Shown: in pieces, positions 1 through 64,000 of the stretch | Layout: every line of letters starts with the position of its first letter | Position numbering within the stretch: the stretch's first letter is position 1 | Assembly: GCF_012999535.1 (NCBI RefSeq) | Contig: NZ_JABBWV010000002.1 | Coordinates: 310,001-374,000, forward strand | Source of the DNA: Microbispora sp. H11081 | GTDB taxonomy: Bacteria; Actinomycetota; Actinomycetes; Streptosporangiales; Streptosporangiaceae | Length of the DNA: 64,000 nucleotides | Direction of reading: 5' to 3' | The notes under the pieces: model-generated | What the model saw: only the letters and a program-made list of their open reading frames with translations | Databases searched by the model: none | Told to the model about the DNA's origin: nothing | Position numbers and translations under genes: made by a program

Positions 1-35
1 CTCGGCGGACGTCGCGCTCTGTCGAATGGATTTAT

Positions 36-48
36 GTGATATTCACCG
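36..48. promoter_or_regulatory. Operator-like palindrome upstream of amidase
   Basis: The 13-mer GTGATATTCACCG contains GTGA-TAT-TCAC, a short perfect dyad, in the AT-rich stretch before the amidase. The same 13 bases occur inverted at 23815-23827. Its role as a binding site is inferred from symmetry and position only. The rest of bases 1-151 shows no gene. Confidence 0.3.
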
Positions 49-151
49 TGCTTTGCCGTTTAGGCGGTCTCATATGGGCAAAATGCAGTACCTGCTGAGG
101 CGTTACCGCTACGCTCGGTGTCCAGTCATACGGCGTGCAACGGAGAGCACT

Positions 152-935
152 GTGGCCATCGATCTCGTGTCCCGCGCTGAATGGGGCGCGCGTACTCCCC
201 GGGGCTCATATTCGTCGCTGTCCTCCACCCGCGGCGTGAAGGTCCATTACACGGGCGGCAGGGTCGATCCCGGAATCGTCGCCGACCACGCCAGGTGCGT
301 CGCCATGGTGAAGTCGATCCAGGACTTCCACATCGACGGCAACGGCTGGATCGACATCGGATACTCCATGGTCGCCTGCCCGCACCGGAAGGTCTTCGTC
401 GGGCGCGGGCCGGGGCGCCTGCCGGCCGCCAACGGGCCAGGACTGAACTCCGGCCACTACGCCGTGCTCGGTCTCGTCGGCAACGCCGGGCTGGTCCAGC
501 CGACCGACGGCATCCTGCACGCGATCCTGGACGCCGTGGAACACCTGCGCGCCAAGGGCGGCGCGGGCAAGGAGATCAAGGGCCACCGCGACGGCTACTC
601 CACCGACTGCCCCGGCGGGCCGCTCTACGCCTGGGTCAAGAAGGGCGCGCCGCGGCCCGGCACCACACAGCCGGAACCCGAACCCGAGCCCCAGCCTGAG
701 CCCGGGACGAAGTGGCCCGGCCGGCTGCTGAGATATCCCCCCCGTGATGCGCGGCGACGACGTGCGCACATGGCAGGCCCGGATGAAGGCGCTCGGCTAC
801 GACATCGACGTCGACGGCGCGTACGGCCCGGCCTCCCAGGAGGTGTGCCGCAGGTTCCAGAAGGACCGGCGCCTCGACGTGGACGGCGTCGTCGGCCCCG
901 ACACCTGGAACGCCGCCTTCGCCGCCAAGCCCTAG
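152..935 (+). CDS. N-acetylmuramoyl-L-alanine amidase with peptidoglycan-binding domain, frameshifted
   Basis: Peptidoglycan hydrolase of the PGRP/Amidase_2 family, expected to cut the bond between muramic acid and the stem peptide. The GTG at 152 follows a GGAGAG ribosome site. The catalytic domain spans about residues 1-165, with VHYTGG, GHRDG and TDCPGG supplying the usual His, His and Cys zinc ligands. A Pro-Glu linker follows. The frame breaks at a run of seven C (737-743). Reading on in the original frame gives an Arg-rich tail ending at 1003. Removing one C joins RLLRYPP to VMRGDDVRTWQ and a complete peptidoglycan-binding domain ending at 935. No signal peptide is visible after the chosen start. 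It could be a sequencing error, a phase-variable tract or a decaying gene; the intact second domain argues against old decay. Confidence 0.75.
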
Positions 936-1000
936 AGCGCCCGCCACCGTACGGCGTCGTGGACCGGGACCCCGGAAGCCGCACGTTGGACCGGTGCAAC

Positions 1001-1006
1001 TAGCAT
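1001..1006 (+). promoter_or_regulatory. Leaderless -10 of mutA
   Basis: TAGCAT lies seven bases before the mutA ATG at 1014 and no ribosome site is present. This is the usual layout of an actinomycete leaderless promoter. No good -35 is seen. Confidence 0.45.
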
Positions 1007-1013
1007 CCGGTGC

Positions 1014-2813
1014 ATGACGGTGCCGCCTGTTGAACTCGACGACTTCGGCGATCTCGCCGATCCCGCAGCGGGATTTCCGCAGGCCACGCGTGAGCGGTGG
1101 CGGGAACTGGCGGCCGACGTGCTGCGCAGATCCGGCTGGGACGGCCCGCCGGACGCGGTCGAGGACGCACTGTCCACCACCACCTACGACGCCGTCGCCG
1201 TGGCTCCGCTGTACGACGCCGCCGACCTGCCGGACGCGCCCCGGGTGGTGCGCGGCCCCGGACCCTGGGACGTGCGTCAGCGGCACGCCGACCCCGATCC
1301 CGCCGCCACCCGGGAGGCGATCCACGCCGACCTGGAGAACGGCGTCACGTCCCTGTGGCTCGACCTGGAGGCGATCGACCCGGCCGCGCTGCCCACGGTG
1401 CTGGACGGCGTCCTGCTCGACCTCGCCCCGGTCGTCCTCGACGCCGGACCGCGTACGGCGGAGGCGGCGGAGGCGTTCCTGCGCCTGGCCGACGGAGTCT
1501 CGGTGCCCGGCGGCAACCTGGGCGCCGACCCGATTGGGCTCGCCGCCCGCACCGGCGCGGGCGCGGACCTCGGTCTCGCGGTCGAGCTCGCCCGCCGCTG
1601 CGCCGCGGATCTTCCCGGCCTGCGGGCGATCACCGTCGACGCGCTGCCGTACCACGACGCGGGGGGCGCCGACGCCGACGAGCTGGGCTGCTCCATCGCG
1701 ACCGGTGTCGCCTACCTGCGGGCGCTGACCGGCGCGGGCCTGACGGCCGAGCAGGCGTTCGGGCAGCTCGAGTTCCGCTACGCCGCGACCGCCGACCAGT
1801 TCCTCACGATCGCCAAGCTCCGCGCCGCCCGGCGGATGTGGGCGCGGGTCGCCGAGGTCGTCGGGGTGTCAGGCGGGCAGCGTCAGCACGCGGTGACCTC
1901 GTCGGCGATGATGACCGTCCGCGATCCCTGGGTGAACATGCTGCGCACGACCGTGGCCTGCTTCGCGGCCGGCGTGGGCGGGGCGGACGCGGTGACCGTC
2001 CAGCCGTTCGACGCCTGCCTCGGGCTGCCCGACGCGTTCGCCCGGCGCATCGCCCGCAACGCCCAGTCGCTGCTGGTGGAGGAGGCCGGCGTCGCCAGGG
2101 TGGCCGACCCCGCGGGAGGCTCGTGGTACGTGGAGCGGCTCACCGACGACCTCGCCACCCGGGCCTGGGAGTGGTTCAGGGAGATCGAGCGGGCCGGCGG
2201 CATGGAGGCCGCGCTGGCGGGGCTGGTCCCCGAGCGGCTCGCGGCCACGAGGGCCAGGCGCGCGGACAACCTCGCCCACCGGCGCGACCCGGTCACGGGA
2301 GTCAGCGAGTTCCCCGACCTGAAGGAGAGGCGGGTGACCCGGCGGCCCGGCCGCGGGCTCGCCGCGAAGTCCGGGGGCGGGCTGCCGGTGGCGCGCTACG
2401 CCGAGGAGTTCGAGGCGCTGCGCGACCTCGCCGACGCCCAGGAGGACCGGCCCACGGTCTTCTTGGCCACGATCGGGCCGGTCGCGGCGCACACCGCGCG
2501 GGCGGCGTTCGCCGCCAACCTGTTCGCGGCGGGCGGCGTCGCCACCGTCACCAGCGGCCCCGGCACCGACCCGGCCGCGATCGCCGCGGCGTTCCGCGAC
2601 TGCGGCACCCCTGTGGCCTGCCTGTGCTCGGGCGACCGGCTCTACGGCGAGCACGCGGCGGCGGTCGCCGCGGCGCTGCGGGAGGCCGGTGCGCGCACGA
2701 TCTGGCTGGCCGGAAAGGGAGAGTATGAGGGGGTGGACGCCACCTTGTACGCGGGATGCGACGCGCTAGGGGTGCTGCGCAGGACCTTCGACGACCTGGG
2801 AGTGAACCGATGA
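1014..2813 (+). CDS. mutA: Methylmalonyl-CoA mutase small (beta) subunit
   Basis: Non-catalytic partner of MutB in the adenosylcobalamin-dependent enzyme that interconverts (R)-methylmalonyl-CoA and succinyl-CoA. 599 residues, close to the family length. The N-terminal two thirds resemble the substrate-binding barrel, for example [16 protein letters not shown]. The C-terminal Rossmann-like part lacks the DxHxxG cobalamin motif, as expected for this subunit. It is first in the operon mutA-mutB-meaB. Its stop TGA overlaps the mutB ATG (ATGA), so translation is probably coupled. In actinomycetes this enzyme feeds propionate and branched-chain catabolism and supplies methylmalonyl-CoA extender units. 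Confidence 0.95.
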
Positions 2814-4942
2814 TTCCGGACTTCTCGGAGATTGCCCTGGGGTCGGGCGCCGCGGCGGACCACCCGGCCGGGGAGGCCGGAGAGGCCGAGGTGTGGGAGA
2901 CGCCGGAGGGCATCGCCGTCAAGCCGTTCTACACGGCAGCCGACCTCCCGGACGGCCCGGAGACCTATCCGGGCATCGCGCCCTTCCTGCGCGGGCCGTA
3001 CCCGACGATGTACGTGACGCAGCCGTGGACCGTCCGGCAGTACGCGGGGTTCTCGACGGCGGAGGAGTCCAACGCGTTCTACCGGCGCAACCTGGCGGCG
3101 GGGCAGAAGGGGCTGTCGGTCGCCTTCGACCTGGCCACCCACCGGGGCTACGACTCCGACCATCCCCGCGTCGCCGGTGATGTCGGCATGGCGGGCGTGG
3201 CGATCGACTCCATCCATGACATGCGGATCCTCTTCGACGGGATCCCGCTGGACCGGATGAGCGTGTCGATGACGATGAACGGCGCGGTGCTGCCGATCCT
3301 CGCGCTGTACATCGTGGCGGCCGAGGAGCAGGGGGTGAAGCAGGAGCAGCTGGCGGGGACCATCCAGAACGACATCCTCAAGGAGTTCATGGTCCGCAAC
3401 ACCTACATCTATCCGCCGGGCCCGTCGATGCGGATCATCTCCGACATCTTCGCCTACACCTCGCAGCGGATGCCGAAGTTCAACTCGATCTCGATCTCGG
3501 GCTATCACATCCAGGAGGCGGGGGCGACCTGCGACCTGGAGCTGGCCTACACGCTGGCCGACGGGGTGGAGTATCTGCGGGCCGGGACCGCGGCCGGGCT
3601 CGACATCGACGCGTTCGCGCCGCGCCTGTCGTTCTTCTGGTGCATCGGCATGAACTTCTTCATGGAGGTCGCCAAGCTCCGCGCCGCCCGGCTGCTGTGG
3701 GCCCGGCTGGTCAAGGGCTTCGGCGCGGCCAACCCCAAGTCGCTGTCGCTGCGCACGCATTCCCAGACCTCCGGCTGGTCGCTGACCGCCCAGGACGTCT
3801 ACAACAACGTGGTGCGCACCTGCGTCGAGGCGATGGCGGCGACGCAGGGGCACACGCAGTCGCTGCACACCAACGCCCTGGACGAGGCGCTCGCGCTGCC
3901 GACGGACTTCTCGGCGCGGATCGCCCGCAACACCCAGTTGCTGCTCCAGCAGGAGTCGGGCACCACCCGGGTCATCGACCCCTGGGGCGGCTCCTACTAC
4001 GTAGAACGGCTGACCCGCGAGCTGGCGCGGGCGGCGTGGGGCCACATCCAGGAGGTCGAGCGGGCCGGCGGCATGGCGAGGGCGATCGACCAGGGGCTGC
4101 CCAAGATGCGCATCGAGGAGGCCGCCGCCCGCACCCAGGCCCGCATCGACTCCGGCAGGCAGCCGGTCATCGGCGTCAACAAGTACCGCCCCGAGGCGGA
4201 CGAGCCGATCGAGGTGCTCAAGGTCGACAACACCGCCGTGCGCAACCAGCAGATCGACAAGCTCCGCAGGCTGCGCGAGGAGCGCTCGGCCGACGCCGTC
4301 GCGGGAGCGCTGGAGGCGCTGACGAAGGGCGCGGCCGGCGGGGAGAACCTGCTGGAGCTCGCCGTGGACGCGGCCAGGGCCAAGGCGACGGTCGGGGAGA
4401 TCTCCGACGCGCTGGAGAAGGTGTTCGGACGGCACTCCGCGCAGATCCGTACGATATCGGGGGTGTACCGCGCGGAGGTGGGCGACGCCGCGGACCGCGT
4501 CCGTGAAGCGTGCGCCAGGTTCGAGAAGGCCGAGGGCCGCCGGCCCAGGATCCTCGTCGCGAAGATGGGCCAGGACGGCCACGACCGGGGCCAGAAGGTG
4601 ATCGCGAGCGGCTTCGCCGACCTCGGCTTCGACGTCGACGTCGGCCCGCTGTTCCAGACGCCCGAGGAGGTCGCGCGGCAGGCCGTCGAGGCCGACGTGC
4701 ACGTCGTGGGGGTCTCCTCGCTGGCGGCCGGGCACCTCACGCTGGTGCCCGCGCTGCGGCGGGCGCTCGCCGGACTCGGCGCGGAGGACGTCATGATCGT
4801 GGTCGGCGGCGTGATCCCGCCGGGCGACGTCGGGGAGTTGCGGGCGGCGGGCGCCTCGGCGATCTTCCTGCCCGGCACGGTGATCTCCGACGCCGCTCTC
4901 GAGCTGCTGCGCGAGCTGTCCGCCAGGCTGGGGCACCAGTGA
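2810..4942 (+). CDS. mutB: Methylmalonyl-CoA mutase large (alpha) subunit
   Basis: Catalytic subunit, 710 residues. The N-terminal barrel carries the family signatures, for example [23 protein letters not shown] and [12 protein letters not shown]. The C-terminal cobalamin domain has DGHDRG, with His591 the expected lower cobalt ligand, followed by GTVISDAAL. The ATG at 2810 was chosen because it overlaps the mutA stop and begins [11 protein letters not shown]; an in-frame extension upstream lies inside mutA. The next gene, meaB, starts on a GTG overlapping this stop. Adenosylcobalamin dependence is known for the family. No cobalamin riboswitch is visible upstream of the operon. Confidence 0.97.
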
Positions 4943-5943
4943 GCGCACCGGCTGTAGAGGACTACGTCAAGGGCGTGCTGTCGGGCGACCGGCGGTGGAC
5001 CGCCAGGGCGATCACGCTGGTGGAGTCGACCAGGGCCGACCACAGGGAGCTGGCGCAGCGGTTACTGGTCGAGCTCACCCCGCACTCCGGCAAGGCCCGC
5101 AGGGTGGGCGTGTCCGGGGTGCCCGGGGTCGGCAAGTCGACCTTCATCGAAGGGCTCGGCACCTACCTCACCGGGCAGGGGCACCGGGTGGCCGTGCTGG
5201 CCGTCGACCCCTCGTCGCGGCGCTCGGGCGGCAGCATCCTGGGGGACAAGACCCGGATGGCCAAGCTGTCGGCGGACCCGAACGCCTTCATCCGGCCGTC
5301 CCCCACGGCGGGGACGCTCGGCGGCGTGGCGAAGGCCACCAGGGAGGCCGTCGTCGTCGTGGAGGCGGCGGGCTACGACATCGTGCTGGTCGAGACGGTC
5401 GGGGTCGGCCAGTCGGAGACCGCGGTCGCCGACATGGTCGACACGTTCCTCCTGCTCACCCTCGCCCGCACCGGAGACCAGCTCCAGGGCATCAAGAAGG
5501 GCGTGCTGGAACTGGCCGACGTCATCGCGGTCAACAAGGCCGACGGCGAGCACGAGACGGCCGCGCGCAAGGCGGCGCGGGAGCTGTCCGGGGCGCTGCG
5601 GCTGCTGCGCGCGGCCACGCCGGTGCTCACCTGCAGCGGTCTCACCGGCGCCGGCATCGAGGAGCTGTGGCGGCACGTCGTGCGCCACCAGGAGGACGCC
5701 GACCTCGCGGCCCGGCGCAGCCGGCAGCAGGTCGAGTGGACGTGGGCGCTGGTGCGCGACCGGCTGCTGACCATGCTCCGCGAGACGACCGCGGGGATCG
5801 CTCCGGAGATCGAACGGCAGGTCCTGGAGGGAGCCCTCACCCCGGCGCTGGCCGCCGACCGGATCCTGGCCGCCTTCCTGCCCGCCGGTGACGCGCTTGA
5901 CACCGCGGTTGACACTCGGGAGATCACTTTTCCTCCTGAGTGA
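4939..5943 (+). CDS. meaB: Methylmalonyl-CoA mutase-associated GTPase MeaB
   Basis: G3E-family GTPase that gates cobalamin loading and protects the mutase from inactivation. 334 residues from a GTG that overlaps the mutB stop (GTGA). The Walker A motif GVPGVGKST is at residues 60-68, followed by the [20 protein letters not shown] segment typical of MeaB/Arg[10 protein letters not shown] and the base-recognition NKAD. Overlapping placement directly after mutB supports a dedicated chaperone role. About 98 bp without a gene follow before the next start. Confidence 0.95.
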
Positions 5944-6041
5944 GAAACCTCGCTACCCAGCGTCACGGGTTATGCACTGTCGCGTGTTTTCCGTCATCGG
6001 AACCGTGTCACGATGTGCCTCTTCGATCACGGGGAGGTGCG

Positions 6042-8006
6042 GTGAACCACGATCCGATGACGCCGCCGCGGGTTGCCCGCGCGCTGAGCGAGTACCGGGC
6101 GTTGCTGTCCAGGCATGGCATCACCTGGGGAGAGCCTCCGCTGGGGTATGTCCGGATGATGCCGTTTCTCCGGTTTCCCGAGGAGGCGGGCCGGATGAGC
6201 GGCGGGCCCGACCTCGACGCGGAGTTCCGTGACGCGCTGGACGGCGAGGTCCCCAGGGGCCTGGCGGTCCTGCGGCTGACCACGGACGGCCACCGCCTGG
6301 CGCACCGCCTGGACCACGGCCCGGCCCGGCCGCTGCTGTCGCCTGCGCCGGCGCCCGTCGTCCTGCTGGTCGACTCCGGGCTGCCGCACCCGGTGGAGGT
6401 GACGGCCGACGGCGTGCCGTACGACGTCGCGGCGGGCGGGGCCAGGCTCCTCGACGTGACGACCGCGACCGTCCTCACGGTGGGCGATGTGACGGTGGAC
6501 CTGTCGGGGCTGGCCAGGCCCGCGCCGGCCGCGCGGCTCCGGTTGCGCGCCGGCTTCCCTTGCCGGTGGAGCGTCACCTCGGCGGACGGCCACGGGTGGT
6601 ATCCGGACGGGGCGCCGGAACGGCGCGACAACGACGACGTGCCGTTCTTCCACGGCGACGACGTCGTGCTCGACGTGCCCGCGGAACCGGTGGCGATCCG
6701 GGTGGCGCGCGGGATGGAGTACGGCGTCGCCGAGACGACGGTCGTCCCCAGGGCGGGGGAGGAGACCCTGGTCGGGCTCACGCCGCAGCGGCTGTACGAC
6801 GCGGCCGCGCTCGGCTGGTACGGCGGCGACCTGCACGTCCACATGAACTGGGCGGGCGACCTGGTCGCCGATCCGGCCGAGGCGGCCGCCGCGCAACTCG
6901 GCGAGGACCTGCACGTGCTGAACCTCGTCGCGGGCAACGTCGCGGGAGAGCGCGTCTACGACAGGGAGGCGCTCCAGCACTGGGCCGGGCGCGATCTGCC
7001 GTGGTCGGACGCCGGGCACGTGGCCCGGATGGGCGTCGAGTACCGCAACGACCTGTTCGGGCACATCCACGTCTTCGGGGTGGCCGTGCCGCCCGACGTC
7101 TACCACACGGGCTTCGGCGCGGACGCCGACTGGCCGCCCAACGCCGCGGCCTGCGGCGGCCTGCGCGAGCCGCGGGCCGTGCTCGGGTACGCGCACCCCT
7201 TCCACGGCCCGATCTCCTCCCCGGAGGACGTCGCGGGCGTGGGGACCAGGAACTGCACCGGCCGCGCCCTGGTCGTGGACGCCGCGCTCGGCCTGGTCGA
7301 CGGGGTGGAGGTGCTCCACTTCGGCGACCTGTCGCAGGAGCCGGGCACCGCCGAGGTCTACCGGAGGCTGGTCGGCGCGGGCAACCGGCTCGCGGTGCTC
7401 GCCGGGACCGACACCATGCTGTCGTTCACCCGTCAGGAGACCGTTTCCAGCCCGCCGGGCTGGGAGCGCGTGTACGCCAGGGTGGACGGGCCGCTCAGCG
7501 CCGAGTCGTTCGCCGAGGCCGTACGGCGAGGGCGCACGTTCGCCACCACCGGCCCCTGGCTGGAGCTCACCGTCAACGGCCTGGGGCCGGGGGAGACGCT
7601 CCACCTGGACGGCGGCGAGACGGTGGCGATCCGGGCGCGGGCCGTGGGGCCGGAGGTGGAGCACATCGAGATCAGGACGGCCGCGGGCGTGCTCGCCGAG
7701 GGCCAGGGCGGTGAGATCACCGCGTCCCTGCCCGTGGGCGACGCCGACTACGTGGTCGTCGTGGTGCACGGCGGCCGCCATCCGCGGTCGCCGCGCGGCC
7801 GGGCGTACGCCCACACCAGCCCGGTCTACCTGGACGTGCGGGGACGGCACGTGGCGCGGGAGGAGGACGTGCGGTGGTGCCTGCGGTGGCTGGACCTGTT
7901 GGGCGAGCTGGTGAGGGCCAGCGCCCGGCTGCGAAGCCGGGCACAGCTCCGTGACCATCTCGACCTGATGGAGAAGGCCAGGGCCGTCTACGAGTCCCGC
8001 CTGTGA
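6042..8006 (+). CDS. CehA/McbA-type metallohydrolase (PHP-like)
   Basis: 654 residues from a GTG preceded by GGGGAGG (6031-6037) at four-base spacing. The N-terminal half has beta-rich sequence without a motif I recognise. The C-terminal half begins at GWYGGDLHVHMNWAGD, the DLHxH metal-binding signature of the CehA/McbA family in the PHP superfamily, with later GYAHPFHGP and AGTDTM blocks. Known members include carbaryl and carbofuran hydrolases, but the family is broad and the substrate here is unknown. No signal peptide or membrane segment is evident. It stands alone between meaB and the convergent efe operon. Confidence 0.7.
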   Translation: MNHDPMTPPRVARALSEYRALLSRHGITWGEPPLGYVRMMPFLRFPEEAGRMSGGPDLDAEFRDALDGEVPRGLAVLRLTTDGHRLAHRLDHGPARPLLSPAPAPVVLLVDSGLPHPVEVTADGVPYDVAAGGARLLDVTTATVLTVGDVTVDLSGLARPAPAARLRLRAGFPCRWSVTSADGHGWYPDGAPERRDNDDVPFFHGDDVVLDVPAEPVAIRVARGMEYGVAETTVVPRAGEETLVGLTPQRLYDAAALGWYGGDLHVHMNWAGDLVADPAEAAAAQLGEDLHVLNLVAGNVAGERVYDREALQHWAGRDLPWSDAGHVARMGVEYRNDLFGHIHVFGVAVPPDVYHTGFGADADWPPNAAACGGLREPRAVLGYAHPFHGPISSPEDVAGVGTRNCTGRALVVDAALGLVDGVEVLHFGDLSQEPGTAEVYRRLVGAGNRLAVLAGTDTMLSFTRQETVSSPPGWERVYARVDGPLSAESFAEAVRRGRTFATTGPWLELTVNGLGPGETLHLDGGETVAIRARAVGPEVEHIEIRTAAGVLAEGQGGEITASLPVGDADYVVVVVHGGRHPRSPRGRAYAHTSPVYLDVRGRHVAREEDVRWCLRWLDLLGELVRASARLRSRAQLRDHLDLMEKARAVYESRL

Positions 8007-8007
8007 C

Positions 8008-8027
8008 CCCGGCCAGCAGTGGCCGGG
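8008..8027. terminator. Bidirectional hairpin between convergent genes
   Basis: CCCGGCCA and TGGCCGGG pair perfectly around a GCAG loop in the 26-bp gap between the metallohydrolase (+) and efeB (-). No T-run is present, which is common for actinomycete terminators. Confidence 0.55.
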
Positions 8028-8032
8028 AGGGA

Positions 8033-9340
8033 TCAGGAGAACAGCGTGCGGCCCCAGTAGTCGCCGCCGTCGGTCACGCCGGGCGGGCAGGCGAACAGGC
8101 CGCTGGAGACGTGCTTGATGTACTCGTTCAGCGAGTCCTTCGCCGACAGCGTCCGCTGGATGGGGACGAACTGCTTGCGCGGGTCGCGCTGGTAGGCGAT
8201 GAAGAACAGGCCGGCGTCGAGCCGCCCGAGGCCGTCCGAGCCGTCCACGAAGTTGTACCCGCGCCGCAGCAGCCGCGCGCCGCCGTGGGCGTCGGGGTGC
8301 GCGAGCCGTACGTGGGCGTCGCCGGCGATCACGGGCTGCCCGTCCGGGCCCTTCCTGGCGAAGTCCGGCGCGTCGAACTCCTTGTGCCCGGTGAGCGGCG
8401 CGCCCTCGCCCTTGTCGCGGCCGAAGATGGCCTCCTGCTCCGACAGCGGGGCGCGGTCCCAGGTCTCGATGTGCATGCGGATCTTGCGGGTGACGAGGTA
8501 GGAGCCGCCGTCCATCCACGCGGGTCCGTCGCCGGGCGCGGCCCACAGGTGGTCGCGCAGCATGGCGGTGTCCTCGAGCTTCAGGTTGTTGGTGCCGTCC
8601 TTGAAGCCCATCAGGTTGCGCGGCGTCGCCTGCGACCTGGAGGTGGACGAGGTGCGCCCGAAACCGAGCTGCGAGTAGCGGACGGAGACCTTGCCGAAGC
8701 CGATCCTGGCGAGGTTGCGGATGGCGTGCACCGCCACCTGCGGGTCGTGCGCGCAGGCCTGCACGCAGATGTCGCCGCCGGAGAGCTCGGGCCGCAGGTC
8801 CTCGCCGGGGAACGCGGGCAGGTCGGCCAGCGCGGGCGGCCTGCGGTCGGCGAGGCCGAACCGCTCGTCGAACAGCGAAGGGCCGAAGCCGATGGTCAGC
8901 GTCAGCCCGGAGGCGGGCAGGCCGAGCGCCTCGCCGGTGTCGTCCGGGGGCGCCTCGGGCGACCCGCCCACGGCGCCGAAGGTGCCGGCGTCCTTGCCCT
9001 GGGTCATCCTGGCCGCGGCGGCGGTCCACTCCTGGAGCAGCTCCACCAGCTCGGCCTTCTTCTTCGTGATGACGTCGAACGCCACGAAGTGCAGCCGGTC
9101 CTGGGCGGGCGTGGTGATGCCCGCCTGGTGCGGGCCGTAGAAGGGCACGGGGTCGGCGGAGGCCGCGGCGGCGTGGGCGACCGGCTCCGGCGCGAAGGAC
9201 CGGCCGGCGACCGCCCCGGCCCCGACGGCACCCACGGCGGCGACGCCGGCCGCGCCCAGGCCGAACAGCCGCCTGCGGCTGATGCCGCCGCCCCCAGTGC
9301 CTTCGCCCGCAGTGCCTTCGCCCGCAGTGCCGCCCGTCAC
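8033..9340 (-). CDS. efeB: Deferrochelatase/peroxidase EfeB (DyP-type, Tat-exported)
   Basis: Dye-decolorizing haem peroxidase of the EfeUOB ferrous iron system. It acts outside the membrane, oxidising Fe2+ or removing iron from haem. 435 residues from a GTG overlapping the efeO stop (GTGA). Residues around 15-25 carry a twin-arginine motif, SRRRLFGLG, then a hydrophobic stretch ending near AHAAAA. DyP signatures include GFKDGTNN and the haem-side block around VRLAHPDAHGG. The GTG start was chosen for the overlap and the correctly placed Tat signal; longer upstream extensions lie inside efeO. Last gene of the operon efeU-efeO-efeB. Confidence 0.93.
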   Translation of the reverse strand: MTGGTAGEGTAGEGTGGGGISRRRLFGLGAAGVAAVGAVGAGAVAGRSFAPEPVAHAAAASADPVPFYGPHQAGITTPAQDRLHFVAFDVITKKKAELVELLQEWTAAAARMTQGKDAGTFGAVGGSPEAPPDDTGEALGLPASGLTLTIGFGPSLFDERFGLADRRPPALADLPAFPGEDLRPELSGGDICVQACAHDPQVAVHAIRNLARIGFGKVSVRYSQLGFGRTSSTSRSQATPRNLMGFKDGTNNLKLEDTAMLRDHLWAAPGDGPAWMDGGSYLVTRKIRMHIETWDRAPLSEQEAIFGRDKGEGAPLTGHKEFDAPDFARKGPDGQPVIAGDAHVRLAHPDAHGGARLLRRGYNFVDGSDGLGRLDAGLFFIAYQRDPRKQFVPIQRTLSAKDSLNEYIKHVSSGLFACPPGVTDGGDYWGRTLFS

Positions 9341-10479
9341 CGGGCCACCACCGAGGCCACCTTGCTGATCGGCTCGGCCAGTGCGTTGATCGCGTCGGAC
9401 AGCGCCTTGAGGTCGGCCTTCGACAGTTCCGTGTGGAGCTGCCATCCGTCGCCGCGGCGGTGCGCGCCGAGCGCGGCCTCGGCGTCGGCGAACTTCTCGT
9501 CGAGCGTCTTCACCAGGTCGGGGTCGCGCTCCTCCAGCACCGGGCGCAGCGCCTGGACGGCGGCCTTGGAGCCCTGCAGGTTGGCGTCGAAGTCCCACAG
9601 GTCGGTGTGGGAGTAGCGGTTCTCCTCACCGGTGATCTTGCCGGTGGCGACCTCGTCGAGCAGTCCCTTGGCGCCGTTGGCGAGCTGCACGGGAGACAGC
9701 TCCAGCGCCGCGGACTTCTCCACGATGGTGGTCACGTCGGCCATGAGCTTGTCGGCGATCGGACCGTCGCCCTTCACGTCCTTCTCGACCCACAGGTCCT
9801 TCTCGATGCGGTGGAAGCCGGTCCACTCCTCGCCGTCGGCCACGTCGTTCTCGCGGGCGTCGATGGCCGGGTCGAGGTCGCCGAAGACCTCGGCCACCGG
9901 CTCGACGCGCTCCCAGTAGGTGCGGGCGACCGGGTAGAGCTCCTTGGCCTTGTCCACGTCGCCGGCCTTGACCGCCTCGGTGAACTCCCTGGTCTTTGCG
10001 AGCAGCGTGTCCGACTGGCTCTTGATGTAGCGCTTGTAGCCGGCCACGGCCTCGGCGAGTTTCGCGTCGCTGGTCAGCGGCTTGCTCTCGCCGCTGACCT
10101 TGAGGGCGCCGCGGATGCCCTTGCCGGTCATGCCGGGCTTGCACGCGGTCTCGTACATGCCCGCCGGCAGCTCTATCACGAGGTCGCGGGTGAGCCCGGG
10201 GACGATGTTCTCGACCTCGCCCATGATCCGGTCGCCCGCCGCGTACACGTAGAACTCGGTCACCTTCGTGCCCTTGTTCGTGATGGAGAAGGTCGAGGTG
10301 CCGGCTGCCAGCTCGGACTTCGCCACACCGCACTCGGTGTCGGTGGCGGCCACGGCGATCTTCCCGTCGCCGGCCGCGGCCGCCCCGGTCGTGCCACCGG
10401 AGCCCGATTCCGTGGCCGAGCAGGCGGTGAGACCGGCGAGAGCCAGCGCCGCGGTGGCGAGGACGAAGGGGGTGCGCAT
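9337..10479 (-). CDS. efeO: Iron uptake lipoprotein EfeO
   Basis: Extracytoplasmic iron-binding component, 380 residues. The signal peptide ends in a lipobox LTAC with Cys20 the likely lipidated residue, then an Ser/Gly/Thr-rich spacer. An N-terminal cupredoxin-like domain (about residues 40-130) precedes the imelysin/M75-type helical domain, whose HxxE metal motif appears as FHRIEKDLW. It starts 14 bp after the efeU stop and its own stop overlaps efeB. Two-domain EfeO is the common form; its place between efeU and efeB makes the call firm. Confidence 0.93.
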   Translation of the reverse strand: MRTPFVLATAALALAGLTACSATESGSGGTTGAAAAGDGKIAVAATDTECGVAKSELAAGTSTFSITNKGTKVTEFYVYAAGDRIMGEVENIVPGLTRDLVIELPAGMYETACKPGMTGKGIRGALKVSGESKPLTSDAKLAEAVAGYKRYIKSQSDTLLAKTREFTEAVKAGDVDKAKELYPVARTYWERVEPVAEVFGDLDPAIDARENDVADGEEWTGFHRIEKDLWVEKDVKGDGPIADKLMADVTTIVEKSAALELSPVQLANGAKGLLDEVATGKITGEENRYSHTDLWDFDANLQGSKAAVQALRPVLEERDPDLVKTLDEKFADAEAALGAHRRGDGWQLHTELSKADLKALSDAINALAEPISKVASVVAR

Positions 10480-10493
10480 CGGGTGGTCTCCGG

Positions 10494-11339
10494 TCAGGAA
10501 GCGGGCTGGGCCGACGTGGGGGCGGGGCTGGCGGGCGCCTTCGCCGAGGGCCGCCGAAGGAAGAGGATCAGGACGGGAACCACGTAGACGACCCAGGCGA
10601 CGGCCTCGAGCACGCTGGGCTGCGGGGTGATGTTGAACATGCCGCTGAGCAGCGTGGAGTACCAGGCGCTGGGGTCGAGCACGCCGCTGATATCGAAGGC
10701 GTGGGCGTTCAGCCCGGGCACCAGCCCCGACTCCTGCAGGTCGTGCACGCCGTACTTGAAGATCCCGGCGGCGACCAGGATCAGCAGCAGGCCCGTCCAG
10801 GTGAAGAACTTGGTGAGGTTGATCCGCAGCGCGCTGCGGTACAGCCCCCAGCCCAGAGCCACCGCGGTGAGCAGCCCGAGCGTGATGCCCACCAGCGGGC
10901 TCGCGCTGCTGGTCGCGCCCTGGACGGCGGCGAACCACAGCAGCGCCGTCTCCAGCCCTTCGCGCGCGACCGCCAGGAACGCCACCACGACGACGGCGGT
11001 GGCGCCGAGTTCCAGCGCCTCGCCCATCTTCTGGCGCAGCTCGCCCGATATCTTCCGGGCGGCCGTGCGCATCCAGAAGACCATGAAGGTGACGAAGACG
11101 GTCGCGGCCAGCGACGTGACGCCGTCGAAGAGCTCCTGCTGCTGCGTGGACAGGTGGGCCGCGGTGAAGGTCAGCAGCGCGCCGAACCCCACGGACAGCG
11201 CGACGGCGACGCCGACGCCGGCCCAGACCAGGGGCAGCCGCTCCCGGCGGTCGCTCTTGACGAGGAATGCCACGAGGATGGAGACGACGAGCGCCGCCTC
11301 CAGGCCCTCTCGAAGCCCGATGAGATAACTCGCGAACAC
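10494..11339 (-). CDS. efeU: Ferrous/ferric iron permease EfeU (FTR1 family)
   Basis: Membrane iron channel of the EfeUOB system, 281 residues with about seven hydrophobic segments. Two REGLE motifs (residues 10-14 and 126-130) match the REXXE iron-binding motif of FTR1 permeases. I chose the GTG at 11339 (VFASYLIGLREG) because a G-rich ribosome site lies just upstream and because FTR1 proteins start here. A second GTG at 11357 would add six residues and overlaps the iron box. Transcription probably begins just upstream, under control of two iron boxes. Confidence 0.93.
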   Translation of the reverse strand: MFASYLIGLREGLEAALVVSILVAFLVKSDRRERLPLVWAGVGVAVALSVGFGALLTFTAAHLSTQQQELFDGVTSLAATVFVTFMVFWMRTAARKISGELRQKMGEALELGATAVVVVAFLAVAREGLETALLWFAAVQGATSSASPLVGITLGLLTAVALGWGLYRSALRINLTKFFTWTGLLLILVAAGIFKYGVHDLQESGLVPGLNAHAFDISGVLDPSAWYSTLLSGMFNITPQPSVLEAVAWVVYVVPVLILFLRRPSAKAPASPAPTSAQPAS

Positions 11340-11354
11340 ATCGCCCCCCGGGCG

Positions 11355-11373
11355 CACGGTAAGCCTTACCTAA
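11355..11373 (-). promoter_or_regulatory. Iron box 1 (IdeR/DmdR-type) before efeU
   Basis: Read on the minus strand, TTAGGTAAGGCTTACCGTG matches the DtxR/IdeR consensus TTAGGTTAGGCTAACCTAA at 14 of 19 positions. It lies directly upstream of efeU and probably overlaps its promoter. Confidence 0.7.
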
Positions 11374-11374
11374 G

Positions 11375-11393
11375 TTAGGTCAGGATCACCTTA
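11375..11393 (+). promoter_or_regulatory. Iron box 2 (IdeR/DmdR-type)
   Basis: TTAGGTCAGGATCACCTTA matches the same consensus at 15 of 19 positions and follows box 1 after one base. Two back-to-back boxes suggest tight iron repression of efeUOB. Confidence 0.65.
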
Positions 11394-11400
11394 CCGACAA

Positions 11401-11672
11401 GACCCGCATAAGTCAGACCGGCCCTCGCGGAACAAGGCGCCCGCGGAGTAATTAGCTGGCGTCCGTCCCCGCCCTCCGGTTACCGTGACGGACGTCCTGT
11501 CGCCGCGCCCCCGGAGGGGTCACTTGAAGCTCTGAGGTCCGACACCGCGCCACGGCCGCCCTCGGTGGTCCGGCGCAGCGACCTCAGGCATGCCCCTCGC
11601 CTCGCGGCCCGTGCCCGCGGTGTCCCACGCGTTCGATCACCATTCCGCCCTTGGGATACCCGGAGCCGCCTC
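11401..11672 (+). promoter_or_regulatory. Leader region of the ABC-F gene with a three-codon reading frame
   Basis: Gene-free stretch before the ABC-F ATG. A possible -10 (TACCGT, 11481-11486) is followed by GGAGGGG (11513-11519) and, four bases later, TTG-AAG-CTC-TGA (11524-11535). The stop codon starts a long-range stem: TGAGGTC (11533-11539) pairs with GACCTCA (11580-11586), with GCGCC (11547-11551) and GGCGC (11572-11576) pairing inside. The layout resembles ribosome-stalling attenuators before antibiotic-resistance genes, but this is inference. Confidence 0.35.
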
Positions 11673-13256
<1,584 letters not shown>

Positions 13257-13266
13257 GCACGCGAAA

Positions 13267-13294
13267 GGCCGCGGCCGGAAACCCGGCCGCGGCC
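13267..13294. terminator. Strong bidirectional hairpin
   Basis: A perfect 12-bp GC stem (GGCCGCGGCCGG with CCGGCCGCGGCC) closes on an AAAC loop in the 53-bp gap between the convergent ABC-F and zinc-ribbon genes. Confidence 0.75.
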
Positions 13295-13309
13295 CTTCCG
13301 CGAAGGCTC

Positions 13310-13570
13310 TCAGCTGGAGAACAGCATGCCGACCCAGCTGTTGCGGCGGTGTCCGTGGTGCCCGCCGTGGTGGCCGCCGCCCCAGGCCGGCCCGCCGTGC
13401 GCGGGCGGCGGGGGAGCGTAGTGCTGCTGGGCCCACTGGGACTCCATCCGGCTGAGCGTCTCGAGCTCGCCGTAGTCCAGGAAGATTCCGCGGCAGTTGT
13501 CGCACTGCTCGATGTGGACCCCGTTGCGGTCGAACGTCCGCATCCGGCCACGGCACTTGGGGCACTCCAT
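13310..13570 (-). CDS. Zinc-ribbon (TFIIB-type) small protein
   Basis: 86 residues. The N-terminus has CPKC at residues 3-6 and CDNC about 20 residues later, followed by GIFLDYGELE, the signature of the zf-TFIIB family of small bacterial zinc-ribbon proteins. The C-terminal half is a Gly/His/Pro-rich tail (GGGHHGGHHGH) that may bind extra metal. GAGGGAGAG lies upstream of the ATG. It starts 20 bp after the phosphotransferase stop and is probably co-transcribed with it. Function unknown; DNA or RNA contact is suggested only by the fold. Confidence 0.8.
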   Translation of the reverse strand: MECPKCRGRMRTFDRNGVHIEQCDNCRGIFLDYGELETLSRMESQWAQQHYAPPPPAHGGPAWGGGHHGGHHGHRRNSWVGMLFSS

Positions 13571-13589
13571 GTGACGAACTCTCCCTCGA

Positions 13590-14435
13590 TCAGGTCCCGG
13601 CCTTCGCGACCGCGACGATCCTCCCGCACGCGGACAGTAGCGCCTGCGCCGCGTCGTCGGGGGAATTCCCCGATTTCGCCGCAGTGGCCACCGCCGTCGC
13701 GGTCAGCTGGACGGTCAACGCCCGGGCCGGCGCGTCGAGTTCCCGCCACGGATCGTCCCTGGACACGGCCGTTCCGCCCGCCGCGAGATAGGAGGTCAGG
13801 AACCGTTCCCAGTCGTCGGGGCCGAGCAGTCCCGCGGCGTACCACGCGGCGGGACGGGCCAGGTCCCAGGCGGGGTCTCCGCCGCCGAGGTCGTCGGGAT
13901 CGATCAGCAGCCACGCGCCGTCGTACCGGACGATCTGGCCGAGATGCCAGTCGCCGTGCGTCAGCGCGCCGCCGTCCCTGGCGGGCGGCAGCGTCGCGTA
14001 CGCCGCGAGGATCGGGGCGGCGACGTCGTCCGGGACACCGGCGGCCGCCAGGTCCGCCATGGCGCGGGCCAGCCGCGCCGGCCCGCCGGCGGGAGGCAGG
14101 CCGGCGGGCGCCGGGCGGGCGTGTAACAGGGCGAGCAGCCGGCCGCCCTCCTCCCATGGGGTGGTCCCGGCGTCCACGTCGGCCATGGTCAGCGCCTCAC
14201 CGGCGGGCCAGATCGTGACCAGCCTGCCGTCGAGCCGTTCGAGGCCGAGGGGAGGCAGCATGATCCCGGGGAGGTCTCGTACGGCCTCGAGGCGGGCGCG
14301 CAGGGCGCGCTCGTCTGTGCCGGGGGGATGCGCCTTGACGACCACGTCCCCGGCCCTGACGACGAGCACGCGGCCTTTCTTGAGCACCGTCACCGGTCCG
14401 TCGCGGCGCGCGAGCCGCGCCAGTTCCTCGATCAC
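13590..14435 (-). CDS. Phosphotransferase (aminoglycoside phosphotransferase/choline-kinase fold)
   Basis: 281 residues with a kinase-like fold. The catalytic loop reads LTHGDWHLGQI, an HGDxHxxQ variant of the usual HxDxxxxN, and the metal-binding block is LIDPDDLGGGDPAWDLA. VLVVRAGDVVVKAH holds the likely ATP lysine. Such genes are often labelled APH, but many act on other small molecules and resistance cannot be inferred. The GTG at 14435 is the only plausible start and lies about two bases from the transcription start predicted by the shared -10 at 14444-14453. Confidence 0.75.
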   Translation of the reverse strand: MIEELARLARRDGPVTVLKKGRVLVVRAGDVVVKAHPPGTDERALRARLEAVRDLPGIMLPPLGLERLDGRLVTIWPAGEALTMADVDAGTTPWEEGGRLLALLHARPAPAGLPPAGGPARLARAMADLAAAGVPDDVAAPILAAYATLPPARDGGALTHGDWHLGQIVRYDGAWLLIDPDDLGGGDPAWDLARPAAWYAAGLLGPDDWERFLTSYLAAGGTAVSRDDPWRELDAPARALTVQLTATAVATAAKSGNSPDDAAQALLSACGRIVAVAKAGT

Positions 14436-14443
14436 GTGGGACA

Positions 14444-14453
14444 ACCCTAGGGT
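14444..14453. promoter_or_regulatory. Symmetric -10 shared by two divergent genes
   Basis: The palindrome ACCCTAGGGT reads TAGGGT on both strands. On the plus strand it sits exactly at -12 to -7 from the ATG at 14460; on the minus strand it predicts a start at about 14437, next to the GTG at 14435. Both genes lack ribosome sites, so both are probably leaderless from one symmetric promoter core. Confidence 0.55.
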
Positions 14454-14459
14454 GTCGTC

Positions 14460-15353
14460 ATGAAGGTTGGTTTCTGTGTGCCGGTGTCGGGTTCGTGGGC
14501 CACGCCGGAGAACATGAGGCGGATCGCGCGCCGCGCCGACGAACTCGGCTACCACGGGGTGTGGACGTTCCAGCGCCTGCTCTATCCCGTGGGCAACCCG
14601 ATGGGCCCGGTCTACCGGAGCGTGCACGACCCCGTCGTCGCGCTCGCGTACCTGGCGGGCGTCACCGAGCGGGTGCGGCTCGGGGTGGCCGTGCTCAACC
14701 TGCCCTTCGTCTCCCCGGTGCTGATGGCCAAGCAGCTCGCCACCCTCCAGGAGGTGTCGGGCGGCAGGCTCGACGTGGGCCTCGGTCTCGGCTGGCTGCC
14801 CGAGGAGTTCGCCGCGTCCGGGGTGCCGATGGAGCGGCGCGGCAGGCGCGGCGAGGAGTACGTCGCCCTGCTGCGACGGCTGTGGACCGAGGACGTCGTC
14901 GAGCACAAGGGCGAGTTCTACGAGGTGCCGCCCTCGCACCAGGACCCGAGACCGGCGACGCCGCCGCCGGTGATGCTCGGCGGCACGGCCCGGGTGGCGC
15001 TGGAGCGGGCCGGGCGGATCGCCGACGGCTGGATCAGCTCCAGCCGCGCCGACCTGGGCACGATCGACCAGCAGATCGCCATCGTGAAGGAGGCGGCACG
15101 GCAGGCGGGCCGCGACCCAGGCGCCCTGCGCTTCGTCGTCCGCGGCGTCACCCGCGTCAGGACGTCGGAGGAGGGCCCGCTGACCGGGTCGTACGACAAG
15201 ATCCGGGGGGACGTCGAGGCGCTCGCCGCCAAGGGCGTGACGGAGGTGTTCCACGACCTCAACTTCGACCCCGAGATCGGCAATCCCCAGGCCGACCCCC
15301 GCGACTCCATGCGCCGCGCCGAAGAGGCCCTGGAAGCGCTCGCCCCCCGGTGA
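14460..15353 (+). CDS. LLM-class F420-dependent oxidoreductase
   Basis: 297 residues, a luciferase-like TIM barrel. The opening MKVGFCVPVSGSWATPENM, the LGVAVLNLPFVSPVLMAKQLATL block and GGRLDVGLGLGWLPEEF are typical of the actinobacterial F420-dependent LLM group (TIGR03619-like). It transfers hydride to or from an organic substrate that cannot be guessed. The gene is leaderless. Its last 95 bp overlap the end of the convergent DedA gene, which is unusual, and its C-terminus (AEEALEALAPR) still looks normal. Confidence 0.88.
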   Translation: MKVGFCVPVSGSWATPENMRRIARRADELGYHGVWTFQRLLYPVGNPMGPVYRSVHDPVVALAYLAGVTERVRLGVAVLNLPFVSPVLMAKQLATLQEVSGGRLDVGLGLGWLPEEFAASGVPMERRGRRGEEYVALLRRLWTEDVVEHKGEFYEVPPSHQDPRPATPPPVMLGGTARVALERAGRIADGWISSSRADLGTIDQQIAIVKEAARQAGRDPGALRFVVRGVTRVRTSEEGPLTGSYDKIRGDVEALAAKGVTEVFHDLNFDPEIGNPQADPRDSMRRAEEALEALAPR

Positions 15354-15927
15354 GCTCCGCCGCCGTCAGGGACACGACGAGGACGAGCCCCACCACCAGC
15401 GGCCCGGCGACCGCGAGGTGGGCGGTCACCGCGTCCGCGAGGTCGGGGACGAACCTGCTGAGGGTCACGAGGGTCGTCGCCCACGCCGCCGCCGTGGGCA
15501 CGCTGACGCGGGCGAAGGCCGCGTACGGCACGCCCGACCAGCCCGTGAGCCTGGGGACGAGGGTGCGGGCGGCGCCGAGCCACTGACCGCCCGCGACGGC
15601 CCAGGCGCCTCTCCTCGCCACCATGCGGCGGGCCCGCGCCCACGCGGCGGGCGCGAACCGGCCCGCCAGGGGGTGGATGGTCGCGGCGCCCGCGCGTCTG
15701 CGGCCCTGGGCGTACGACAGGTGCGTGCCGGCGACGGCGGCCGCCACGGCCACGGCGATCGTCCCGGCGAGCGGCAGCACGCCGAGGCGGGTGAGGTAGC
15801 CGAGGGCCACCAGCACGCTCGTCCCCGGCAGCACCACCCCGGCGAGCGTGCCGGCCTCGGCGACGATCAGCATCGCCGCGACCGCGAGCACAAGGGGAAC
15901 CGGAAGGCGGCCGAGCAGGTCAGCCAT
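15259..15927 (-). CDS. DedA/VTT-family membrane protein
   Basis: 222 residues with four or five hydrophobic segments. The order hydrophobic hairpin, GVVLPGTSVLVALGYL, GTHLSYAQGRR and AGGQWLGAARTLVPRLTGWSGVPYAAF matches DedA proteins, including the re-entrant and Arg-containing blocks. Bacterial DedA proteins are linked to undecaprenyl-phosphate or phospholipid flipping. It starts inside the end of the upstream methyltransferase (8-bp overlap), so the two form an operon. The last 30 residues are Arg/Gly-rich and encoded within the overlap with the convergent oxidoreductase; they may be a later extension. Confidence 0.82.
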   Translation of the reverse strand: MADLLGRLPVPLVLAVAAMLIVAEAGTLAGVVLPGTSVLVALGYLTRLGVLPLAGTIAVAVAAAVAGTHLSYAQGRRRAGAATIHPLAGRFAPAAWARARRMVARRGAWAVAGGQWLGAARTLVPRLTGWSGVPYAAFARVSVPTAAAWATTLVTLSRFVPDLADAVTAHLAVAGPLVVGLVLVVSLTAAELTGGRALPGPLRRGAWSRGGRPGDCRSRGRS

Positions 15928-16543
15928 GATCCACCGGCCTCCGGCACACGTACGCGAGGCCGGGCGGAACGTTGCGCCAGACCGGCCCGGTCGTGAGCAC
16001 CTCGTCGAAGGCGGCGCGCAGGCGGCGCCGGAAGCGCCGCGCCCGTGCCAGTGGCACCGCGGGCAGATAGGTCACCGTCGTGAACGCCCCCGCCGGGCGC
16101 AGCACCCGCCCGACCTCGCCGAGGATCGACTCCTGCGCGTCCTCGGGGAGCAGCGTCCACGGCAGCGTGCTGATCACGGCGTCCACCCGGGAGACTCCCC
16201 GTCCGGCCAGCAGCGCGCCGAGGCGGGCCGCGTCGCCCTGCAGCACGTCCAGCCAGGGCCGGGCGCGCCGCAGGTGCGCCACCATCCCCGGGTCGATCTC
16301 GACGGCGAGCTGGCGGGAGCCGGGGGCGAGCCGTTCCCTGATGGCCTCGCTGATCGCGCCGGTGCCGGGCCCGAGCTCCACGATCACGGCGGGACCGGTC
16401 GTCGGGACGACGGCGGTGAGGGCCCGCGCGAGCGAGCGCGAACTCGGGGCCACGGCTCCCACGACGCCCTGCCTGCGCAGCGCCACGCCCGCGAACGCCC
16501 TCAGGTCGGAGATCTGCTGGACTGCTTCGTTCATGCGGCCCAT
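15920..16543 (-). CDS. SAM-dependent methyltransferase (phospholipid methyltransferase-like)
   Basis: 207 residues, class I Rossmann methyltransferase. Motif I is VELGPGTGAISEAI, the acidic residue is AVEIDP and motif IV is ISTLPW, a combination common in PmtA-like phospholipid N-methyltransferases and rRNA dimethylase relatives. Pairing with a DedA membrane protein fits a lipid-related role, but that is inference. Start ATG 16543 (MGRMNEA) or 16534 (MNEA); neither has a strong ribosome site. A perfect 46-bp palindrome lies 37 bp upstream. Confidence 0.75.
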   Translation of the reverse strand: MGRMNEAVQQISDLRAFAGVALRRQGVVGAVAPSSRSLARALTAVVPTTGPAVIVELGPGTGAISEAIRERLAPGSRQLAVEIDPGMVAHLRRARPWLDVLQGDAARLGALLAGRGVSRVDAVISTLPWTLLPEDAQESILGEVGRVLRPAGAFTTVTYLPAVPLARARRFRRRLRAAFDEVLTTGPVWRNVPPGLAYVCRRPVDHG

Positions 16544-16579
16544 CAGACCGGTGCGGAACCCGGGTCCACCAGCCGTCCC

Positions 16580-16625
16580 GGCCCCCCTGCGGAGGTATGG
16601 CCGGCCATACCTCCGCAGGGGGGCC
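16580..16625. repeat. Perfect 46-bp palindrome in a divergent promoter region
   Basis: Two 23-base halves starting GGCCCCCCTGCGG and meeting at TATGGCC-GGCCATA are exact reverse complements with no loop. It is the only notable structure between the methyltransferase (-) and histidine kinase (+) starts, so it cannot terminate either gene. A large operator or a cruciform-forming element is likeliest. Confidence 0.85.
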
Positions 16626-16656
16626 AGGCCGTCTTCGGCCGGGCACGGACGGCCTC

Positions 16657-16662
16657 TAGGGT
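16657..16662 (+). promoter_or_regulatory. Leaderless -10 of the histidine kinase
   Basis: TAGGGT ends seven bases before the GTG at 16670. No ribosome site is present. The 46-bp palindrome lies 31 bp upstream. Confidence 0.45.
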
Positions 16663-16669
16663 GAGTCGG

Positions 16670-17935
16670 GTGCGCCTCAACGGCTCGTGGCAGGCCCTCG
16701 CCCGCAGGGACCTGCTGGTGACCTCGCTGCCCTGGCGCGCCCTCGCCTACCTGGTGACGGGCGCGGTCGTCGGCGTGGTCGTGCTGGCGGCGCTGGTCGT
16801 CTCGCTGACCGCGGGGGCGCTGCTCACCGTCTTCCTGGTGGGAGTGCCGCTGCTGGCGCTCCCGGTGGCCGCCGCCGTGCCGCTGGGCGCGCTCGAACGC
16901 CGGCGGCTGCGGATCATGGACGCGGAGCCCGCGCCGAGCCCTCACCGCCCCGCGCCCCCCGGACCGCGCGGATGGCTCGGGACGCGCCTGCGGGAGCAGG
17001 CGACCTGGCGGGCCCTCGCCTACACGGGCCTGCTGGCCGTCGTGCTCGGCCCGGTCGAGCTGATAGCCGTGACGTACGGCCTGCTGGTGCCGCTCGTGAT
17101 GATCTTCGCCCCGGTCAGCGTGGCGGAGGCGGGGCCCATCGTGCTGCTGAAGTTCTGGCCGCTCGACTCGCTCGCCGAGGCGTTCGCCGCCGGGCTCCTC
17201 GGGGTCGCGGTGCTCGTGCTGGCGGCGTACCCGATCACCGCCCTCGCGACCGCGCACGCCCTGCTGGCCAGGTTGCTGCTCACGCCGGGGAAGGCCGAGC
17301 CGGGCGAGCGGCTCGCCGAGCTGACCCGCTCGCGCAGCCGCCTGGTCGAGGCGTTCGAGGTGGAGCGGCGGCGCATCGAGCGCGATCTGCACGACGGCGC
17401 GCAGCAGCGGCTGGTCGCGCTGACCATGACGCTCGGCCTGGCCAAGGTCTCCCGGGGGGAGGAGGCGGCCGATCTTGTGGCCAGGGCGCACGAGGAGGCG
17501 AAGCTCGCCCTCGCGGAGATCCGCGACCTGATCCGCGGCATCCATCCCCGCATCCTCGCCGACCGCGGCCTGCCCGCCGCGGTCGCGGAACTGGCCGACC
17601 GGTCGCCCGTCCCTGTCGAGGTCGACGTGGACGTCCCCCGGCTGCCCGGACCGGTGGAGTCGGTCGCCTACTTCGTCGTCAGCGAGGGCCTGGCCAACGT
17701 GGCCAAGCACAGCGGAGCCGAGCGCGCCCGCGTGCGGTGCCGCCTCGACGGCCGGCTGCTCACCGTCGAGATCAGGGACGACGGGGTGGGCGGCGCCGAC
17801 GTGACCGCAGGAACCGGCCTCGCCGGGCTCGCCGACCGCGTCTCGGCGTTCGAGGGCAGGCTGATGCTGTCGAGCCCGCCGGGCGGCCCCACCCTGCTGC
17901 GCGCGGAGATCGAATGCCTGCCGGCCGTTCCCTGA
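16670..17935 (+). CDS. Sensor histidine kinase (NarL/DesK type)
   Basis: 421 residues. The N-terminal half has about five hydrophobic segments in two blocks, with short loops and no large outside domain, so it probably senses the membrane or a small ligand. The HisKA_3 phosphoacceptor is ERDLHDGAQQRL with His241. The ATPase domain follows, with VVSEGLANVAKHSGA and IRDDGVGGAD. GTG 16670 (VRLNGSWQALARRD) fits the leaderless promoter; a GTG at 16661 is in frame but lies in the -10. The response regulator gene overlaps its last 22 bp. Confidence 0.9.
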   Translation: MRLNGSWQALARRDLLVTSLPWRALAYLVTGAVVGVVVLAALVVSLTAGALLTVFLVGVPLLALPVAAAVPLGALERRRLRIMDAEPAPSPHRPAPPGPRGWLGTRLREQATWRALAYTGLLAVVLGPVELIAVTYGLLVPLVMIFAPVSVAEAGPIVLLKFWPLDSLAEAFAAGLLGVAVLVLAAYPITALATAHALLARLLLTPGKAEPGERLAELTRSRSRLVEAFEVERRRIERDLHDGAQQRLVALTMTLGLAKVSRGEEAADLVARAHEEAKLALAEIRDLIRGIHPRILADRGLPAAVAELADRSPVPVEVDVDVPRLPGPVESVAYFVVSEGLANVAKHSGAERARVRCRLDGRLLTVEIRDDGVGGADVTAGTGLAGLADRVSAFEGRLMLSSPPGGPTLLRAEIECLPAVP

Positions 17936-18573
17936 CCGTCGTCATCGCCGAGGACGGCGTGCTGCTCCGCGAGGGACTGGCCACGCTGCTGGCCAGGTTC
18001 GGCCACCGGGTGGCCGCCACCGCGGGCGACGCCGAGGGGCTGGTGGAAGCGGTGGAGGAGCACGCCCCCGACATCGTCGTCACCGACGTGCGGATGCCGC
18101 CCGGCTTCTCCGACGAGGGACTGCGGGCCGCCGTGGCGTTGCGCGCCGCGCACCCCGGGCTCGCCGTCCTGGTGCTGAGCCAGTACGTCGAGCAGACCTA
18201 CGCGGCCGAACTGCTCGACTCAGGGGACGGCACCGGCGTGGGCTACCTCCTCAAGGACAGGATCGGGGAGGTCGAGGAGTTCGTGGCCGCCCTGACCACC
18301 GTCGCGGGCGGGGGCACGGTCGTGGACCCGGAGGTCGTGCGCCAGCTCCTGCGCCGCCGCCGCGACCCGTTGCGGCGGCTCACCCCGCGGGAGAGGGAGG
18401 TCCTCGCGCTCATGGCCGAGGGCAGGTCGAACGCCGCGATCGCCCGCGCGCTGGCGGTGTCGGAGGCCGTCGTCGGCAAGCACATCGGCAACATCCTCGC
18501 CAAGCTCGACCTGCCGCCAGACGAGGACGCCCATCGCCGCGTCCTCGCCGTCGTGACGTTCCTGCGCGGCTAG
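17914..18573 (+). CDS. Response regulator, NarL/LuxR family
   Basis: 219 residues. The receiver domain opens LTVVIAEDGVLLREGL, with Asp58 in VVTDVRMPPG the phosphorylation site and Lys in YLLKDRIG. The LuxR-type helix-turn-helix is LTPREREVLALMAEGRSNAAIARALAVSEAVVGKHIGNI (given in part). It overlaps the kinase gene by 22 bp and is its obvious partner. The nearest candidate target is the 46-bp palindrome upstream of the pair and the divergent methyltransferase-dedA operon. Its stop is three bases from the convergent next gene. Confidence 0.93.
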   Translation: MPAGRSLTVVIAEDGVLLREGLATLLARFGHRVAATAGDAEGLVEAVEEHAPDIVVTDVRMPPGFSDEGLRAAVALRAAHPGLAVLVLSQYVEQTYAAELLDSGDGTGVGYLLKDRIGEVEEFVAALTTVAGGGTVVDPEVVRQLLRRRRDPLRRLTPREREVLALMAEGRSNAAIARALAVSEAVVGKHIGNILAKLDLPPDEDAHRRVLAVVTFLRG

Positions 18574-18576
18574 CGG

Positions 18577-19620
18577 CTAGACCATCCCGTACGCCTGGGC
18601 GATCAGCTCGTAGGAGCGAAGGCGGGCGGCGCCGCCGTGGACCTGGGTGGTGATCATCAGCTCGTCGGCGCCGGTGCGCTTGCGCAGCTCCTCCAGCCCG
18701 GCGCGCACGGTCTGCGGGTCGCCGTGCACGACGGTCGACAGCCGTTCGCGGACGAACTCCCGCTCCATCGGGCTGTACGGGTACGCCTCCGCCTCCTCCG
18801 GGGTGGGCGTGCGGCCGGGCCGCCCCTGCCGCAGGCGAAGCCACGACAGCGCGCCCGGCATGGTCTGGCGCAGCGCCTCCTCCTCGGTGTCGGCGGCGAC
18901 GGCGGCCACGCCGATCAGCGCGTACGGCCGGTCGAGCACCTCGGAGGGCCGGAACGAGTCGCGGTAGAGGTCGAGCGCGGGCTCGGTGTTGGCGGCGCTG
19001 AAGTGGTGGGCGAAGGCGAACGGCAGCCCGAGCAGCCCGGCCAGCCGCGCGCTGAAGCCGCTGGAGCCGAGCAGCCAGACCGGCGGCCGGTCGTCGCCGC
19101 GCGGCACCGCCTGGATCCGCGCGTACGGGTGGCCGGGCGGGAAGGCGGCGTCGAGGAAGCCGGTCAGCTCGGCCACCTGCTGCGGGAAGTCGTCCGGGTC
19201 CACCTCGGCGGAGCGGCGCAGGGCGTTCGCCGTCGCCATGTCGGTCCCCGGGGCGCGGCCGAGCCCGAGGTCGATCCGGCCGGGGTGCAGGGCGTGCAGC
19301 GTGCCGAACTGCTCGGCGATGACCAGCGGAGCGTGGTTGGGCAGCATCACGCCGCCGGAACCGATGCGGATCGACCGGGTCGCCGCCGCGAGATGCGCGA
19401 TGAGCACGGCGGGGGAGGAGCTTGCCACGCCGGGCATGCCGTGGTGCTCGGCGACCCAGATGCGGTGGTACCCCCAGTCCTCGGCCCGCTGGGCGAGCGC
19501 GGTGGCGTCGCGCAGCGCCTCGCCGGGCGTCGAGCCCTCTCCGACGGTCGCGAGCTCCAGGATGGACAGCGGCACCTCGGCCGTCCCGCGCGGCACCCCG
19601 CGGATGTTGTCATCGCTCAT
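18577..19620 (-). CDS. LLM-class flavin-dependent oxidoreductase (MsnO8-like)
   Basis: 347 residues, luciferase-like monooxygenase. [14 protein letters not shown] at the N-terminus, [29 protein letters not shown] and [25 protein letters not shown] are characteristic of the flavin-dependent LLM group named after MsnO8. It probably uses FMNH2 and oxygen or acts as a reductase; the substrate is unknown. The ATG at 19620 gives MSDDNIRG; longer forms reach into the divergent promoter. It is divergent from the HAD phosphatase. Confidence 0.88.
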
Positions 19621-19708
19621 GCAGGGCCCAACCGGAGGTTTCAGCCGGATATTTCCGGACGTGGCGTGGTATGTGCTTGGCTCGTCCGTCACCTGCCATG
19701 CTTGGACC

Positions 19709-20488
19709 ATGAGCGAGCGAAAGCCCATCGAGTCGTGGCTGTCCGATATGGACGGCGTGCTGGTCCACGAGGGCCAGCCGGTGCCGGGTGCCGACGAGTT
19801 CGTCAGGCGGCTGAAGGAGTCGGGGAAGCGGTTCCTCGTCCTCACCAACAACTCGATATACACCGCCCGCGACCTGTCCGTACGGCTGCGCGCGGCCGGG
19901 CTGGACGTGCCGCCCGAGTCGATCTGGACCTCCGCGCTCGCGACGGCCAAGTTCCTCGCCGACCAGCGGCCCGAGGGCTCGGCGTACGTCGTCGGCGAGG
20001 CGGGGCTGACCACGGCCCTGCACGAGGTCGGCTACGTGCTGACCGATCTCGACCCGGACTACGTCGTGCTGGGCGAGACCCGCACCTACAGCTTCACGTC
20101 GATAACGCGGGCGATCCGGCTGATCGAAAACGGCGCCAGGTTCATCGCGACCAACCCCGACCCCATCGGCCCCTCGACGGAGGGCTCGCTGCCGGCGTGC
20201 GGCGCGGTGGCCGCGATGATCACCAAGGCGACCGGGGTGGAGCCGTACTTCGTCGGGAAGCCGAACCCGATGATGATGCGCAGCGCGCTCAACCAGATCG
20301 ACGCGCACAGCGAGACCACCGCCATGATCGGCGACCGCATGGACACCGACGTGGTCTGCGGCATCGAGGCCGGACTGCACACGATCCTCGTGCTCACCGG
20401 CGTCACCCAGAAGGACCAGATCGACCGTTATCCGTTCCGGCCCACGCAGGTGGTCAACTCCGTGGCCGACCTCATCGAGCTGGTCTGA
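19709..20488 (+). CDS. HAD-IIA family hydrolase (NagD-like)
   Basis: 259 residues, small-molecule phosphatase. Motif I is [13 protein letters not shown] (nucleophile and acid Asp pair DMD), motif II LTNNS, motif III FVGKPNP and motif [12 protein letters not shown]. The cap type and length match class IIA HAD enzymes such as NagD and p-nitrophenylphosphatase-like proteins. CATGCT (19697-19702) lies six bases before the ATG in the leaderless -10 position. Substrate unknown. Confidence 0.9.
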
Positions 20489-20530
20489 ACCTGACGCGTT
20501 CCGTCAGGTACGGGTGCCATGCTGGCCGGC

Positions 20531-21178
20531 ATGAACCATCGCGTCAACCATCGCGTCTACCTGGAGATCGGCCCCAAGAAGGTCTTCGCCTGCTCGATCG
20601 ACTGGCCGGGCTGGTGCCGCATCGGCAAGACCGAGGAAGCCGCGCTCGGCGCCCTCGTGGACTACGCCCCGCGTTTCCGGGTGATCGCCGAGCGGGCGGG
20701 GCTGGAGTTCGCGCCAGGGGAGCCGGAGGTCGTCGCACGGGTCAAGGGCGACAGAACGACGGACTTCGGCGCGATCTCCGCCATCCCCGGCTTCGACCGG
20801 GAGCCGGTGGACGCGCCGGAGGCCGCGCGCACGGCCGCCCTCGCCCGCGCGGCGTGGGCGGTCTTCGCCGAGGTGGCCGCGGCGTCTCCGGAGGAGTTGC
20901 GCAAGGGCCCCAGGGGCGGCGGCAGGGACCGGGACAAGATGGTCTCCCATGTCGTGGAGGCCGAGCGCGCGTACGCCCGGAAGATCGGCGTGCGGCACAA
21001 GCCCTTCACCGGCGAGGCCGGCCTGACCGCCATGCGCGCGGACATCACGCGGGTGCTCTCAGAGCCCTCAGAGGCCTTCCCGCCCGGCGGCGAGGGATGG
21101 CCGGTCCGGTACGCCGCGCGCCGCGTCATCTGGCACGTGGCCGACCACATCTGGGAGATGGAGGACCGGCGGATCTGA
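20531..21178 (+). CDS. Hypothetical protein, DinB-like C-terminus
   Basis: 215 residues. Not assigned firmly. The N-terminal 70 residues (VYLEIGPKKVFACSIDWPGWCRIGKTEEAALGAL, given in part) resemble HicB-like domains. The C-terminal part has HVVEAERAYARKIG and VIWHVADHIWEME, whose spaced histidines suggest the DinB four-helix fold. The first codons contain a 12-bp direct repeat (AACCATCGCGTC twice), giving MNHRVNHRVY. ATG 20531 is preferred; ATG 20519 would add four residues. CATGCT seven bases upstream is a possible leaderless -10. Confidence 0.6.
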   Translation: MNHRVNHRVYLEIGPKKVFACSIDWPGWCRIGKTEEAALGALVDYAPRFRVIAERAGLEFAPGEPEVVARVKGDRTTDFGAISAIPGFDREPVDAPEAARTAALARAAWAVFAEVAAASPEELRKGPRGGGRDRDKMVSHVVEAERAYARKIGVRHKPFTGEAGLTAMRADITRVLSEPSEAFPPGGEGWPVRYAARRVIWHVADHIWEMEDRRI

Positions 21179-21201
21179 GCGCGCGTCTCGGAGGTCCACA
21201 G

Positions 21202-21248
21202 GGCTGACGCTCTCCGCGGGCACGGAGCGTCCGGGGAGAGCGTCAGCC
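21202..21248. terminator. Bidirectional hairpin
   Basis: GGCTGACGCTCTCC (21202-21215) pairs exactly with GGAGAGCGTCAGCC (21235-21248) around a 19-base loop, in the gap between two convergent genes. Confidence 0.65.
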
Positions 21249-21269
21249 GTCGCTACTCGCCGCGCCGAC

Positions 21270-23240
21270 CTACGGGATCCAGGGATCGACCCCGTACAAC
21301 ACCCGGTTCTTCACCCCTTCTCCTTCGGTGAGCGACCACAGGATCGGAGGCTGGGCCGGATCGCTGGATCGGTGCCAGTAGAGCTCCTGCACACCCCTGG
21401 CCGCGAAGTGCGGCACCGGCGGTCCGCCAGGGACCGCGTCGTAACGCCGGCCCAGGGTGGCCACCTTGTTGTTGCTCATCGTGAACTGGTAGAGGCCGTT
21501 CCACGAGATGCCACCCTGCGTCCAGGGGGTCGGCTGCGTGTACGCCGCGGTCGCGCGCGCCCTGCCGTCGGAGCCGTACGCGAGACAGCCCCGGTCGCAC
21601 GCGCTGTTGTCGGGCGCCATCCTGTATCGCGCGACGCGGCCCGTCGGGGCCGCCGCCTGCGGCGAGGCCGGCCTGCAGGTGGGCGTGGGCTGACGGGCGT
21701 CGCACCACTCACCGGTGAGCACGCTCGGCGGTGTCGTGCTCCGGTCGAGACCGAGATATCCGAAGCACGGCGGCCTGCTCATGGACGCGCACCGTACGCC
21801 GGTGACCTGCGGCCGCCAGATGCCCAGCAGGGGCAGGATGTACCGGTAGCCCTGGGAGTAGTAGGTGCCGTTGTGCAGGCCGATCGGCCGTCCGGTGTCG
21901 GTGATGTCGCTGACCTCGCTCAGCCGCAGATCGAAGAGGTCGCGCAGGTCGAAGATGAGAATGCCGTTGTTTTCCGGATGCTCCCGGTTGTCGTCGGCGA
22001 TGAGCAGATATTGGTGATACCAGACGATTCCACCGGTGTGGATCTGCATGGGACCGAAGGAGACGGGGCCGCTCGCGTCCGCGAACGGATTCACCAGAAG
22101 GACATGCTGGTAGTGGTTGAACGGCCCGGTGCCCACCTCGTTCAGGAAGGTCACACGCGACCTGTTGTTGGCGGGACCGTGCCACGAGAAGACGAACGCC
22201 TTGGCGGTGTCGTCATAGGCCGTCCCCTGTGCGGTCGAATCCGAGGTGCCGCTGATTCCCTGCGGTGTCCACGGGCCGGTGGCGTCCTCGGGGGCCAGGC
22301 AGAACCAGTCGACCACATTGCGGACCCGCTCACCCTGGGGCGTGACCAGCGCGCCGCTGTCCTGAGTCGGAGCGGGGCACCTCCGGTTGGCGAAGGGACC
22401 ACCGGGGAGGGAGCCGGTCAGCAGTTCCGACACCTTCGTGTAGCGGTAGCCGGGCTGCGAGAACTGGAGATCCTGACGGAGCCGCTGGATGAGATCGGCG
22501 TACGTGTCCCCCTGGGCGTTGCGGTCGTCCCAGCTCAGTGTGTAGTCGCCGGTGCCCGTGGTGCGCATCGGGACGGGGGTGGGGACCGGTTGAGCTCCCA
22601 CCACCGGGTCCGGCGGGTCCGCCGCCGGGTCCGCTGGGTCCGCCGCGGGGTCCGCGGCAGGATCCGTGGCGGGATTCGCCGCCAGGTTCGCGGTCGTCCC
22701 GGGTGCGGGGCTGGCGACCTGCTGATTCCATGGCCTGTTGTCCGCGCTCTGCACGCCGTTCAGGCCGGTCCACGGAATGGCTTCCGCGCCCGCGGCCTGC
22801 CAGTTGTAGGGCAGCGCCCGGGTGTCCGAGCCGGCTTTCTGGAGCGGTGCCAGGATCTGCGTGAAATCGCGCAGCGCGTTCTGCTTCTGCGCGTCCTTCT
22901 GGTGCGAATGCTGCCGCTGCCTCTTCTTGTTCTTGTTCCTGTTCCCTCCGCCGCGCGAAGCTCCGCCGGGTCCGCCGTACGGCGGCGCGGGAGAGATGGT
23001 GGCGGTGCCGCCGGAATCCACTCCCACGGCGGCCGTGGCGACGCCGTCCAGCAGGGGGGAGATGACGGTCAACGCGGCACTTATCGCGATGGATCTAACA
23101 AAATCGCCGACTGTGGGCAATTGCACCCCTTCAACCAATTCTCGCCAGACTGCCGATTTTCCCTCGGTGGCGAGAATGTCCGCTCTAAGATCCGTGACGG
23201 ATCGATGTACGCCGAATTTCCTCGGCGGCCGGAGCGGCAA
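21270..23240 (-). CDS. Secreted or membrane-anchored protein of unknown function
   Basis: Up to 656 residues; no family recognised. A hydrophobic segment (SIAISAALTVISPLL) about 50 residues from the longest start acts as signal or anchor. Then come a Gly-rich segment, a basic patch (NRNKNKKRQRQ), an Ala-Asp-Pro repeat (DPAADPAADPADP) and a Cys-containing C-terminal domain of about 400 residues rich in Trp, Tyr and Gly with paired cysteines. This looks like an extracellular, disulphide-bonded, wall-spanning protein. The start is uncertain: TTG 23240 has GAGG upstream, but GTG 23126 and TTG 23120 (with AAGGGG upstream) would put the hydrophobic segment at the N-terminus. The first 60 codons are unusually AT-rich, unlike neighbours, which may mean transfer. 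Confidence 0.65.
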   Translation of the reverse strand: MPLRPPRKFGVHRSVTDLRADILATEGKSAVWRELVEGVQLPTVGDFVRSIAISAALTVISPLLDGVATAAVGVDSGGTATISPAPPYGGPGGASRGGGNRNKNKKRQRQHSHQKDAQKQNALRDFTQILAPLQKAGSDTRALPYNWQAAGAEAIPWTGLNGVQSADNRPWNQQVASPAPGTTANLAANPATDPAADPAADPADPAADPPDPVVGAQPVPTPVPMRTTGTGDYTLSWDDRNAQGDTYADLIQRLRQDLQFSQPGYRYTKVSELLTGSLPGGPFANRRCPAPTQDSGALVTPQGERVRNVVDWFCLAPEDATGPWTPQGISGTSDSTAQGTAYDDTAKAFVFSWHGPANNRSRVTFLNEVGTGPFNHYQHVLLVNPFADASGPVSFGPMQIHTGGIVWYHQYLLIADDNREHPENNGILIFDLRDLFDLRLSEVSDITDTGRPIGLHNGTYYSQGYRYILPLLGIWRPQVTGVRCASMSRPPCFGYLGLDRSTTPPSVLTGEWCDARQPTPTCRPASPQAAAPTGRVARYRMAPDNSACDRGCLAYGSDGRARATAAYTQPTPWTQGGISWNGLYQFTMSNNKVATLGRRYDAVPGGPPVPHFAARGVQELYWHRSSDPAQPPILWSLTEGEGVKNRVLYGVDPWIP

Positions 23241-23282
23241 ACGAACCTCGGCGAGCTCTTATCCCACCGATTGTCGCTTCAT

Positions 23283-23330
23283 TGATGAGGCCGTTTGATA
23301 TGGCCGTTTTGATATGGCCGTTTCGCCGCC
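23283..23330. repeat. Short tandem repeat after arfB
   Basis: Units of the form GATATGGCCGTTTT occur about two and a half times in an AT-rich spacer between arfB and the secreted-protein gene. No function is apparent. Confidence 0.4.
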
Positions 23331-23355
23331 TGGCGCGGTGCTCCGGGGCCGGGGC

Positions 23356-23778
23356 TCAGCCCTCGGCGCGGCGCAGGCGCTTGAGGTCGGAGCGGTGCTT
23401 CTTGGCCGCCAGGCGGCGCTCGACCGATCCCTTGGACGGCTTCGTCGGGCGTCGCCGCTTCTGCGGCGGCGCGATTGCGTCGCGGAGCAGGGCGGCGAGC
23501 CGTTCCCGCGCCGCCTCCCGGTTGCGCAACTGCGAGCGGTGCTCCGAGGCCGTCACCGTGACCACGCCGTCCACCAGGCGGGCGGCCAGCCGCTCGGCCG
23601 CCCGGGCCTTCAGTGCCGGGCCGAGCGCGGTCGTGCGCGCGAGGTCGAAGCTCAGCTCGACCCGGCTGTCGGTGGTGTTGACGCCCTGACCGCCGGGGCC
23701 GGAGGAGCGGGAGAAGCGCCAGGCGAGTTCCGCGTTGGGCACGACGATGGAGCCGCGCACGTGCAACGGGACTGTCAT
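23356..23778 (-). CDS. arfB: Alternative ribosome-rescue factor ArfB (peptidyl-tRNA hydrolase)
   Basis: 140 residues, normal for the family. It releases peptides from ribosomes stalled on messages without a stop codon. The catalytic loop SSGPGGQGVNTTDSRVEL carries the GGQ motif shared with release factors. The C-terminal tail is very basic (KKHRSDLKRLRRAEG), the part that enters the empty mRNA channel. GGGAGGAAC provides a ribosome site before the ATG. The palindrome at 23815-23827 lies upstream and may control it or the divergent hydrolase. Confidence 0.93.
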   Translation of the reverse strand: MTVPLHVRGSIVVPNAELAWRFSRSSGPGGQGVNTTDSRVELSFDLARTTALGPALKARAAERLAARLVDGVVTVTASEHRSQLRNREAARERLAALLRDAIAPPQKRRRPTKPSKGSVERRLAAKKHRSDLKRLRRAEG

Positions 23779-23814
23779 GACGTTCCTCCCTCGATTCGGA
23801 TGGCCAACCTATAT

Positions 23815-23827
23815 CGGTGAATATCAC
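23815..23827. promoter_or_regulatory. Operator-like palindrome between arfB and hydrolase
   Basis: CGGTGAATATCAC, extending to GGTGA-ATA-TCACC, is a perfect dyad in an AT-rich divergent promoter. Its reverse complement matches 13 bases at 36-48. Binding protein unknown. Confidence 0.3.
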
Positions 23828-23929
23828 CACCGCTCGCCATTTATCACCGCGTACGTGGCTTTCGGTTGTCGTGGCCTACCGCGTCGTGCACAGTGGCCCC
23901 CGGTATTCCGGCGAAGGGATGGCGGGAGC

Positions 23930-24763
23930 ATGACCTCGATCGTGGGCGTCCACGGCATCGGCAAGTACCACTACTACGAGGAGGCGGGCCGGTCGGCGGG
24001 CGGCGCCGCCGAGGCCATGCGGGCCAAGTGGAACGCCTACCTGCACGAGGGCCTCACCGGCCGCCGCGGGGGCGCGGGCGACTACTTCGCCGAGATCGCC
24101 TACTACGCCCACCACCTGCGCAGCGGGCCTCCCAAGCCGCCCAGGCAGATGGAGACGCCGGCCAAGCTGGTCCTCGCCGACTGGGCGGCCCAGCTCGGCG
24201 GGCCCTTCCGGGACGCGGCGGGGGAGTCGCTCACGGGTCTCGCCCACCGGCTGGCCGAGTGGCTGCTCACGAGGATGGGCCCGCAGGCGGTGCGCTTCGC
24301 GCAGGACTTCTGCCCGGAGGTGGCCGCCTACCTGGGCGGAGGTGACCCGCGCGTGCGGGCCCGCGACGCGGTGGCCGACGTCGTGCGCAGGCGCCGTCCC
24401 CGCGTGGTCGTCGCCCACTCCCTCGGCAGCGTCGTTACGTACGAGGCGCTGTGGGCGCACCCCGATCTCTCGGTCGACCTGCTCGTGACGCTGGGCAGCC
24501 CGCTCGGCATGCGCGACGTCGTCTTCGAGCGGCTCGCGCCGGTCCCGGTCCGGGGCCGTGGGGCGCGTCCGCCGGGGGTGCGCCGCTGGGTCAACATCGC
24601 CGACAAGGACGACATCGCCGCGATCCCCGCCCTGCTCGCGTCGTGCTTCGACGGCGTCGACCGGGACGTCTCCTGCGACATTGACTGGCTCGACTTCCAC
24701 ACCGTGCGCAACTACCTGCGCTGCGGCAGCGCCAACGAGTTCCTCAAGGCGTACGTGGCCTGA
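23930..24763 (+). CDS. Alpha/beta hydrolase
   Basis: 277 residues, serine hydrolase fold. IVGVHGIGKY at the N-terminus is the oxyanion-side HG motif. The nucleophile elbow is AHSLGS, a variant of GHSxG with Ser as nucleophile. VTLGSPLGMRD and NIADKDDIAA provide the likely acid, and DFHTVRNYL the histidine. No signal peptide, so cytoplasmic. GGGAG lies just before the ATG. Substrate unknown; lipase-like and esterase roles are both possible. Confidence 0.75.
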   Translation: MTSIVGVHGIGKYHYYEEAGRSAGGAAEAMRAKWNAYLHEGLTGRRGGAGDYFAEIAYYAHHLRSGPPKPPRQMETPAKLVLADWAAQLGGPFRDAAGESLTGLAHRLAEWLLTRMGPQAVRFAQDFCPEVAAYLGGGDPRVRARDAVADVVRRRRPRVVVAHSLGSVVTYEALWAHPDLSVDLLVTLGSPLGMRDVVFERLAPVPVRGRGARPPGVRRWVNIADKDDIAAIPALLASCFDGVDRDVSCDIDWLDFHTVRNYLRCGSANEFLKAYVA

Positions 24764-24793
24764 CTAACGAACACGGGCTATGATCGTACGACC

Positions 24794-25372
24794 ATGAAGA
24801 CTGTTCTTTTCGACTACGGCAACGTCGTGTCGCTCCCCCAGGCCCCCGAGGACGTCGAGCGGATGGCGGGAGGTGATCCGGGGTTCGAGGCCCGCTACTG
24901 GGAGGTGCGGCTCGACTTCGACCGGGGCTCGCTCGACCCCGCCGCGTACTGGTCCCACGTGTACGGCAGGCCGATGGCCGGCCGGGACCTGGACGCGGTC
25001 GTCGCCCTCGACGTGGCGAGCTGGTCGCGGCCCAACGAGGAGACGGTGGCGATCATCGACGAGCTCGCCGGGGTGGGGGTGCCCATGGCGCTGCTGTCCA
25101 ACATGCCGGTCTGCGTCGCCGAGGGCATCGACGGGCTGCCGTTCATGCGGCCGATCGGCCCGCGTTTCTACAGCGGCCGGATGGGCCTGGTGAAGCCGGA
25201 GCCGGAGATCTTCCACGAGACCGTGGCCTGGCTCGGGGTCGCCCCCGCCGACCTCGTCTTCGTGGACGACCGGCTGGAGAACATCGCGGCTGCGGAGCGG
25301 GCCGGGCTCGGCGTCGTCCACTTCCGGGACGCCGCCGCGCTGCGCGAGGACCTCAAGGCGCTGCTGACCTGA
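24794..25372 (+). CDS. HAD-superfamily hydrolase
   Basis: 192 residues, HAD subfamily IA. Motif I is FDYGNVV, where the usual second Asp is Gly, as in many FDxGxV members. Motif II LLSN, the VKPEPEIF lysine block and motif IV FVDDRLEN are present. TATGAT (24779-24784) nine bases before the ATG is a good -10. A small phosphatase or haloacid dehalogenase-like enzyme with unknown substrate. Confidence 0.82.
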   Translation: MKTVLFDYGNVVSLPQAPEDVERMAGGDPGFEARYWEVRLDFDRGSLDPAAYWSHVYGRPMAGRDLDAVVALDVASWSRPNEETVAIIDELAGVGVPMALLSNMPVCVAEGIDGLPFMRPIGPRFYSGRMGLVKPEPEIFHETVAWLGVAPADLVFVDDRLENIAAAERAGLGVVHFRDAAALREDLKALLT

Positions 25373-25451
25373 GCCGCCTGCGGCGATTACACAATTACGA
25401 TCGCTCACAGCGAACGGGCGCAGAACAGGGAACAGGATCGGACTCCTGTTA

Positions 25452-25472
25452 GTTGAGCCGACATAACTCAAC
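25452..25472. promoter_or_regulatory. HAIR-like element (HspR site) before lon
   Basis: GTTGAGC-N7-ACTCAAC is an inverted repeat matching the HAIR consensus CTTGAGT-N7-ACTCAAG at 11 of 14 defined bases. It lies 17 bp upstream of the lon ATG. In Streptomyces lon is a known HspR target. Confidence 0.65.
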
Positions 25473-25488
25473 CTACTGGAGTGCGCTG

Positions 25489-27849
<2,361 letters not shown>

Positions 27850-27866
27850 CCTTACAAGTCGCATAA

Positions 27867-27908
27867 ATGGACGAATCATCCAGTCGGTTGACTGGATGAT
27901 TCGTCCAT
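27867..27908. repeat. 42-bp hairpin/inverted repeat between lon and fic
   Basis: A perfect 19-bp stem (ATGGACGAATCATCCAGTC and its complement) closes on GGTT. It is AT-richer than the surroundings, has no T-run, and ends 14 bp before the fic ATG. It could end lon transcripts, but the position and symmetry fit an operator or 5' hairpin controlling fic. Confidence 0.8.
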
Positions 27909-27922
27909 GCTGTCATGACTCC

Positions 27923-29062
27923 ATGTTGTACGGCACACCGGCGCTGGAGGCGGCGGACGAGAAGGTGCTCGCCGAGATCGAGGAGATGCGGCGCGACCTG
28001 AAATACCGGCTGGCCGAGGCCCACCGCTGGGACGGCCTGCTGCGGCGGCAGTTGCAGGCGCGGGCGATCCAGGGGTCCAACTCCATCGAGGGCTACTACG
28101 CCAGCGTCGAGGACATCGAGTCGATCATGTCGGGTGAGGACCCGCTGGAGACGCCGGCGGCCGTGGCCCGCGAGATCGCCGGCTACCGGCAGGCGCTCAC
28201 CTACATCGGCGCCCTGTCGCGGGCGCGGGCCTTCCGCTACGACGCCGGCCTGCTACACGCGCTGAACTTCATGATGATCGGCCACCACATGGACAAGACC
28301 CCGGGGACGGTCCGGCCCGGCGGGATCTACGTGCGCAACTCGGCCACCGGCGAGGTGGTCTACGAGGGCCCGGACCACGAGGAGGTCCCCGGCCTGCTGG
28401 CGGAACTCGTGGAGTGGCTCAACGAGGGCGACCTCGACGCGCCCAGCTACGTGCGCGCCGCCATGGCGCACTTCAATCTGGTGGCGATCCACCCCTGGCG
28501 GGACGGGAACGGCCGCATGTCCCGGGCGCTGCAGACGCTCGTGCTCGGCCGCGACCAGATCACCACGCCGGAGTTCTCCTCGATCGAGGAGTGGCTGGGT
28601 ATCGGGGAAACCACTCTCGAGTACTACCAAGCGCTCCGGATGGTGCAGAACGGCCGGTGGGGCCCGCACGGGGACACCCTCTCCTGGGTGCGGTTCGTGC
28701 TGCGCTGCCACCACATGCAGGCGCAGCGGGTGGGGCGCAGGCTCGCGGAGGCGGGCGAGGTGTGGATGCTGCTGGAGGAGCGGATCTGGGCGCAGGGCCT
28801 GCACCCGCGCACGGTCTCCGCGCTCTACCAGGTGTTCGTCTCCCGGCGGCTGCGCCGGGGCATGTACCAGGCCGACGAAGGGCTGAGCCAGGGCCAGGCC
28901 GCCCGCGACCTGCGCGAGCTCGCGGCCACCGGGTGGCTCCTGCCGTACGGCGAGACGAAGGGCCGTTTCTACGCGCCGGGCCCGAAGATGACGGAGATCA
29001 AGGCGGCGTTCGCCGAACGTGCCGGGCCGCTGCGCGACCCCTACCGGACGCCGGAGGGCTGA
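27923..29062 (+). CDS. Fic-domain protein (AMP-transferase)
   Basis: 379 residues. Fic enzymes move AMP or another nucleotide monophosphate from ATP-like donors to a hydroxyl on a target protein. The complete motif HPWRDGNGRMSR spans residues 190-201 with catalytic His190. The N-terminal helix has SNSIEG (Ser52 to Gly57), matching the autoinhibitory [S/T]xxxE[G/N] motif with Glu56 the blocking residue, so this is a self-restrained class II Fic protein. The C-terminal 120 residues resemble a winged-helix domain (VSALYQVFVSRRLRRG, ARDLRELAATGWL), common in Fic/DOC-type regulators. ATG 27923 is preferred; ATG 27896 lies inside the upstream hairpin. Target unknown. Confidence 0.9.
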   Translation: MLYGTPALEAADEKVLAEIEEMRRDLKYRLAEAHRWDGLLRRQLQARAIQGSNSIEGYYASVEDIESIMSGEDPLETPAAVAREIAGYRQALTYIGALSRARAFRYDAGLLHALNFMMIGHHMDKTPGTVRPGGIYVRNSATGEVVYEGPDHEEVPGLLAELVEWLNEGDLDAPSYVRAAMAHFNLVAIHPWRDGNGRMSRALQTLVLGRDQITTPEFSSIEEWLGIGETTLEYYQALRMVQNGRWGPHGDTLSWVRFVLRCHHMQAQRVGRRLAEAGEVWMLLEERIWAQGLHPRTVSALYQVFVSRRLRRGMYQADEGLSQGQAARDLRELAATGWLLPYGETKGRFYAPGPKMTEIKAAFAERAGPLRDPYRTPEG

Positions 29063-29108
29063 GCGGACGCGCCGTGATCCGCTCCTACCACATCGCCACC
29101 GAACCGAG

Positions 29109-29114
29109 TACCGT
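29109..29114 (+). promoter_or_regulatory. Leaderless -10 of the acyl-CoA synthetase
   Basis: TACCGT occupies exactly -12 to -7 from the ATG at 29121, with no ribosome site. Confidence 0.5.
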
Positions 29115-29120
29115 TCGGTC

Positions 29121-30656
29121 ATGCACCCTGGGGCGATCGCGGCGGTGACGCCGGACAAGCCTGCGGTGATCATGGCGGGCTCCGGCCGCGTGGTCACCTT
29201 CCGCGAACTCGACGAGGAGTCCAACCGGCTCGCCCATCTGCTGCGGGCCGCGGGCCTGAAGCCCGGCGACCACATCGCGTTCATGCTGGAGAACCATCCG
29301 CTCTTCCTCGTGATAGCCTGGGCGGCGCACCGCTCCGGCCTGTACTACACCGCGATCAGCTCACGTCTGCAGGCCGACGAGCTGGCCTACATCGTGGACA
29401 ACTGCGGCGCGCGGGTCTTCATCTCCTCGGCCAGGCTCGCCGGAGTGGCGGGCGCCGTCACCGGCGCCACGCCCGGGGTGGAGCTACGGCTCATGGTCGA
29501 CGGCGTCGCCGAGGGCTTCACCTCCTACGAGGAGGCGGTGGCGGGATGGCCCGCGACGCCGGTCGACGACGAGTGCCAGGGCGCCGACATGCTCTACTCC
29601 TCGGGCACCACCGGGCGTCCCAAGGGGGTCAAGCCGCCGCTCAGCCGGGCGCCGCTGGAGGCGCCCGGCGCCCTGGTGCGGCTCATCCGGCTCCTGTTCT
29701 CGCCAGAGGCCGACAGCGTCTACCTGTCGCCCGCGCCGCTCTACCACGCCGCCCCGCTGCGATACAGCATGTCCTTCCAGCGCCTGGGCGCGACCGTGGT
29801 GGTCATGGAGCGGTTCGACCCCGAGGAGGCGCTGGCGCTCATCGAGCGGCACCGGGTCACCCACGCGCAGTGGGTTCCCACGATGTTCATCAAGATGCTC
29901 AAGCTGCCGGAGGAGGTGCGCGGGCGGTACGACCTGTCGTCGCTGCGCTGCGCCGTCCACGCCGCCGCGCCCTGCCCGGTCGAGGTCAAGGAGCGGATGA
30001 TGGCGTGGTGGGGCCCGATCGTCCACGAGTACTACGCGGGCACGGAGGGCAACTGCTTCCTGTACGCAGGGCCGGAGGACTGGCTCGCGCACAAGGGCAC
30101 GGTGGGCAGGCCGCTGCTCGGGGTGACCCACGTCTGCGACGAGGAGGGCAACGAACTGCCGCCCGGTGAGCACGGCACGGTCTACTTCTCCGACGGGCCG
30201 GCGTTCGAGTACCACGGCGACCCGGGGAAGACCGCGTCGGTCCAGGACCCCCTGGGACGTGGCTGGACCACGCTGGGGGACATCGGGTACGTGGACGAGG
30301 ACGGGTTCCTCTACCTCACCGACCGGCGCTCCTACATGATCATCTCCGGCGGCGTGAACATCTACCCGCAGGAGGCGGAGAACGTGCTGGCGATGCATCC
30401 CAAGGTGGCCGACGTGGCCGTCTTCGGGGTGCCGGACCCCGAGATGGGCGAGCAGGTGAAGGCCGTGGTGCAGCCGGCCGACCCGGCCGACGCCGGTCCC
30501 GCGCTCGAGGCCGAGCTGATCGCCTACTGCCGGGACCGCCTGGCCCACTACAAGTGCCCGAAAACGGTCGACTTCCGGGACGAGCTGCCCCGCCACCCCA
30601 CGGGAAAGCTCTACAAACGCCTGCTCAGGGACGAGTACTGGCCTCGGACGGGCTGA
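29121..30656 (+). CDS. Acyl-CoA synthetase (AMP-dependent, FadD-like)
   Basis: 511 residues. Activates a carboxylic acid as acyl-AMP, then acyl-CoA. Motifs: YSSGTTGRPKGV (A3), YYAGTEGN (A5), TLGDIGYVDEDGFLYLTDR (A7-A8) and PTGKLYKRLL (A10) with the catalytic lysine. The pattern is that of actinobacterial medium- or long-chain acyl-CoA synthetases used in lipid breakdown. It is leaderless and not in an operon with fic, whose stop lies 58 bp upstream. Confidence 0.9.
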   Translation: MHPGAIAAVTPDKPAVIMAGSGRVVTFRELDEESNRLAHLLRAAGLKPGDHIAFMLENHPLFLVIAWAAHRSGLYYTAISSRLQADELAYIVDNCGARVFISSARLAGVAGAVTGATPGVELRLMVDGVAEGFTSYEEAVAGWPATPVDDECQGADMLYSSGTTGRPKGVKPPLSRAPLEAPGALVRLIRLLFSPEADSVYLSPAPLYHAAPLRYSMSFQRLGATVVVMERFDPEEALALIERHRVTHAQWVPTMFIKMLKLPEEVRGRYDLSSLRCAVHAAAPCPVEVKERMMAWWGPIVHEYYAGTEGNCFLYAGPEDWLAHKGTVGRPLLGVTHVCDEEGNELPPGEHGTVYFSDGPAFEYHGDPGKTASVQDPLGRGWTTLGDIGYVDEDGFLYLTDRRSYMIISGGVNIYPQEAENVLAMHPKVADVAVFGVPDPEMGEQVKAVVQPADPADAGPALEAELIAYCRDRLAHYKCPKTVDFRDELPRHPTGKLYKRLLRDEYWPRTG

Positions 30657-30789
30657 CATAAGGTACGCGTAGGGCGCTCGGAAGACCTGCCGCTGATCGC
30701 TTAGCGTGACCTTATCGCCGATGCGCCATCGTATTACCTGTACCGGCGGAGAGCCGGGATCACCGGCGAATCCATTGAGGGGGATGGCG

Positions 30790-32100
30790 ATGAGCTCACC
30801 TGAGCACGTTCCCGGCAACGAGAACACCGAGGTACTCCCCGGTAACGGCTGGAGCCAGTTCGGGAGCGCCCCGCCGCGGCACGGGCAGTACACGGGGGCA
30901 TACCAGTCGTACGGCGCCTATGGAAACGGTCCTTATGACACCGCGCAGTTTCCGCCGCCTCCGGCGCGGAAGGGCACGCTGACCGCCCGCCAGAAGGCCG
31001 GCGCGGGGCTGGCCCTGGTGGCGGTGGCCTTGGGCGGCGGGGCCGCCGGCGCTCTCATCGCGAACAGTGTGAACGGCGGGCAGACGGTGATCGCGAGCCC
31101 GGTGGTCAAGGGGGTGTCCAACTCCTCCAGCACCACGATCGCGGCGGTCGCCAAGGCGATCATGCCGTCGGTGGTGTCGATCGAGGTGAAGACCGCCACG
31201 GCCGGCGGCGAGGGGTCCGGTGTCATCCTGTCGGCCGACGGTCTCATCCTGACGAACAACCACGTGGTGAGCGTCGGCGCGGGTGGCGGCGGCACGGTGA
31301 CCGTGAAGTTCAGCGACGGCAAGACCGCCAGCGCCATCATCAAGGGCACCGACCCCACCACGGACCTCGCGGTCATCCAGGCCCAGGGCGTGTCCGGCCT
31401 GACCCCCGCCTCGCTCGGCGACAGCGACAAGCTCCAGGTCGGCGACTCGGTCCTCGCCATCGGCAGCCCGCTGGGACTGGCGGGATCGGTCACCTCCGGC
31501 ATCGTGAGCGCTCTCGACCGCACGCTCACCGAGAGCCCGGAGGAGCAGCAGCCCCAGTTCCCCTGGGGCATGGGGCAGCAGCAGCCGCAGCAGAGCCAGG
31601 CCACGACGATCGGCGGCGTGATCCAGACCGACGCGGCGATCAACCCCGGCAACTCCGGCGGAGCGCTGGTCAACGCCTCTGGGGAGGTCGTCGGCATCAA
31701 CACGGCGATCGCCACCGCCGGCTCCAGTTCCGGCAACATCGGCGTCGGCTTCGCGATCCCCATCAACACCGCGAAGCTCGTGGCCGACCAGCTCATCCAG
31801 ACGGGCAAGGCGACCCACGCCTTCTTCGGCGTGAGCGTCGCCGACGCGGTCGGCGGCTCGGCCGGCGTGTCCGGCGCGGTGGTCAGGTCGATCACGGCCG
31901 GCAGCCCGGCGGAGAAGGCCGGCCTCAGGGAGGGCGACCTGATCACCAAGATCAACGACAAGCTGGTGGACAGCGCGGAGACGCTGGTCGGCACCATCCG
32001 CAGTGCCCGCCCCGGCGACAGGGTGACCGTCACCTTCACCCGTGACGGCAAGGAGAGCACCATCACCACCACGCTCGCGGAGCAGTCGGCCACGAGCTGA
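30790..32100 (+). CDS. Membrane-anchored HtrA-like serine protease with PDZ domain
   Basis: 436 residues, S1C family. A Tyr/Gly/Pro-rich cytoplasmic N-terminus (1-68) precedes one membrane helix (about 70-92). The trypsin-like domain follows outside, with His158 (TNNHVV), Asp192 (TTDLAV) and Ser289 (NPGNSGGAL). A Gln/Pro-rich insertion (about 255-275) lies in a loop. The PDZ domain is FFGVSVADAVGG onward. It serves in envelope protein quality control. GAGGGGG fits ATG 30790; ATG 30784 would leave no spacing. Confidence 0.92.
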   Translation: MSSPEHVPGNENTEVLPGNGWSQFGSAPPRHGQYTGAYQSYGAYGNGPYDTAQFPPPPARKGTLTARQKAGAGLALVAVALGGGAAGALIANSVNGGQTVIASPVVKGVSNSSSTTIAAVAKAIMPSVVSIEVKTATAGGEGSGVILSADGLILTNNHVVSVGAGGGGTVTVKFSDGKTASAIIKGTDPTTDLAVIQAQGVSGLTPASLGDSDKLQVGDSVLAIGSPLGLAGSVTSGIVSALDRTLTESPEEQQPQFPWGMGQQQPQQSQATTIGGVIQTDAAINPGNSGGALVNASGEVVGINTAIATAGSSSGNIGVGFAIPINTAKLVADQLIQTGKATHAFFGVSVADAVGGSAGVSGAVVRSITAGSPAEKAGLREGDLITKINDKLVDSAETLVGTIRSARPGDRVTVTFTRDGKESTITTTLAEQSATS

Positions 32101-32114
32101 CGTCCGCGCGATCG

Positions 32115-32151
32115 TCGCCGGCGGGCCCCCGGGGGGACGGCCCGCCGGCGA
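32115..32151. terminator. Bidirectional hairpin
   Basis: TCGCCGGCGGGCC (32115-32127) pairs exactly with GGCCCGCCGGCGA (32139-32151) between the convergent protease gene and cydC. Confidence 0.75.
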
Positions 32152-32176
32152 TTCGCGTTCCGGGAGGCGACCTCGC

Positions 32177-33880
32177 TCACGCGAGGTGGCGGGTGAGCGC
32201 CTCCGACTCCCACAGGTCCCGGTAGTAGCCGGGCACGGCGACGAGGTCGGCGTGGGTGCCCCGCTGCGCGACCCTGCCGCCCTCCAAAACGACGATCTCG
32301 TCGACCTGCTCGAGGCCGTGCAGCCGATGGGTGACCAGCAGCGTGGTGCGGCCCCTGGTGGCGTCGAGCAGGTCGGCCATCAGCAGGTCGGCCGTGTCCT
32401 CGTCGAGCGCCTCGGCCGGCTCGTCCAGCACCAGGACGGGCGGGTCGTACAGCAGGGCCCGCGCCAGCGCGAGCCGCTGGAGCTGGCCTCCGGAGACCGT
32501 CCGGCCGTCCTCGCCGAGCACCGTGTCCCAGCCGGTGCGCTCGGTCCACGCGTCCAGCCGCGCCCGCCGTACGGCGGCCCTGAGCTCCTCGGCGGAGGCG
32601 TCAGGACCGGCCAGGCGCAGGTTGTCGGCGACCGTGGCCTGGAAGACGTACGGGTCCTGGGTGAGGCCGGTCACGAGCGCCCGCACGTCGTCGGAGGACA
32701 GGCGCCGCACGTCGGCGCCGTTCAGCCGGATCGCGCCCGACTCGAACTCCACGGTCCGCATCAGCGCCGACAGCAGCGTGCTCTTGCCCGCGCCGCTCGG
32801 GCCCACCACCGCGACCCGCCGGCCCGGGGTCAGCGTGAGGCTGACGCCGTTCAGCGCGGGCTCGCGGTCGCCGTGCCGCACCACGAGGTCCTCGACCTCG
32901 ACCGTCAGCGGCGGCTCGGGCGGGGGCGCGGGGTCCGCGGGCTCCCGGACGGCAGGGGGAGTGGCGGCGGTCTCCCCGAGCCTGCGCAGCGCCGCGCGCA
33001 CCCCCGCGAACCGCTCGCCCGCGGCGGCCAGGGGCAGCGCGGGCTCGAAGGCGACCAGCGAGGTCAGGGCGGCCACGGCCGTCGCGACCCGGCCGAGACC
33101 GGCGGCCTGGGCCACCAGCACCACGGCGACGACGGTCAGCCCCTGCGTCAGCATCCCGGCGCCGAGCGCGGCGGCGTTGATCCGAGCCTGTCCCCGCTCC
33201 AGCCGGGCCAGCCGCCCGTCGGCGTCCATCGCCGCCGCCAGCGCCCGGTCCCGCGCGCCGTACGCCGCGAGGTCGGCCGCTCCGTGGACCAGGTCGGCAA
33301 CCCGGGCGGCCAGGTCGGCGCGGGCCGGGGCGACCCGCGCGGACCAGCGCCGGGCGGCCGCCGACGTGACGACGGGCAGCAGCACCCCGGCGGCGAGCAG
33401 GCCGGCGGCGAGCGCGAACGCGGCGGCGGGCAGCAGGAAGGCCGTGACGGCGACGGCCGTGACGCCGGTGACCAGAGCGGCGGCGGCCGGCAGCAGACAG
33501 CGGACGAGCAGGTCCTGCACGGCGTCGGTGTCGTCCACCATCCGGCTGAGCAGGTCGGCGCCGCGCTGCGGCAGCGGCCCGGCGGGGATCAGCGCCCGGT
33601 AGAGGCGCTCACGGGTGCCCGCCTGGGCGCGCAGCGCGACGTCGTGCCCGGCCAGCCGCTCGCCGTACCGGAACACGCCGCGGGTGGTGGCGAACGCCCG
33701 CACGGCCACGATGGCGACCGACAGCGCCGCCAGGGGCGGCTGCTCGGCGGCGCGCGTGATCAGCCAGGCGGCGGACGCGATGAGTGCGACGCCCGCGAGG
33801 TCGGCGGCCGAGCCCGCGAGCGCGGCGAGCACGAGCCGCCGGCCCATTCCGGCGGTCACGGACAGCGGCGGCAGGCTCAT
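32177..33880 (-). CDS. cydC: Thiol reductant ABC exporter subunit CydC
   Basis: 567 residues: six-helix membrane domain, then ATP-binding domain with GPSGAGKST, SGGQLQRLALARALLYDPPVLVLDEP (given in part) and THRL. CydDC exports cysteine and glutathione-like thiols to the outer face of the membrane and is needed to assemble cytochrome bd. The ATG overlaps the cydD stop (ATGA). Last gene of cydA-cydB-cydD-cydC. Confidence 0.93.
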   Translation of the reverse strand: MSLPPLSVTAGMGRRLVLAALAGSAADLAGVALIASAAWLITRAAEQPPLAALSVAIVAVRAFATTRGVFRYGERLAGHDVALRAQAGTRERLYRALIPAGPLPQRGADLLSRMVDDTDAVQDLLVRCLLPAAAALVTGVTAVAVTAFLLPAAAFALAAGLLAAGVLLPVVTSAAARRWSARVAPARADLAARVADLVHGAADLAAYGARDRALAAAMDADGRLARLERGQARINAAALGAGMLTQGLTVVAVVLVAQAAGLGRVATAVAALTSLVAFEPALPLAAAGERFAGVRAALRRLGETAATPPAVREPADPAPPPEPPLTVEVEDLVVRHGDREPALNGVSLTLTPGRRVAVVGPSGAGKSTLLSALMRTVEFESGAIRLNGADVRRLSSDDVRALVTGLTQDPYVFQATVADNLRLAGPDASAEELRAAVRRARLDAWTERTGWDTVLGEDGRTVSGGQLQRLALARALLYDPPVLVLDEPAEALDEDTADLLMADLLDATRGRTTLLVTHRLHGLEQVDEIVVLEGGRVAQRGTHADLVAVPGYYRDLWESEALTRHLA

Positions 33881-35562
33881 CGGGCCTCACCGCCCCGCGT
33901 GGCAACCGGGGAGGCGGGAGCGGGACCCACGGGGACGAGGGCGCCGCCGTCGAGGCGGACGATCCGGTCGGCCAGGTCGATCATGGCGGGGCGGTGCGCG
34001 ACGATGATCGCCGTACGGCCCTCGGCCAGCCTGCGGGTGGCCGCCACGATCGCCGCCTCGCTCCTGCCGTCGAGCCGCGCGGTGGGCTCGTCCAGCAGCA
34101 GCGCCTGCGCGCCGGGGCGGCAGAACGCCCTGGCCAGGGCGACGCGCTGACGCTGGCCCGCCGACAGGTTCGCGCCGCGCTCGCCCAGCGGGGTGTCGTA
34201 TCCCCTGGGCAGCGCGCCGGCGAACTCCGCCACCCGCGCCGCCTCGGCGGCGGCCCTGATCTCCTCGGGCGTGGCCGCGGAGCCGAGCGCGATGTTGTCG
34301 GCGACAGAGGTCGCGAACAGGTGCGGGCGCTGCGGCACGAAGGCCAGCCGCCGCCGCCATTCGTCGAGGTCGAGGCCGGCCAGATCCGTCCCGTCCACGA
34401 GCACCCGCCCCTCGGTCGGGGCCACGAACCCGAGCAGCAGGTGCAGCAGCGTGCTCTTCCCCGCGCCGCTCGGGCCCACGATCGCGACCCGCTCGCCCGG
34501 CTCGATGACGAGCGATACGCGGTCGAGCGCGGCCTCCTCGCGGCCCGGGTAGCGCACGGTGACCTCCTCCAGCCGGATCCGCGGCGGCCCGCTCGCCGCC
34601 GCCGGAGCCGTTGGGGCCGGCGAACGCGACTCCCGCGGCCGCTCCGGGGAGTCGATGACCGCGAACGCCTCGTCGGCGGCGGCGACGCCCTCCATGGCGG
34701 CGTGGAAGCGGGTGCCCATCGCGCGCAGCGGCAGGTACGCCTCCGGGGCAAGCAGCAGCACTAGCAGCGCCGTGCCCAGGTCGAGAGAGCCCGACAGCAG
34801 CCGCAGCCCGACCGGCACCGCGACCAGCGCCAGCGACAGCGACGCGACGAGTTCGAGCACCAGCGACGACAGGAACGCCACCCGCAGTGTGCGCATGGTC
34901 GCGGCGCGGTGGGCCTCGGCCACCTCGCGGATCACCGACGCCTGGTGGCGGGCCCGGCCGAAGGCCCGCAGCGTCGGCAGGCCGCGCACCACGTCGAGGA
35001 AGTGGCCGCCGAGACGGGACAGGGCCCGCCACTGGCGTTCCGTCACGGCCCTGGTGGTCCACCCGACGAGGGCCCCGAAGATCGGGATCAGCGGCAGCGT
35101 GAGCACCACGATCACGGCGGTCGCCAGGTCGGCCACGAAGAGCCGGACGACGACCGCGATCGGCACCACCCCGGCCACCGCGACCGCCGGGAGATAGCCG
35201 GTCAGGTACGGGTCGAGCGCGTCGAGCCCCCGGCCGGTGAGGGTCACCAGCTCACCCGAGCGGTACGCCGGTCCCAGAGCCTCCACCCGGCCGAGCAGCC
35301 GCCGCCGCAGAGCCGACTTCAGCGCCGTGGCCGCCCGGCCCGCGAGCACGCCCTGCGCGGAGCCGAGCAGCCCGCGGGAGGCGACGACGAGCGCGAGGGG
35401 GAACAGCGCGGCGACCGTGAAGCGGCCGGAGAGCACCCCGGCCAGCAACTCCGCCTGCACGAGCACGAGCAGCCCGGCCGCCACCGCCGCCGCCAGGCAG
35501 CAGGCGAGGTGCAGCCGGACGCTCCGCTCGGCGCGGGCCAGCCGGAGGAGATCCTTGTGCAA
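33877..35562 (-). CDS. cydD: Thiol reductant ABC exporter subunit CydD
   Basis: 561 residues from a TTG with GGAG four bases upstream, 10 bp after the cydB stop. An upstream extension in frame would run into cydB. Membrane domain about residues 1-310; ATP domain with GPSGAGKST, LSAGQRQRVALARAF and DEPTARLD. Partner of CydC. The alternating hydrophobic pattern and the gene order are standard for actinobacterial cyd operons. Confidence 0.92.
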   Translation of the reverse strand: MHKDLLRLARAERSVRLHLACCLAAAVAAGLLVLVQAELLAGVLSGRFTVAALFPLALVVASRGLLGSAQGVLAGRAATALKSALRRRLLGRVEALGPAYRSGELVTLTGRGLDALDPYLTGYLPAVAVAGVVPIAVVVRLFVADLATAVIVVLTLPLIPIFGALVGWTTRAVTERQWRALSRLGGHFLDVVRGLPTLRAFGRARHQASVIREVAEAHRAATMRTLRVAFLSSLVLELVASLSLALVAVPVGLRLLSGSLDLGTALLVLLLAPEAYLPLRAMGTRFHAAMEGVAAADEAFAVIDSPERPRESRSPAPTAPAAASGPPRIRLEEVTVRYPGREEAALDRVSLVIEPGERVAIVGPSGAGKSTLLHLLLGFVAPTEGRVLVDGTDLAGLDLDEWRRRLAFVPQRPHLFATSVADNIALGSAATPEEIRAAAEAARVAEFAGALPRGYDTPLGERGANLSAGQRQRVALARAFCRPGAQALLLDEPTARLDGRSEAAIVAATRRLAEGRTAIIVAHRPAMIDLADRIVRLDGGALVPVGPAPASPVATRGGEAR

Positions 35563-35572
35563 CGGTCTCCAA

Positions 35573-36319
35573 TCAGAAGAACGTCGGCAGGGCGCCCCTG
35601 GAGAATGTGCGCCACACCCATACTTGCGCGCCCACGAGGATCGGGGCGAACGGAACCACCATGACACTGAGCACAGTCAGTGCCGGATCCGGGGCGGCGC
35701 CGTCGAGCAGGTGGGCGCCGGCGGCCGCCGTGACCAGGACCGCGGGCGCGGCGGCGGCGCAGGCCGACAGCAGCAGCGCCCGCCCGCCGGCGCGCGGGCC
35801 CTCCCGCAGGCGCCAGGCCGCGAAGGTGCGGCCGTGCCAGGCGAACAGGGCGAGCAGCGCGACGCCTCCCGCGGCGCCCGCGACGACGCCGGGCGCGTCG
35901 AGCGGCCGCAGGCCGCGCGCGACGGCCACAAGGATCGCGCCCCAGGCGAGAGCCAGCCCCGCCGATCCCGCGCACAGCGCGCCGTCCCAGAACAGCCGCC
36001 AGGCGGCGCCGTCGGCCCTGCGGCGGAACCACAGCCCGGCGTCGCGCACGATCCACGCCAGCAGCAGGGCGACGACGAGGGGATAGACGCGGCTCAGCGG
36101 CTGGCTCGCGGGGAACGCGCCGGACAGCACGCCGGCGAGGGCGACCAGCCACACCTCGTTGGCGAGCACGAACGGCGCCATCGCCCCGACGAGGCGGTCG
36201 CGGGCGGCGGGGGAGCGGCCCAGCACGGGCAGCAGCACGCCGAGCCCGATGTCGAAGCCCTCCAGGGCGAAGTAGCCGGCCAGCAGGACGGCGAACGTCA
36301 GGAACCAGAAGATGTCCAT
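35573..36319 (-). CDS. cydB: Cytochrome bd oxidase subunit II (short form)
   Basis: 248 residues, against about 330-380 for usual CydB. Begins MDIFWFLTFAVLLAGYFALEGFDIG, the canonical N-terminus, with ANEVWLVALAGVLSGAFP conserved. About seven hydrophobic segments remain and the end (FAPILVGAQVWVWRTF) still resembles the normal C-terminus, so it looks like a compact version with internal loss rather than a broken gene. It starts 13 bp after cydA. Membrane partner of CydA in quinol oxidation with oxygen reduction at low oxygen. Confidence 0.88.
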   Translation of the reverse strand: MDIFWFLTFAVLLAGYFALEGFDIGLGVLLPVLGRSPAARDRLVGAMAPFVLANEVWLVALAGVLSGAFPASQPLSRVYPLVVALLLAWIVRDAGLWFRRRADGAAWRLFWDGALCAGSAGLALAWGAILVAVARGLRPLDAPGVVAGAAGGVALLALFAWHGRTFAAWRLREGPRAGGRALLLSACAAAAPAVLVTAAAGAHLLDGAAPDPALTVLSVMVVPFAPILVGAQVWVWRTFSRGALPTFF

Positions 36320-36332
36320 GGGAGCGGGTCCT

Positions 36333-37520
36333 CTACAGCGAGTGGGCGGGGGCGGGCTCGGCGGCGACGGGAAGGTCCGCGGCGCCGAGCGCGACCTGTC
36401 CGGGGCCGCGCCGTACGGCGCGGGCGATGAGGACGTAGTCGACGAGGGCGAGCAGCCCGAGCACGCCCGCGAAACCGACGAAGGAGGCGGTGATGTCCGC
36501 GCGGGTCAGCCCGGGGGTGAGCGCGTCGGCCACGGAGAGCTTGCCGTACACCAGCCAGGGCTGGCGGCCCGCCTCGCGGGCGAGCCAGCCGGCGATCGCC
36601 GCGAGAAACGGCAGCGGGGTCATGGCCATGAGGAGCGGGTGCAGCCAGCGCCAGCGGGCCAGCAGGTCGCGGATCAGCAGCGGCGCGAGCACGAACGTCA
36701 CGGCGAACTGGACGAGCTGCCCGATCATGATCATCAGTCCGAGTGCGGTGCCGGGGACCGCCCCGTCGAACTTGCCCGGCTGGACGGACGCGACCGGCCC
36801 GAACTGGGCGTACCCGAACCCGACCGTCAGCAGCGACCCGGCGAGGGAGGTCAGCACGCCGAGGCGCAGGGAGCGGGTGAAGAACTCCCGCTCGGGGGTT
36901 CGCCGGAACAGGTGGTAGGCGGCGGCGCCCATCATGACGAACCCGCCGGCCCACAGGCCGGCGCCCACCACGTGGGGGAGCGCGAAGACGAGGGAGGGGT
37001 TGGTGAACAGCGAGCCGAAGTCGCGCAGCACGAGCCGTCCGCCCTCCTCGGCCGCGCCCGCCGGGTGCTGCAGGAAGGAGTTGGCGACCATGATGAACAG
37101 CGCCGAGGCGTACGCCGTCAGCGTCACCACCCAGATGCACGCCACATGGAGCCCGCGCGGCAGCCGGTGCCAGCCGAAGATCCACAGGCCGAGGAACGTG
37201 GACTCGAGGAAGAAGGCCAGCAGTGTTTCCAGGGCCAGCGGCGCGCCGAACACGTCGCCCGCGTAGCGCGAGAGCCCGCTCCAGCTCAGCCCGAACTGGA
37301 ACTCCATCACGAGCCCGGTGACGATGCCGAGCGCGTAGTTGATCACATAGATCTGCCCCCAGAAGCGGGTCATCCGCTCGTGCAGGGGGTTCCCGCCGAT
37401 GGCGTACCGCGTGTGCATGATCGCCACCAGCGGGGCCAGCCCCAGCGTGAGCACGACGAACAGGAAGTGGAGGCTCCCTGTCACGGCGAACTGCAGCCGG
37501 GCGAGGCCGACGACGTCCAT
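36333..37520 (-). CDS. cydA: Cytochrome bd oxidase subunit I (short Q-loop)
   Basis: 395 residues, shorter than the usual 450-520. Haem-ligand regions are intact: SLHFLFVVLTLGL (His for b595), the PHVVGAGLWAGG histidine and the EAGRQPW block. The quinol-binding loop is very short: FGYAQFGPVASVQPGKFDG keeps the QPxK lysine but has no Glu at the position usually following it (typical QPMKMAAAEA). ATG 37520 has GAGGAGAG upstream; ATG 37541 would add seven residues. Two PadR-type operators lie just upstream. Confidence 0.9.
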   Translation of the reverse strand: MDVVGLARLQFAVTGSLHFLFVVLTLGLAPLVAIMHTRYAIGGNPLHERMTRFWGQIYVINYALGIVTGLVMEFQFGLSWSGLSRYAGDVFGAPLALETLLAFFLESTFLGLWIFGWHRLPRGLHVACIWVVTLTAYASALFIMVANSFLQHPAGAAEEGGRLVLRDFGSLFTNPSLVFALPHVVGAGLWAGGFVMMGAAAYHLFRRTPEREFFTRSLRLGVLTSLAGSLLTVGFGYAQFGPVASVQPGKFDGAVPGTALGLMIMIGQLVQFAVTFVLAPLLIRDLLARWRWLHPLLMAMTPLPFLAAIAGWLAREAGRQPWLVYGKLSVADALTPGLTRADITASFVGFAGVLGLLALVDYVLIARAVRRGPGQVALGAADLPVAAEPAPAHSL

Positions 37521-37541
37521 AGGTCTCTCCTCGACGTCCAT

Positions 37542-37573
37542 AAGTAGACTGCCTACATGTAGACAGCCTACAT
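37542..37573. promoter_or_regulatory. Two overlapping PadR-type operators
   Basis: GTAG-ACTGC-CTAC (37544-37556) and ATGTAG-ACAGC-CTACAT (37557-37573) are inverted repeats with the same spacing, centred 15 bp apart. They lie between divergent cydA and padR, next to the padR -10 and over the likely cydA promoter, so PadR probably represses both. Confidence 0.65.
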
Positions 37574-37574
37574 A

Positions 37575-37580
37575 TAGAAT
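37575..37580 (+). promoter_or_regulatory. -10 of the padR transcript
   Basis: TAGAAT ends six bases before a GTG at 37587, the leaderless spacing. It abuts the second PadR operator. Confidence 0.5.
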
Positions 37581-37586
37581 GGGCGC

Positions 37587-37616
37587 GTGAAGAACCGGGA
37601 TAGGCTGCGGCCGTGA
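37587..37616 (+). CDS. Nine-codon leaderless upstream reading frame coupled to padR
   Basis: GTG at the predicted transcription start opens VKNRDRLRP and stops at TGA 37614-37616, which overlaps the padR GTG at 37613 (GTGA). padR has only a weak ribosome site, so termination-reinitiation may start its translation. Visible in the sequence; translation itself is inferred. Confidence 0.4.
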   Translation: MKNRDRLRP

Positions 37617-37936
37617 ACGCCGACGCGCTCCGGGGCCATATGGACGCCCTGCTGCTCTCCGTGGTGGAGCACGAGCCGCTGCACGGCTACGCGATCATCG
37701 AGGCCCTGCGCGAGCGCAGCGGCGGCGCCCTGGACGTGCCGACCGGCACGGTCTACCCCGCGCTGCGCAGGCTGGAGCGGGCCGGGCTGCTCGCCGGTGA
37801 ATGGGCCTCCGACGGCGGGCGCAGGCGGCGGACCTACCGCCTCACCGACGCCGGGCGCAAGGCGCTGGCGGGGGAGCGGTCGGCCTGGCGGTCGTTCACG
37901 ACCGCGATAGGGAGGGTCCTCGATCCGCTGCGCTGA
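37613..37936 (+). CDS. PadR-family transcriptional regulator
   Basis: 107 residues, a single winged-helix PadR domain. MDALLLSVVEHEPLHGYAIIEALRERSGG and VPTGTVYPALRRLERAGLL are the family signature; the C-terminal dimer helix is short. It diverges from cydABDC across two operators, so control of the bd oxidase is likely. Its last 41 bp overlap the end of the convergent HAAS-domain gene. PadR proteins commonly sit next to HAAS partners. Confidence 0.92.
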   Translation: MNADALRGHMDALLLSVVEHEPLHGYAIIEALRERSGGALDVPTGTVYPALRRLERAGLLAGEWASDGGRRRRTYRLTDAGRKALAGERSAWRSFTTAIGRVLDPLR

Positions 37937-38612
37937 GCGCGGGCACCGCCATGGTGCAGCGCAGGCAGCGCGTCGCGTGGTACAGCTGCGCCGCCGAGAG
38001 CACGTAGCTGAACAGGGCCACCGCCAGCCCGGGCAGGTAGCCGGTGAAGCCCACGGGGCCCTGCGCGGCCGCCGCCAGCGCCAGGCCCATCGCCCCGACC
38101 AGCGGGGTCTGGACCCACACGAACACGCCGAGCCACCGGGTGAGCAGCGCGGGACGGCGGAAGCGCCGCGACCCGCGCCCGAGTGCGAGCAGCGCGAGGC
38201 CGCCCACGACCCCCACGCCGAGCTGGATCAGGTCCACCGTCCTGGCCAGGAGCCCGAACCAATCCGGTTTGACCTGCTCGATCCGCGGTGTTTCGGGGAA
38301 GACCCGCCAGATCACCGCCCACAGGAACGCGGTGAGCGGCACGCTGAGGAACAGCAGCCCCGCCGTCCGCCTGCCCTGGCTCACCGCCAGTTCCGCCTGG
38401 AAACCCGGCGCGATCTCGGACACGGTCCCGAAGTCGGAGACCGCCAGGCGCTCGGCCTCGGCCCGGGGCAGGCCCTCGCTCTCGTACACCTCGGCGGCGT
38501 CCAGCAGGCTGTCGCGCGCCTCGGCCAGCAGGTCGCGCCTGGCGCCGCGCGGCCCGCGCAGCGCACGGCGCATCGACGCGACGTGCTCGTCGATCGGACC
38601 CGCGTTCGCCAT
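37896..38612 (-). CDS. HAAS-domain (permease-prefix-like) membrane protein
   Basis: 238 residues. The N-terminal 90 residues are helical and charged, with LRGPRGARRDLLAEARDSLLDAAEVYE and RAEAERLAVSDFG (given in part), the HAAS/permease-prefix signature. Four hydrophobic segments follow. HAAS proteins are linked with PadR regulators and are thought to pass signals at the membrane. GGGGAGGGG precedes the ATG. Tail-to-tail overlap with padR is 41 bp. Confidence 0.75.
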   Translation of the reverse strand: MANAGPIDEHVASMRRALRGPRGARRDLLAEARDSLLDAAEVYESEGLPRAEAERLAVSDFGTVSEIAPGFQAELAVSQGRRTAGLLFLSVPLTAFLWAVIWRVFPETPRIEQVKPDWFGLLARTVDLIQLGVGVVGGLALLALGRGSRRFRRPALLTRWLGVFVWVQTPLVGAMGLALAAAAQGPVGFTGYLPGLAVALFSYVLSAAQLYHATRCLRCTMAVPALSAADRGPSLSRS

Positions 38613-39072
38613 CGCCCCTCCCCGTTCCGCCGCAAGGCTACGGCCGGAGGATCCGGGGGCGCATCAGGGTGGTCCCTGAGACGGTGTCAGGGGAAGGCCG
38701 GGAACCCGGGCCGAAGGTCCCGCGCCGCGCGAGCCGTACGGCACTGCCGCCACGGGCCGCCGCGCGGTGTTCTTGTGGGGTGTCGTCGTGGAGTGGTGTC
38801 GTGGAGTGGTGTCGTGGCATGGCAAGGAATGGGCCCGTGGCCGCCCCGGGGTCGGCAAAGGGCCGTACCGGCAGCACAGGGATTCGCGGATACCCTGTTC
38901 TCGGGTGCGGTCCAGCCTCCCAAAACATGGGCCTGTCCCCGCCGTCACCCGAGGTACAGACGGTGTTCCTGGGTACAGGGATGCTCGTGGGCGGTGTCGT
39001 CTGACCGTTTCGCCGCGGCAACGTCCTGTTAACCCTGTACGGCGAGACTGAGAGCGGAGAGCGAGGCGGAAC
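38613..39072. other. Gene-free region with a short tandem repeat
   Basis: 460 bp without a convincing gene. GTGGAGTGGTGTC occurs twice in tandem (38788-38813), with a degenerate copy just upstream. CAGGGAT and ATACCCTG form a weak stem near 38876-38898. A 111-codon plus-strand frame (38669-39004) lacks actinomycete codon bias. It probably carries the promoter of the universal stress gene at 39073. Confidence 0.5.
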
Positions 39073-39543
39073 GTGAACCAGCCGAAGATCGTGGTGGGCA
39101 TCAACGGATCGATGGCGTCGCAGGCCGCACTGCGGTGGGCCGCCGCCGAGGGCGCGCTGCGCGGCGCGCGGGTCGAAGCGGTGTACGCCTGGGAGTGGAC
39201 GGGCGGGTTGCACGCCCACTACGCGCCGATCGCCAGCCGCACCTCACGCGAGGACGAGCACGGCAGGGCGCTCGACGTCGCGGGCCAGGCCGTCGCGGAG
39301 CTCGGCGAGCGCCATGTCGAGCCGGTGGTGGTCGAGGGGCCGCCTGCGCAGGTCCTGCTGCGGGCGACCGAGGGCGCCGACCTGCTGGTGCTCGGTGCGC
39401 ACGAGGCGGAGTCCGAGCCCTATCCCGTGCTCAACCCGGTCGTGTCCGCCTGCCTGCTGCGGGCCAGGTGCCCCGTCGTCGTCGTGCTGCCCGGCATGGA
39501 GCACGACCGCCGTCCCGGAATGCTCGCCGGCAGCAGATCCTGA
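39073..39543 (+). CDS. Universal stress protein, single domain
   Basis: 156 residues. KIVVGINGSMASQAALRWAAAEGALRGA is the USP N-terminus. The later block LLVLGAHEAESEPYPVLNPVVSACLLRARCPVVVV lacks the complete GxxGxxxxxxxxxG(S/T) ATP-binding motif, so nucleotide binding is doubtful. GTG with GAGGCGGA upstream. Followed 79 bp later by a tandem-domain USP. Confidence 0.88.
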   Translation: MNQPKIVVGINGSMASQAALRWAAAEGALRGARVEAVYAWEWTGGLHAHYAPIASRTSREDEHGRALDVAGQAVAELGERHVEPVVVEGPPAQVLLRATEGADLLVLGAHEAESEPYPVLNPVVSACLLRARCPVVVVLPGMEHDRRPGMLAGSRS

Positions 39544-39580
39544 TCTGATCCCCCCGCAGGCCGGACGTCCCGCCGGTCTA

Positions 39581-39594
39581 GGGACTTTCCGCCC
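39581..39594 (+). promoter_or_regulatory. DosR/DevR-like box before the second USP gene
   Basis: GGGACTTTCCGCCC matches the mycobacterial DosR core GGGACTTTNGGCCC at 13 of 14 positions, 28 bp before the ATG. USP genes are classic members of hypoxia regulons. Confidence 0.5.
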
Positions 39595-39622
39595 TGCCGG
39601 GCCGCGCGGCCCGCGGCGGAGC

Positions 39623-40513
39623 ATGAAGGGTATGGAACCCAGCAGCCCGGCCGGCCGCCGCGGCATCGTCGTCGGCTACGACGGCTCCGACTTCGCCATG
39701 CAGGCGCTCGACTGGGCGATGGACGAGGCCGAGTACCGCGACACGCCCATCACGGTCAGCCACGCGTGGCGGACGCCGTACGGCGAGGCCGACGAGGAGG
39801 CGCGCAAGTCGCTGCACCACGCGGCCGAGCACGTGCTGTGGCACGGCGCCGAGTGCGCGCGGCAGTGCACGAGCGGCGTCACCGTGCGCGAGGACCTGTT
39901 CGAGGGCTCGCCCTGCGATCGGCTCGTCGCGCTGTCCGAGACGGCCGAGCTCGTCGTCGTGGGCTCGCGCGGGCTGAGCAGCGCGGCCCGGCGTGCGATG
40001 CGGCGGGTGGCGGGTTCGGTCGCGGGTCATGTGGCGACGCACGCGCTCTGCCCGGTCATCGTGGTCCGCGGCGCGGGAGCGCTGCCGCACCGCAGGCACC
40101 CCGGCCCGATCGTCGTCGGGGTCGGCGGCGGCGACGACCACGTGCTCGACTTCGCCTACCGCGAGGCCGCCCTGCGCGCGCTGTCCCTGATCGCGGTGCA
40201 CGCCTGGCACTACCCGTCGGCCGCGTGGGGCGCCGGCATGGCGCCGATGGTGATGTCGGAGGTCCCGGGCAGGGACGCCGTCGAGGCGCTGGAATCCGCC
40301 GTGGCGTCCTGGCGCGCGCGGTACCCGGACGTGCACACCCTGCTCCAGCCGGTCGAGGGCGCCGTGCTCGACGTGTTGACCGGCGCGTCTCCCGGCGCGA
40401 CCATGCTGGTCGTCGGGGCGACCCGCTCCAGGGGCGTGCTCGGCAGGCTCGGGTCGGTGACCCGGCCGCTGATCGACGCGGTCACCTGTCCTGTGGCCGT
40501 CGTCCACGCCTGA
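39623..40513 (+). CDS. Universal stress protein, tandem domains
   Basis: 296 residues with two USP domains. Domain 1 (about 10-150) begins GIVVGYDGSDFAMQALDWAMDEA and ends with SRGLSSAARRAMRRVAGSVAGHV. Domain 2 (about 160-296) has IVVGVGGGD and VVGATRSRGVLGRLGSVTRPL, which keeps the ATP-binding pattern. Likely induced by low oxygen or stationary phase through the box at 39581. ATG 39623 has GGCGGAG; ATG 39632 is an alternative. Confidence 0.9.
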   Translation: MKGMEPSSPAGRRGIVVGYDGSDFAMQALDWAMDEAEYRDTPITVSHAWRTPYGEADEEARKSLHHAAEHVLWHGAECARQCTSGVTVREDLFEGSPCDRLVALSETAELVVVGSRGLSSAARRAMRRVAGSVAGHVATHALCPVIVVRGAGALPHRRHPGPIVVGVGGGDDHVLDFAYREAALRALSLIAVHAWHYPSAAWGAGMAPMVMSEVPGRDAVEALESAVASWRARYPDVHTLLQPVEGAVLDVLTGASPGATMLVVGATRSRGVLGRLGSVTRPLIDAVTCPVAVVHA

Positions 40514-40650
40514 CCGGACGGGACCGATCCACGTCGGGCCGGGACGCGCAAGGGCAGCGCGCGTACGGTGGCGAGGTCAGGTAATCGGCAAAGTCCTACA
40601 AGTTTCCGATAAAGACACTTATATGTCCTGGCGTGGGGGTGGTATCGCCC

Positions 40651-40656
40651 TAAAGT
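40651..40656 (+). promoter_or_regulatory. Leaderless -10 of the secreted nuclease
   Basis: TAAAGT ends seven bases before the ATG at 40664; no ribosome site is present. Confidence 0.45.
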
Positions 40657-40663
40657 CCGGGGC

Positions 40664-43108
40664 ATGCGTGCTCTATCCAGGGTCAGTTCTCCTGACCGCT
40701 TCGGCGCCCGTGCGATCGCCGTGCTCGCCGCCGCCGGCCTCCTGGCCGCCGGCGTCGCGGTCGTCTCGCCCGCGCCCGCCTCCGCCGAGCCGGGCGACGT
40801 GGTGATCAGCCAGGTGTACGGGGGAGGCGGCAACTCCGGCGCCCCCTACACCAACGACTACGTCGAGCTGTTCAACCGCAGCACGGCCACCGTCTCGCTG
40901 GACGGCTGGTCCGTCCAGTACACGAGCGCCACCGGGACCGGCCTGTTCGGCTCCCAGAAGCAGAACCTGTCGGGCTCGCTCGCTCCCGGCCGGTACCACC
41001 TCGTCCAGCTCTCCGCCGGATCGACGCCGAGCGGCGCGCTCCCGGCCCCCGACACCACCGGCACGCTCAGCCTGAGCGCCACGGCGGGCAAGGTCGCCCT
41101 GGTCCGCTCGGCCACGGGCCTGGCCTGCAACGGCGGCTCCGCACTCTGCACCCCGGAGCAGACCGCGCAGATCGCCGACCTCGTCGGGTACGGCACGGCC
41201 AACTACTACGAGGGCACGGCGGCGGCCCCGGGGCTGGGCAACGCCACCGCCGCGGTGCGCGCCGGAGGCGGCTGCGCCGACACCGACGACAACGCCGCCG
41301 ACTTCGCCGTGGGCACGCCCGCGCCGCGCAACACTGCGACGCCTCCCGCGCCCTGCGGCGAGGTCTCCCCGTCGCCGTCGGCGAGTCCTTCCGCGTCCCC
41401 CTCCGCGTCTCCCTCCGTGTCGCCCTCCGTGTCGCCCTCCGTGTCGCCCTCCGCCTCGCCGTCGCCCGCCACGGACCCCTGCGAGGTGCCGGCGACCCGG
41501 CAGATCGCCGAGGTCCAGGGCAGCGGCGACGCCTCCCCGCTCGTGGGGCAGACCGTCCGGGTCGAGGGCATCGTGACCGGCGACTTCCAGGAGACCGGCC
41601 AGCAGAGCGGCTTCTACTTCCAGGACCCGACGCCCGACGCCGACCCGGCCACCTCCGACGGCCTGTTCGCGTTCGCCAGGGCGACCGTGAAGGACGTCAA
41701 GGTGGGCGACCGCGTGCTCGTCACCGGACGGGTCGTCGAGTTCAACGGGCTCACCGAGCTGTCCCCGGTCACGGCCGTGGACGTGTGCGGCACCGGCACG
41801 ATCACCCCGGCGGCCTACGACCTGCCGCGGGCCACGGGCGCCACCTTCGAGCCGTACGAGAACGTGCTGGTGACGTTCCCCGAGCCGCTGACGGTCACCG
41901 ACCACTACAACCTCGGCAGGTACGGCGAGGTGACGGTCGCCGCGGGCGGCAGGCTGTTCCAGCCGACCGACCGGCCCGGCGTGGACCCCGCGCTTGACGC
42001 CCGCAGGTCGCTGCTGATCGACGACGGCTCGAACACCGAGAACCCGGCCACGATCCCGTACACGACTCCGGAGGTCGTCCGGCTCGGGGACACCGCGACG
42101 GGCGTCACCGGCGTACTGAGCTACGGCTTCGGCGCCTACCGGCTGGAGCCGACCAAGCCGATCACCTTCGCGCGCACCAACCCGAGAACTCCGGCGCCCG
42201 CGCCGGTGGGCGGCAACGTCCGCGTCGCGAGCCTCAACACGCTCAACTGGTTCACCACGCTCGACTCGCGCGGCGCCGACACGGCCGAGGAGCAGCAGCG
42301 GCAGCTCACGAAGCTCATCGCCACGCTGAAGGGCCTGAACGCCGACGTGGTCGGGCTCATGGAGGTCGAGAACAACGGGCAGACCGCGCTGAACGCGCTG
42401 GTCGCCGCCCTGAACGCCGAGGTCGGCGCGGGCACGTACGCCGCCCTGGCGCACCCCTACCCGGGGACCGACGCGATCCAGGTGGCGGCGATCTACAAGC
42501 CGGCGCGGGTGAGCCCGGTGGGCGAGACGCTGTCGTCGACCGACCCCGTCTTCCGGCGTCCGCCGCTGATCCAGACCTTCCGCCGCACGGGCGGAGGCCA
42601 GCCGTTCACGCTGCTCGTCAACCACTTCAAGTCGAAGGGCTGCGACGAGGAGGCGACCGGCGGCGACATCGACCAGGGCGACGGCCAGGGCTGCTACAAC
42701 GCCGAGCGCGTACGGCAGGCTACGACGGTGCTCGGCCTGATCGACTCGCTGGACCTGCCGAACCCGCTGGTGATCGGCGACCTCAACGCCTACGGCGAGG
42801 AGGAGCCGATCGGCACGCTGGAGCAGGGCGGCCTCACCAGCCTGTCCAAGCGGTTCGTCCCCGCGGCGCAGCGCTACAGCTACCTGTTCGACGGGCTGTC
42901 CGGTGAGCTCGACCACGCCATGGCCGGCAAGCAACTGGTCAAGCGGGTGACGGGGGCGACGATCTGGCACGTCAACGCCGACGAGCCGCGCATCCTCGAC
43001 TACAACCTGGAGTTCAACCCGCGGAGCCTGTACCGGCCCGACGCGTTCCGCTCCTCCGACCACGACCCGCTGCTGATCGGGCTCGACCTGCCCGGCGGCA
43101 AGCACTGA
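40664..43108 (+). CDS. ExeM/NucH-family extracellular endonuclease
   Basis: 814 residues, secreted. Signal peptide with predicted cleavage after Ala41 (APASA). An N-terminal lamin-tail-like domain (VVISQVYGGGGNSGAPYTNDYVELFN, given in part) is followed by a Ser-Pro-Ala/Val repeat linker (about residues 225-265), then an OB-like domain and a C-terminal endonuclease/exonuclease/phosphatase domain: ASLNTLNWF, GLMEVENN, LLVNHFKSKG, VIGDLNAYGEE and SSDHDPLLIG. The enzyme degrades extracellular DNA for nutrients or in biofilms. Confidence 0.93.
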   Translation: MRALSRVSSPDRFGARAIAVLAAAGLLAAGVAVVSPAPASAEPGDVVISQVYGGGGNSGAPYTNDYVELFNRSTATVSLDGWSVQYTSATGTGLFGSQKQNLSGSLAPGRYHLVQLSAGSTPSGALPAPDTTGTLSLSATAGKVALVRSATGLACNGGSALCTPEQTAQIADLVGYGTANYYEGTAAAPGLGNATAAVRAGGGCADTDDNAADFAVGTPAPRNTATPPAPCGEVSPSPSASPSASPSASPSVSPSVSPSVSPSASPSPATDPCEVPATRQIAEVQGSGDASPLVGQTVRVEGIVTGDFQETGQQSGFYFQDPTPDADPATSDGLFAFARATVKDVKVGDRVLVTGRVVEFNGLTELSPVTAVDVCGTGTITPAAYDLPRATGATFEPYENVLVTFPEPLTVTDHYNLGRYGEVTVAAGGRLFQPTDRPGVDPALDARRSLLIDDGSNTENPATIPYTTPEVVRLGDTATGVTGVLSYGFGAYRLEPTKPITFARTNPRTPAPAPVGGNVRVASLNTLNWFTTLDSRGADTAEEQQRQLTKLIATLKGLNADVVGLMEVENNGQTALNALVAALNAEVGAGTYAALAHPYPGTDAIQVAAIYKPARVSPVGETLSSTDPVFRRPPLIQTFRRTGGGQPFTLLVNHFKSKGCDEEATGGDIDQGDGQGCYNAERVRQATTVLGLIDSLDLPNPLVIGDLNAYGEEEPIGTLEQGGLTSLSKRFVPAAQRYSYLFDGLSGELDHAMAGKQLVKRVTGATIWHVNADEPRILDYNLEFNPRSLYRPDAFRSSDHDPLLIGLDLPGGKH

Positions 43109-43118
43109 CGACCCGCGC

Positions 43119-43152
43119 GAGAAGGGGCCCCCGGCGACGGGGGTCCCTTCTC
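43119..43152. terminator. Bidirectional hairpin
   Basis: A 15-bp stem beginning GAGAAGGG with one G-T pair and a GCGA loop lies between the convergent nuclease and ctaD genes, immediately before the ctaD stop. Confidence 0.8.
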
Positions 43153-44841
43153 CTATTTCGCGTCGGGATCGACGAAGTCCCGCTTGGTCGCCGGCGGTTC
43201 GCCCGGCTCGCCGCCCACACGGGGGTGGCGCAGGTCGAAGGCGGGCCGCTCGGAGCGGATCGGCGGGATGGAGACGAAGTTGTGGCGCGGCGGCGGGCAC
43301 GACGTCGCCCATTCGAGCGAGTTGGCCGACCCCCACGGGTCGTCCACCGTCACCTTCTCCCCGTGCCGCACGGTCCACCAGAGGTTGTAGAGGAACGGCA
43401 GCGTGGACAGCCCGAGCAGGAACGCGCCCACACTCGACACCTGGTGCATCCAGGTGAAGCCGTCGCTGGCCGCGTAGTCGCCGTACCGCCGCGGCATGCC
43501 CTGCGAGCCGAGCCAGTGCTGGATGAGGAACGTCATGTGGAAGCCGATGAACAGCATCCAGAAGTGGATCTTCCCGAGCCGTTCGTTCAGCATCCTCCCG
43601 GTGAACTTCGGCCACCAGAAGTAGAAGCCCGAGAACATCGCGAAGACGACGGTGCCGAAGACCACGTAGTGGAAGTGCGCCACGACGAAGTAGCTGTCGG
43701 TGACGTGGAAGTCGAGCGGCGGCGACGCCAGGATCACCCCGGTGAGCCCGCCGAGCAGGAACGTCACGAGGAAGCCGACCGCCCACAGCATCGGCGTCTC
43801 GAACGAGAGATGGCCCCGCCACATGGTGCCGGTCCAGTTGAAGAACTTCACGCCCGTGGGCACGGCGATCAGGAACGTCATCAGCGAGAAGAACGGCAGC
43901 AGCACGCGCCCGGTGGCGAACATGTGGTGCGCCCAGACGGTCATCGACAGACCCGTGATCGCGATCGTCGCGCCGACCATGCCGACGTACCCGAACAGCG
44001 GCTTGCGGCTGAAGACGGGGATCACCTCGGTGACGATGCCGAAGAACGGCAGCGCGATGATGTAGACCTCCGGATGGCCGAAGAACCAGAACAGGTGCTG
44101 CCACAGCAGCGGCCCGCCGGTCTGCGGATCGTAGATGTGCGCGCCGAACTTGCGGTCGATCTCCAGGGCCAGCAGCGCGGCGGCGAGCACGGGGAAGGCC
44201 AGCAGCACGAGGATCGAGGTGAAGAACACGTTCCAGGTGAAGATCGGCATCCGGAACATCGTCATGCCGGGGGCGCGCATGCACATGATCGTCGTGATGA
44301 AGTTGACCGAGCCGAGGATCGTCCCGAGTCCGGACAGGGCCAGGCCCATGATCCACAGGTCCGCGCCGAGTTGCGGCGTGTAGGCCGTGTGCGCCAGCGG
44401 CGTGTAGGCCGTCCAGCCGAACGTCGGCGCACCGCCCGCGAGCGAGGCCGCCAGCACCATGAGGCCGCCGAAGAGGAACAGCCAGTAGCTCGCCATGTTG
44501 AGCCTGGGGAACGCCACGTCGGGCGCGCCGATCTGCAGGGGCATCACCGCGTTGGCGAACCCGGCGAACAGCGGCGTCGCGAACAGCAGCAGCATGACGC
44601 TGCCGTGCAGCGTGAAGAGCTGGTTGTACTGCTGCAGGGTGACGAACTGCATGCCGGGCTCGAGGAGCTCCGCCCGGATGACCATGGCCTCCAGGCCGCC
44701 GATGATGAAGAACACGAACGCGGTGATCATGTAGAGGTTGCCGATCACCTTGTGGTCCGTGCTCGACATCCAGGTGGTGATCCGGCCCCCGGGCCCTTTC
44801 GGGACCGTCAGATCGGTCGGCCGTACGGCGTGAGTCGTCAT
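43153..44841 (-). CDS. ctaD: Cytochrome c oxidase subunit I
   Basis: 562 residues, 12 membrane helices. Haem-copper oxidase catalytic subunit. Histidine ligands appear in [20 protein letters not shown] (with the cross-linked His-Tyr), the [10 protein letters not shown] pair and [11 protein letters not shown]. The C-terminal 60 residues form a Pro-rich cytoplasmic tail. It stands alone, without ctaC or ctaE, as second copies of ctaD often do in actinomycetes, so the main operon is probably elsewhere. Divergent from trxA. Confidence 0.95.
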
Positions 44842-44965
44842 CCGGGTGCTCCTTCTACATCAAGAAGGTGTCTCCTGCCCAGTCACGCGAGTGGTGTCGC
44901 GAAATGGAATGCTGGGATCGTCCGGCTGGTTATGCCCGCTGAAGACCGAGCGAAAGGAGTCGCCC

Positions 44966-45331
44966 GTGGCGACCATCGAGGTAACCGAGAAGAACTTCAA
45001 CGACATCGCCGACAATGGCATCGTACTGCTGGATTTCTGGGCGTCCTGGTGCGGCCCCTGCCGCTCGTTCGCCCCGATCTTCGAAAAGGCGTCCGAGGAG
45101 CACGCGGACATCACCTTCGGGAAGATCGACACCGAGGCGCAGCCGGCCCTGTCGGAGGGCTTTGAGATCAGTGCGATTCCGACAATTATGGCGATTCGTG
45201 ACGGCATCGTGGTGTTCGCCCAGCCGGGCGCGCTGCCCGCGCCGGCGCTCGAGGACCTGATCCGCCAGTTGCGGGCGCTCGACATGGACGCCATCCGCGC
45301 CCAGATCGAGGCCGAGGCCAAGAACAGCTGA
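44966..45331 (+). CDS. trxA: Thioredoxin
   Basis: 121 residues from a GTG with AAAGGAG seven bases upstream. Active site WASWCGPCRSF with the CGPC redox pair; the cis-proline is in ISAIPTIMAI. The C-terminal tail (DMDAIRAQIEAEAKNS) is slightly longer than in E. coli. Cytoplasmic disulphide reductase. No thioredoxin reductase gene is adjacent. Confidence 0.95.
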   Translation: MATIEVTEKNFNDIADNGIVLLDFWASWCGPCRSFAPIFEKASEEHADITFGKIDTEAQPALSEGFEISAIPTIMAIRDGIVVFAQPGALPAPALEDLIRQLRALDMDAIRAQIEAEAKNS

Positions 45332-45351
45332 GGAGCCGCCCGGCAGACGAG

Positions 45352-45393
45352 ACCGCCGTCACCCGGTCCGAGTGATCGGAGGGCGACGGCGGT
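45352..45393. terminator. Bidirectional hairpin
   Basis: ACCGCCGTC-A-CCC pairs with GGG-C-GACGGCGGT, and inside it TCCGA pairs with TCGGA around GTGA. It lies between convergent trxA and the DAHP synthase gene. Confidence 0.8.
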
Positions 45394-45423
45394 GTCAGTG
45401 TGTGCGCGCCCGCGGCGCGCCGG

Positions 45424-46776
45424 TCAGCTCGACCGGTACAGCTCGGCGACGCGGAAGGCGAGGTCGAGCGACTGGCCGCGGTTGAGGCGGGGGTCGCAGG
45501 CGGTCTCGTACCGCAGCGCCAGATCCTCCTCCACGATCGCGTGCCCGCCGCCCACGCACTCGGTGACGTCGTCGCCGGTGAACTCGATGTGGATGCCGCC
45601 GGGGTGGGTGCCGAGCGCGTGGTGGACCTCGAAGAACCCGGCGACCTCGTCGAGCACGTCGTCGAGGCGGCGGGTCTTGTGCCCGCTCGGCGCCTCGAAG
45701 GTGTTGCCGTGCATCGGGTCGCACACCCAGGCCACGGTGGCGCCGCTGGCGTTGACCTTCTCCACCAGCGTCGGCAGCGCGTCGCGGACCCTGCCCGCGC
45801 CCATCCGCGTGATGAAGGTGAGCCGGCCGGGCTCGTTGTCCGGGTTCAGCTTGTCGATCAGCGCGAGGGCCTCTTCCGGCGTGGTGGTCGGGCCGAGCTT
45901 CACGCCGATCGGGTTGCGGATGCGGCTGAAGAACTCCACGTGGGCGCCGTCGAGCTGCCGGGTGCGCTCGCCGATCCACACCATGTGCGCCGACACGTCG
46001 TACGGCAGGCCCGTACGGGAGTCGATCCGGGTGAGTGCCTGGTCGTAGTCGAGGATCAGGGCCTCGTGGGAGGAGTAGAACTCCACGGTGTGGAACTCCT
46101 CGGGGTCGGCCCCGCAGGCCCGCATGAACGCCAGCGCCTGGTCGATCTCGCGGGCCAGCTGCTCGTAGCGCCGCCCGGCCGGGGACTCCGCGACGAAGTC
46201 CTGGTTCCAGGCGTGGACCTGGCGCAGGTCGGCGTAGCCGCCCTTGGTGAAGGCCCGCGCGAGGTTCAGCGTGCTCGCCGAGGAGTGGTAGGCCCGCAGC
46301 AGCCGGTTCGGGTCGGGACGGCGGGCCTCGGGGGTGAAGTCGAACCCGTTGACCATGTCGCCCCGGTAGGCCGGCAGCTCGACGCCGTCGCGGGTCTCCG
46401 TGGGCTTGGACCGCGGCTTGGCGAACTGCCCGGCGAGCCGGCCGATCTTGACGACCGGGACGCGGCCCGCGTAGGTCAGCACGATCGCCATCTGAAGCAG
46501 CGTCTTGAGCTTGTTGCGCACGTTCTCCGCAGTCGCGCCCGCGAAGGTCTCCGCGCAGTCGCCGCCCTGCAGGACGAACGCCTCGCCCCGCGCCACGGCG
46601 GCCATGCGGTCCTTGAGCTGGTCGCACTCGCCGGCGAACACCAGCGGGGGCAGGGACGTCAGCTCCGCCACGACCTTGTCCAGTTCGCCGCGGTCGGGCC
46701 AGTCCGGCTGCTGGGCCGCGGGCAGGTCACGCCAGGTGGCCAGGGCACGCGAGGTGTCGGGGTTTGATGCGCTCAC
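45424..46776 (-). CDS. 3-Deoxy-7-phosphoheptulonate synthase, class II
   Basis: 450 residues, first enzyme of the shikimate pathway: phosphoenolpyruvate plus erythrose 4-phosphate to DAHP. Class II features are clear: WRDLPAAQQPDWPD, VFAGECDQLKDRMA, LQGGDCAETFAG, IGRLAGQFAKPRS and WVCDPMHGNTFEA. Start chosen at GTG 46776 because TAACCT (46790-46785) is a leaderless -10 eight bases upstream; TTG 46785 and GTG 46782 are in frame. That -10 overlaps the stop codon of the FAD oxidoreductase gene. Could supply housekeeping aromatic amino acids or a pathway. Confidence 0.95.
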   Translation of the reverse strand: MSASNPDTSRALATWRDLPAAQQPDWPDRGELDKVVAELTSLPPLVFAGECDQLKDRMAAVARGEAFVLQGGDCAETFAGATAENVRNKLKTLLQMAIVLTYAGRVPVVKIGRLAGQFAKPRSKPTETRDGVELPAYRGDMVNGFDFTPEARRPDPNRLLRAYHSSASTLNLARAFTKGGYADLRQVHAWNQDFVAESPAGRRYEQLAREIDQALAFMRACGADPEEFHTVEFYSSHEALILDYDQALTRIDSRTGLPYDVSAHMVWIGERTRQLDGAHVEFFSRIRNPIGVKLGPTTTPEEALALIDKLNPDNEPGRLTFITRMGAGRVRDALPTLVEKVNASGATVAWVCDPMHGNTFEAPSGHKTRRLDDVLDEVAGFFEVHHALGTHPGGIHIEFTGDDVTECVGGGHAIVEEDLALRYETACDPRLNRGQSLDLAFRVAELYRSS

Positions 46777-46787
46777 GGTCACCAAGG

Positions 46788-48035
46788 TTATTGCACCCCG
46801 TCCTGTGCGGCTCCCTCCCTGTCCACTTGCTGAGATCTTTTTTCTTGCGCGGGAAGCCGCACATGCTCGGGCAGCACGCCGAGCCCGATGAAGCGGGGCA
46901 GCAGCGAGCGCACCACCGGTACGCGGGTGAGGTCGGGTATCCGCGCCACCGGCCCGGTGAGGGCGGGCCTGATGAGCCGCTCCTGCACCACCCGCTGCGC
47001 GGCCTGGACGACGGCCGTGGGCGCCTTCCTGCGCCGCTCCACCCGCGCCAGCAGCGCCGCGGGGGCCTCGCCGCGGCGCAGGGCGGGCCCGACGATGTTG
47101 GCGGTCGCGACGGCGTCCTGCACGGCGAGGTTGATCCCGACGCCGAAGACCGGCGACATCGCGTGGGCCGCATCGCCGATCAGCAGCAGCCCGGGCAGGT
47201 GCCAGCGGGTCAGCCGGTTCAGCTCGACGCTCAGCACGCCCACCTCGTCGAAGCCGCGCAGCTCGGACGTCCTGCCGGCGAGGAAGGGCAGCAGCCGTCC
47301 GACCTCGCGGCGCAGCCCGTCGACGCCCCCGTCCCGCAGCGCGGCGAAGCCGCCCTTCGGGATGACGTAGGCGAGCTGCCAGTACGTCTCCCTGTTGATC
47401 GCGACCATGAGCCGCCCCGCCGAGGTCCGCAGGAACGGCTCCCCCGGGTCGTCCGCCGCGCGCGGCAGCCGGAACCAGACGACGTCCATCGGCGCGCCGA
47501 ACCGCTTCGGCGAAAGACCCGCCGCCCGCCGCAGGTCGGAGTGCCTGCCGTCCGCGGCGACCGTGAGCAGCGCCCTGATCTCGTGCTCCTCGCCCCGCTC
47601 GTCGCGGTAGCGCACGCCACGGATCGCGCCGTCGCTCCGTACGAGATCGGTGACCGTGGCGTTCATCAGGAGGCGGAAGCCCGGGTAGGCGCGCGCCTCA
47701 CGGGTGAGGAGGTCGAGGAAGTCCCACTGCGGGACGAAGGCGATGTACCGATACTTGCCCGGCAGGCGCCGCAGGTCGGAGATGGGCACCTCGGCGTCGT
47801 CGGTCCTGACCGACATGGTGTGCGCCTTGCGGTGCGGCAGCCGGTGGAACGCCTCGGACAGCCCGATCTCGTCCAGCACCTGGAGGGTCGAGGGATGGAT
47901 GGTGTCGCCGCGGAAGTCACGCAGGAAGTCCGCGTGCTTCTCCAGCAGAGTGACGTCGACGCCCGCGCGGGCCAGGAGCAGCGCGAGCATCGCCCCCGCG
48001 GGCCCGCCGCCCGCGATCACGCATGTGGTCTCCAT
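46788..48035 (-). CDS. FAD-dependent oxidoreductase (aromatic hydroxylase type)
   Basis: 415 residues. N-terminal GxGxxG appears as VIAGGGPAGAMLALLLARAG; the DG motif is VAADGRHSDLRRAAG and the GD motif LLIGDAAHAMSPVFGVGINLAVQDA (given in part), all features of group A flavin monooxygenases. The C-terminus (about 60 residues) is basic. Close relatives are annotated as menaquinone- or secondary-metabolite-related oxygenases, but the substrate is unknown. Its stop codon is part of the DAHP synthase promoter. Confidence 0.88.
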   Translation of the reverse strand: METTCVIAGGGPAGAMLALLLARAGVDVTLLEKHADFLRDFRGDTIHPSTLQVLDEIGLSEAFHRLPHRKAHTMSVRTDDAEVPISDLRRLPGKYRYIAFVPQWDFLDLLTREARAYPGFRLLMNATVTDLVRSDGAIRGVRYRDERGEEHEIRALLTVAADGRHSDLRRAAGLSPKRFGAPMDVVWFRLPRAADDPGEPFLRTSAGRLMVAINRETYWQLAYVIPKGGFAALRDGGVDGLRREVGRLLPFLAGRTSELRGFDEVGVLSVELNRLTRWHLPGLLLIGDAAHAMSPVFGVGINLAVQDAVATANIVGPALRRGEAPAALLARVERRRKAPTAVVQAAQRVVQERLIRPALTGPVARIPDLTRVPVVRSLLPRFIGLGVLPEHVRLPAQEKRSQQVDREGAAQDGVQ

Positions 48036-48164
48036 AATTCATCACCCGCTGAAATCATCTCACGCGGCGGGCCGGGCCGCCAGGGCCGGCCCCGGTGGGC
48101 CTACCGCGGCGCACACGGGACCCGCTACGTTGTGATCAATGGAGTCGGCCTTCGGGAGTCCGCT

Positions 48165-48332
48165 GTGAGTGCTCGTGTCACCAGCCTGCCGCGCGTCGCG
48201 GCCGGGGCGATGGTCCTGTCCCTCGTGGCGTCGCTGACCGTGGGAGCCCCCGCGGCGCTCGCCGCGAGCCCCGGCTCCGAGCCGCACACCGGCAACGTGC
48301 GCGGCTCGGAGTCCCTCACGCTGGAGGCCTGA
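48165..48332 (+). CDS. Small secreted peptide
   Basis: 55 residues from a GTG with GGGAG six bases upstream. Residues 1-34 form a classic signal peptide (basic N-terminus, long hydrophobic core, cleavage near ALAA), leaving a mature acidic peptide of about 21-22 residues (SPGSEPHTGNVRGSESLTLEA or close). No cysteine. No family recognised. It is divergent from the FAD gene and ends 18 bp before the end of the convergent phosphotransferase. Function unknown; a signalling or surface role is possible. Confidence 0.6.
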   Translation: MSARVTSLPRVAAGAMVLSLVASLTVGAPAALAASPGSEPHTGNVRGSESLTLEA

Positions 48333-48350
48333 CCTCCGGCGCGCGTGGCG

Positions 48351-49355
48351 TCAGACGTGGGCGGGATTGCGCGACCCCGCCCGCAGCACGTCCAGGCAGG
48401 CGGCCAGTGACCGCGTGGTGACGTCCCTGGTGGAGGCGTAGGCCTCCTCCGGATACTGCCGCGGGCCCTCTTCCACCAGCATGATCAGGTAGAGGTAGGC
48501 GCGGTAGAGGGTGATGCGGATCCGGGCGGCGTGGTCGAGCCGCACCGGGCCGGCCTCCTGCCGGTACCCGGCGAGCATCGGGTCGTCCTCGCGCAGCTCG
48601 CCGAAGATGGTGGGCGTGACGAAGTCGGCGAGGGGGTCGCCCCAGAAGGCCCTCTCGTGGTCGATGAGCGCCTGGACGCGCCTGTCGCCGTCCAGGAACA
48701 CGTTGCCGGGCCACAGGTCGAAGTGCACCAGCGACGGCGTGGTGACCTGGTCGAGGACGTGCGCGTTCATGTGGACGAGCCCGACGATCTCCACGATGGT
48801 CGCCGGGAGCCGGGTGTTGTAGTGGACGGCGTCGTCGAGCAGGGCGCCGATCATGACGAGGAACGCCTCCCGCCACGTCTGGCCGGTCAGCCCGGCGTAC
48901 GGGTAGCCGAAGACGCCCGTGCCGGGGACGGCGTGCAGGCGGGCGAGGTGGCGGCCGAGCTGGAACCGCAGCGCGCCCTCCTCCGCGGGGGTGACCTTCG
49001 TCCGGTTCCAGGGAACCCCGTCCAGCGCCGACAGGATGAGGTAGTCCCCGCCCAGCACCGGATCGTCGAACGACGCCTTCAGCAGTTCGGGCATCGGCAG
49101 CCCCGTGGGCCCGGCGAGGTGGTAGACCATCGCCTCGGTGCGCAGCAGGTGCCGCTCGTAGGCCAGCAACCGCAGGTCGGGCGGCGGCCCGAGCTTGAGC
49201 ACCGCCTCACGTCCGTCGTCGAGGCCGAGCCGCCACACGGCGTTGGCGAAACCGTCGTTGAGCTCCTCCGACGAGGTCAGCCCGCAGCCCAGCGCGTCGC
49301 GGGCGACCTTGTCGAGTTGCGCGGGGGACAACCGCCTCTTCGTCCTGCTGTCCAT
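48351..49355 (-). CDS. Phosphotransferase family protein (APH-like)
   Basis: 334 residues. The kinase-like catalytic loop is VHFDLWPGNVFLDGD (HxDxxxxN) and the metal-binding block LIDHERAFWGDPLADF. The N-lobe has ELNDGFANAVWRLGL and AVLKLGPPPD with the ATP lysine. Similar proteins phosphorylate hydroxyl groups on sugars, antibiotics or choline-like molecules. It directly precedes nothing on its strand and follows galM by nine bases, so it is probably the second gene of the operator-controlled galM transcript. A sugar-related substrate is possible. Confidence 0.82.
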   Translation of the reverse strand: MDSRTKRRLSPAQLDKVARDALGCGLTSSEELNDGFANAVWRLGLDDGREAVLKLGPPPDLRLLAYERHLLRTEAMVYHLAGPTGLPMPELLKASFDDPVLGGDYLILSALDGVPWNRTKVTPAEEGALRFQLGRHLARLHAVPGTGVFGYPYAGLTGQTWREAFLVMIGALLDDAVHYNTRLPATIVEIVGLVHMNAHVLDQVTTPSLVHFDLWPGNVFLDGDRRVQALIDHERAFWGDPLADFVTPTIFGELREDDPMLAGYRQEAGPVRLDHAARIRITLYRAYLYLIMLVEEGPRQYPEEAYASTRDVTTRSLAACLDVLRAGSRNPAHV

Positions 49356-49364
49356 TCGGTCTTC

Positions 49365-50261
49365 TCAGTCTTCCCGGGTCGGAGTGGTGACCGCGATGGT
49401 CCACGTGGCCTCGTGCTTGTCCCCCGGCTGCAAAACGATCAGGTCGGTGCCCGAGTTGAACGCGTCGGGCGGGCAGGTCATGGGCTCCACGGCCAGTCCC
49501 CTGTGGCCGAGCCCCGTGCCGGTGCAGATCTGGACCCACGGCATCACCGCCGGGTCCCAGGTGAGCTCCACCCCGCCCTCGGGCCCGAGCGCGCGCACCC
49601 GTCCCTCCGTCACGCCCGTGTAGGCGTGGTCGACGGCGGTGTCCCCGATCACCCGCGGCGTACGGAAGTCGTACGGCGTCCCCGTGACGTCCACCAGGTC
49701 GGTGGGGGCGAGCAGGTCGTCGGTGAGCAGCACCCGCCCGGCCGGCAGGCCGAGCTCGTAGGCGGTGACGTCCGGCCCCGCCAGCAACCACGGGTGCGGC
49801 CCGCAGCCGTACGGCGCCGCCGTGTCGCCCACGTTCTGCGCCGTCAGCGTGGTCGACAGGCCGTCCTCGGACACCGCGTGCCGCACTTCGAGGGCGATCC
49901 GGTGCGGATAGCCCTCGGTCGGCTCCACGACGTGCGTCAGCCGTACGTGGCCGTGGTGGTCCTCCACCGACAGCAGCTCCGCGCACTCCCAGTCGAGTCC
50001 CGCGACGAGGCCGTGCAGGGCGTGGCCGCGGTCGGGCTCGTTCACCGGGAGGTGCCGGCGCTGCCCCTCGAAGACGTACGTGCCGCCGACCACGCGGTTG
50101 GGCCAGGGGGCGAGGACGGTGCCGCTGTAGTAGGGCACAGGACCGCCCTCGGGCCAGCTCGTCACCAGGTCGCGGCCCTCGTGGCGCAGCACCCGGAGGG
50201 CGCCGCCCCGCTCGCTGATCGTGGCCTGGTAACCACCGCCGGCAATCGTGTAATCGGGCAC
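49365..50261 (-). CDS. Aldose 1-epimerase family protein
   Basis: 298 residues. Interconverts alpha and beta anomers of hexoses. Family blocks: SGTVLAPWPNRVVGGTY (substrate Arg), DRGHALHGLVAGLDW with the catalytic His, GCGPHPWLL and the C-terminal ICTGTGLGHRGLAVEPM with catalytic Glu. GTG 50261 (VPDYTIAGGG) was chosen as the family start; ATG 50285 or 50336 would add residues not seen in relatives. A strong promoter with a CelR-type operator lies 107 bp upstream. Together with the GH1 enzyme it fits release and use of glucose from cello-oligosaccharides. Confidence 0.88.
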   Translation of the reverse strand: MPDYTIAGGGYQATISERGGALRVLRHEGRDLVTSWPEGGPVPYYSGTVLAPWPNRVVGGTYVFEGQRRHLPVNEPDRGHALHGLVAGLDWECAELLSVEDHHGHVRLTHVVEPTEGYPHRIALEVRHAVSEDGLSTTLTAQNVGDTAAPYGCGPHPWLLAGPDVTAYELGLPAGRVLLTDDLLAPTDLVDVTGTPYDFRTPRVIGDTAVDHAYTGVTEGRVRALGPEGGVELTWDPAVMPWVQICTGTGLGHRGLAVEPMTCPPDAFNSGTDLIVLQPGDKHEATWTIAVTTPTRED

Positions 50262-50367
50262 GGGGGAGTCCTCTCGCTGACGCATCGTCAAGAAGCGGGT
50301 CATCTGACCGTATGCAGGGACCTTATCCCAGCTCATCGCCCTTGATCCAAGCGGGGTGAAAGGTCAG

Positions 50368-50381
50368 TGGGAGCGCTCCCA
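50368..50381. promoter_or_regulatory. CelR/CebR-type operator before galM
   Basis: TGGGAGCGCTCCCA, a perfect 14-bp palindrome identical to the published Thermobifida CelR and Streptomyces CebR box. It covers +4 to +17 of the predicted galM transcript. Confidence 0.85.
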
Positions 50382-50390
50382 TAACCGGTA

Positions 50391-50419
50391 AAGCTAAGTC
50401 TTTTCGACGGACGCGTCAA
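50391..50419 (-). promoter_or_regulatory. Promoter of the galM transcript
   Basis: On the minus strand TTGACG (50419-50414), 17 bases, then TAGCTT (50396-50391). Predicted start at 50384, three bases before the operator. Confidence 0.6.
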
Positions 50420-50557
50420 CTTAATCCCGTGATTATGGCCAGGATCGGTATAAAGACTCCGATTTGCCGCGAGGCGGGTCTCGCGTGCACGTGCATGGGC
50501 CATCGCCCACCGATCCGACCTGAAACTTTCACCCTCACCTGCCCGGCCGCCCACCCC

Positions 50558-50845
50558 CGTGATCTTGTAGTTTGTCGCACGCGCGGCTTCGACCAGCGGA
50601 TTCCCTCTTCGTGATCTTGCGGCAGAGAGGCCTGTGGCTCGCTGACCAGCCACAACAGGCATCGTGATCTTGCACTGCATGATCACGATGCCTGTTCGCG
50701 CAGGTCGCGCGGCGGAGGTGCCAGACCATGCAAGATCACGGTAGGCATGGGTGCTGGTCAGCCCAGGGTGGCGCGACAAACTGCAAGATCACGAAAGGAA
50801 TGTGTGCTGGTGCGCCGCGGCGGTGCGACAAACTGCAAGATCACG
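50558..50845. repeat. Mirror-image array of 52-53-bp repeats
   Basis: Three plus-strand copies of CGTGATCTTG begin at 50558, 50610 and 50663 (steps 52, 53). Copies in reverse (ending GATCACG) end at 50687, 50740, 50793 and 50845 (steps 53, 53, 52). The full unit reads CGTGATCTTGCAGTTTGTCGC, about 16 variable bases, then ACCAGC and a weakly conserved end. The arms are symmetric about 50675. No reading frame of note. It lies between the glucosidase stop and the galM promoter. Confidence 0.85.
50654..50696. repeat. Central palindrome of the repeat array
   Basis: AACAGGCATCGTGATC (50654-50669) pairs exactly with GATCACGATGCCTGTT (50681-50696) around an 11-base loop that itself contains TGC-ACT-GCA. 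It sits at the symmetry centre of the array and could serve as a terminator for the upstream glucosidase operon. Confidence 0.85.
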
Positions 50846-50869
50846 CGGGGTGAGGGGAGGGGGTGGGGG

Positions 50870-52204
50870 TTAGCGCAGTTCGCCGCTCTTTACGACGTCG
50901 CGGTACCAGAGCGCGCTGTCCTTGGGGGTGCGCTTCTGGGTCGTGTAGTCCACGTGCACGATGCCGAAGCGCTGGCTGTAGCCCTGCGCCCACTCGAAGT
51001 TGTCGAGCAGCGACCACACGTGGTAGCCCTCGACCCGCGCGCCGTCCTCCATGGCGCGGTGCACGGCGGCCAGGTGGTCGCGGAGGTAGGCGATCCGCCG
51101 GTCGTCACGGACCCGGCCGTCCGCGTCGACCCCGTCCACGACGGCCAGGCCGTTCTCGGTGATGACCATCGGCACGCCGGGGTAGTCCCGCTGCACCCGG
51201 ACGAGGAGGTCGTGCAGGCCCTGGGGGTAGATCTCCAGCCACTCGGCCTGGGCCCGCTCGTGCAGGAAGACCCGCTCGCCCTTGCCATCGACGAAGATCG
51301 GCGTGTAGTACTGCACGCCCAGGATGTCCATGGGCTCGCTGATGATCGCGAGGTCGCCGTCCAGGATGTAGTCGGCCATCGGGCCGCGCTCGGAGATCCA
51401 GCGCAGCGTGTCCTCCGGGTAGCTGCCCTTGAAGACGGCGTCGAGGTAGAGCCGGTTCTCCAGCCCGTCCTGGTGGTGGGCCGCCTCCCGCGCCTCGGGC
51501 GTGTCGTCGGCCGGGTAGGTGGGGTGCAGGTTGAGCGCGGGCCCGATGCGGCGTCCCGGGTGCCGCTCGTGCAGTACGCGGGAGGCGAGGCCGTGCGCGA
51601 GCAGCAGGTGATGGCAGGCGACGAACGCGCGCGCGTCGTCCTTGAAGCCCGGCGCGTGCTGGCCCTCCCGGTAGCCGCAGTCGACGACCGTCTTGGGCTC
51701 GTTGATCGTCAGCCAGTCGCGGATCTCCAGGGCGTCGAAGCAGATCTCGGCGTACTCGGCGAAGCGCTCGGCCGTCTCCCTGTTCTCCCAGCCCCCTCGG
51801 TCCTGCAGCGCCTGCGGCAGGTCCCAGTGGAAGAGCGTGGCCATCGGCCGGATGCCGCGTTCCGCCAGCCCGTCGACGAGCCTGCGGTAGAAGTCGAGGC
51901 CCTTCTGGTTGGGCTTGCCCGACCCGGTCGGCTGGATCCGCGGCCAGGCGATGGAGAAGCGGTAGCTGTCCAGCCCCAGATCGGCGATCAGGTCCAGGTC
52001 CTCGTTGTAACGGTGGTAGTGGTCGGCGGCGTGCTCACCGGTGTCGCCGTCGCGCACGTTGCCTGGGACCGCGCAGAACGTGTCCCACACCGAGGGCCCG
52101 CGGCCGTCCTCCGTCGTCGCCCCCTCGATCTGGTACGCCGCGGTGGACGCGCCCCAGACGAAGTCGGCCGGAAACCGTGCGGGTGAGTTCATGGCTTCAT
52201 CCAT
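50870..52204 (-). CDS. GH1 beta-glucosidase
   Basis: 444 residues, standard GH1 length. Hydrolyses terminal beta-glucosides such as cellobiose, in the cytoplasm since no signal peptide is present. FVWGASTAAYQIEGA at the N-terminus, TLFHWDLPQAL, acid/base Glu in WLTINEPK and nucleophile Glu in VITENGLA. It is the last gene of the dehydrogenase operon, starting at ATG 52204, eight bases inside the E2 gene (ATG 52192 is an alternative). A glucosidase joined to a 2-oxoacid dehydrogenase operon is unusual. In Streptomyces, CebR controls bglC of the same family. Confidence 0.94.
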   Translation of the reverse strand: MDEAMNSPARFPADFVWGASTAAYQIEGATTEDGRGPSVWDTFCAVPGNVRDGDTGEHAADHYHRYNEDLDLIADLGLDSYRFSIAWPRIQPTGSGKPNQKGLDFYRRLVDGLAERGIRPMATLFHWDLPQALQDRGGWENRETAERFAEYAEICFDALEIRDWLTINEPKTVVDCGYREGQHAPGFKDDARAFVACHHLLLAHGLASRVLHERHPGRRIGPALNLHPTYPADDTPEAREAAHHQDGLENRLYLDAVFKGSYPEDTLRWISERGPMADYILDGDLAIISEPMDILGVQYYTPIFVDGKGERVFLHERAQAEWLEIYPQGLHDLLVRVQRDYPGVPMVITENGLAVVDGVDADGRVRDDRRIAYLRDHLAAVHRAMEDGARVEGYHVWSLLDNFEWAQGYSQRFGIVHVDYTTQKRTPKDSALWYRDVVKSGELR

Positions 52205-53459
52205 TCTCGGTGAGGAATCGCGCGGGTGTTTCTAGCGCCGTGCGGAGTTCCCCGAGGAACTCCGCGGCATCGCGACCGTTGATGTAACGGTGGTCGTAGG
52301 CGAGGCCCAGGGTGGCGGTCTTGCGTACGGCGAAGCCCGAACCGTCGTGGACGACCTCCGAGCGCGGCGCGGTCAGCGACAGCGCGCACGTCTGGCCGGG
52401 GAAGACGATCGGGACGGCGAACACGATGCCGTCGTGTGTGTGCAGGGTGAGCGTGATGGCGCCTCCCATGAGGTCGCGCTCCCGGAACGACCCGGTGAGC
52501 GCGGTCGTCCGGAAGGCGGTGAGGTCGGCGGCGATCTCGGCGAGCGGCCGGTTGCCCGCGTCGCGGACGACCGGGATGAACAGCCCGCGGCCCAGGTCGA
52601 CCGTCACGCCGACGTCGGCGGTGGCGGCCCTTCTCGCCCGCGGGCCGGGGCCCGGCTCCGCGAAGAACATGGGGAAGCGGTCGAGCAGCCCGCCCGCCGC
52701 CTTCACCACCATCTCGGGCAGGCCGACGAGGGCGCGCATCTTGCGGGTGAGGTCGCGGGCGAGCGCCAGGATCTCGGTCACGTCGACGTTCATCGCCGTG
52801 AAGGCCGCCGGGATCTCACGCCGGGACCGCTCGACGACCTCGGCCGTCCGCTGCTGCGCCCGCGACAGCGTGATCCACCGTGCGTCGTCGTCCTGCGCGC
52901 CGTCGTCCTGGGCTAGGGAGTCATGGGCGGGGGAGTCCTGGGCCGGGGAGTCCGGGGCGGGGGCGTCGTCCGCGCCGGCGGCCTGGGGGCGCTGCCCGGC
53001 GATCAGTTCCTCGACGTCGGTCCGCCTGATCACCTTCCGGCCGAGCGCGTACACCCGCTCCATGGCGATGCCGTGCGCCTCGATCAGGTCGCGCGCGGGC
53101 GCCGTCACGACGACGCCGGCGCTCGCGGCCCCGGTCTTCGCAGCGGTCTTCGCGGCGGTGTCCTCGGCGGTGTCCTCGGCGGTCTCCCCGGCCGTCTCCC
53201 CGGAGCCGTCCGCGCCGGCCACGTCGGCGCTCCCGAGGAGGCGGGCGATCACCTGTCCCGGCTCGCACTCGGCTCCCTCGGCGACCAGTCGCCGCAGCAC
53301 GCCGTCCGCCGGGGCCTCGACCTCCTCCGTCGCCTTGGACGTCTCCAGCAGCGCGATCGGCTGGCCGTCCCGCACCGTCACGCCGTCCTCGGCCAGCCAC
53401 TCGACCAGGATGTAGGAGGTGTCGTTGTTGTTGAGCTTGGGCACGCGGAACTCGGTCAC
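52197..53459 (-). CDS. 2-Oxoacid dehydrogenase E2 (lipoamide acyltransferase)
   Basis: 420 residues, core of the complex; transfers the acyl group to CoA. One lipoyl domain (about 1-80) with lipoylated Lys in LLETSKATEEV. An acidic Ala/Glu/Thr-rich linker, then a peripheral-subunit-binding domain (APARDLIEAHGIAMERVYALGRK, given in part), a second Asp/Pro/Gln linker, and the catalytic domain from about 205. The active-site motif reads YDHRYINGRDAAEF, with Asn in place of the usual Asp after the His-Arg. GTG 53459 overlaps the E1-beta stop. No E3 gene is in the window. Confidence 0.9.
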   Translation of the reverse strand: MTEFRVPKLNNNDTSYILVEWLAEDGVTVRDGQPIALLETSKATEEVEAPADGVLRRLVAEGAECEPGQVIARLLGSADVAGADGSGETAGETAEDTAEDTAAKTAAKTGAASAGVVVTAPARDLIEAHGIAMERVYALGRKVIRRTDVEELIAGQRPQAAGADDAPAPDSPAQDSPAHDSLAQDDGAQDDDARWITLSRAQQRTAEVVERSRREIPAAFTAMNVDVTEILALARDLTRKMRALVGLPEMVVKAAGGLLDRFPMFFAEPGPGPRARRAATADVGVTVDLGRGLFIPVVRDAGNRPLAEIAADLTAFRTTALTGSFRERDLMGGAITLTLHTHDGIVFAVPIVFPGQTCALSLTAPRSEVVHDGSGFAVRKTATLGLAYDHRYINGRDAAEFLGELRTALETPARFLTENG

Positions 53460-54433
53460 GACAGCGACTCCTTCACCGCGGCTCTGATGCCGTCGGCCTG
53501 CACGAGCACCTCGCGTTCCAGATGGGGGGCGGCGGGGATCACCCCGTCCGCCGAGTTGACCAAAGTGATCGGGCGGCGCAGGCGGCCCCACAGGCGCGGG
53601 TAGAGCGTCGTGGCCACCTCGGCCGCCCAGGTGCCGCCCGCGGTCCCGTCGTCGACGACGCAGACGTGCCGCGCGTCCTCCAGGCCCGGCAGATGGGGCA
53701 CGGGGTAGAGCTGGGCGGGCACCAGCAGCTCGCAGACCAGGTCGTCCTCCAGGAGCAGCGTGCGCATGGCGTCGAGCGTCCGGTGGACGAGCCCGCCGTG
53801 GGTGACCAGCGTGCAGTCGGGCCGGCCCGCGCCGTCGAGGTACACCCGGGCGACGTCGTCCACCAGCTCGAACCCGAACAGGTCGTCCGCGGGGTACATC
53901 TGCCGCGTGTAGAGGACCTTGTCCTCGAAGAACAGGCAGGGCCGCCCGAGGCCGAACATCAGGGAGAACAGCCGGCCCGCGTCGTGGAACGGCGTCATCT
54001 CGAACAGCGACAGGCCCGGCACGCCGATGAAGTGCTTCTGCGGGTTCTGGCTGTGGGTCGGGCCGTAGCCGCGGTTGCCGCCGGTGGGGCAGCGCACCAC
54101 GAGCGGCACCGGCACGGGCCTGCCGTACATCGAGGTGGACTTGGCGGCGAAGTTCGTGATCTGGTCGAACGCCAGCGCCACGAAATCGGCGAACATGATC
54201 TCGACGACGGCCTTGTCGCCCGCCAGGGCCAGCCCGGCCCCGACCCCGGCGATCGCGCCCTCGCTCAGCGGCGTGGACCTCACGCGGGAGCCGAACCGGC
54301 TCGACAGCCCCTTGGTGACCTTGAACGCGCCGCCGTACGGGTCGCCGACGTCCTCGCCGAGCAGGTGGACCGAGGGGTCGGACTCCATGAGATCGTGCAG
54401 CGCCTGGTTGAGGTGCTCGGAGACCCGGGTCAC
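53456..54433 (-). CDS. 2-Oxoacid dehydrogenase E1 beta subunit
   Basis: 325 residues. VSEHLNQALHDLMESDPSVHLLGEDVGDPYGGAFKVTKGL (given in part), PLSEGAIAGVGAGLAL, MFADFVALAFDQI and RCPTGGNRGYGPTHSQ match the beta subunit of heterotetrameric E1, the part that binds the thiamine diphosphate pyrimidine. GTG 54433 overlaps the E1-alpha stop (GTGA), and its own stop overlaps E2, so all four genes are tightly coupled. Subfamily (acetoin, branched-chain or pyruvate) is not certain. Confidence 0.92.
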   Translation of the reverse strand: MTRVSEHLNQALHDLMESDPSVHLLGEDVGDPYGGAFKVTKGLSSRFGSRVRSTPLSEGAIAGVGAGLALAGDKAVVEIMFADFVALAFDQITNFAAKSTSMYGRPVPVPLVVRCPTGGNRGYGPTHSQNPQKHFIGVPGLSLFEMTPFHDAGRLFSLMFGLGRPCLFFEDKVLYTRQMYPADDLFGFELVDDVARVYLDGAGRPDCTLVTHGGLVHRTLDAMRTLLLEDDLVCELLVPAQLYPVPHLPGLEDARHVCVVDDGTAGGTWAAEVATTLYPRLWGRLRRPITLVNSADGVIPAAPHLEREVLVQADGIRAAVKESLS

Positions 54434-55353
54434 GCGGCTCCCCCCGGCCGTGCGTGGGGCCGGGCGGAGACCTCGGCGACCACGCGCTCGACGAGTTCGC
54501 GCTGCTCCCTGTCGATCCTGGCGAACCGCTCGGGATCGGCCTTCGCGCACCGGTCGTACCAGTCGGACTCCGCGGCCCGGCGGATCTCCTCCGGCGGGCG
54601 GGTGTCGTCGCCCTTGCTGTGGGGCCCGAGGCGGTGCGTGGCGAACTCGACCACCAGGGGGGCGGGCTCGGCCCGCACGGCCTCGACGAGCGGCGCGAGC
54701 ACCTGCCTGATCTCGGCGGCGTCGGTGGACGAGACGTGGTGGTGCCGGACGCCGAAGGCCGCCGCGCGGGCGGCGATCGTGCCCGCCATCTGGGCGGAGG
54801 TGGGGGTCGACTGGGCGATGCCGTTGTGCTCGACCACGACCAGCAGCGGCACCTTCCACAGGGACGCCATGTTCAGCGCTTCGTAGACGGCGCCCTCGCC
54901 CCAGGTGCCGTCCCCGATGTACGCGCAGGCCAGCGCGCCGGTGCCGGCCAGTTTCAGGGCCACTCCGGTGGCCACGGGAAGGCTCTCGCCCTGCACACCC
55001 GTGGACAGGAAACGCCGGTGGTAGATGTGCTGGCTGCCGCCGACGCCTCCGCAGAGCGCGCCCTCCCGCCCCATGATCTCGGCGAGCAGCCCGTGCGGGT
55101 CTGGATGGCGGGCGAGGAAGTGGCCGTGCCCCCGGTGGTTGCTGAACACGAAGTCGTCGTCGCGCAGCAGGGCCGACACCGCGACGGGGATGTACTCCTG
55201 CCCGAGGCAGGTGTGGGTGGTGCCGCTCAGCACCCCCTGCTCGAACAGGCGGAGCAGGGCGCGTTCGAAGTGCCGGATGAGCAGGAGTGAGCGGAGATCC
55301 TCGTCGCTGAGGGCATGCCGCGGGCTCCGGGCCGGTGCAGCGGTGACGATCAC
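54430..55353 (-). CDS. 2-Oxoacid dehydrogenase E1 alpha subunit
   Basis: 307 residues from GTG 55353. Binds thiamine diphosphate through GDGTWGEGAVYEALNMASLWKVPLLVVVEHN (given in part), the GDG-N motif. NHRGHGHFLARHPD and GVGGSQHIY are typical of E1-alpha in acetoin and pyruvate-type complexes. It is first in the operon E1a-E1b-E2-GH1. Its promoter (55448-55476) and operator (55431-55444) leave an 88-base leader. The complex could make an acyl-CoA from a 2-oxoacid, perhaps a starter for the divergent NRPS; this is inference. Confidence 0.9.
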   Translation of the reverse strand: MIVTAAPARSPRHALSDEDLRSLLLIRHFERALLRLFEQGVLSGTTHTCLGQEYIPVAVSALLRDDDFVFSNHRGHGHFLARHPDPHGLLAEIMGREGALCGGVGGSQHIYHRRFLSTGVQGESLPVATGVALKLAGTGALACAYIGDGTWGEGAVYEALNMASLWKVPLLVVVEHNGIAQSTPTSAQMAGTIAARAAAFGVRHHHVSSTDAAEIRQVLAPLVEAVRAEPAPLVVEFATHRLGPHSKGDDTRPPEEIRRAAESDWYDRCAKADPERFARIDREQRELVERVVAEVSARPHARPGGAA

Positions 55354-55430
55354 AGGTGGTCCGCTCCTGGTGCGTCTGGTGGAGAGGCGCTCGACGCCGG
55401 GCTTCGCTGCCAGGGACAGGAGCACCCTAT

Positions 55431-55444
55431 TGGGAGCGCTCCCA
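55431..55444. promoter_or_regulatory. CelR/CebR-type operator at the dehydrogenase-glucosidase promoter
   Basis: A second perfect TGGGAGCGCTCCCA. It spans -3 to +11 of the predicted minus-strand transcript, a position that blocks initiation. Confidence 0.85.
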
Positions 55445-55447
55445 CGG

Positions 55448-55476
55448 AGCGTAGGTGTGGAAAGAGGCCTTGTCAA
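55448..55476 (-). promoter_or_regulatory. Promoter of the dehydrogenase-glucosidase operon
   Basis: TTGACA (55476-55471), 17 bases, TACGCT (55453-55448) on the minus strand; predicted start 55441. A TAGGGT downstream of the operator is an alternative -10. Confidence 0.6.
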
Positions 55477-55589
55477 TCCCTGGCAATAGAGACAATTTGG
55501 GAGAGTGTGTCCGCATTGTCCGTGATCTGGGGCAATATCCTCACATTCCCCACCTTGGGGCTAATAACGGACAGAAACTTCCATGACAC

Positions 55590-55619
55590 TTGACGAAGGA
55601 AAGGCCCGATCCCTAGCCT
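55590..55619 (+). promoter_or_regulatory. Promoter of the NRPS operon
   Basis: TTGACG (55590-55595), 18 bases, TAGCCT (55614-55619); predicted start 55626. The layout matches the galM promoter almost base for base. Confidence 0.6.
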
Positions 55620-55628
55620 CCACTGCCG

Positions 55629-55642
55629 TGGGAGCGTTCCCA
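55629..55642. promoter_or_regulatory. CelR/CebR-type operator at the NRPS promoter
   Basis: TGGGAGCGTTCCCA differs from the perfect box by one base. It covers +4 to +17, the same place as at galM. Confidence 0.75.
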
Positions 55643-55817
55643 CTCTTTCGTCCGAAATGGGGGGTACCGGCGCGAGCGGCGAATGGGATTCCATGCCGCG
55701 CCAGGCACCAGGCAGGAAGCTCACCGGCGGAGATGCCGCCGCCGGGTCGTGGGCCGCCCGCGTCTTCGCATCGATTTCGCCGGCGTGCCCGAGGCGTAGA
55801 GCGCACAAAGGAATGCC

Positions 55818-55859
55818 ATGTTCTTAATGCAAATTTCAATCATGGTGCCGGCGTCGTGA
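55818..55859 (+). CDS. 13-residue leader peptide coupled to the NRPS start
   Basis: ATG follows AAAGGA with ideal five-base spacing and encodes MFLMQISIMVPAS. Its TGA overlaps the NRPS GTG (GTGA). The stretch is AT-rich and hydrophobic, unlike the context. The NRPS start has no ribosome site of its own, so coupling is likely. Translation is inferred. Confidence 0.45.
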   Translation: MFLMQISIMVPAS

Positions 55860-58800
55860 CCCGGACCGGCCTCTCACCGGCCAAACAAGCGCTGCTGGCG
55901 CAGCGGCTCAGAGCCGGGAAAGCCGCGAGGCTCACCGTGCCGCCGCGGCCGGACGGCACCCACCCGCCGCTTTCGCACGCCCAGGAGCGCCTGTGGTTCC
56001 TGGAGCAGTACGCCCCGGGCACCACCGCCTACACCGTCGCCTTCGCCGTCAGGCTGGACGGCGGCGAGATCGACGACGCGGCCCTGGAACGCGCGCTCAC
56101 CGAGGTGGCCAGGCGGCACGAGAGCCTGCGCACCCGGTTCGTCACCACCGACGACGGGACGCCGGAGATCGTGCTCGACGACGAGCCCCTGGTGGAGCTG
56201 CGGCTGTCCGACGACCCCGCCACTGTGCGGGAGGTCGTGCAGGAGGAGCTGGCCCGGCCGTTCGACCTGGCCACCGGCCCGCTGCTGCGGGTGCTCCTGG
56301 TCCGGCTGGGCGTCCGCGAGCACGTGCTGCTCCTGACCATGCACCACACCGTCACGGACGGCTGGTCGTGCGACATCGTGATGGAGGAACTGCTCGCCCT
56401 GCACGAGGCGTACCGGACCGGGACCGAGCCCGATCTCGGCGCTCCGCCCGTGCAGTACGGCGACTACGCGCTCTGGGAGCGCGGCCGCACCCACGAGGAC
56501 GACATCCGCTACTGGCGGGACCGGCTGGCCGGGCTGCCGCCGCTGGAGCTGCCGACCGACCTGCCGCGCCCGCCTGAGCAGGGCTCGGCGGGCGCCGCGC
56601 ACACCGTCGCGCTCGACCGGGAGCTGGTGGACGCGCTCACGGAGCTGGGCGGGGCGAACGGCGCGTCGCTGTACATGACGCTGCTCGCCGCCTTCCAGGT
56701 GCTGCTCGGGCGCTACTCAGGCCAGGACGACTTCGCGGTCGGGTCGCCCGTGTCGGGGCGCGACCTGCCGGAGCTGGAACGGGTGGTCGGTCTCTTCATC
56801 AACTCGCTGCCGATGCGGGCCGACCTGTCCGGCGACCCGGCCTTCACCGAGCTGCTCGGCCGGGTGCGGGAGACGGCGCTGGACGCCTACACGCACCAGG
56901 AGCTGCCCTTCGACCGGCTGGTCGGCGAGCTGGGCGTCGAGCGCGACGTGAGCAGGTCGCCGGTGTTCCAGGTGATGTTCGCGCTGCAGAACTACCGGTC
57001 GGCGCCGCTGCGCACCCAGGGCCTGGCCATGTCGGCGTACCCGTTCGAGGTGACCGCCAGCCGGTTCGACCTCGCGCTGTACCTGATGGACCTGGGCGAC
57101 GGCCTGCGGGGCACCCTCACCTACCGCACCGAGCTGTTCCGGCCGGAGACGATCGCGCGCCTGGCGGAGTGCTTCGAGAACCTGCTCAGGTCGATCGTGG
57201 CCGACCCCCACGCGCGGCTGTCGGACCTCGAACTGCTCCCGGCCGGCGAGCGCGGCCGCGTGCTCGGGTTCGCGGGAGCGGCGCCCGGGGCGGGGGCGCC
57301 CGCCGCGGACGCGTTCGACGGGGCGTCGTCGCCGCACGAGGCGATCGCGGCGCAGGCGGCCCGCACGCCGTCCGCGACCGCCGTCGCCTGCGGCGGCGAC
57401 ACCCTCACGTACGCCGAGCTGGACGCCGCGGCCGACCGGCTCGCCCGGCGGCTGCGCGAGCTCGGCGTACGGCGCGACGACCGCGTCGCGATCTGCCTGG
57501 AGCAGTCGACCGGGCTCGCGGTCGCGGTGCTCGGCGTGCTCAAGGCGGGCGCGGCCTACCTGCCGCTCGACCCCGAGCACCCGCGCGGCCGGCTCGAGTA
57601 CGTGCTGGCCGACGCCGGGGCGTCGATCGTCGTGACCACCCAGGACCTGCGCGACCGGCTGCCCGGCGACATCACCGCCGTGGACCCCGGCGAGGACGCG
57701 CGGGGGCCGGTGGACCCCTGGGAGCCGGTGGCGCCGGCCGACCTCGCGTACGTGATCTACACCTCCGGCACGACCGGGCGGCCCAAGGGCGTCGCGGTGC
57801 AGCACCACGAGGTGATGGTCTACCTCGCCGGGGTGCGGGAACGGCTGGACGTCGAGCCCGGCTCGTCCTTCGCCCTGCTCCAGTCGCTCGCCTTCGACTT
57901 CGGCGTCACGGTCTTCTACCTGTGCCTGATGACCGGCGGCACCCTGCACCTGGTGCCCTCGCGCACCGCGGGCCCCGAGCTGGCGGAGATCTTCCGGCGC
58001 ACCGGGATCGACTACCTCAAGATCACCCCGTCGCATCTGGCCGCGCTGCTCGCGGACGCGGGTCCTGACGACCTGCTTCCCCGGAAGCTGCTGCTGCTGG
58101 GCGGGGAGGCGGCGCCGCGCGGCTGGGCCGCCGAGCTCGCGGCGAAGGGCCGCTGCCGGGTCGTCAACCACTACGGTCCGACCGAGGCCACCGTGGGCGT
58201 GACGACCTACGACGTCGCACGGCTGCCCGCTCCCCGCGGCCAGGCCGAGTCGGGCGTGAGCCTGCCGATCGGCTCGCCGCTGCCGGGCGCGCGGGCGTAC
58301 GTGCTGGACGAGCGGTTGCGGCCGGTGCCGGCGGGCGTGCCGGGGGAGATCTACCTCGGCGGCGACCGGCTGGCCCGCGGCTACCTGAACCGGCCGGGCC
58401 TGACAGCCGACCGGTTCCTGCCCGACCCGTACGGCCCGCCGGGGTCGCGCATGTACCGCACGGGCGACCTCGGCCGGTGGTCGGGCTCCGGCGACCTGGA
58501 GTTCCTCGGCCGCCGCGACCTGCAGGTGAAGATCCGCGGCTACCGGGTCGAGCTGGGCGAGGTCGAGTCGGTGCTGGCCGACCATCCGGACGTCGCCCAG
58601 GCCGTCGCCGAGCCGCGCGGCGAACAGCTCGTCGCCTATCTCGTGCCCGCCGTCGAAGGCGCGCGGCCGGAGGCGGCGGACGTGCGCGCGTGGCTGGCCG
58701 ACCGGCTGCCCGCGTACATGGTCCCCTCGCGGTACGCCTGGCTCGACGAGCTGCCGCTCAAGTCGCACGGCAAGGTGGACCGCGCGCGGCTGCCGGAGCC

Positions 58801-61393
58801 GGAGGCCGACGTGGCGGCGGCCGAGTACGTCGCCCCCTCGCCCGGCGCCGAGGAGGACGTGGCACGCGTCTGGGCCGAGGTGCTGGAGGTCGAGCGCGTG
58901 GGGGCGCTCGACGACTTCTTCGCACTGGGCGGCCACTCGCTGCTGGCGATGCGGGTCATCGCCCGGCTGCGCAAGGCGCATCCGGACCGGCAGATCACGG
59001 TGCTCGACGTGTTCAAGCACCGCACGGTCCGCGAGCTGGCCCGGCTGCTCACGGCCGAGGGTGACGTGCCGCGCTCGCTGCTGCACCGGCTCACCCCCGC
59101 CAGGCCCGCCACCACCACCTTGGTGTGCGTGCCGTACGGCGGGGGCAGCGCGGTCGTCTACCAGCCGCTCGCGGACGCGCTGCCGGACGACTGGGCGCTC
59201 TACTCGGTCGCGGTGCCCGGCCACGAACTGGGCGAGGAGTCCCGGCCGTTCGACGAGGTCGTCGTCGACTGCGTGGCCGAGATCTCCGAGATCGTGGCCG
59301 GGAACGGCGGCTCGCTCGTGCTGTACGGCCACTGCGGCCTCGGCGTCATGCTGTCGACCGAGATCGCCAGGAGGCTGGAGGCCGACGGCCACACGGTGGA
59401 CGCGCTGTATCTCGGCGGCGTGTTCCCCTTCGCCCGCCCGGGCCGCGGCATGAACTGGCTCGGGACCTTCCTGGACAACCTCACCAGCGACCAGCAGCGG
59501 GTCAACGCCCTGACCGCGGCCGGGCTCGACGTGGAGGACCTGGGCAGGGAACAGGTCAAACTGATCGTGCGCAACCGCCGCGAGGGCACCCGCGCCGCGG
59601 AGCGGTACTTCACCCGGATCTTCGAGGAGCACGGCACCGCGCTGCGCGCGCCGGTGATCGCCGTGGTCGGCGAGCGTGACCCGGCGGCCGAGTTCTACCA
59701 GGAACGTTACAAAGAGTGGCACTGCCTGTCGGACACGACGGCGTGCGTCGTCCTCGACGAGGCCGGGCACTTCTTCCTGCGGTACCGCAACCACGAGCTC
59801 GCCGACATCGTCACCGGCACCCACACCGCCCTCGCCTCCGGGCGTACGGAGGGGCTGGAGCGGGACGAGGACCGCACCTGGTGGCTGCAGGGCGTCTCCA
59901 GCAGGTCCGCGGAGGCCGGACCCGGAACCGAAAACGGGACCGGCCCGGAAGCCGGGGCCGAGGCCGAGGTCGGGGCCGGGACCGAGACCGTGAGAGCCGG
60001 GGTGAGAGTCGGCCCGCCGCCCAGCATGCGGCGCTTCCTCCTCGTCGCGGCCGGGCAGCTCGTCTCGATGACGGGCTCCGCGCTGACCGAGTTCGCCATC
60101 CCGCTGTGGATCTACCTCACTACGGGGTCGCTCGCCAGGTTCGCGCTGTTCTCCGTGCTCGGGCTGCTGCCCGGCATGCTCGTCGCCCCGCTGGCCGGCG
60201 CCATCGTCGACCGGTTCGACCGGCGCAAGGTGATGATCGCCGGAGACGTGGCCGCGGGCGGCACCCAGCTCGCGCTCGGGCTGCTGCTGTGGACCGGCAA
60301 CCTGCAGGTCTGGCACATCTATCCGCTGCTGGTCGGCCTGTCCGTCGCGCTCACCTTCCAGCGGCTCGCGTACAACTCGGCGATCCCGCAGCTCGTGCCG
60401 AAACGGTTCCTCGGGCACGCCAACGGCATCGTCCAGATGGCCATGGGCAGCACGCAGCTCATCGTGCCGCTGATCGCGGTCGGGCTGATGTCGACGATCG
60501 GCCTTGAGGGCATCCTCATCATCGACGTGGTCAGCTACGTCGTCGCCACGCTCACCATCGCGCTGATCCGCTTCCCGGCGACGATGGCGTGGAAGCGGCG
60601 GGAGACCGTGCTCGCCGAGATGATGGGCGGCATCCGCCACTCCTGGGGCCACCGGGGCTTCCGCGCGATGCTGTTCTACTTCGCGGTGCTGAACGTCTTC
60701 CTGTCCCCGCTGTTCATGATGATCTCGCCGCTGGTGCTGTCGTTCGCGACGCTGACCGAGGTCGGCAGGGTGTCGTTCGCGGGCGGGCTCGGCGCATTCC
60801 TCGGCGGTCTCGCGATGGCCGCCTGGGGCGGCCCGCGGCGCAGGCGGTTGTACGGCGTGCTGCTGTCCACGCTCGCCCTATCGGTGTTCTGCCTGCTGAC
60901 CGGGCTCTACCAGGACCTGCTGATCATCGCCATCGGCGCGTTCGGCATGTCGCTGTGCCTCACCCTGCTGAACGGCGTCTACGCCACGATCATCCAGGTC
61001 AAGGTGCCGCAGCGGTTCCACGGCCGGGTCATCGCGCTGAACACGCTGGTCGCCTGGTCGACGCTGCCCATCGGCTTCGGCGTGGTCGCGCCGTACGGCG
61101 CCCAGGTCTTCGAGCCGCTGCTCGCCCCCGGCGGGCCGCTCGCCGACACCGTGGGCGTGGTGCTAGGCACCGGACCCGGCCGCGGGATCGGCTTCATGTA
61201 CGCCTGTTTCGCCCTGGCGATCGCCGTGATCGCGCTGGTCGCCATGCGGGTGGGGGTGCTGCGCAGGTTCGACGCGGAGGTGCCCGACGCGCTGCCCGAC
61301 GACGTCGTCGGCTACCAGGCGGTGACCGAGCGCGTGGCGGCGGCGCGGGGCGGCGCGCAGGCGGTCCGCGAACCGGAGAAGGAGCTCGCATGA
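55856..61393 (+). CDS. Nonribosomal peptide synthetase (C-A-T-TE) fused to an MFS exporter
   Basis: 1845 residues in one frame. Condensation domain about 39-460 with MHHTVTDGWS; adenylation domain about 493-970 with YTSGTTGRPKG (near 635), HYGPTEATVG, YRTGDLGRW and KSHGKVDR; carrier domain with LGGHSLLAM, Ser1028 the phosphopantetheine site; thioesterase about 1083-1328 with YGHCGLG, where Cys1160 replaces the usual Ser; a Gly/Glu/Ala linker; then from 1391 a complete MFS transporter (about 12 helices, IVDRFDRRKVMIAGD). The specificity residues read DFTKLGHVGK starting at Asp681, close to codes for aspartate. One module thus condenses an acyl donor with Asp-like substrate, releases it and exports it. 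Start GTG 55856 (VTRTGLSPAKQALLAQRL). Overlaps the ligase gene (ATGA). Confidence 0.92.
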   Translation: MTRTGLSPAKQALLAQRLRAGKAARLTVPPRPDGTHPPLSHAQERLWFLEQYAPGTTAYTVAFAVRLDGGEIDDAALERALTEVARRHESLRTRFVTTDDGTPEIVLDDEPLVELRLSDDPATVREVVQEELARPFDLATGPLLRVLLVRLGVREHVLLLTMHHTVTDGWSCDIVMEELLALHEAYRTGTEPDLGAPPVQYGDYALWERGRTHEDDIRYWRDRLAGLPPLELPTDLPRPPEQGSAGAAHTVALDRELVDALTELGGANGASLYMTLLAAFQVLLGRYSGQDDFAVGSPVSGRDLPELERVVGLFINSLPMRADLSGDPAFTELLGRVRETALDAYTHQELPFDRLVGELGVERDVSRSPVFQVMFALQNYRSAPLRTQGLAMSAYPFEVTASRFDLALYLMDLGDGLRGTLTYRTELFRPETIARLAECFENLLRSIVADPHARLSDLELLPAGERGRVLGFAGAAPGAGAPAADAFDGASSPHEAIAAQAARTPSATAVACGGDTLTYAELDAAADRLARRLRELGVRRDDRVAICLEQSTGLAVAVLGVLKAGAAYLPLDPEHPRGRLEYVLADAGASIVVTTQDLRDRLPGDITAVDPGEDARGPVDPWEPVAPADLAYVIYTSGTTGRPKGVAVQHHEVMVYLAGVRERLDVEPGSSFALLQSLAFDFGVTVFYLCLMTGGTLHLVPSRTAGPELAEIFRRTGIDYLKITPSHLAALLADAGPDDLLPRKLLLLGGEAAPRGWAAELAAKGRCRVVNHYGPTEATVGVTTYDVARLPAPRGQAESGVSLPIGSPLPGARAYVLDERLRPVPAGVPGEIYLGGDRLARGYLNRPGLTADRFLPDPYGPPGSRMYRTGDLGRWSGSGDLEFLGRRDLQVKIRGYRVELGEVESVLADHPDVAQAVAEPRGEQLVAYLVPAVEGARPEAADVRAWLADRLPAYMVPSRYAWLDELPLKSHGKVDRARLPEPEADVAAAEYVAPSPGAEEDVARVWAEVLEVERVGALDDFFALGGHSLLAMRVIARLRKAHPDRQITVLDVFKHRTVRELARLLTAEGDVPRSLLHRLTPARPATTTLVCVPYGGGSAVVYQPLADALPDDWALYSVAVPGHELGEESRPFDEVVVDCVAEISEIVAGNGGSLVLYGHCGLGVMLSTEIARRLEADGHTVDALYLGGVFPFARPGRGMNWLGTFLDNLTSDQQRVNALTAAGLDVEDLGREQVKLIVRNRREGTRAAERYFTRIFEEHGTALRAPVIAVVGERDPAAEFYQERYKEWHCLSDTTACVVLDEAGHFFLRYRNHELADIVTGTHTALASGRTEGLERDEDRTWWLQGVSSRSAEAGPGTENGTGPEAGAEAEVGAGTETVRAGVRVGPPPSMRRFLLVAAGQLVSMTGSALTEFAIPLWIYLTTGSLARFALFSVLGLLPGMLVAPLAGAIVDRFDRRKVMIAGDVAAGGTQLALGLLLWTGNLQVWHIYPLLVGLSVALTFQRLAYNSAIPQLVPKRFLGHANGIVQMAMGSTQLIVPLIAVGLMSTIGLEGILIIDVVSYVVATLTIALIRFPATMAWKRRETVLAEMMGGIRHSWGHRGFRAMLFYFAVLNVFLSPLFMMISPLVLSFATLTEVGRVSFAGGLGAFLGGLAMAAWGGPRRRRLYGVLLSTLALSVFCLLTGLYQDLLIIAIGAFGMSLCLTLLNGVYATIIQVKVPQRFHGRVIALNTLVAWSTLPIGFGVVAPYGAQVFEPLLAPGGPLADTVGVVLGTGPGRGIGFMYACFALAIAVIALVAMRVGVLRRFDAEVPDALPDDVVGYQAVTERVAAARGGAQAVREPEKELA

Positions 61394-62952
61394 CGGCGGC
61401 GACACGCACGCGGGGCGTGCCCGCGCTCACCCTGCCGGAGCTGCTGCGCCTGCGCGCGGGGCAGGAGCCGGACGGCGAGGCGATGATCGTGGAGGGGCAC
61501 GGGACGCTCACTTTCGCGGAGTGGGAGCGCAGGTCGGAGGCGCTCGCCGCCGGGCTGGTGGCCCGGGGGGTCACGCCGGGCGACCGGGTGGCGCTGCACT
61601 TCGGCAGCCGCGACTGGATCGACTTCGCCGTGGCGTTCTTCGGGGTGCTGAAGGCGGGCGCGGTCGCCGTGCCGATGTCGGACCGGCTGGCGCCCGCCGA
61701 GCTGCGCTACATGATCCGGCACTGTGCCGCGACGGCGGTGCTGCTCGGCCGGGACCTCACGACGCCCGGGCCAGGCACGGGGGAGCAGGGCGCGGGGGAG
61801 GAGAACACAGAGACGTGGAGCGCGACCCCGGCGGACCTGGAGGCCGGCGCGGGACCGGAGCCCGCGTGGGAGGGACCACGGGTGCGGCCGAGGGACCTGG
61901 CTCAGATCCTCTACACCTCCGGCACGACCGGGCGGCCCAAGGGGGTCGGCGCGACCCACGCCAACCTGGCCTACGGGTGCGTCACGCAGCCCAAGCACCG
62001 CAGGTTCGCCCACTCGCGGCACCTGCTGCACGCCTTCCCGATCGGCACCAACGCCGGGCAGACCATGCTGGTGAACGCGCTGGACGCCCGGCCGACGGTG
62101 CTGACCCCCGCGAGGTTCACCCCCGGCCGGTTCGCCCGCCTGATCGAGACCTACCGTCCCGGCACCGTGTTCGTGGTGCCCTCCATGGCGATCGAGCTGC
62201 TCGACGCGGGGCTGCACGAGCGGCACGACATGTCCAGCGTGGTGCTCCTGGGGTCGGCGGCGGCGGCGCTGCCTCCCGCCCTGTCGGAGCGCCTGTCGGC
62301 GGCCTTCCCGAACGCGACCGTGACGAACTACTACACGTCCACGGAGGCCGCCCCCGCCCAGACGATCATGATTTATGACCGTACGCGGCCGGCCGCGCTT
62401 GGGCGGCCCGCGTTCGGCGGCTCGCTGCGCGTCACGGACGAGGAGGGCGCCCCGCTCCCGCCGGGGGAGACCGGCGAGGTGTGGATGCGCTCGCCCACCG
62501 TCCCCCGGTCCTACTTCGGCGACGCCGAGGCGAGCGCCAGGTCGTTCCGCGACGGCTGGGTGCGCATGGGCGACCTCGGCTACGTGGACGCCGACGGCTA
62601 CCTCTACCTCGTCGACCGGGAGAGCGACGTGGTCAAGACGGGGGCGTTCAAGGTGTCCACGCTGCAGGTGGAGGCCGCGCTGTACGAGCACCCGCTGGTC
62701 GCCGAGGCGGCGGTCTTCGGGCTGCCGCACCCGGTGCTCGGGTCCGTGCTGGGCGCCGCGGTGGTGCCCAGGGCGCCGGGGCTGTCCACGAGTGAGGTGC
62801 GCGCCTTCCTGATGGACCGGCTGGCCTGGCACGAGCTGCCCGAACGGGTCCTCGTGGTCGACAGCCTGCCCAGGAACCAGTCGGGAAAGGTCATCAAGAA
62901 GGAGCTGCCCGCGCTGCTGGGCGACTCCGTTATCAGCACGGAAGGCAAGTGA
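61390..62952 (+). CDS. Stand-alone adenylate-forming ligase
   Basis: 520 residues. YTSGTTGRPKGVG, NYYTSTEAAPAQT, MGDLGYVDADGYLYLVDRESDVVKTG (given in part) and NQSGKVIKKEL are the acyl-adenylate family motifs, with the final lysine catalytic. No carrier domain is attached, so it either makes acyl-CoA or loads a separate carrier protein. It probably activates the acid joined to the amino acid by the NRPS condensation domain. ATG overlaps the NRPS stop, and the next gene starts one base after its stop. Confidence 0.88.
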   Translation: MTAATRTRGVPALTLPELLRLRAGQEPDGEAMIVEGHGTLTFAEWERRSEALAAGLVARGVTPGDRVALHFGSRDWIDFAVAFFGVLKAGAVAVPMSDRLAPAELRYMIRHCAATAVLLGRDLTTPGPGTGEQGAGEENTETWSATPADLEAGAGPEPAWEGPRVRPRDLAQILYTSGTTGRPKGVGATHANLAYGCVTQPKHRRFAHSRHLLHAFPIGTNAGQTMLVNALDARPTVLTPARFTPGRFARLIETYRPGTVFVVPSMAIELLDAGLHERHDMSSVVLLGSAAAALPPALSERLSAAFPNATVTNYYTSTEAAPAQTIMIYDRTRPAALGRPAFGGSLRVTDEEGAPLPPGETGEVWMRSPTVPRSYFGDAEASARSFRDGWVRMGDLGYVDADGYLYLVDRESDVVKTGAFKVSTLQVEAALYEHPLVAEAAVFGLPHPVLGSVLGAAVVPRAPGLSTSEVRAFLMDRLAWHELPERVLVVDSLPRNQSGKVIKKELPALLGDSVISTEGK

Positions 62953-62953
62953 G

Positions 62954-64000
62954 ATGTCACCGACGCTCATGGAGGAGGGGGCGCAGGCGTCCCTCGCTCA
63001 GCACGGCATGTGGATGACGGAGCAACTGGGCTGCGGGGGCCGCGTGTACCGCATGCCGCTGGCAATCCGGTTCGACGGCCCCCTGGACGTGACCCGGCTG
63101 CTGGCCGCCTGCGACGACGTGGTCCGCGCGCACCCCCAGCTCGGGGCGGCGCTGGCCGAGCGCGACGGCGTGCTGCGCCTGACGCCGGCCGCCGTGCCGC
63201 CGCCCGTCGTGTTCGAGGACGCCACGGGACGCGAGCCGGCCGAGCTGGTCGAGCGCGAGACGTCCCTCACGCTGGACCTGGGGACCGGGCCGACGGCCCG
63301 CTTCACGCTCTTCCGGCTCGCGCCGGAGCGGCACCTGCTCGTCGTCGTCGCCCATCACGCCGTCTTCGACGGCATGTCGAAGGACATCCTGGTGCGCGGC
63401 CTGGCCGACGCCTACGCGGGATCGCGGCCGCCGGCCCCTCCCTCGGCGTACGGCGAGGCCGTCGGGCGGGAGAACGCCCGGGTGGCCGAACTGCTCGGCG
63501 AGGCCGCCGAGTTCTGGCGCGACCGCTGGCGGGACCGGCAGGACCTGCGCCTCCCCGGGCTGTCCGGGGTCTCGATCCGCGCCGCGGCAGGCGAGGCCGT
63601 CGACGTGGAGCTGCCCGCCGAGCTCGCGGTCTGCGCGGACAAGATGGGCGTCACCCGGTTCGAGCTGGTCCTCGCCGCGCTGCACACCCTGCTCGCGGCG
63701 TACGGGAACGAGGGCGCGGCGGTGGCCGTCGACCTGTCCACCAGGACCGAGGAGACGCGGGGCCACATCGGCCCCTTCGTGAACGAGCTGCCGGTGACGG
63801 CCCCCGCCCCGGGCGGGACGTTCGCCGAGTTCGCCAGGTCCCTGCGCGAGGAGCTGCGGGCCGTCTACCGGTTCCGGCAGGTGCCGCTCGCGCGCGCCGT
63901 CGGCGGGGTGACCCCCCGCACCGCGCTGACGCCGGTGTCGGTCAGCTACCGCAGGCGGGACGGGAACACGCCGGAGTTCCCCGGCGTGGACGCGGCGGTG
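62954..64000 (+). CDS. Condensation-domain protein, partial
   Basis: 349 codons to the window edge without a stop. The N-terminus (SLAQHGMWMTEQLGCGGRVY) and VVVAHHAVFDGMSKD with the HHxxxDG active site mark a condensation domain. Later DLSTRTEETRGHIGPFVNELPV matches the C-terminal lobe. GGAAGG lies about nine bases before the ATG. It may be a free-standing condensation enzyme or the start of another multidomain synthetase. One base separates it from the ligase gene, so it belongs to the same operon. Confidence 0.88.
   Translation, partial: MSPTLMEEGAQASLAQHGMWMTEQLGCGGRVYRMPLAIRFDGPLDVTRLLAACDDVVRAHPQLGAALAERDGVLRLTPAAVPPPVVFEDATGREPAELVERETSLTLDLGTGPTARFTLFRLAPERHLLVVVAHHAVFDGMSKDILVRGLADAYAGSRPPAPPSAYGEAVGRENARVAELLGEAAEFWRDRWRDRQDLRLPGLSGVSIRAAAGEAVDVELPAELAVCADKMGVTRFELVLAALHTLLAAYGNEGAAVAVDLSTRTEETRGHIGPFVNELPVTAPAPGGTFAEFARSLREELRAVYRFRQVPLARAVGGVTPRTALTPVSVSYRRRDGNTPEFPGVDAAV

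Follow-up and report, generated by a model that had tools for sequence, protein, structure and literature searches.

A CelR/CebR-type operator at the promoter of a nonribosomal peptide synthetase cluster in Microbispora and its relatives

In the excerpted literature available to us, thaxtomin, made by a plant pathogen, is the sole documented case found of a natural-product cluster under direct control of a cellulose repressor. In Streptomyces scabiei the cello-oligosaccharide repressor CebR controls this nonribosomal peptide synthetase (NRPS) cluster directly via one-mismatch sites, which according to the portions seen of PMC5332605, PMC12527672 and PMC8552735 are located at -786 and -899, far upstream of txtR/txtA, and at +1507 inside txtB, with TxtR acting as the pathway activator. 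Rotihibin and other cellobiose-induced clusters of S. scabiei resemble this case in that their NRPS products rise on cellobiose, but the same kind of excerpts describe them as CebR-independent (PMC8552735) or as free of CebR boxes (PMC8914351). Furthermore, the accessible parts of Anderson et al. 2012 (PMC3377646) place CelR sites of Streptosporangium roseum close to genes of the pyruvate-dehydrogenase type and to a Ser/Thr kinase with a LacI gene beside it, a Thermobispora site near a HATPase-like gene and one Actinosynnema mirum site within the coding sequence of a polyketide synthase, and name secondary metabolism as a possible CelR target. Searches of the open-licence PMC literature listed no description of NRPS promoters with CelR/CebR operators in Streptosporangiaceae.

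The window analyzed here comprises 64,000 nucleotides of the soil actinobacterium Microbispora sp. H11081. A search for TGGGAGCGCTCCCA with up to two mismatches allowed returned exactly three matches in it, the same two perfect sites and one singly changed site as in the original prediction: TGGGAGCGCTCCCA without mismatch at 50368..50381 (galM promoter) and 55431..55444 (divergent E1/E2/GH1 promoter), and TGGGAGCGTTCCCA, which differs from TGGGAGCGCTCCCA by C to T at position 9, at 55629..55642 (NRPS promoter), all three listed without strand. The asserted identity of the box with CelR/CebR sites holds as well, as TGGGAGCGCTCCCA equals the consensus printed in the available text of PMC5332605. 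Each site is found just downstream of promoter boxes read from the sequence, namely TTGACG (50419-50414) and TAGCTT (50396-50391, N17) on the minus strand for galM, TTGACA (55476-55471) and TACGCT (55453-55448, N17) on the minus strand for the dehydrogenase operon, and TTGACG-N18-TAGCCT (55590..55619) on the plus strand for the NRPS. With a presumed +1 set 7 nt past the -10 box, the operator would cover +4 to +17 at galM and the NRPS and, for the dehydrogenase operon, -3 to +11, in agreement with the original prediction.

On the minus strand, the gene of a galM-type aldose 1-epimerase (49365..50336; PF01263, E 3.8e-44) is followed after 9 bp by that of an APH/fructosamine-kinase-like protein (48351..49355; PF01636, E 4.2e-24). 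The dehydrogenase operon, also on the minus strand, encodes an E1-alpha-like subunit (54430..55362; PF00676, E 5.7e-43), an E1-beta-like subunit (53456..54436, start approximate, the open frame extending to 54859; PF02779 and PF02780), an E2-like lipoyl acyltransferase (52197..53462; PF00198 and PF00364), in which a domain search up to E 5 gave nothing similar to an E3-binding domain, and, as the final gene, a GH1 beta-glucosidase (50870..52204; PF00232, E 4.5e-161; TIGR03356, 584 bits at a cut-off of 478.5). The plus strand carries a 13-codon leader ORF behind a GGA-type ribosome-binding site (55818..55859, conserved at every one of the 12 genus promoters), whose stop overlaps the GTG start (GTGA) assigned to NRPS1 from the in-frame starts. 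NRPS1 (55856..61393) combines C-A-T-TE and a C-terminal MFS domain in a single frame according to the domain search. It is followed on the plus strand by an AMP-dependent acyl ligase (61390..62952; PF00501, E 7e-73), a C-PCP protein (62954..64000, likewise from the domain search, continuing beyond the window to C12:374510) and, beyond the window up to C12:383184, further genes, giving the domain order C-A-T-TE-MFS, ligase, C-PCP, C, C, A-PCP, C-A-PCP, in which A, C, carrier and thioesterase domains are all present. Reading the adenylation codes by eye against specificity tables suggested Asp-like for NRPS1, Gly-like for the A-PCP protein and Asn-like for a second synthetase, NRPS2, with the C-A-PCP protein unsure; these are leads only. 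A siderophore was considered as the product because the fused MFS domain matches PF05977, which we take to be a family holding siderophore exporters.

The architecture led us to reject a thaxtomin-like cluster. The txtA/txtB synthetases carry fused methyltransferase domains, and no such domain was detected in the cluster proteins at E <= 0.001. The 11 genes of the cluster that were examined (seven on the NRPS side, four on the E1/E2/GH1 side) showed no TxtR-type (AraC/XylS) activator and no other regulator. In contrast to the remote and intragenic thaxtomin sites, the Microbispora operator directly follows the biosynthetic operon's own -10 box. E1/E2-like genes without E3 adjoining NRPS genes are described for pepteridine, and for naphthyridinomycin as cited there, in the sections seen of PMC5384830; there the pepteridine E2 forms one protein with T and C domains, whereas in Microbispora separate genes encode E1-alpha, E1-beta and E2, within a divergent operon whose last gene can be GH1. 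Any role of these genes in the NRPS1 pathway is a guess.

The CelR/CebR homologue on which the original prediction depended is encoded immediately beyond the NRPS cluster and 18 kb away from the NRPS promoter (C12:383266-384282, minus strand). The gene of this LacI-family repressor is the last one of an SBP-permease-GH1 operon with two perfect operators upstream, so that it is encoded together with a putative cello-oligosaccharide-type ABC transporter and a GH1 enzyme. Its closest solved structure is PDB 5ysz (E 2.3e-122), presumably T. fusca CelR and labeled in the structure database just as a LacI-family regulator, with which it shares an identical recognition helix GVGRGTVSRVING and hinge VPNRAARTLVT and a sensor domain alignable over its full length. 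The helix GVGRGTVSRVING is invariant in all 23 aligned CelR orthologues (our own and 22 of 80 fetched). The whole-genome scan that had been suggested (7,376,733 bp) gave 15 perfect and 5 one-mismatch operators compared to a single match for the reversed pattern, about 0.1 perfect sites per genome being expected from base composition (GC taken as 0.71). Most of them stand at cellulase, transporter and signalling genes, including GH9 (L050), GH6 (L051, L054), GH48 (L056), PL8/Cip1-like (L055) and the SBP-permease-GH1-LacI operon (L042), and the set marks a putative cellulose regulon. Counting against this, one perfect site (C12:64198) is flanked on both sides by gene 3' ends and has no evident target. 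The 14-bp box, the LacI-family regulator in a transporter-GH1 operon and the cellulase targets are shared with the T. fusca CelR and Streptomyces CebR regulons, to which the Microbispora regulon adds biosynthetic clusters with an operator on core promoters that is conserved across genera. In 297 Streptosporangiaceae genomes, with CelR presence defined by E <= 1e-100, a perfect site occurred in 238 of 241 genomes with CelR and in 6 of 56 without, and the reversed control matched in 10 of the 297.

The operator at the NRPS1 promoter is kept in all 12 readable Microbispora promoters and in all 11 orthologues (at least 69% identical, start readable) that represent six further genera. TTGAC and TAGCCTCC are unchanged in 13 of 13 aligned loci of seven genera including that of the window; on the NRPS side hardly anything but the -35 box, the -10 box and the operator is invariant across them. 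That the NRPS site is a one-mismatch variant was counted against it; the identical variant is kept across genera. The operator at 55431 was retained in 12/12 genus promoters and 10/11 orthologous loci of other genera, and galM-side operators were also seen at L065, L068, L090 and L091. Among 80 homologous synthetases, 38 carry the operator upstream, with none in coding and none in downstream DNA and 0/80 for six control palindromes; the 42 without it count against the proposal. On a quick tree the operator was present in 24/24 members of the NRPS1 clade and 10/10 of the NRPS2 clade, and its label required 4 changes compared to a mean of 27.1 after shuffling. Homologues of 63-66% identity were mixed (the operator is present in 5 of the first 16, namely L219, L220, L222, L223 and L233, and 7 of 12 further ones). 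The operator was not found in the upstream DNA read for the G045 and G120 proteins, which reach 69-70% identity over the C-terminal half only (N-terminal half 53-61%), nor at a 64% identical M. corallina paralogue adjoining celR. Unlinked NRPS1 orthologues keep the operator (the distance to celR is 1.3 Mb in G112 and, measured along the contig, 6.2 Mb in G134), on which ground a by-product of celR linkage was rejected. In the rearranged G112, the E1/E2 genes lie at the opposite cluster end with their own operator pair and NRPS1 keeps its pair. Conservation within and across genera is strong indirect evidence that the NRPS-promoter operator is functional. The predicted wiring of the synthetase to the cellulose repressor is family-wide, since NRPS2 (perfect operator in 14/14 genus genomes read, with a different neighbor), a YcaO RiPP operon (2/2) and NRPS homologues in several genera carry the operator. 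The original prediction is consequently supported in the main, and its claim of just one further, independent case was too cautious.

Several other readings have to be weighed. The window count by itself is weak, because 4 of 100 dinucleotide shuffles of the window also reach three loose matches, but for the whole set the genome count, the cross-genus conservation and the control palindromes refute chance, whose probability we regard as negligible. It is very improbable that only the carbon-metabolism genes (E1/E2/GH1, galM) are targets of the sites and that the NRPS just shares their intergenic region. Planotetraspora, Sphaerisporangium, Sphaerimonospora and M. oryzae loci do show operator-GH1 or operator-galM arrangements with no NRPS in the stretch read, which are therefore probably older at this place. 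However, the NRPS owns an operator, 198 bp from that of the dehydrogenase operon and fixed relative to its own -35 and -10 boxes in seven genera, so that a by-product of the E1/GH1 operator is rejected; five NRPS1-clade loci (L218-L220, L222, L223) retain operators although no E1-alpha lies within 1.5 kb, and the perfect NRPS2 sites have other neighbors. The lack of E1-alpha at those five loci also counts against the main proposal.

The genome holds 26 LacI-family genes, and a paralogue might read the operators instead of the CelR orthologue, the best candidates being L021 (54% identical to CelR) and L036 (43%, followed by a Ser/Thr kinase gene). The promoter of L036 itself carries a perfect site directly ahead of its start codon. 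The recognition helices of L021 (VSRATVSR) and L036 (VSPATASR) nevertheless differ from that of CelR (VGRGTVSR), which equals 5ysz there; CelR ends an operon with two perfect sites, the family co-occurrence was counted for CelR, and the variant palindrome CGAGAGCGCTCTCA near L021 hints at a different operator, leaving this reading improbable. A less remote, still unlikely reading is that CelR binds but other sugars signal, or that an extra activator is needed, cellobiose alone being insufficient. It would fit the 27-bp block CTAATAACGGACAGAAACTTCCATGAC upstream of the NRPS -35 box, invariant in 12/12 genus promoters, the imperfect -10 box TAGCCT and the double lock of CebR and TxtR on the thaxtomin cluster described in the excerpt of PMC8552735. 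Against it, the block is partly kept in 4 of 10 aligned loci of other genera (L211-L214) and unrecognisable in the others, and the whole CelR sensor domain can be aligned to 5ysz.

We consider it highly probable that CelR represses the NRPS1 and E1/E2/GH1 operons and that cello-oligosaccharides derepress both with the cellulose machinery. At the sequence level this is supported by operator, promoter, CelR orthologue, regulon and evolutionary conservation, and we infer binding, repression, cellobiose as effector, export and product. CelR, responsive to cellobiose, would occupy the 14-bp palindrome just past the NRPS -10 box and likewise the divergent E1/E2/GH1 promoter, blocking transcription of both operons. 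Cello-oligosaccharides freed by secreted cellulases would be imported by the SBP-ABC transporter and release CelR, upon which the cellulose-digestion machinery and the NRPS product would be made simultaneously. The acyl ligase, the standalone C, A and PCP proteins and the C-A-T-TE-MFS enzyme would build the product, with the latter probably releasing and exporting it; the terms "secreted peptide" and "plant-polymer sensing" of the original prediction likewise draw on the fused MFS domain and the CelR-like regulator.

More tentatively, and with rather less than even confidence, the cellulose repressor may have captured synthetases of one C-A-T-TE-MFS lineage more than once across the family, as well as other clusters, with the E1/E2 pair feeding acyl units and the product guarding or exploiting the feeding site. 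On the quick tree the operator label needs a minimum of four gains or losses. Some genomes would have seen the capture of further kinds of cluster, such as the YcaO RiPP, and captured clusters would at times sit within the celR locus. The dehydrogenase-like E1/E2 pair of the NRPS1 cluster would divert acyl or hydroxyethyl units derived from sugar to the peptide, and a single sugar signal would thereby open the assembly line together with its carbon supply.

Since relatives belonging to several genera retain this wiring, these bacteria probably make a secreted compound while growing on plant cellulose. If the proposed control is true, it would be a rule of long standing that spans a family of actinobacteria beyond Streptomyces. 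Cellobiose or deletion of celR would then be a simple means of awakening silent clusters of Microbispora and its relatives, the responding clusters would be predictable, and the reason for coupling cellulose digestion to a secreted compound would become testable.

The original prediction placed one 14-bp CelR/CebR-type operator at the promoters of galM, a dehydrogenase-glucosidase operon and an NRPS (NRPS1), and a motif search of the window recovered all three sites where they had been located. Ahead of each operator a recognisable promoter could be read from the sequence, namely TTGACG-N17-TAGCTT for galM, TTGACA-N17-TACGCT for the dehydrogenase operon and TTGACG-N18-TAGCCT for the NRPS. Taken by itself, without the genome data, the window count is not compelling evidence for the operator; 4 of 100 shuffles match it at two mismatches. 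The window corresponds to C12:310001–374000 of the assembly (7,376,733 bp in 50 contigs). A scan of all of it for the 14-mer, proposed along with the prediction, yielded 15 perfect and 5 one-mismatch sites and one match of the reversed pattern, with about 0.1 perfect sites per genome expected from base composition. By eye, a CGTGATCTTGCAG/GCGACAAACTGCAAGATCACG-like repeat was seen several times, in both inverted and direct orientation, between galM and GH1 (window 50558–50850); it looks like an intergenic repeat element.

The CelR/CebR homologue looked for alongside the 14-mer is also present. Among 26 LacI-family genes in the genome, celR lies at C12:383266–384282 (contig C12, minus strand) as the last gene of an SBP-permease-GH1 operon; two perfect operators (C12:389166 and 389286) lie ahead of the first gene of this operon. 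The solved structure closest to CelR is 5ysz (E 2.3e-122), and the two agree at every residue of the recognition helix and the hinge; the database label of this entry is 'LacI family' and nothing more specific, and we take it to be Thermobifida CelR with cellobiose. The best 80 of 172 confirmed CelR relatives were kept, the nearest ten being named Microbispora (96–99%), which points to Microbispora as the genus of the window. Across 297 genomes of the family a CelR match was found in 248 at E ≤ 1e-80 and in 241 at E ≤ 1e-100. Tallied by hand from two per-genome tables, at least one perfect operator occurs in 238 of the 241 genomes with CelR at the stricter threshold (exceptions G057, G083 and G265) versus 6 of the 56 others (G076, G135, G147, G163, G215 and G296), while a reversed-control pattern matched in 10 of the 297. 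Two CelR paralogues of the genome, at loci L021 (54% identical) and L036 (43%), carry recognition helices that differ from that of CelR. An operator-related palindrome, TGAGAGCGCTCTCA, precedes a GH64 beta-1,3-glucanase gene (L180:3983–3996, C12:658982), and CGAGAGCGCTCTCA stands at L021:33 near the closer paralogue; these palindromes perhaps belong to a sister regulon.

On the cellulose side, operators were found at genes for GH9 (C15:8239), GH6 (C23:103132, where an EAL/GGDEF gene also adjoins, and C23:366704), GH48 followed by GH9 (C49:273777, perfect, and 273920, one mismatch) and PL8 with a Cip1-like gene (C43:105817), as well as twice at the transporter operon and once each at galM and the E1/E2/GH1 operon. 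Signalling genes are represented by a LacI-Ser/Thr kinase pair (C50:189467) and by a HATPase gene, whose site at C23:220513 falls close to or within its start, natural products by NRPS1 (C12:365629, one mismatch), a second synthetase, NRPS2 (C23:292895), and a ThiF-YcaO RiPP operon (C12:901743). Targets are not evident for C12:64198, between the 3' ends of an LPMO and a DUF218 gene, for C50:192015, between the kinase stop and mscL, and for the one-mismatch sites C12:664385 (L180:9386–9399; condensation-domain protein), C23:470690 (methyltransferase) and C43:114455 (gene with no family found). The promoter at C12:664385 reads TTGACC-N18-TAGCCT-operator, the layout of the NRPS1 promoter, and a PEP-hydrolase-like gene precedes the condensation-domain protein. 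At locus L044 the two C50 sites, both perfect, flank the kinase pair, with mscL next. CelR sites near a LacI-adjacent Ser/Thr kinase and near a HATPase gene in relatives, and pyruvate-dehydrogenase-type genes near CelR sites in S. roseum, are described in passages of Anderson et al. 2012 (PMC3377646).

NRPS1 comprises C-A-T-TE-MFS within one frame from window 55856 on the plus strand and is followed by an acyl ligase, C-PCP, C, C, A-PCP and C-A-PCP, ending at C12:383184 and facing celR. The minus strand carries E1-alpha, E1-beta, E2 and GH1; no E3 gene is among these four, and in E2 lipoyl and catalytic domains are present, with no E3-binding domain detectable even at E 5. Loading of NRPS carrier proteins by dehydrogenase-like E1/E2 pairs is mentioned for pepteridine, citing naphthyridinomycin, in part of PMC5384830; by analogy, our guess is that the E1/E2 pair might do the same here. 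Genes for an FAD monooxygenase and a class II DAHP synthase follow galM-APH (window 45424–48035), and since the same order is seen again close to celR in several genera, the stretch probably belongs to the core synteny and not to the cluster.

A search of 15 genus genomes found NRPS1 in 13, own included (the 12 others 83–93% identical), and not in G004 and G007. In G012 the contig ends before the promoter, which was therefore not readable and left out. Each of the 12 promoters that could be read has both operators, with TGGGAGCGTTCCCA as the form of the NRPS site throughout, and in their alignment 14 of 14 columns are invariant at both operators, versus 48% across all columns. Furthermore, a 27-bp block, CTAATAACGGACAGAAACTTCCATGAC, 5' of the NRPS -35 (window 55561–55587) is invariant in 12/12; across genera it is partly kept in L211–L214 and unrecognisable in the remaining six aligned loci of other genera, and it is possibly the site of a second regulator. 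Likewise kept in all 12 is a 13-codon leader ORF (window 55818–55859) with its own RBS, which overlaps the GTG start of NRPS1 and may serve translational coupling or attenuation.

For the comparison across genera, 51 genomes hand-chosen for CelR or related synthetases gave 30 loci, to which one orthologue and 14 upstream stretches were added later. The NRPS operator is present (nine times as TGGGAGCGTTCCCA, twice as its reverse complement TGGGAACGCTCCCA) in every one of the 11 orthologues that share 69% identity or more and whose start is readable; they come from six other genus codes. In 10 of them a second perfect site lies 184–200 bp away. No operator was found within the upstream DNA read of G045 and G120 (69–70% identical, C-terminal half only), and 63–66% homologues possess it in 5 of 16 cases in the first set and 7 of 12 in the later one. 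Aligning 13 loci from seven genera left CTTGAC, TAGCCTCC and the operator as the main invariant stretches on the NRPS side, where two of 14 operator positions vary in a way that swaps two orientations of one site. Invariant on the divergent side are the operator, a GTAG-type -10 and TGTCAA, L217 being the sole aligned locus that has lost the divergent operator.

celR lies within about 20 kb on the same contig in G130, G075, G149, G052 and G065, 1.3 Mb along it in G112 and 6.2 Mb in G134 (at least 2.8 Mb if its chromosome is a 9.0-Mb circle), and on a different contig in G100, G124 and G084. Because orthologues with a distant or other-contig celR retain the operator, it is kept in trans. The full order NRPS1-ligase-C-PCP-C-C-A-PCP-C-A-PCP with divergent E1-alpha/E1-beta/E2 recurs in G134, G124 and G065. 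Where the NRPS1-type synthetase is less similar, the order is visible to C-PCP before the contig ends (G097) or lacks E1 genes within the stretch read (G072). In the rearranged cluster of G112, E1-alpha, E1-beta and E2 are found at the opposite end, next to a C gene and with two perfect sites of their own, and NRPS1 retains a pair of operators.

We collected 90 homologous synthetase loci and used 80, omitting L141, L146, L150, L160, L181–L183, L195, L207 and L240 (short upstream DNA, broken or late-starting match, duplication); the operator is present in the omitted L141, L160 and L181–L183. With up to one mismatch it occurs within 1.5 kb upstream in 38/80 loci and in none of the coding or downstream stretches; for comparison, neither the reversed pattern nor any of five further palindromes matched in upstream, coding or downstream DNA of the 80. 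Sorted by divergent neighbour, the operator accompanies E1-alpha in 21/21, TauD in 7/7 and neither in 10/52. On a quick maximum-likelihood tree, to which long-branch warnings apply, it marks 24/24 members of the NRPS1 clade, 10/10 of the NRPS2 clade and both L189 and L198, with L204 and L233 as isolated carriers (a perfect site also lies upstream of six further copies that share the genus code of L233 and stand outside the tree). The operator label changes 4 times on this tree versus a shuffled mean of 27.1, and 0/500 shuffles are as low. The wiring is thus old in two clades, and it has been acquired or lost repeatedly.

NRPS2 (C23:287239–292758; L179:12237–17759) is a C-A-T-TE-MFS gene with a divergent TauD-type dioxygenase. 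Its perfect operator is present in all 14 genus promoters read, and among the matches listed for the fifteenth genus genome, the 810-contig draft G012, there was no NRPS2; orthologues in other genera (65–76%) have the operator in 4/4. In 6 of 7 Herbidospora loci (exception L071) a perfect site precedes an NRPS2-type gene that lies some 2 to 4.5 kb beyond celR, and the same arrangement was found in 3 of 5 Acrocarpospora loci (exceptions L079 and L083). The YcaO cluster, a TOMM-type RiPP operon in which a ThiF-like gene is followed by a YcaO cyclodehydratase, occurs in 2/15 genus genomes (E ≤ 1e-100), and in both a perfect operator is placed 15 bp ahead of where the ThiF-like gene is inferred to start (L049:5001–5014, the C12:901743 site, and L177:1044).

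In Planotetraspora, Sphaerisporangium (L090, L091, L093 and L097), Sphaerimonospora and M. oryzae, the genes that come after celR are GH1, galM or both; one or more of these genes has an operator, and the stretches read (10 kb or less) hold no NRPS or E1 gene. Since such cluster-free loci have these operators, and in the window genome the cluster and E1/E2 genes are situated between celR and GH1, the GH1 and galM operators probably predate the cluster at this place. L083, with E1, E2 and GH1 near celR and no NRPS in the stretch read, counts against a fixed link.

Judging from excerpts of PMC8914351, no elicited cluster except thaxtomin is apparently under direct CebR control; rotihibin is described as CebR-independent in part of PMC8552735, and one table of known sites within clusters names thaxtomin alone for CebR (PMC12527672). 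On the strength of a single site within a PKS gene, PMC3377646 suggests that CelR might also control secondary metabolism. We found no earlier report of operator-NRPS wiring in this family in the open-licence literature. Both sequence and evolutionary conservation support the putative regulatory link between the CelR operator and the NRPS well. Thaxtomin (CebR) and NRPS1 have in common that a CelR/CebR-type regulon extends to an NRPS cluster, a kind of link that is already known; what is new here is the placement of the operator, its age, its breadth and the host group.
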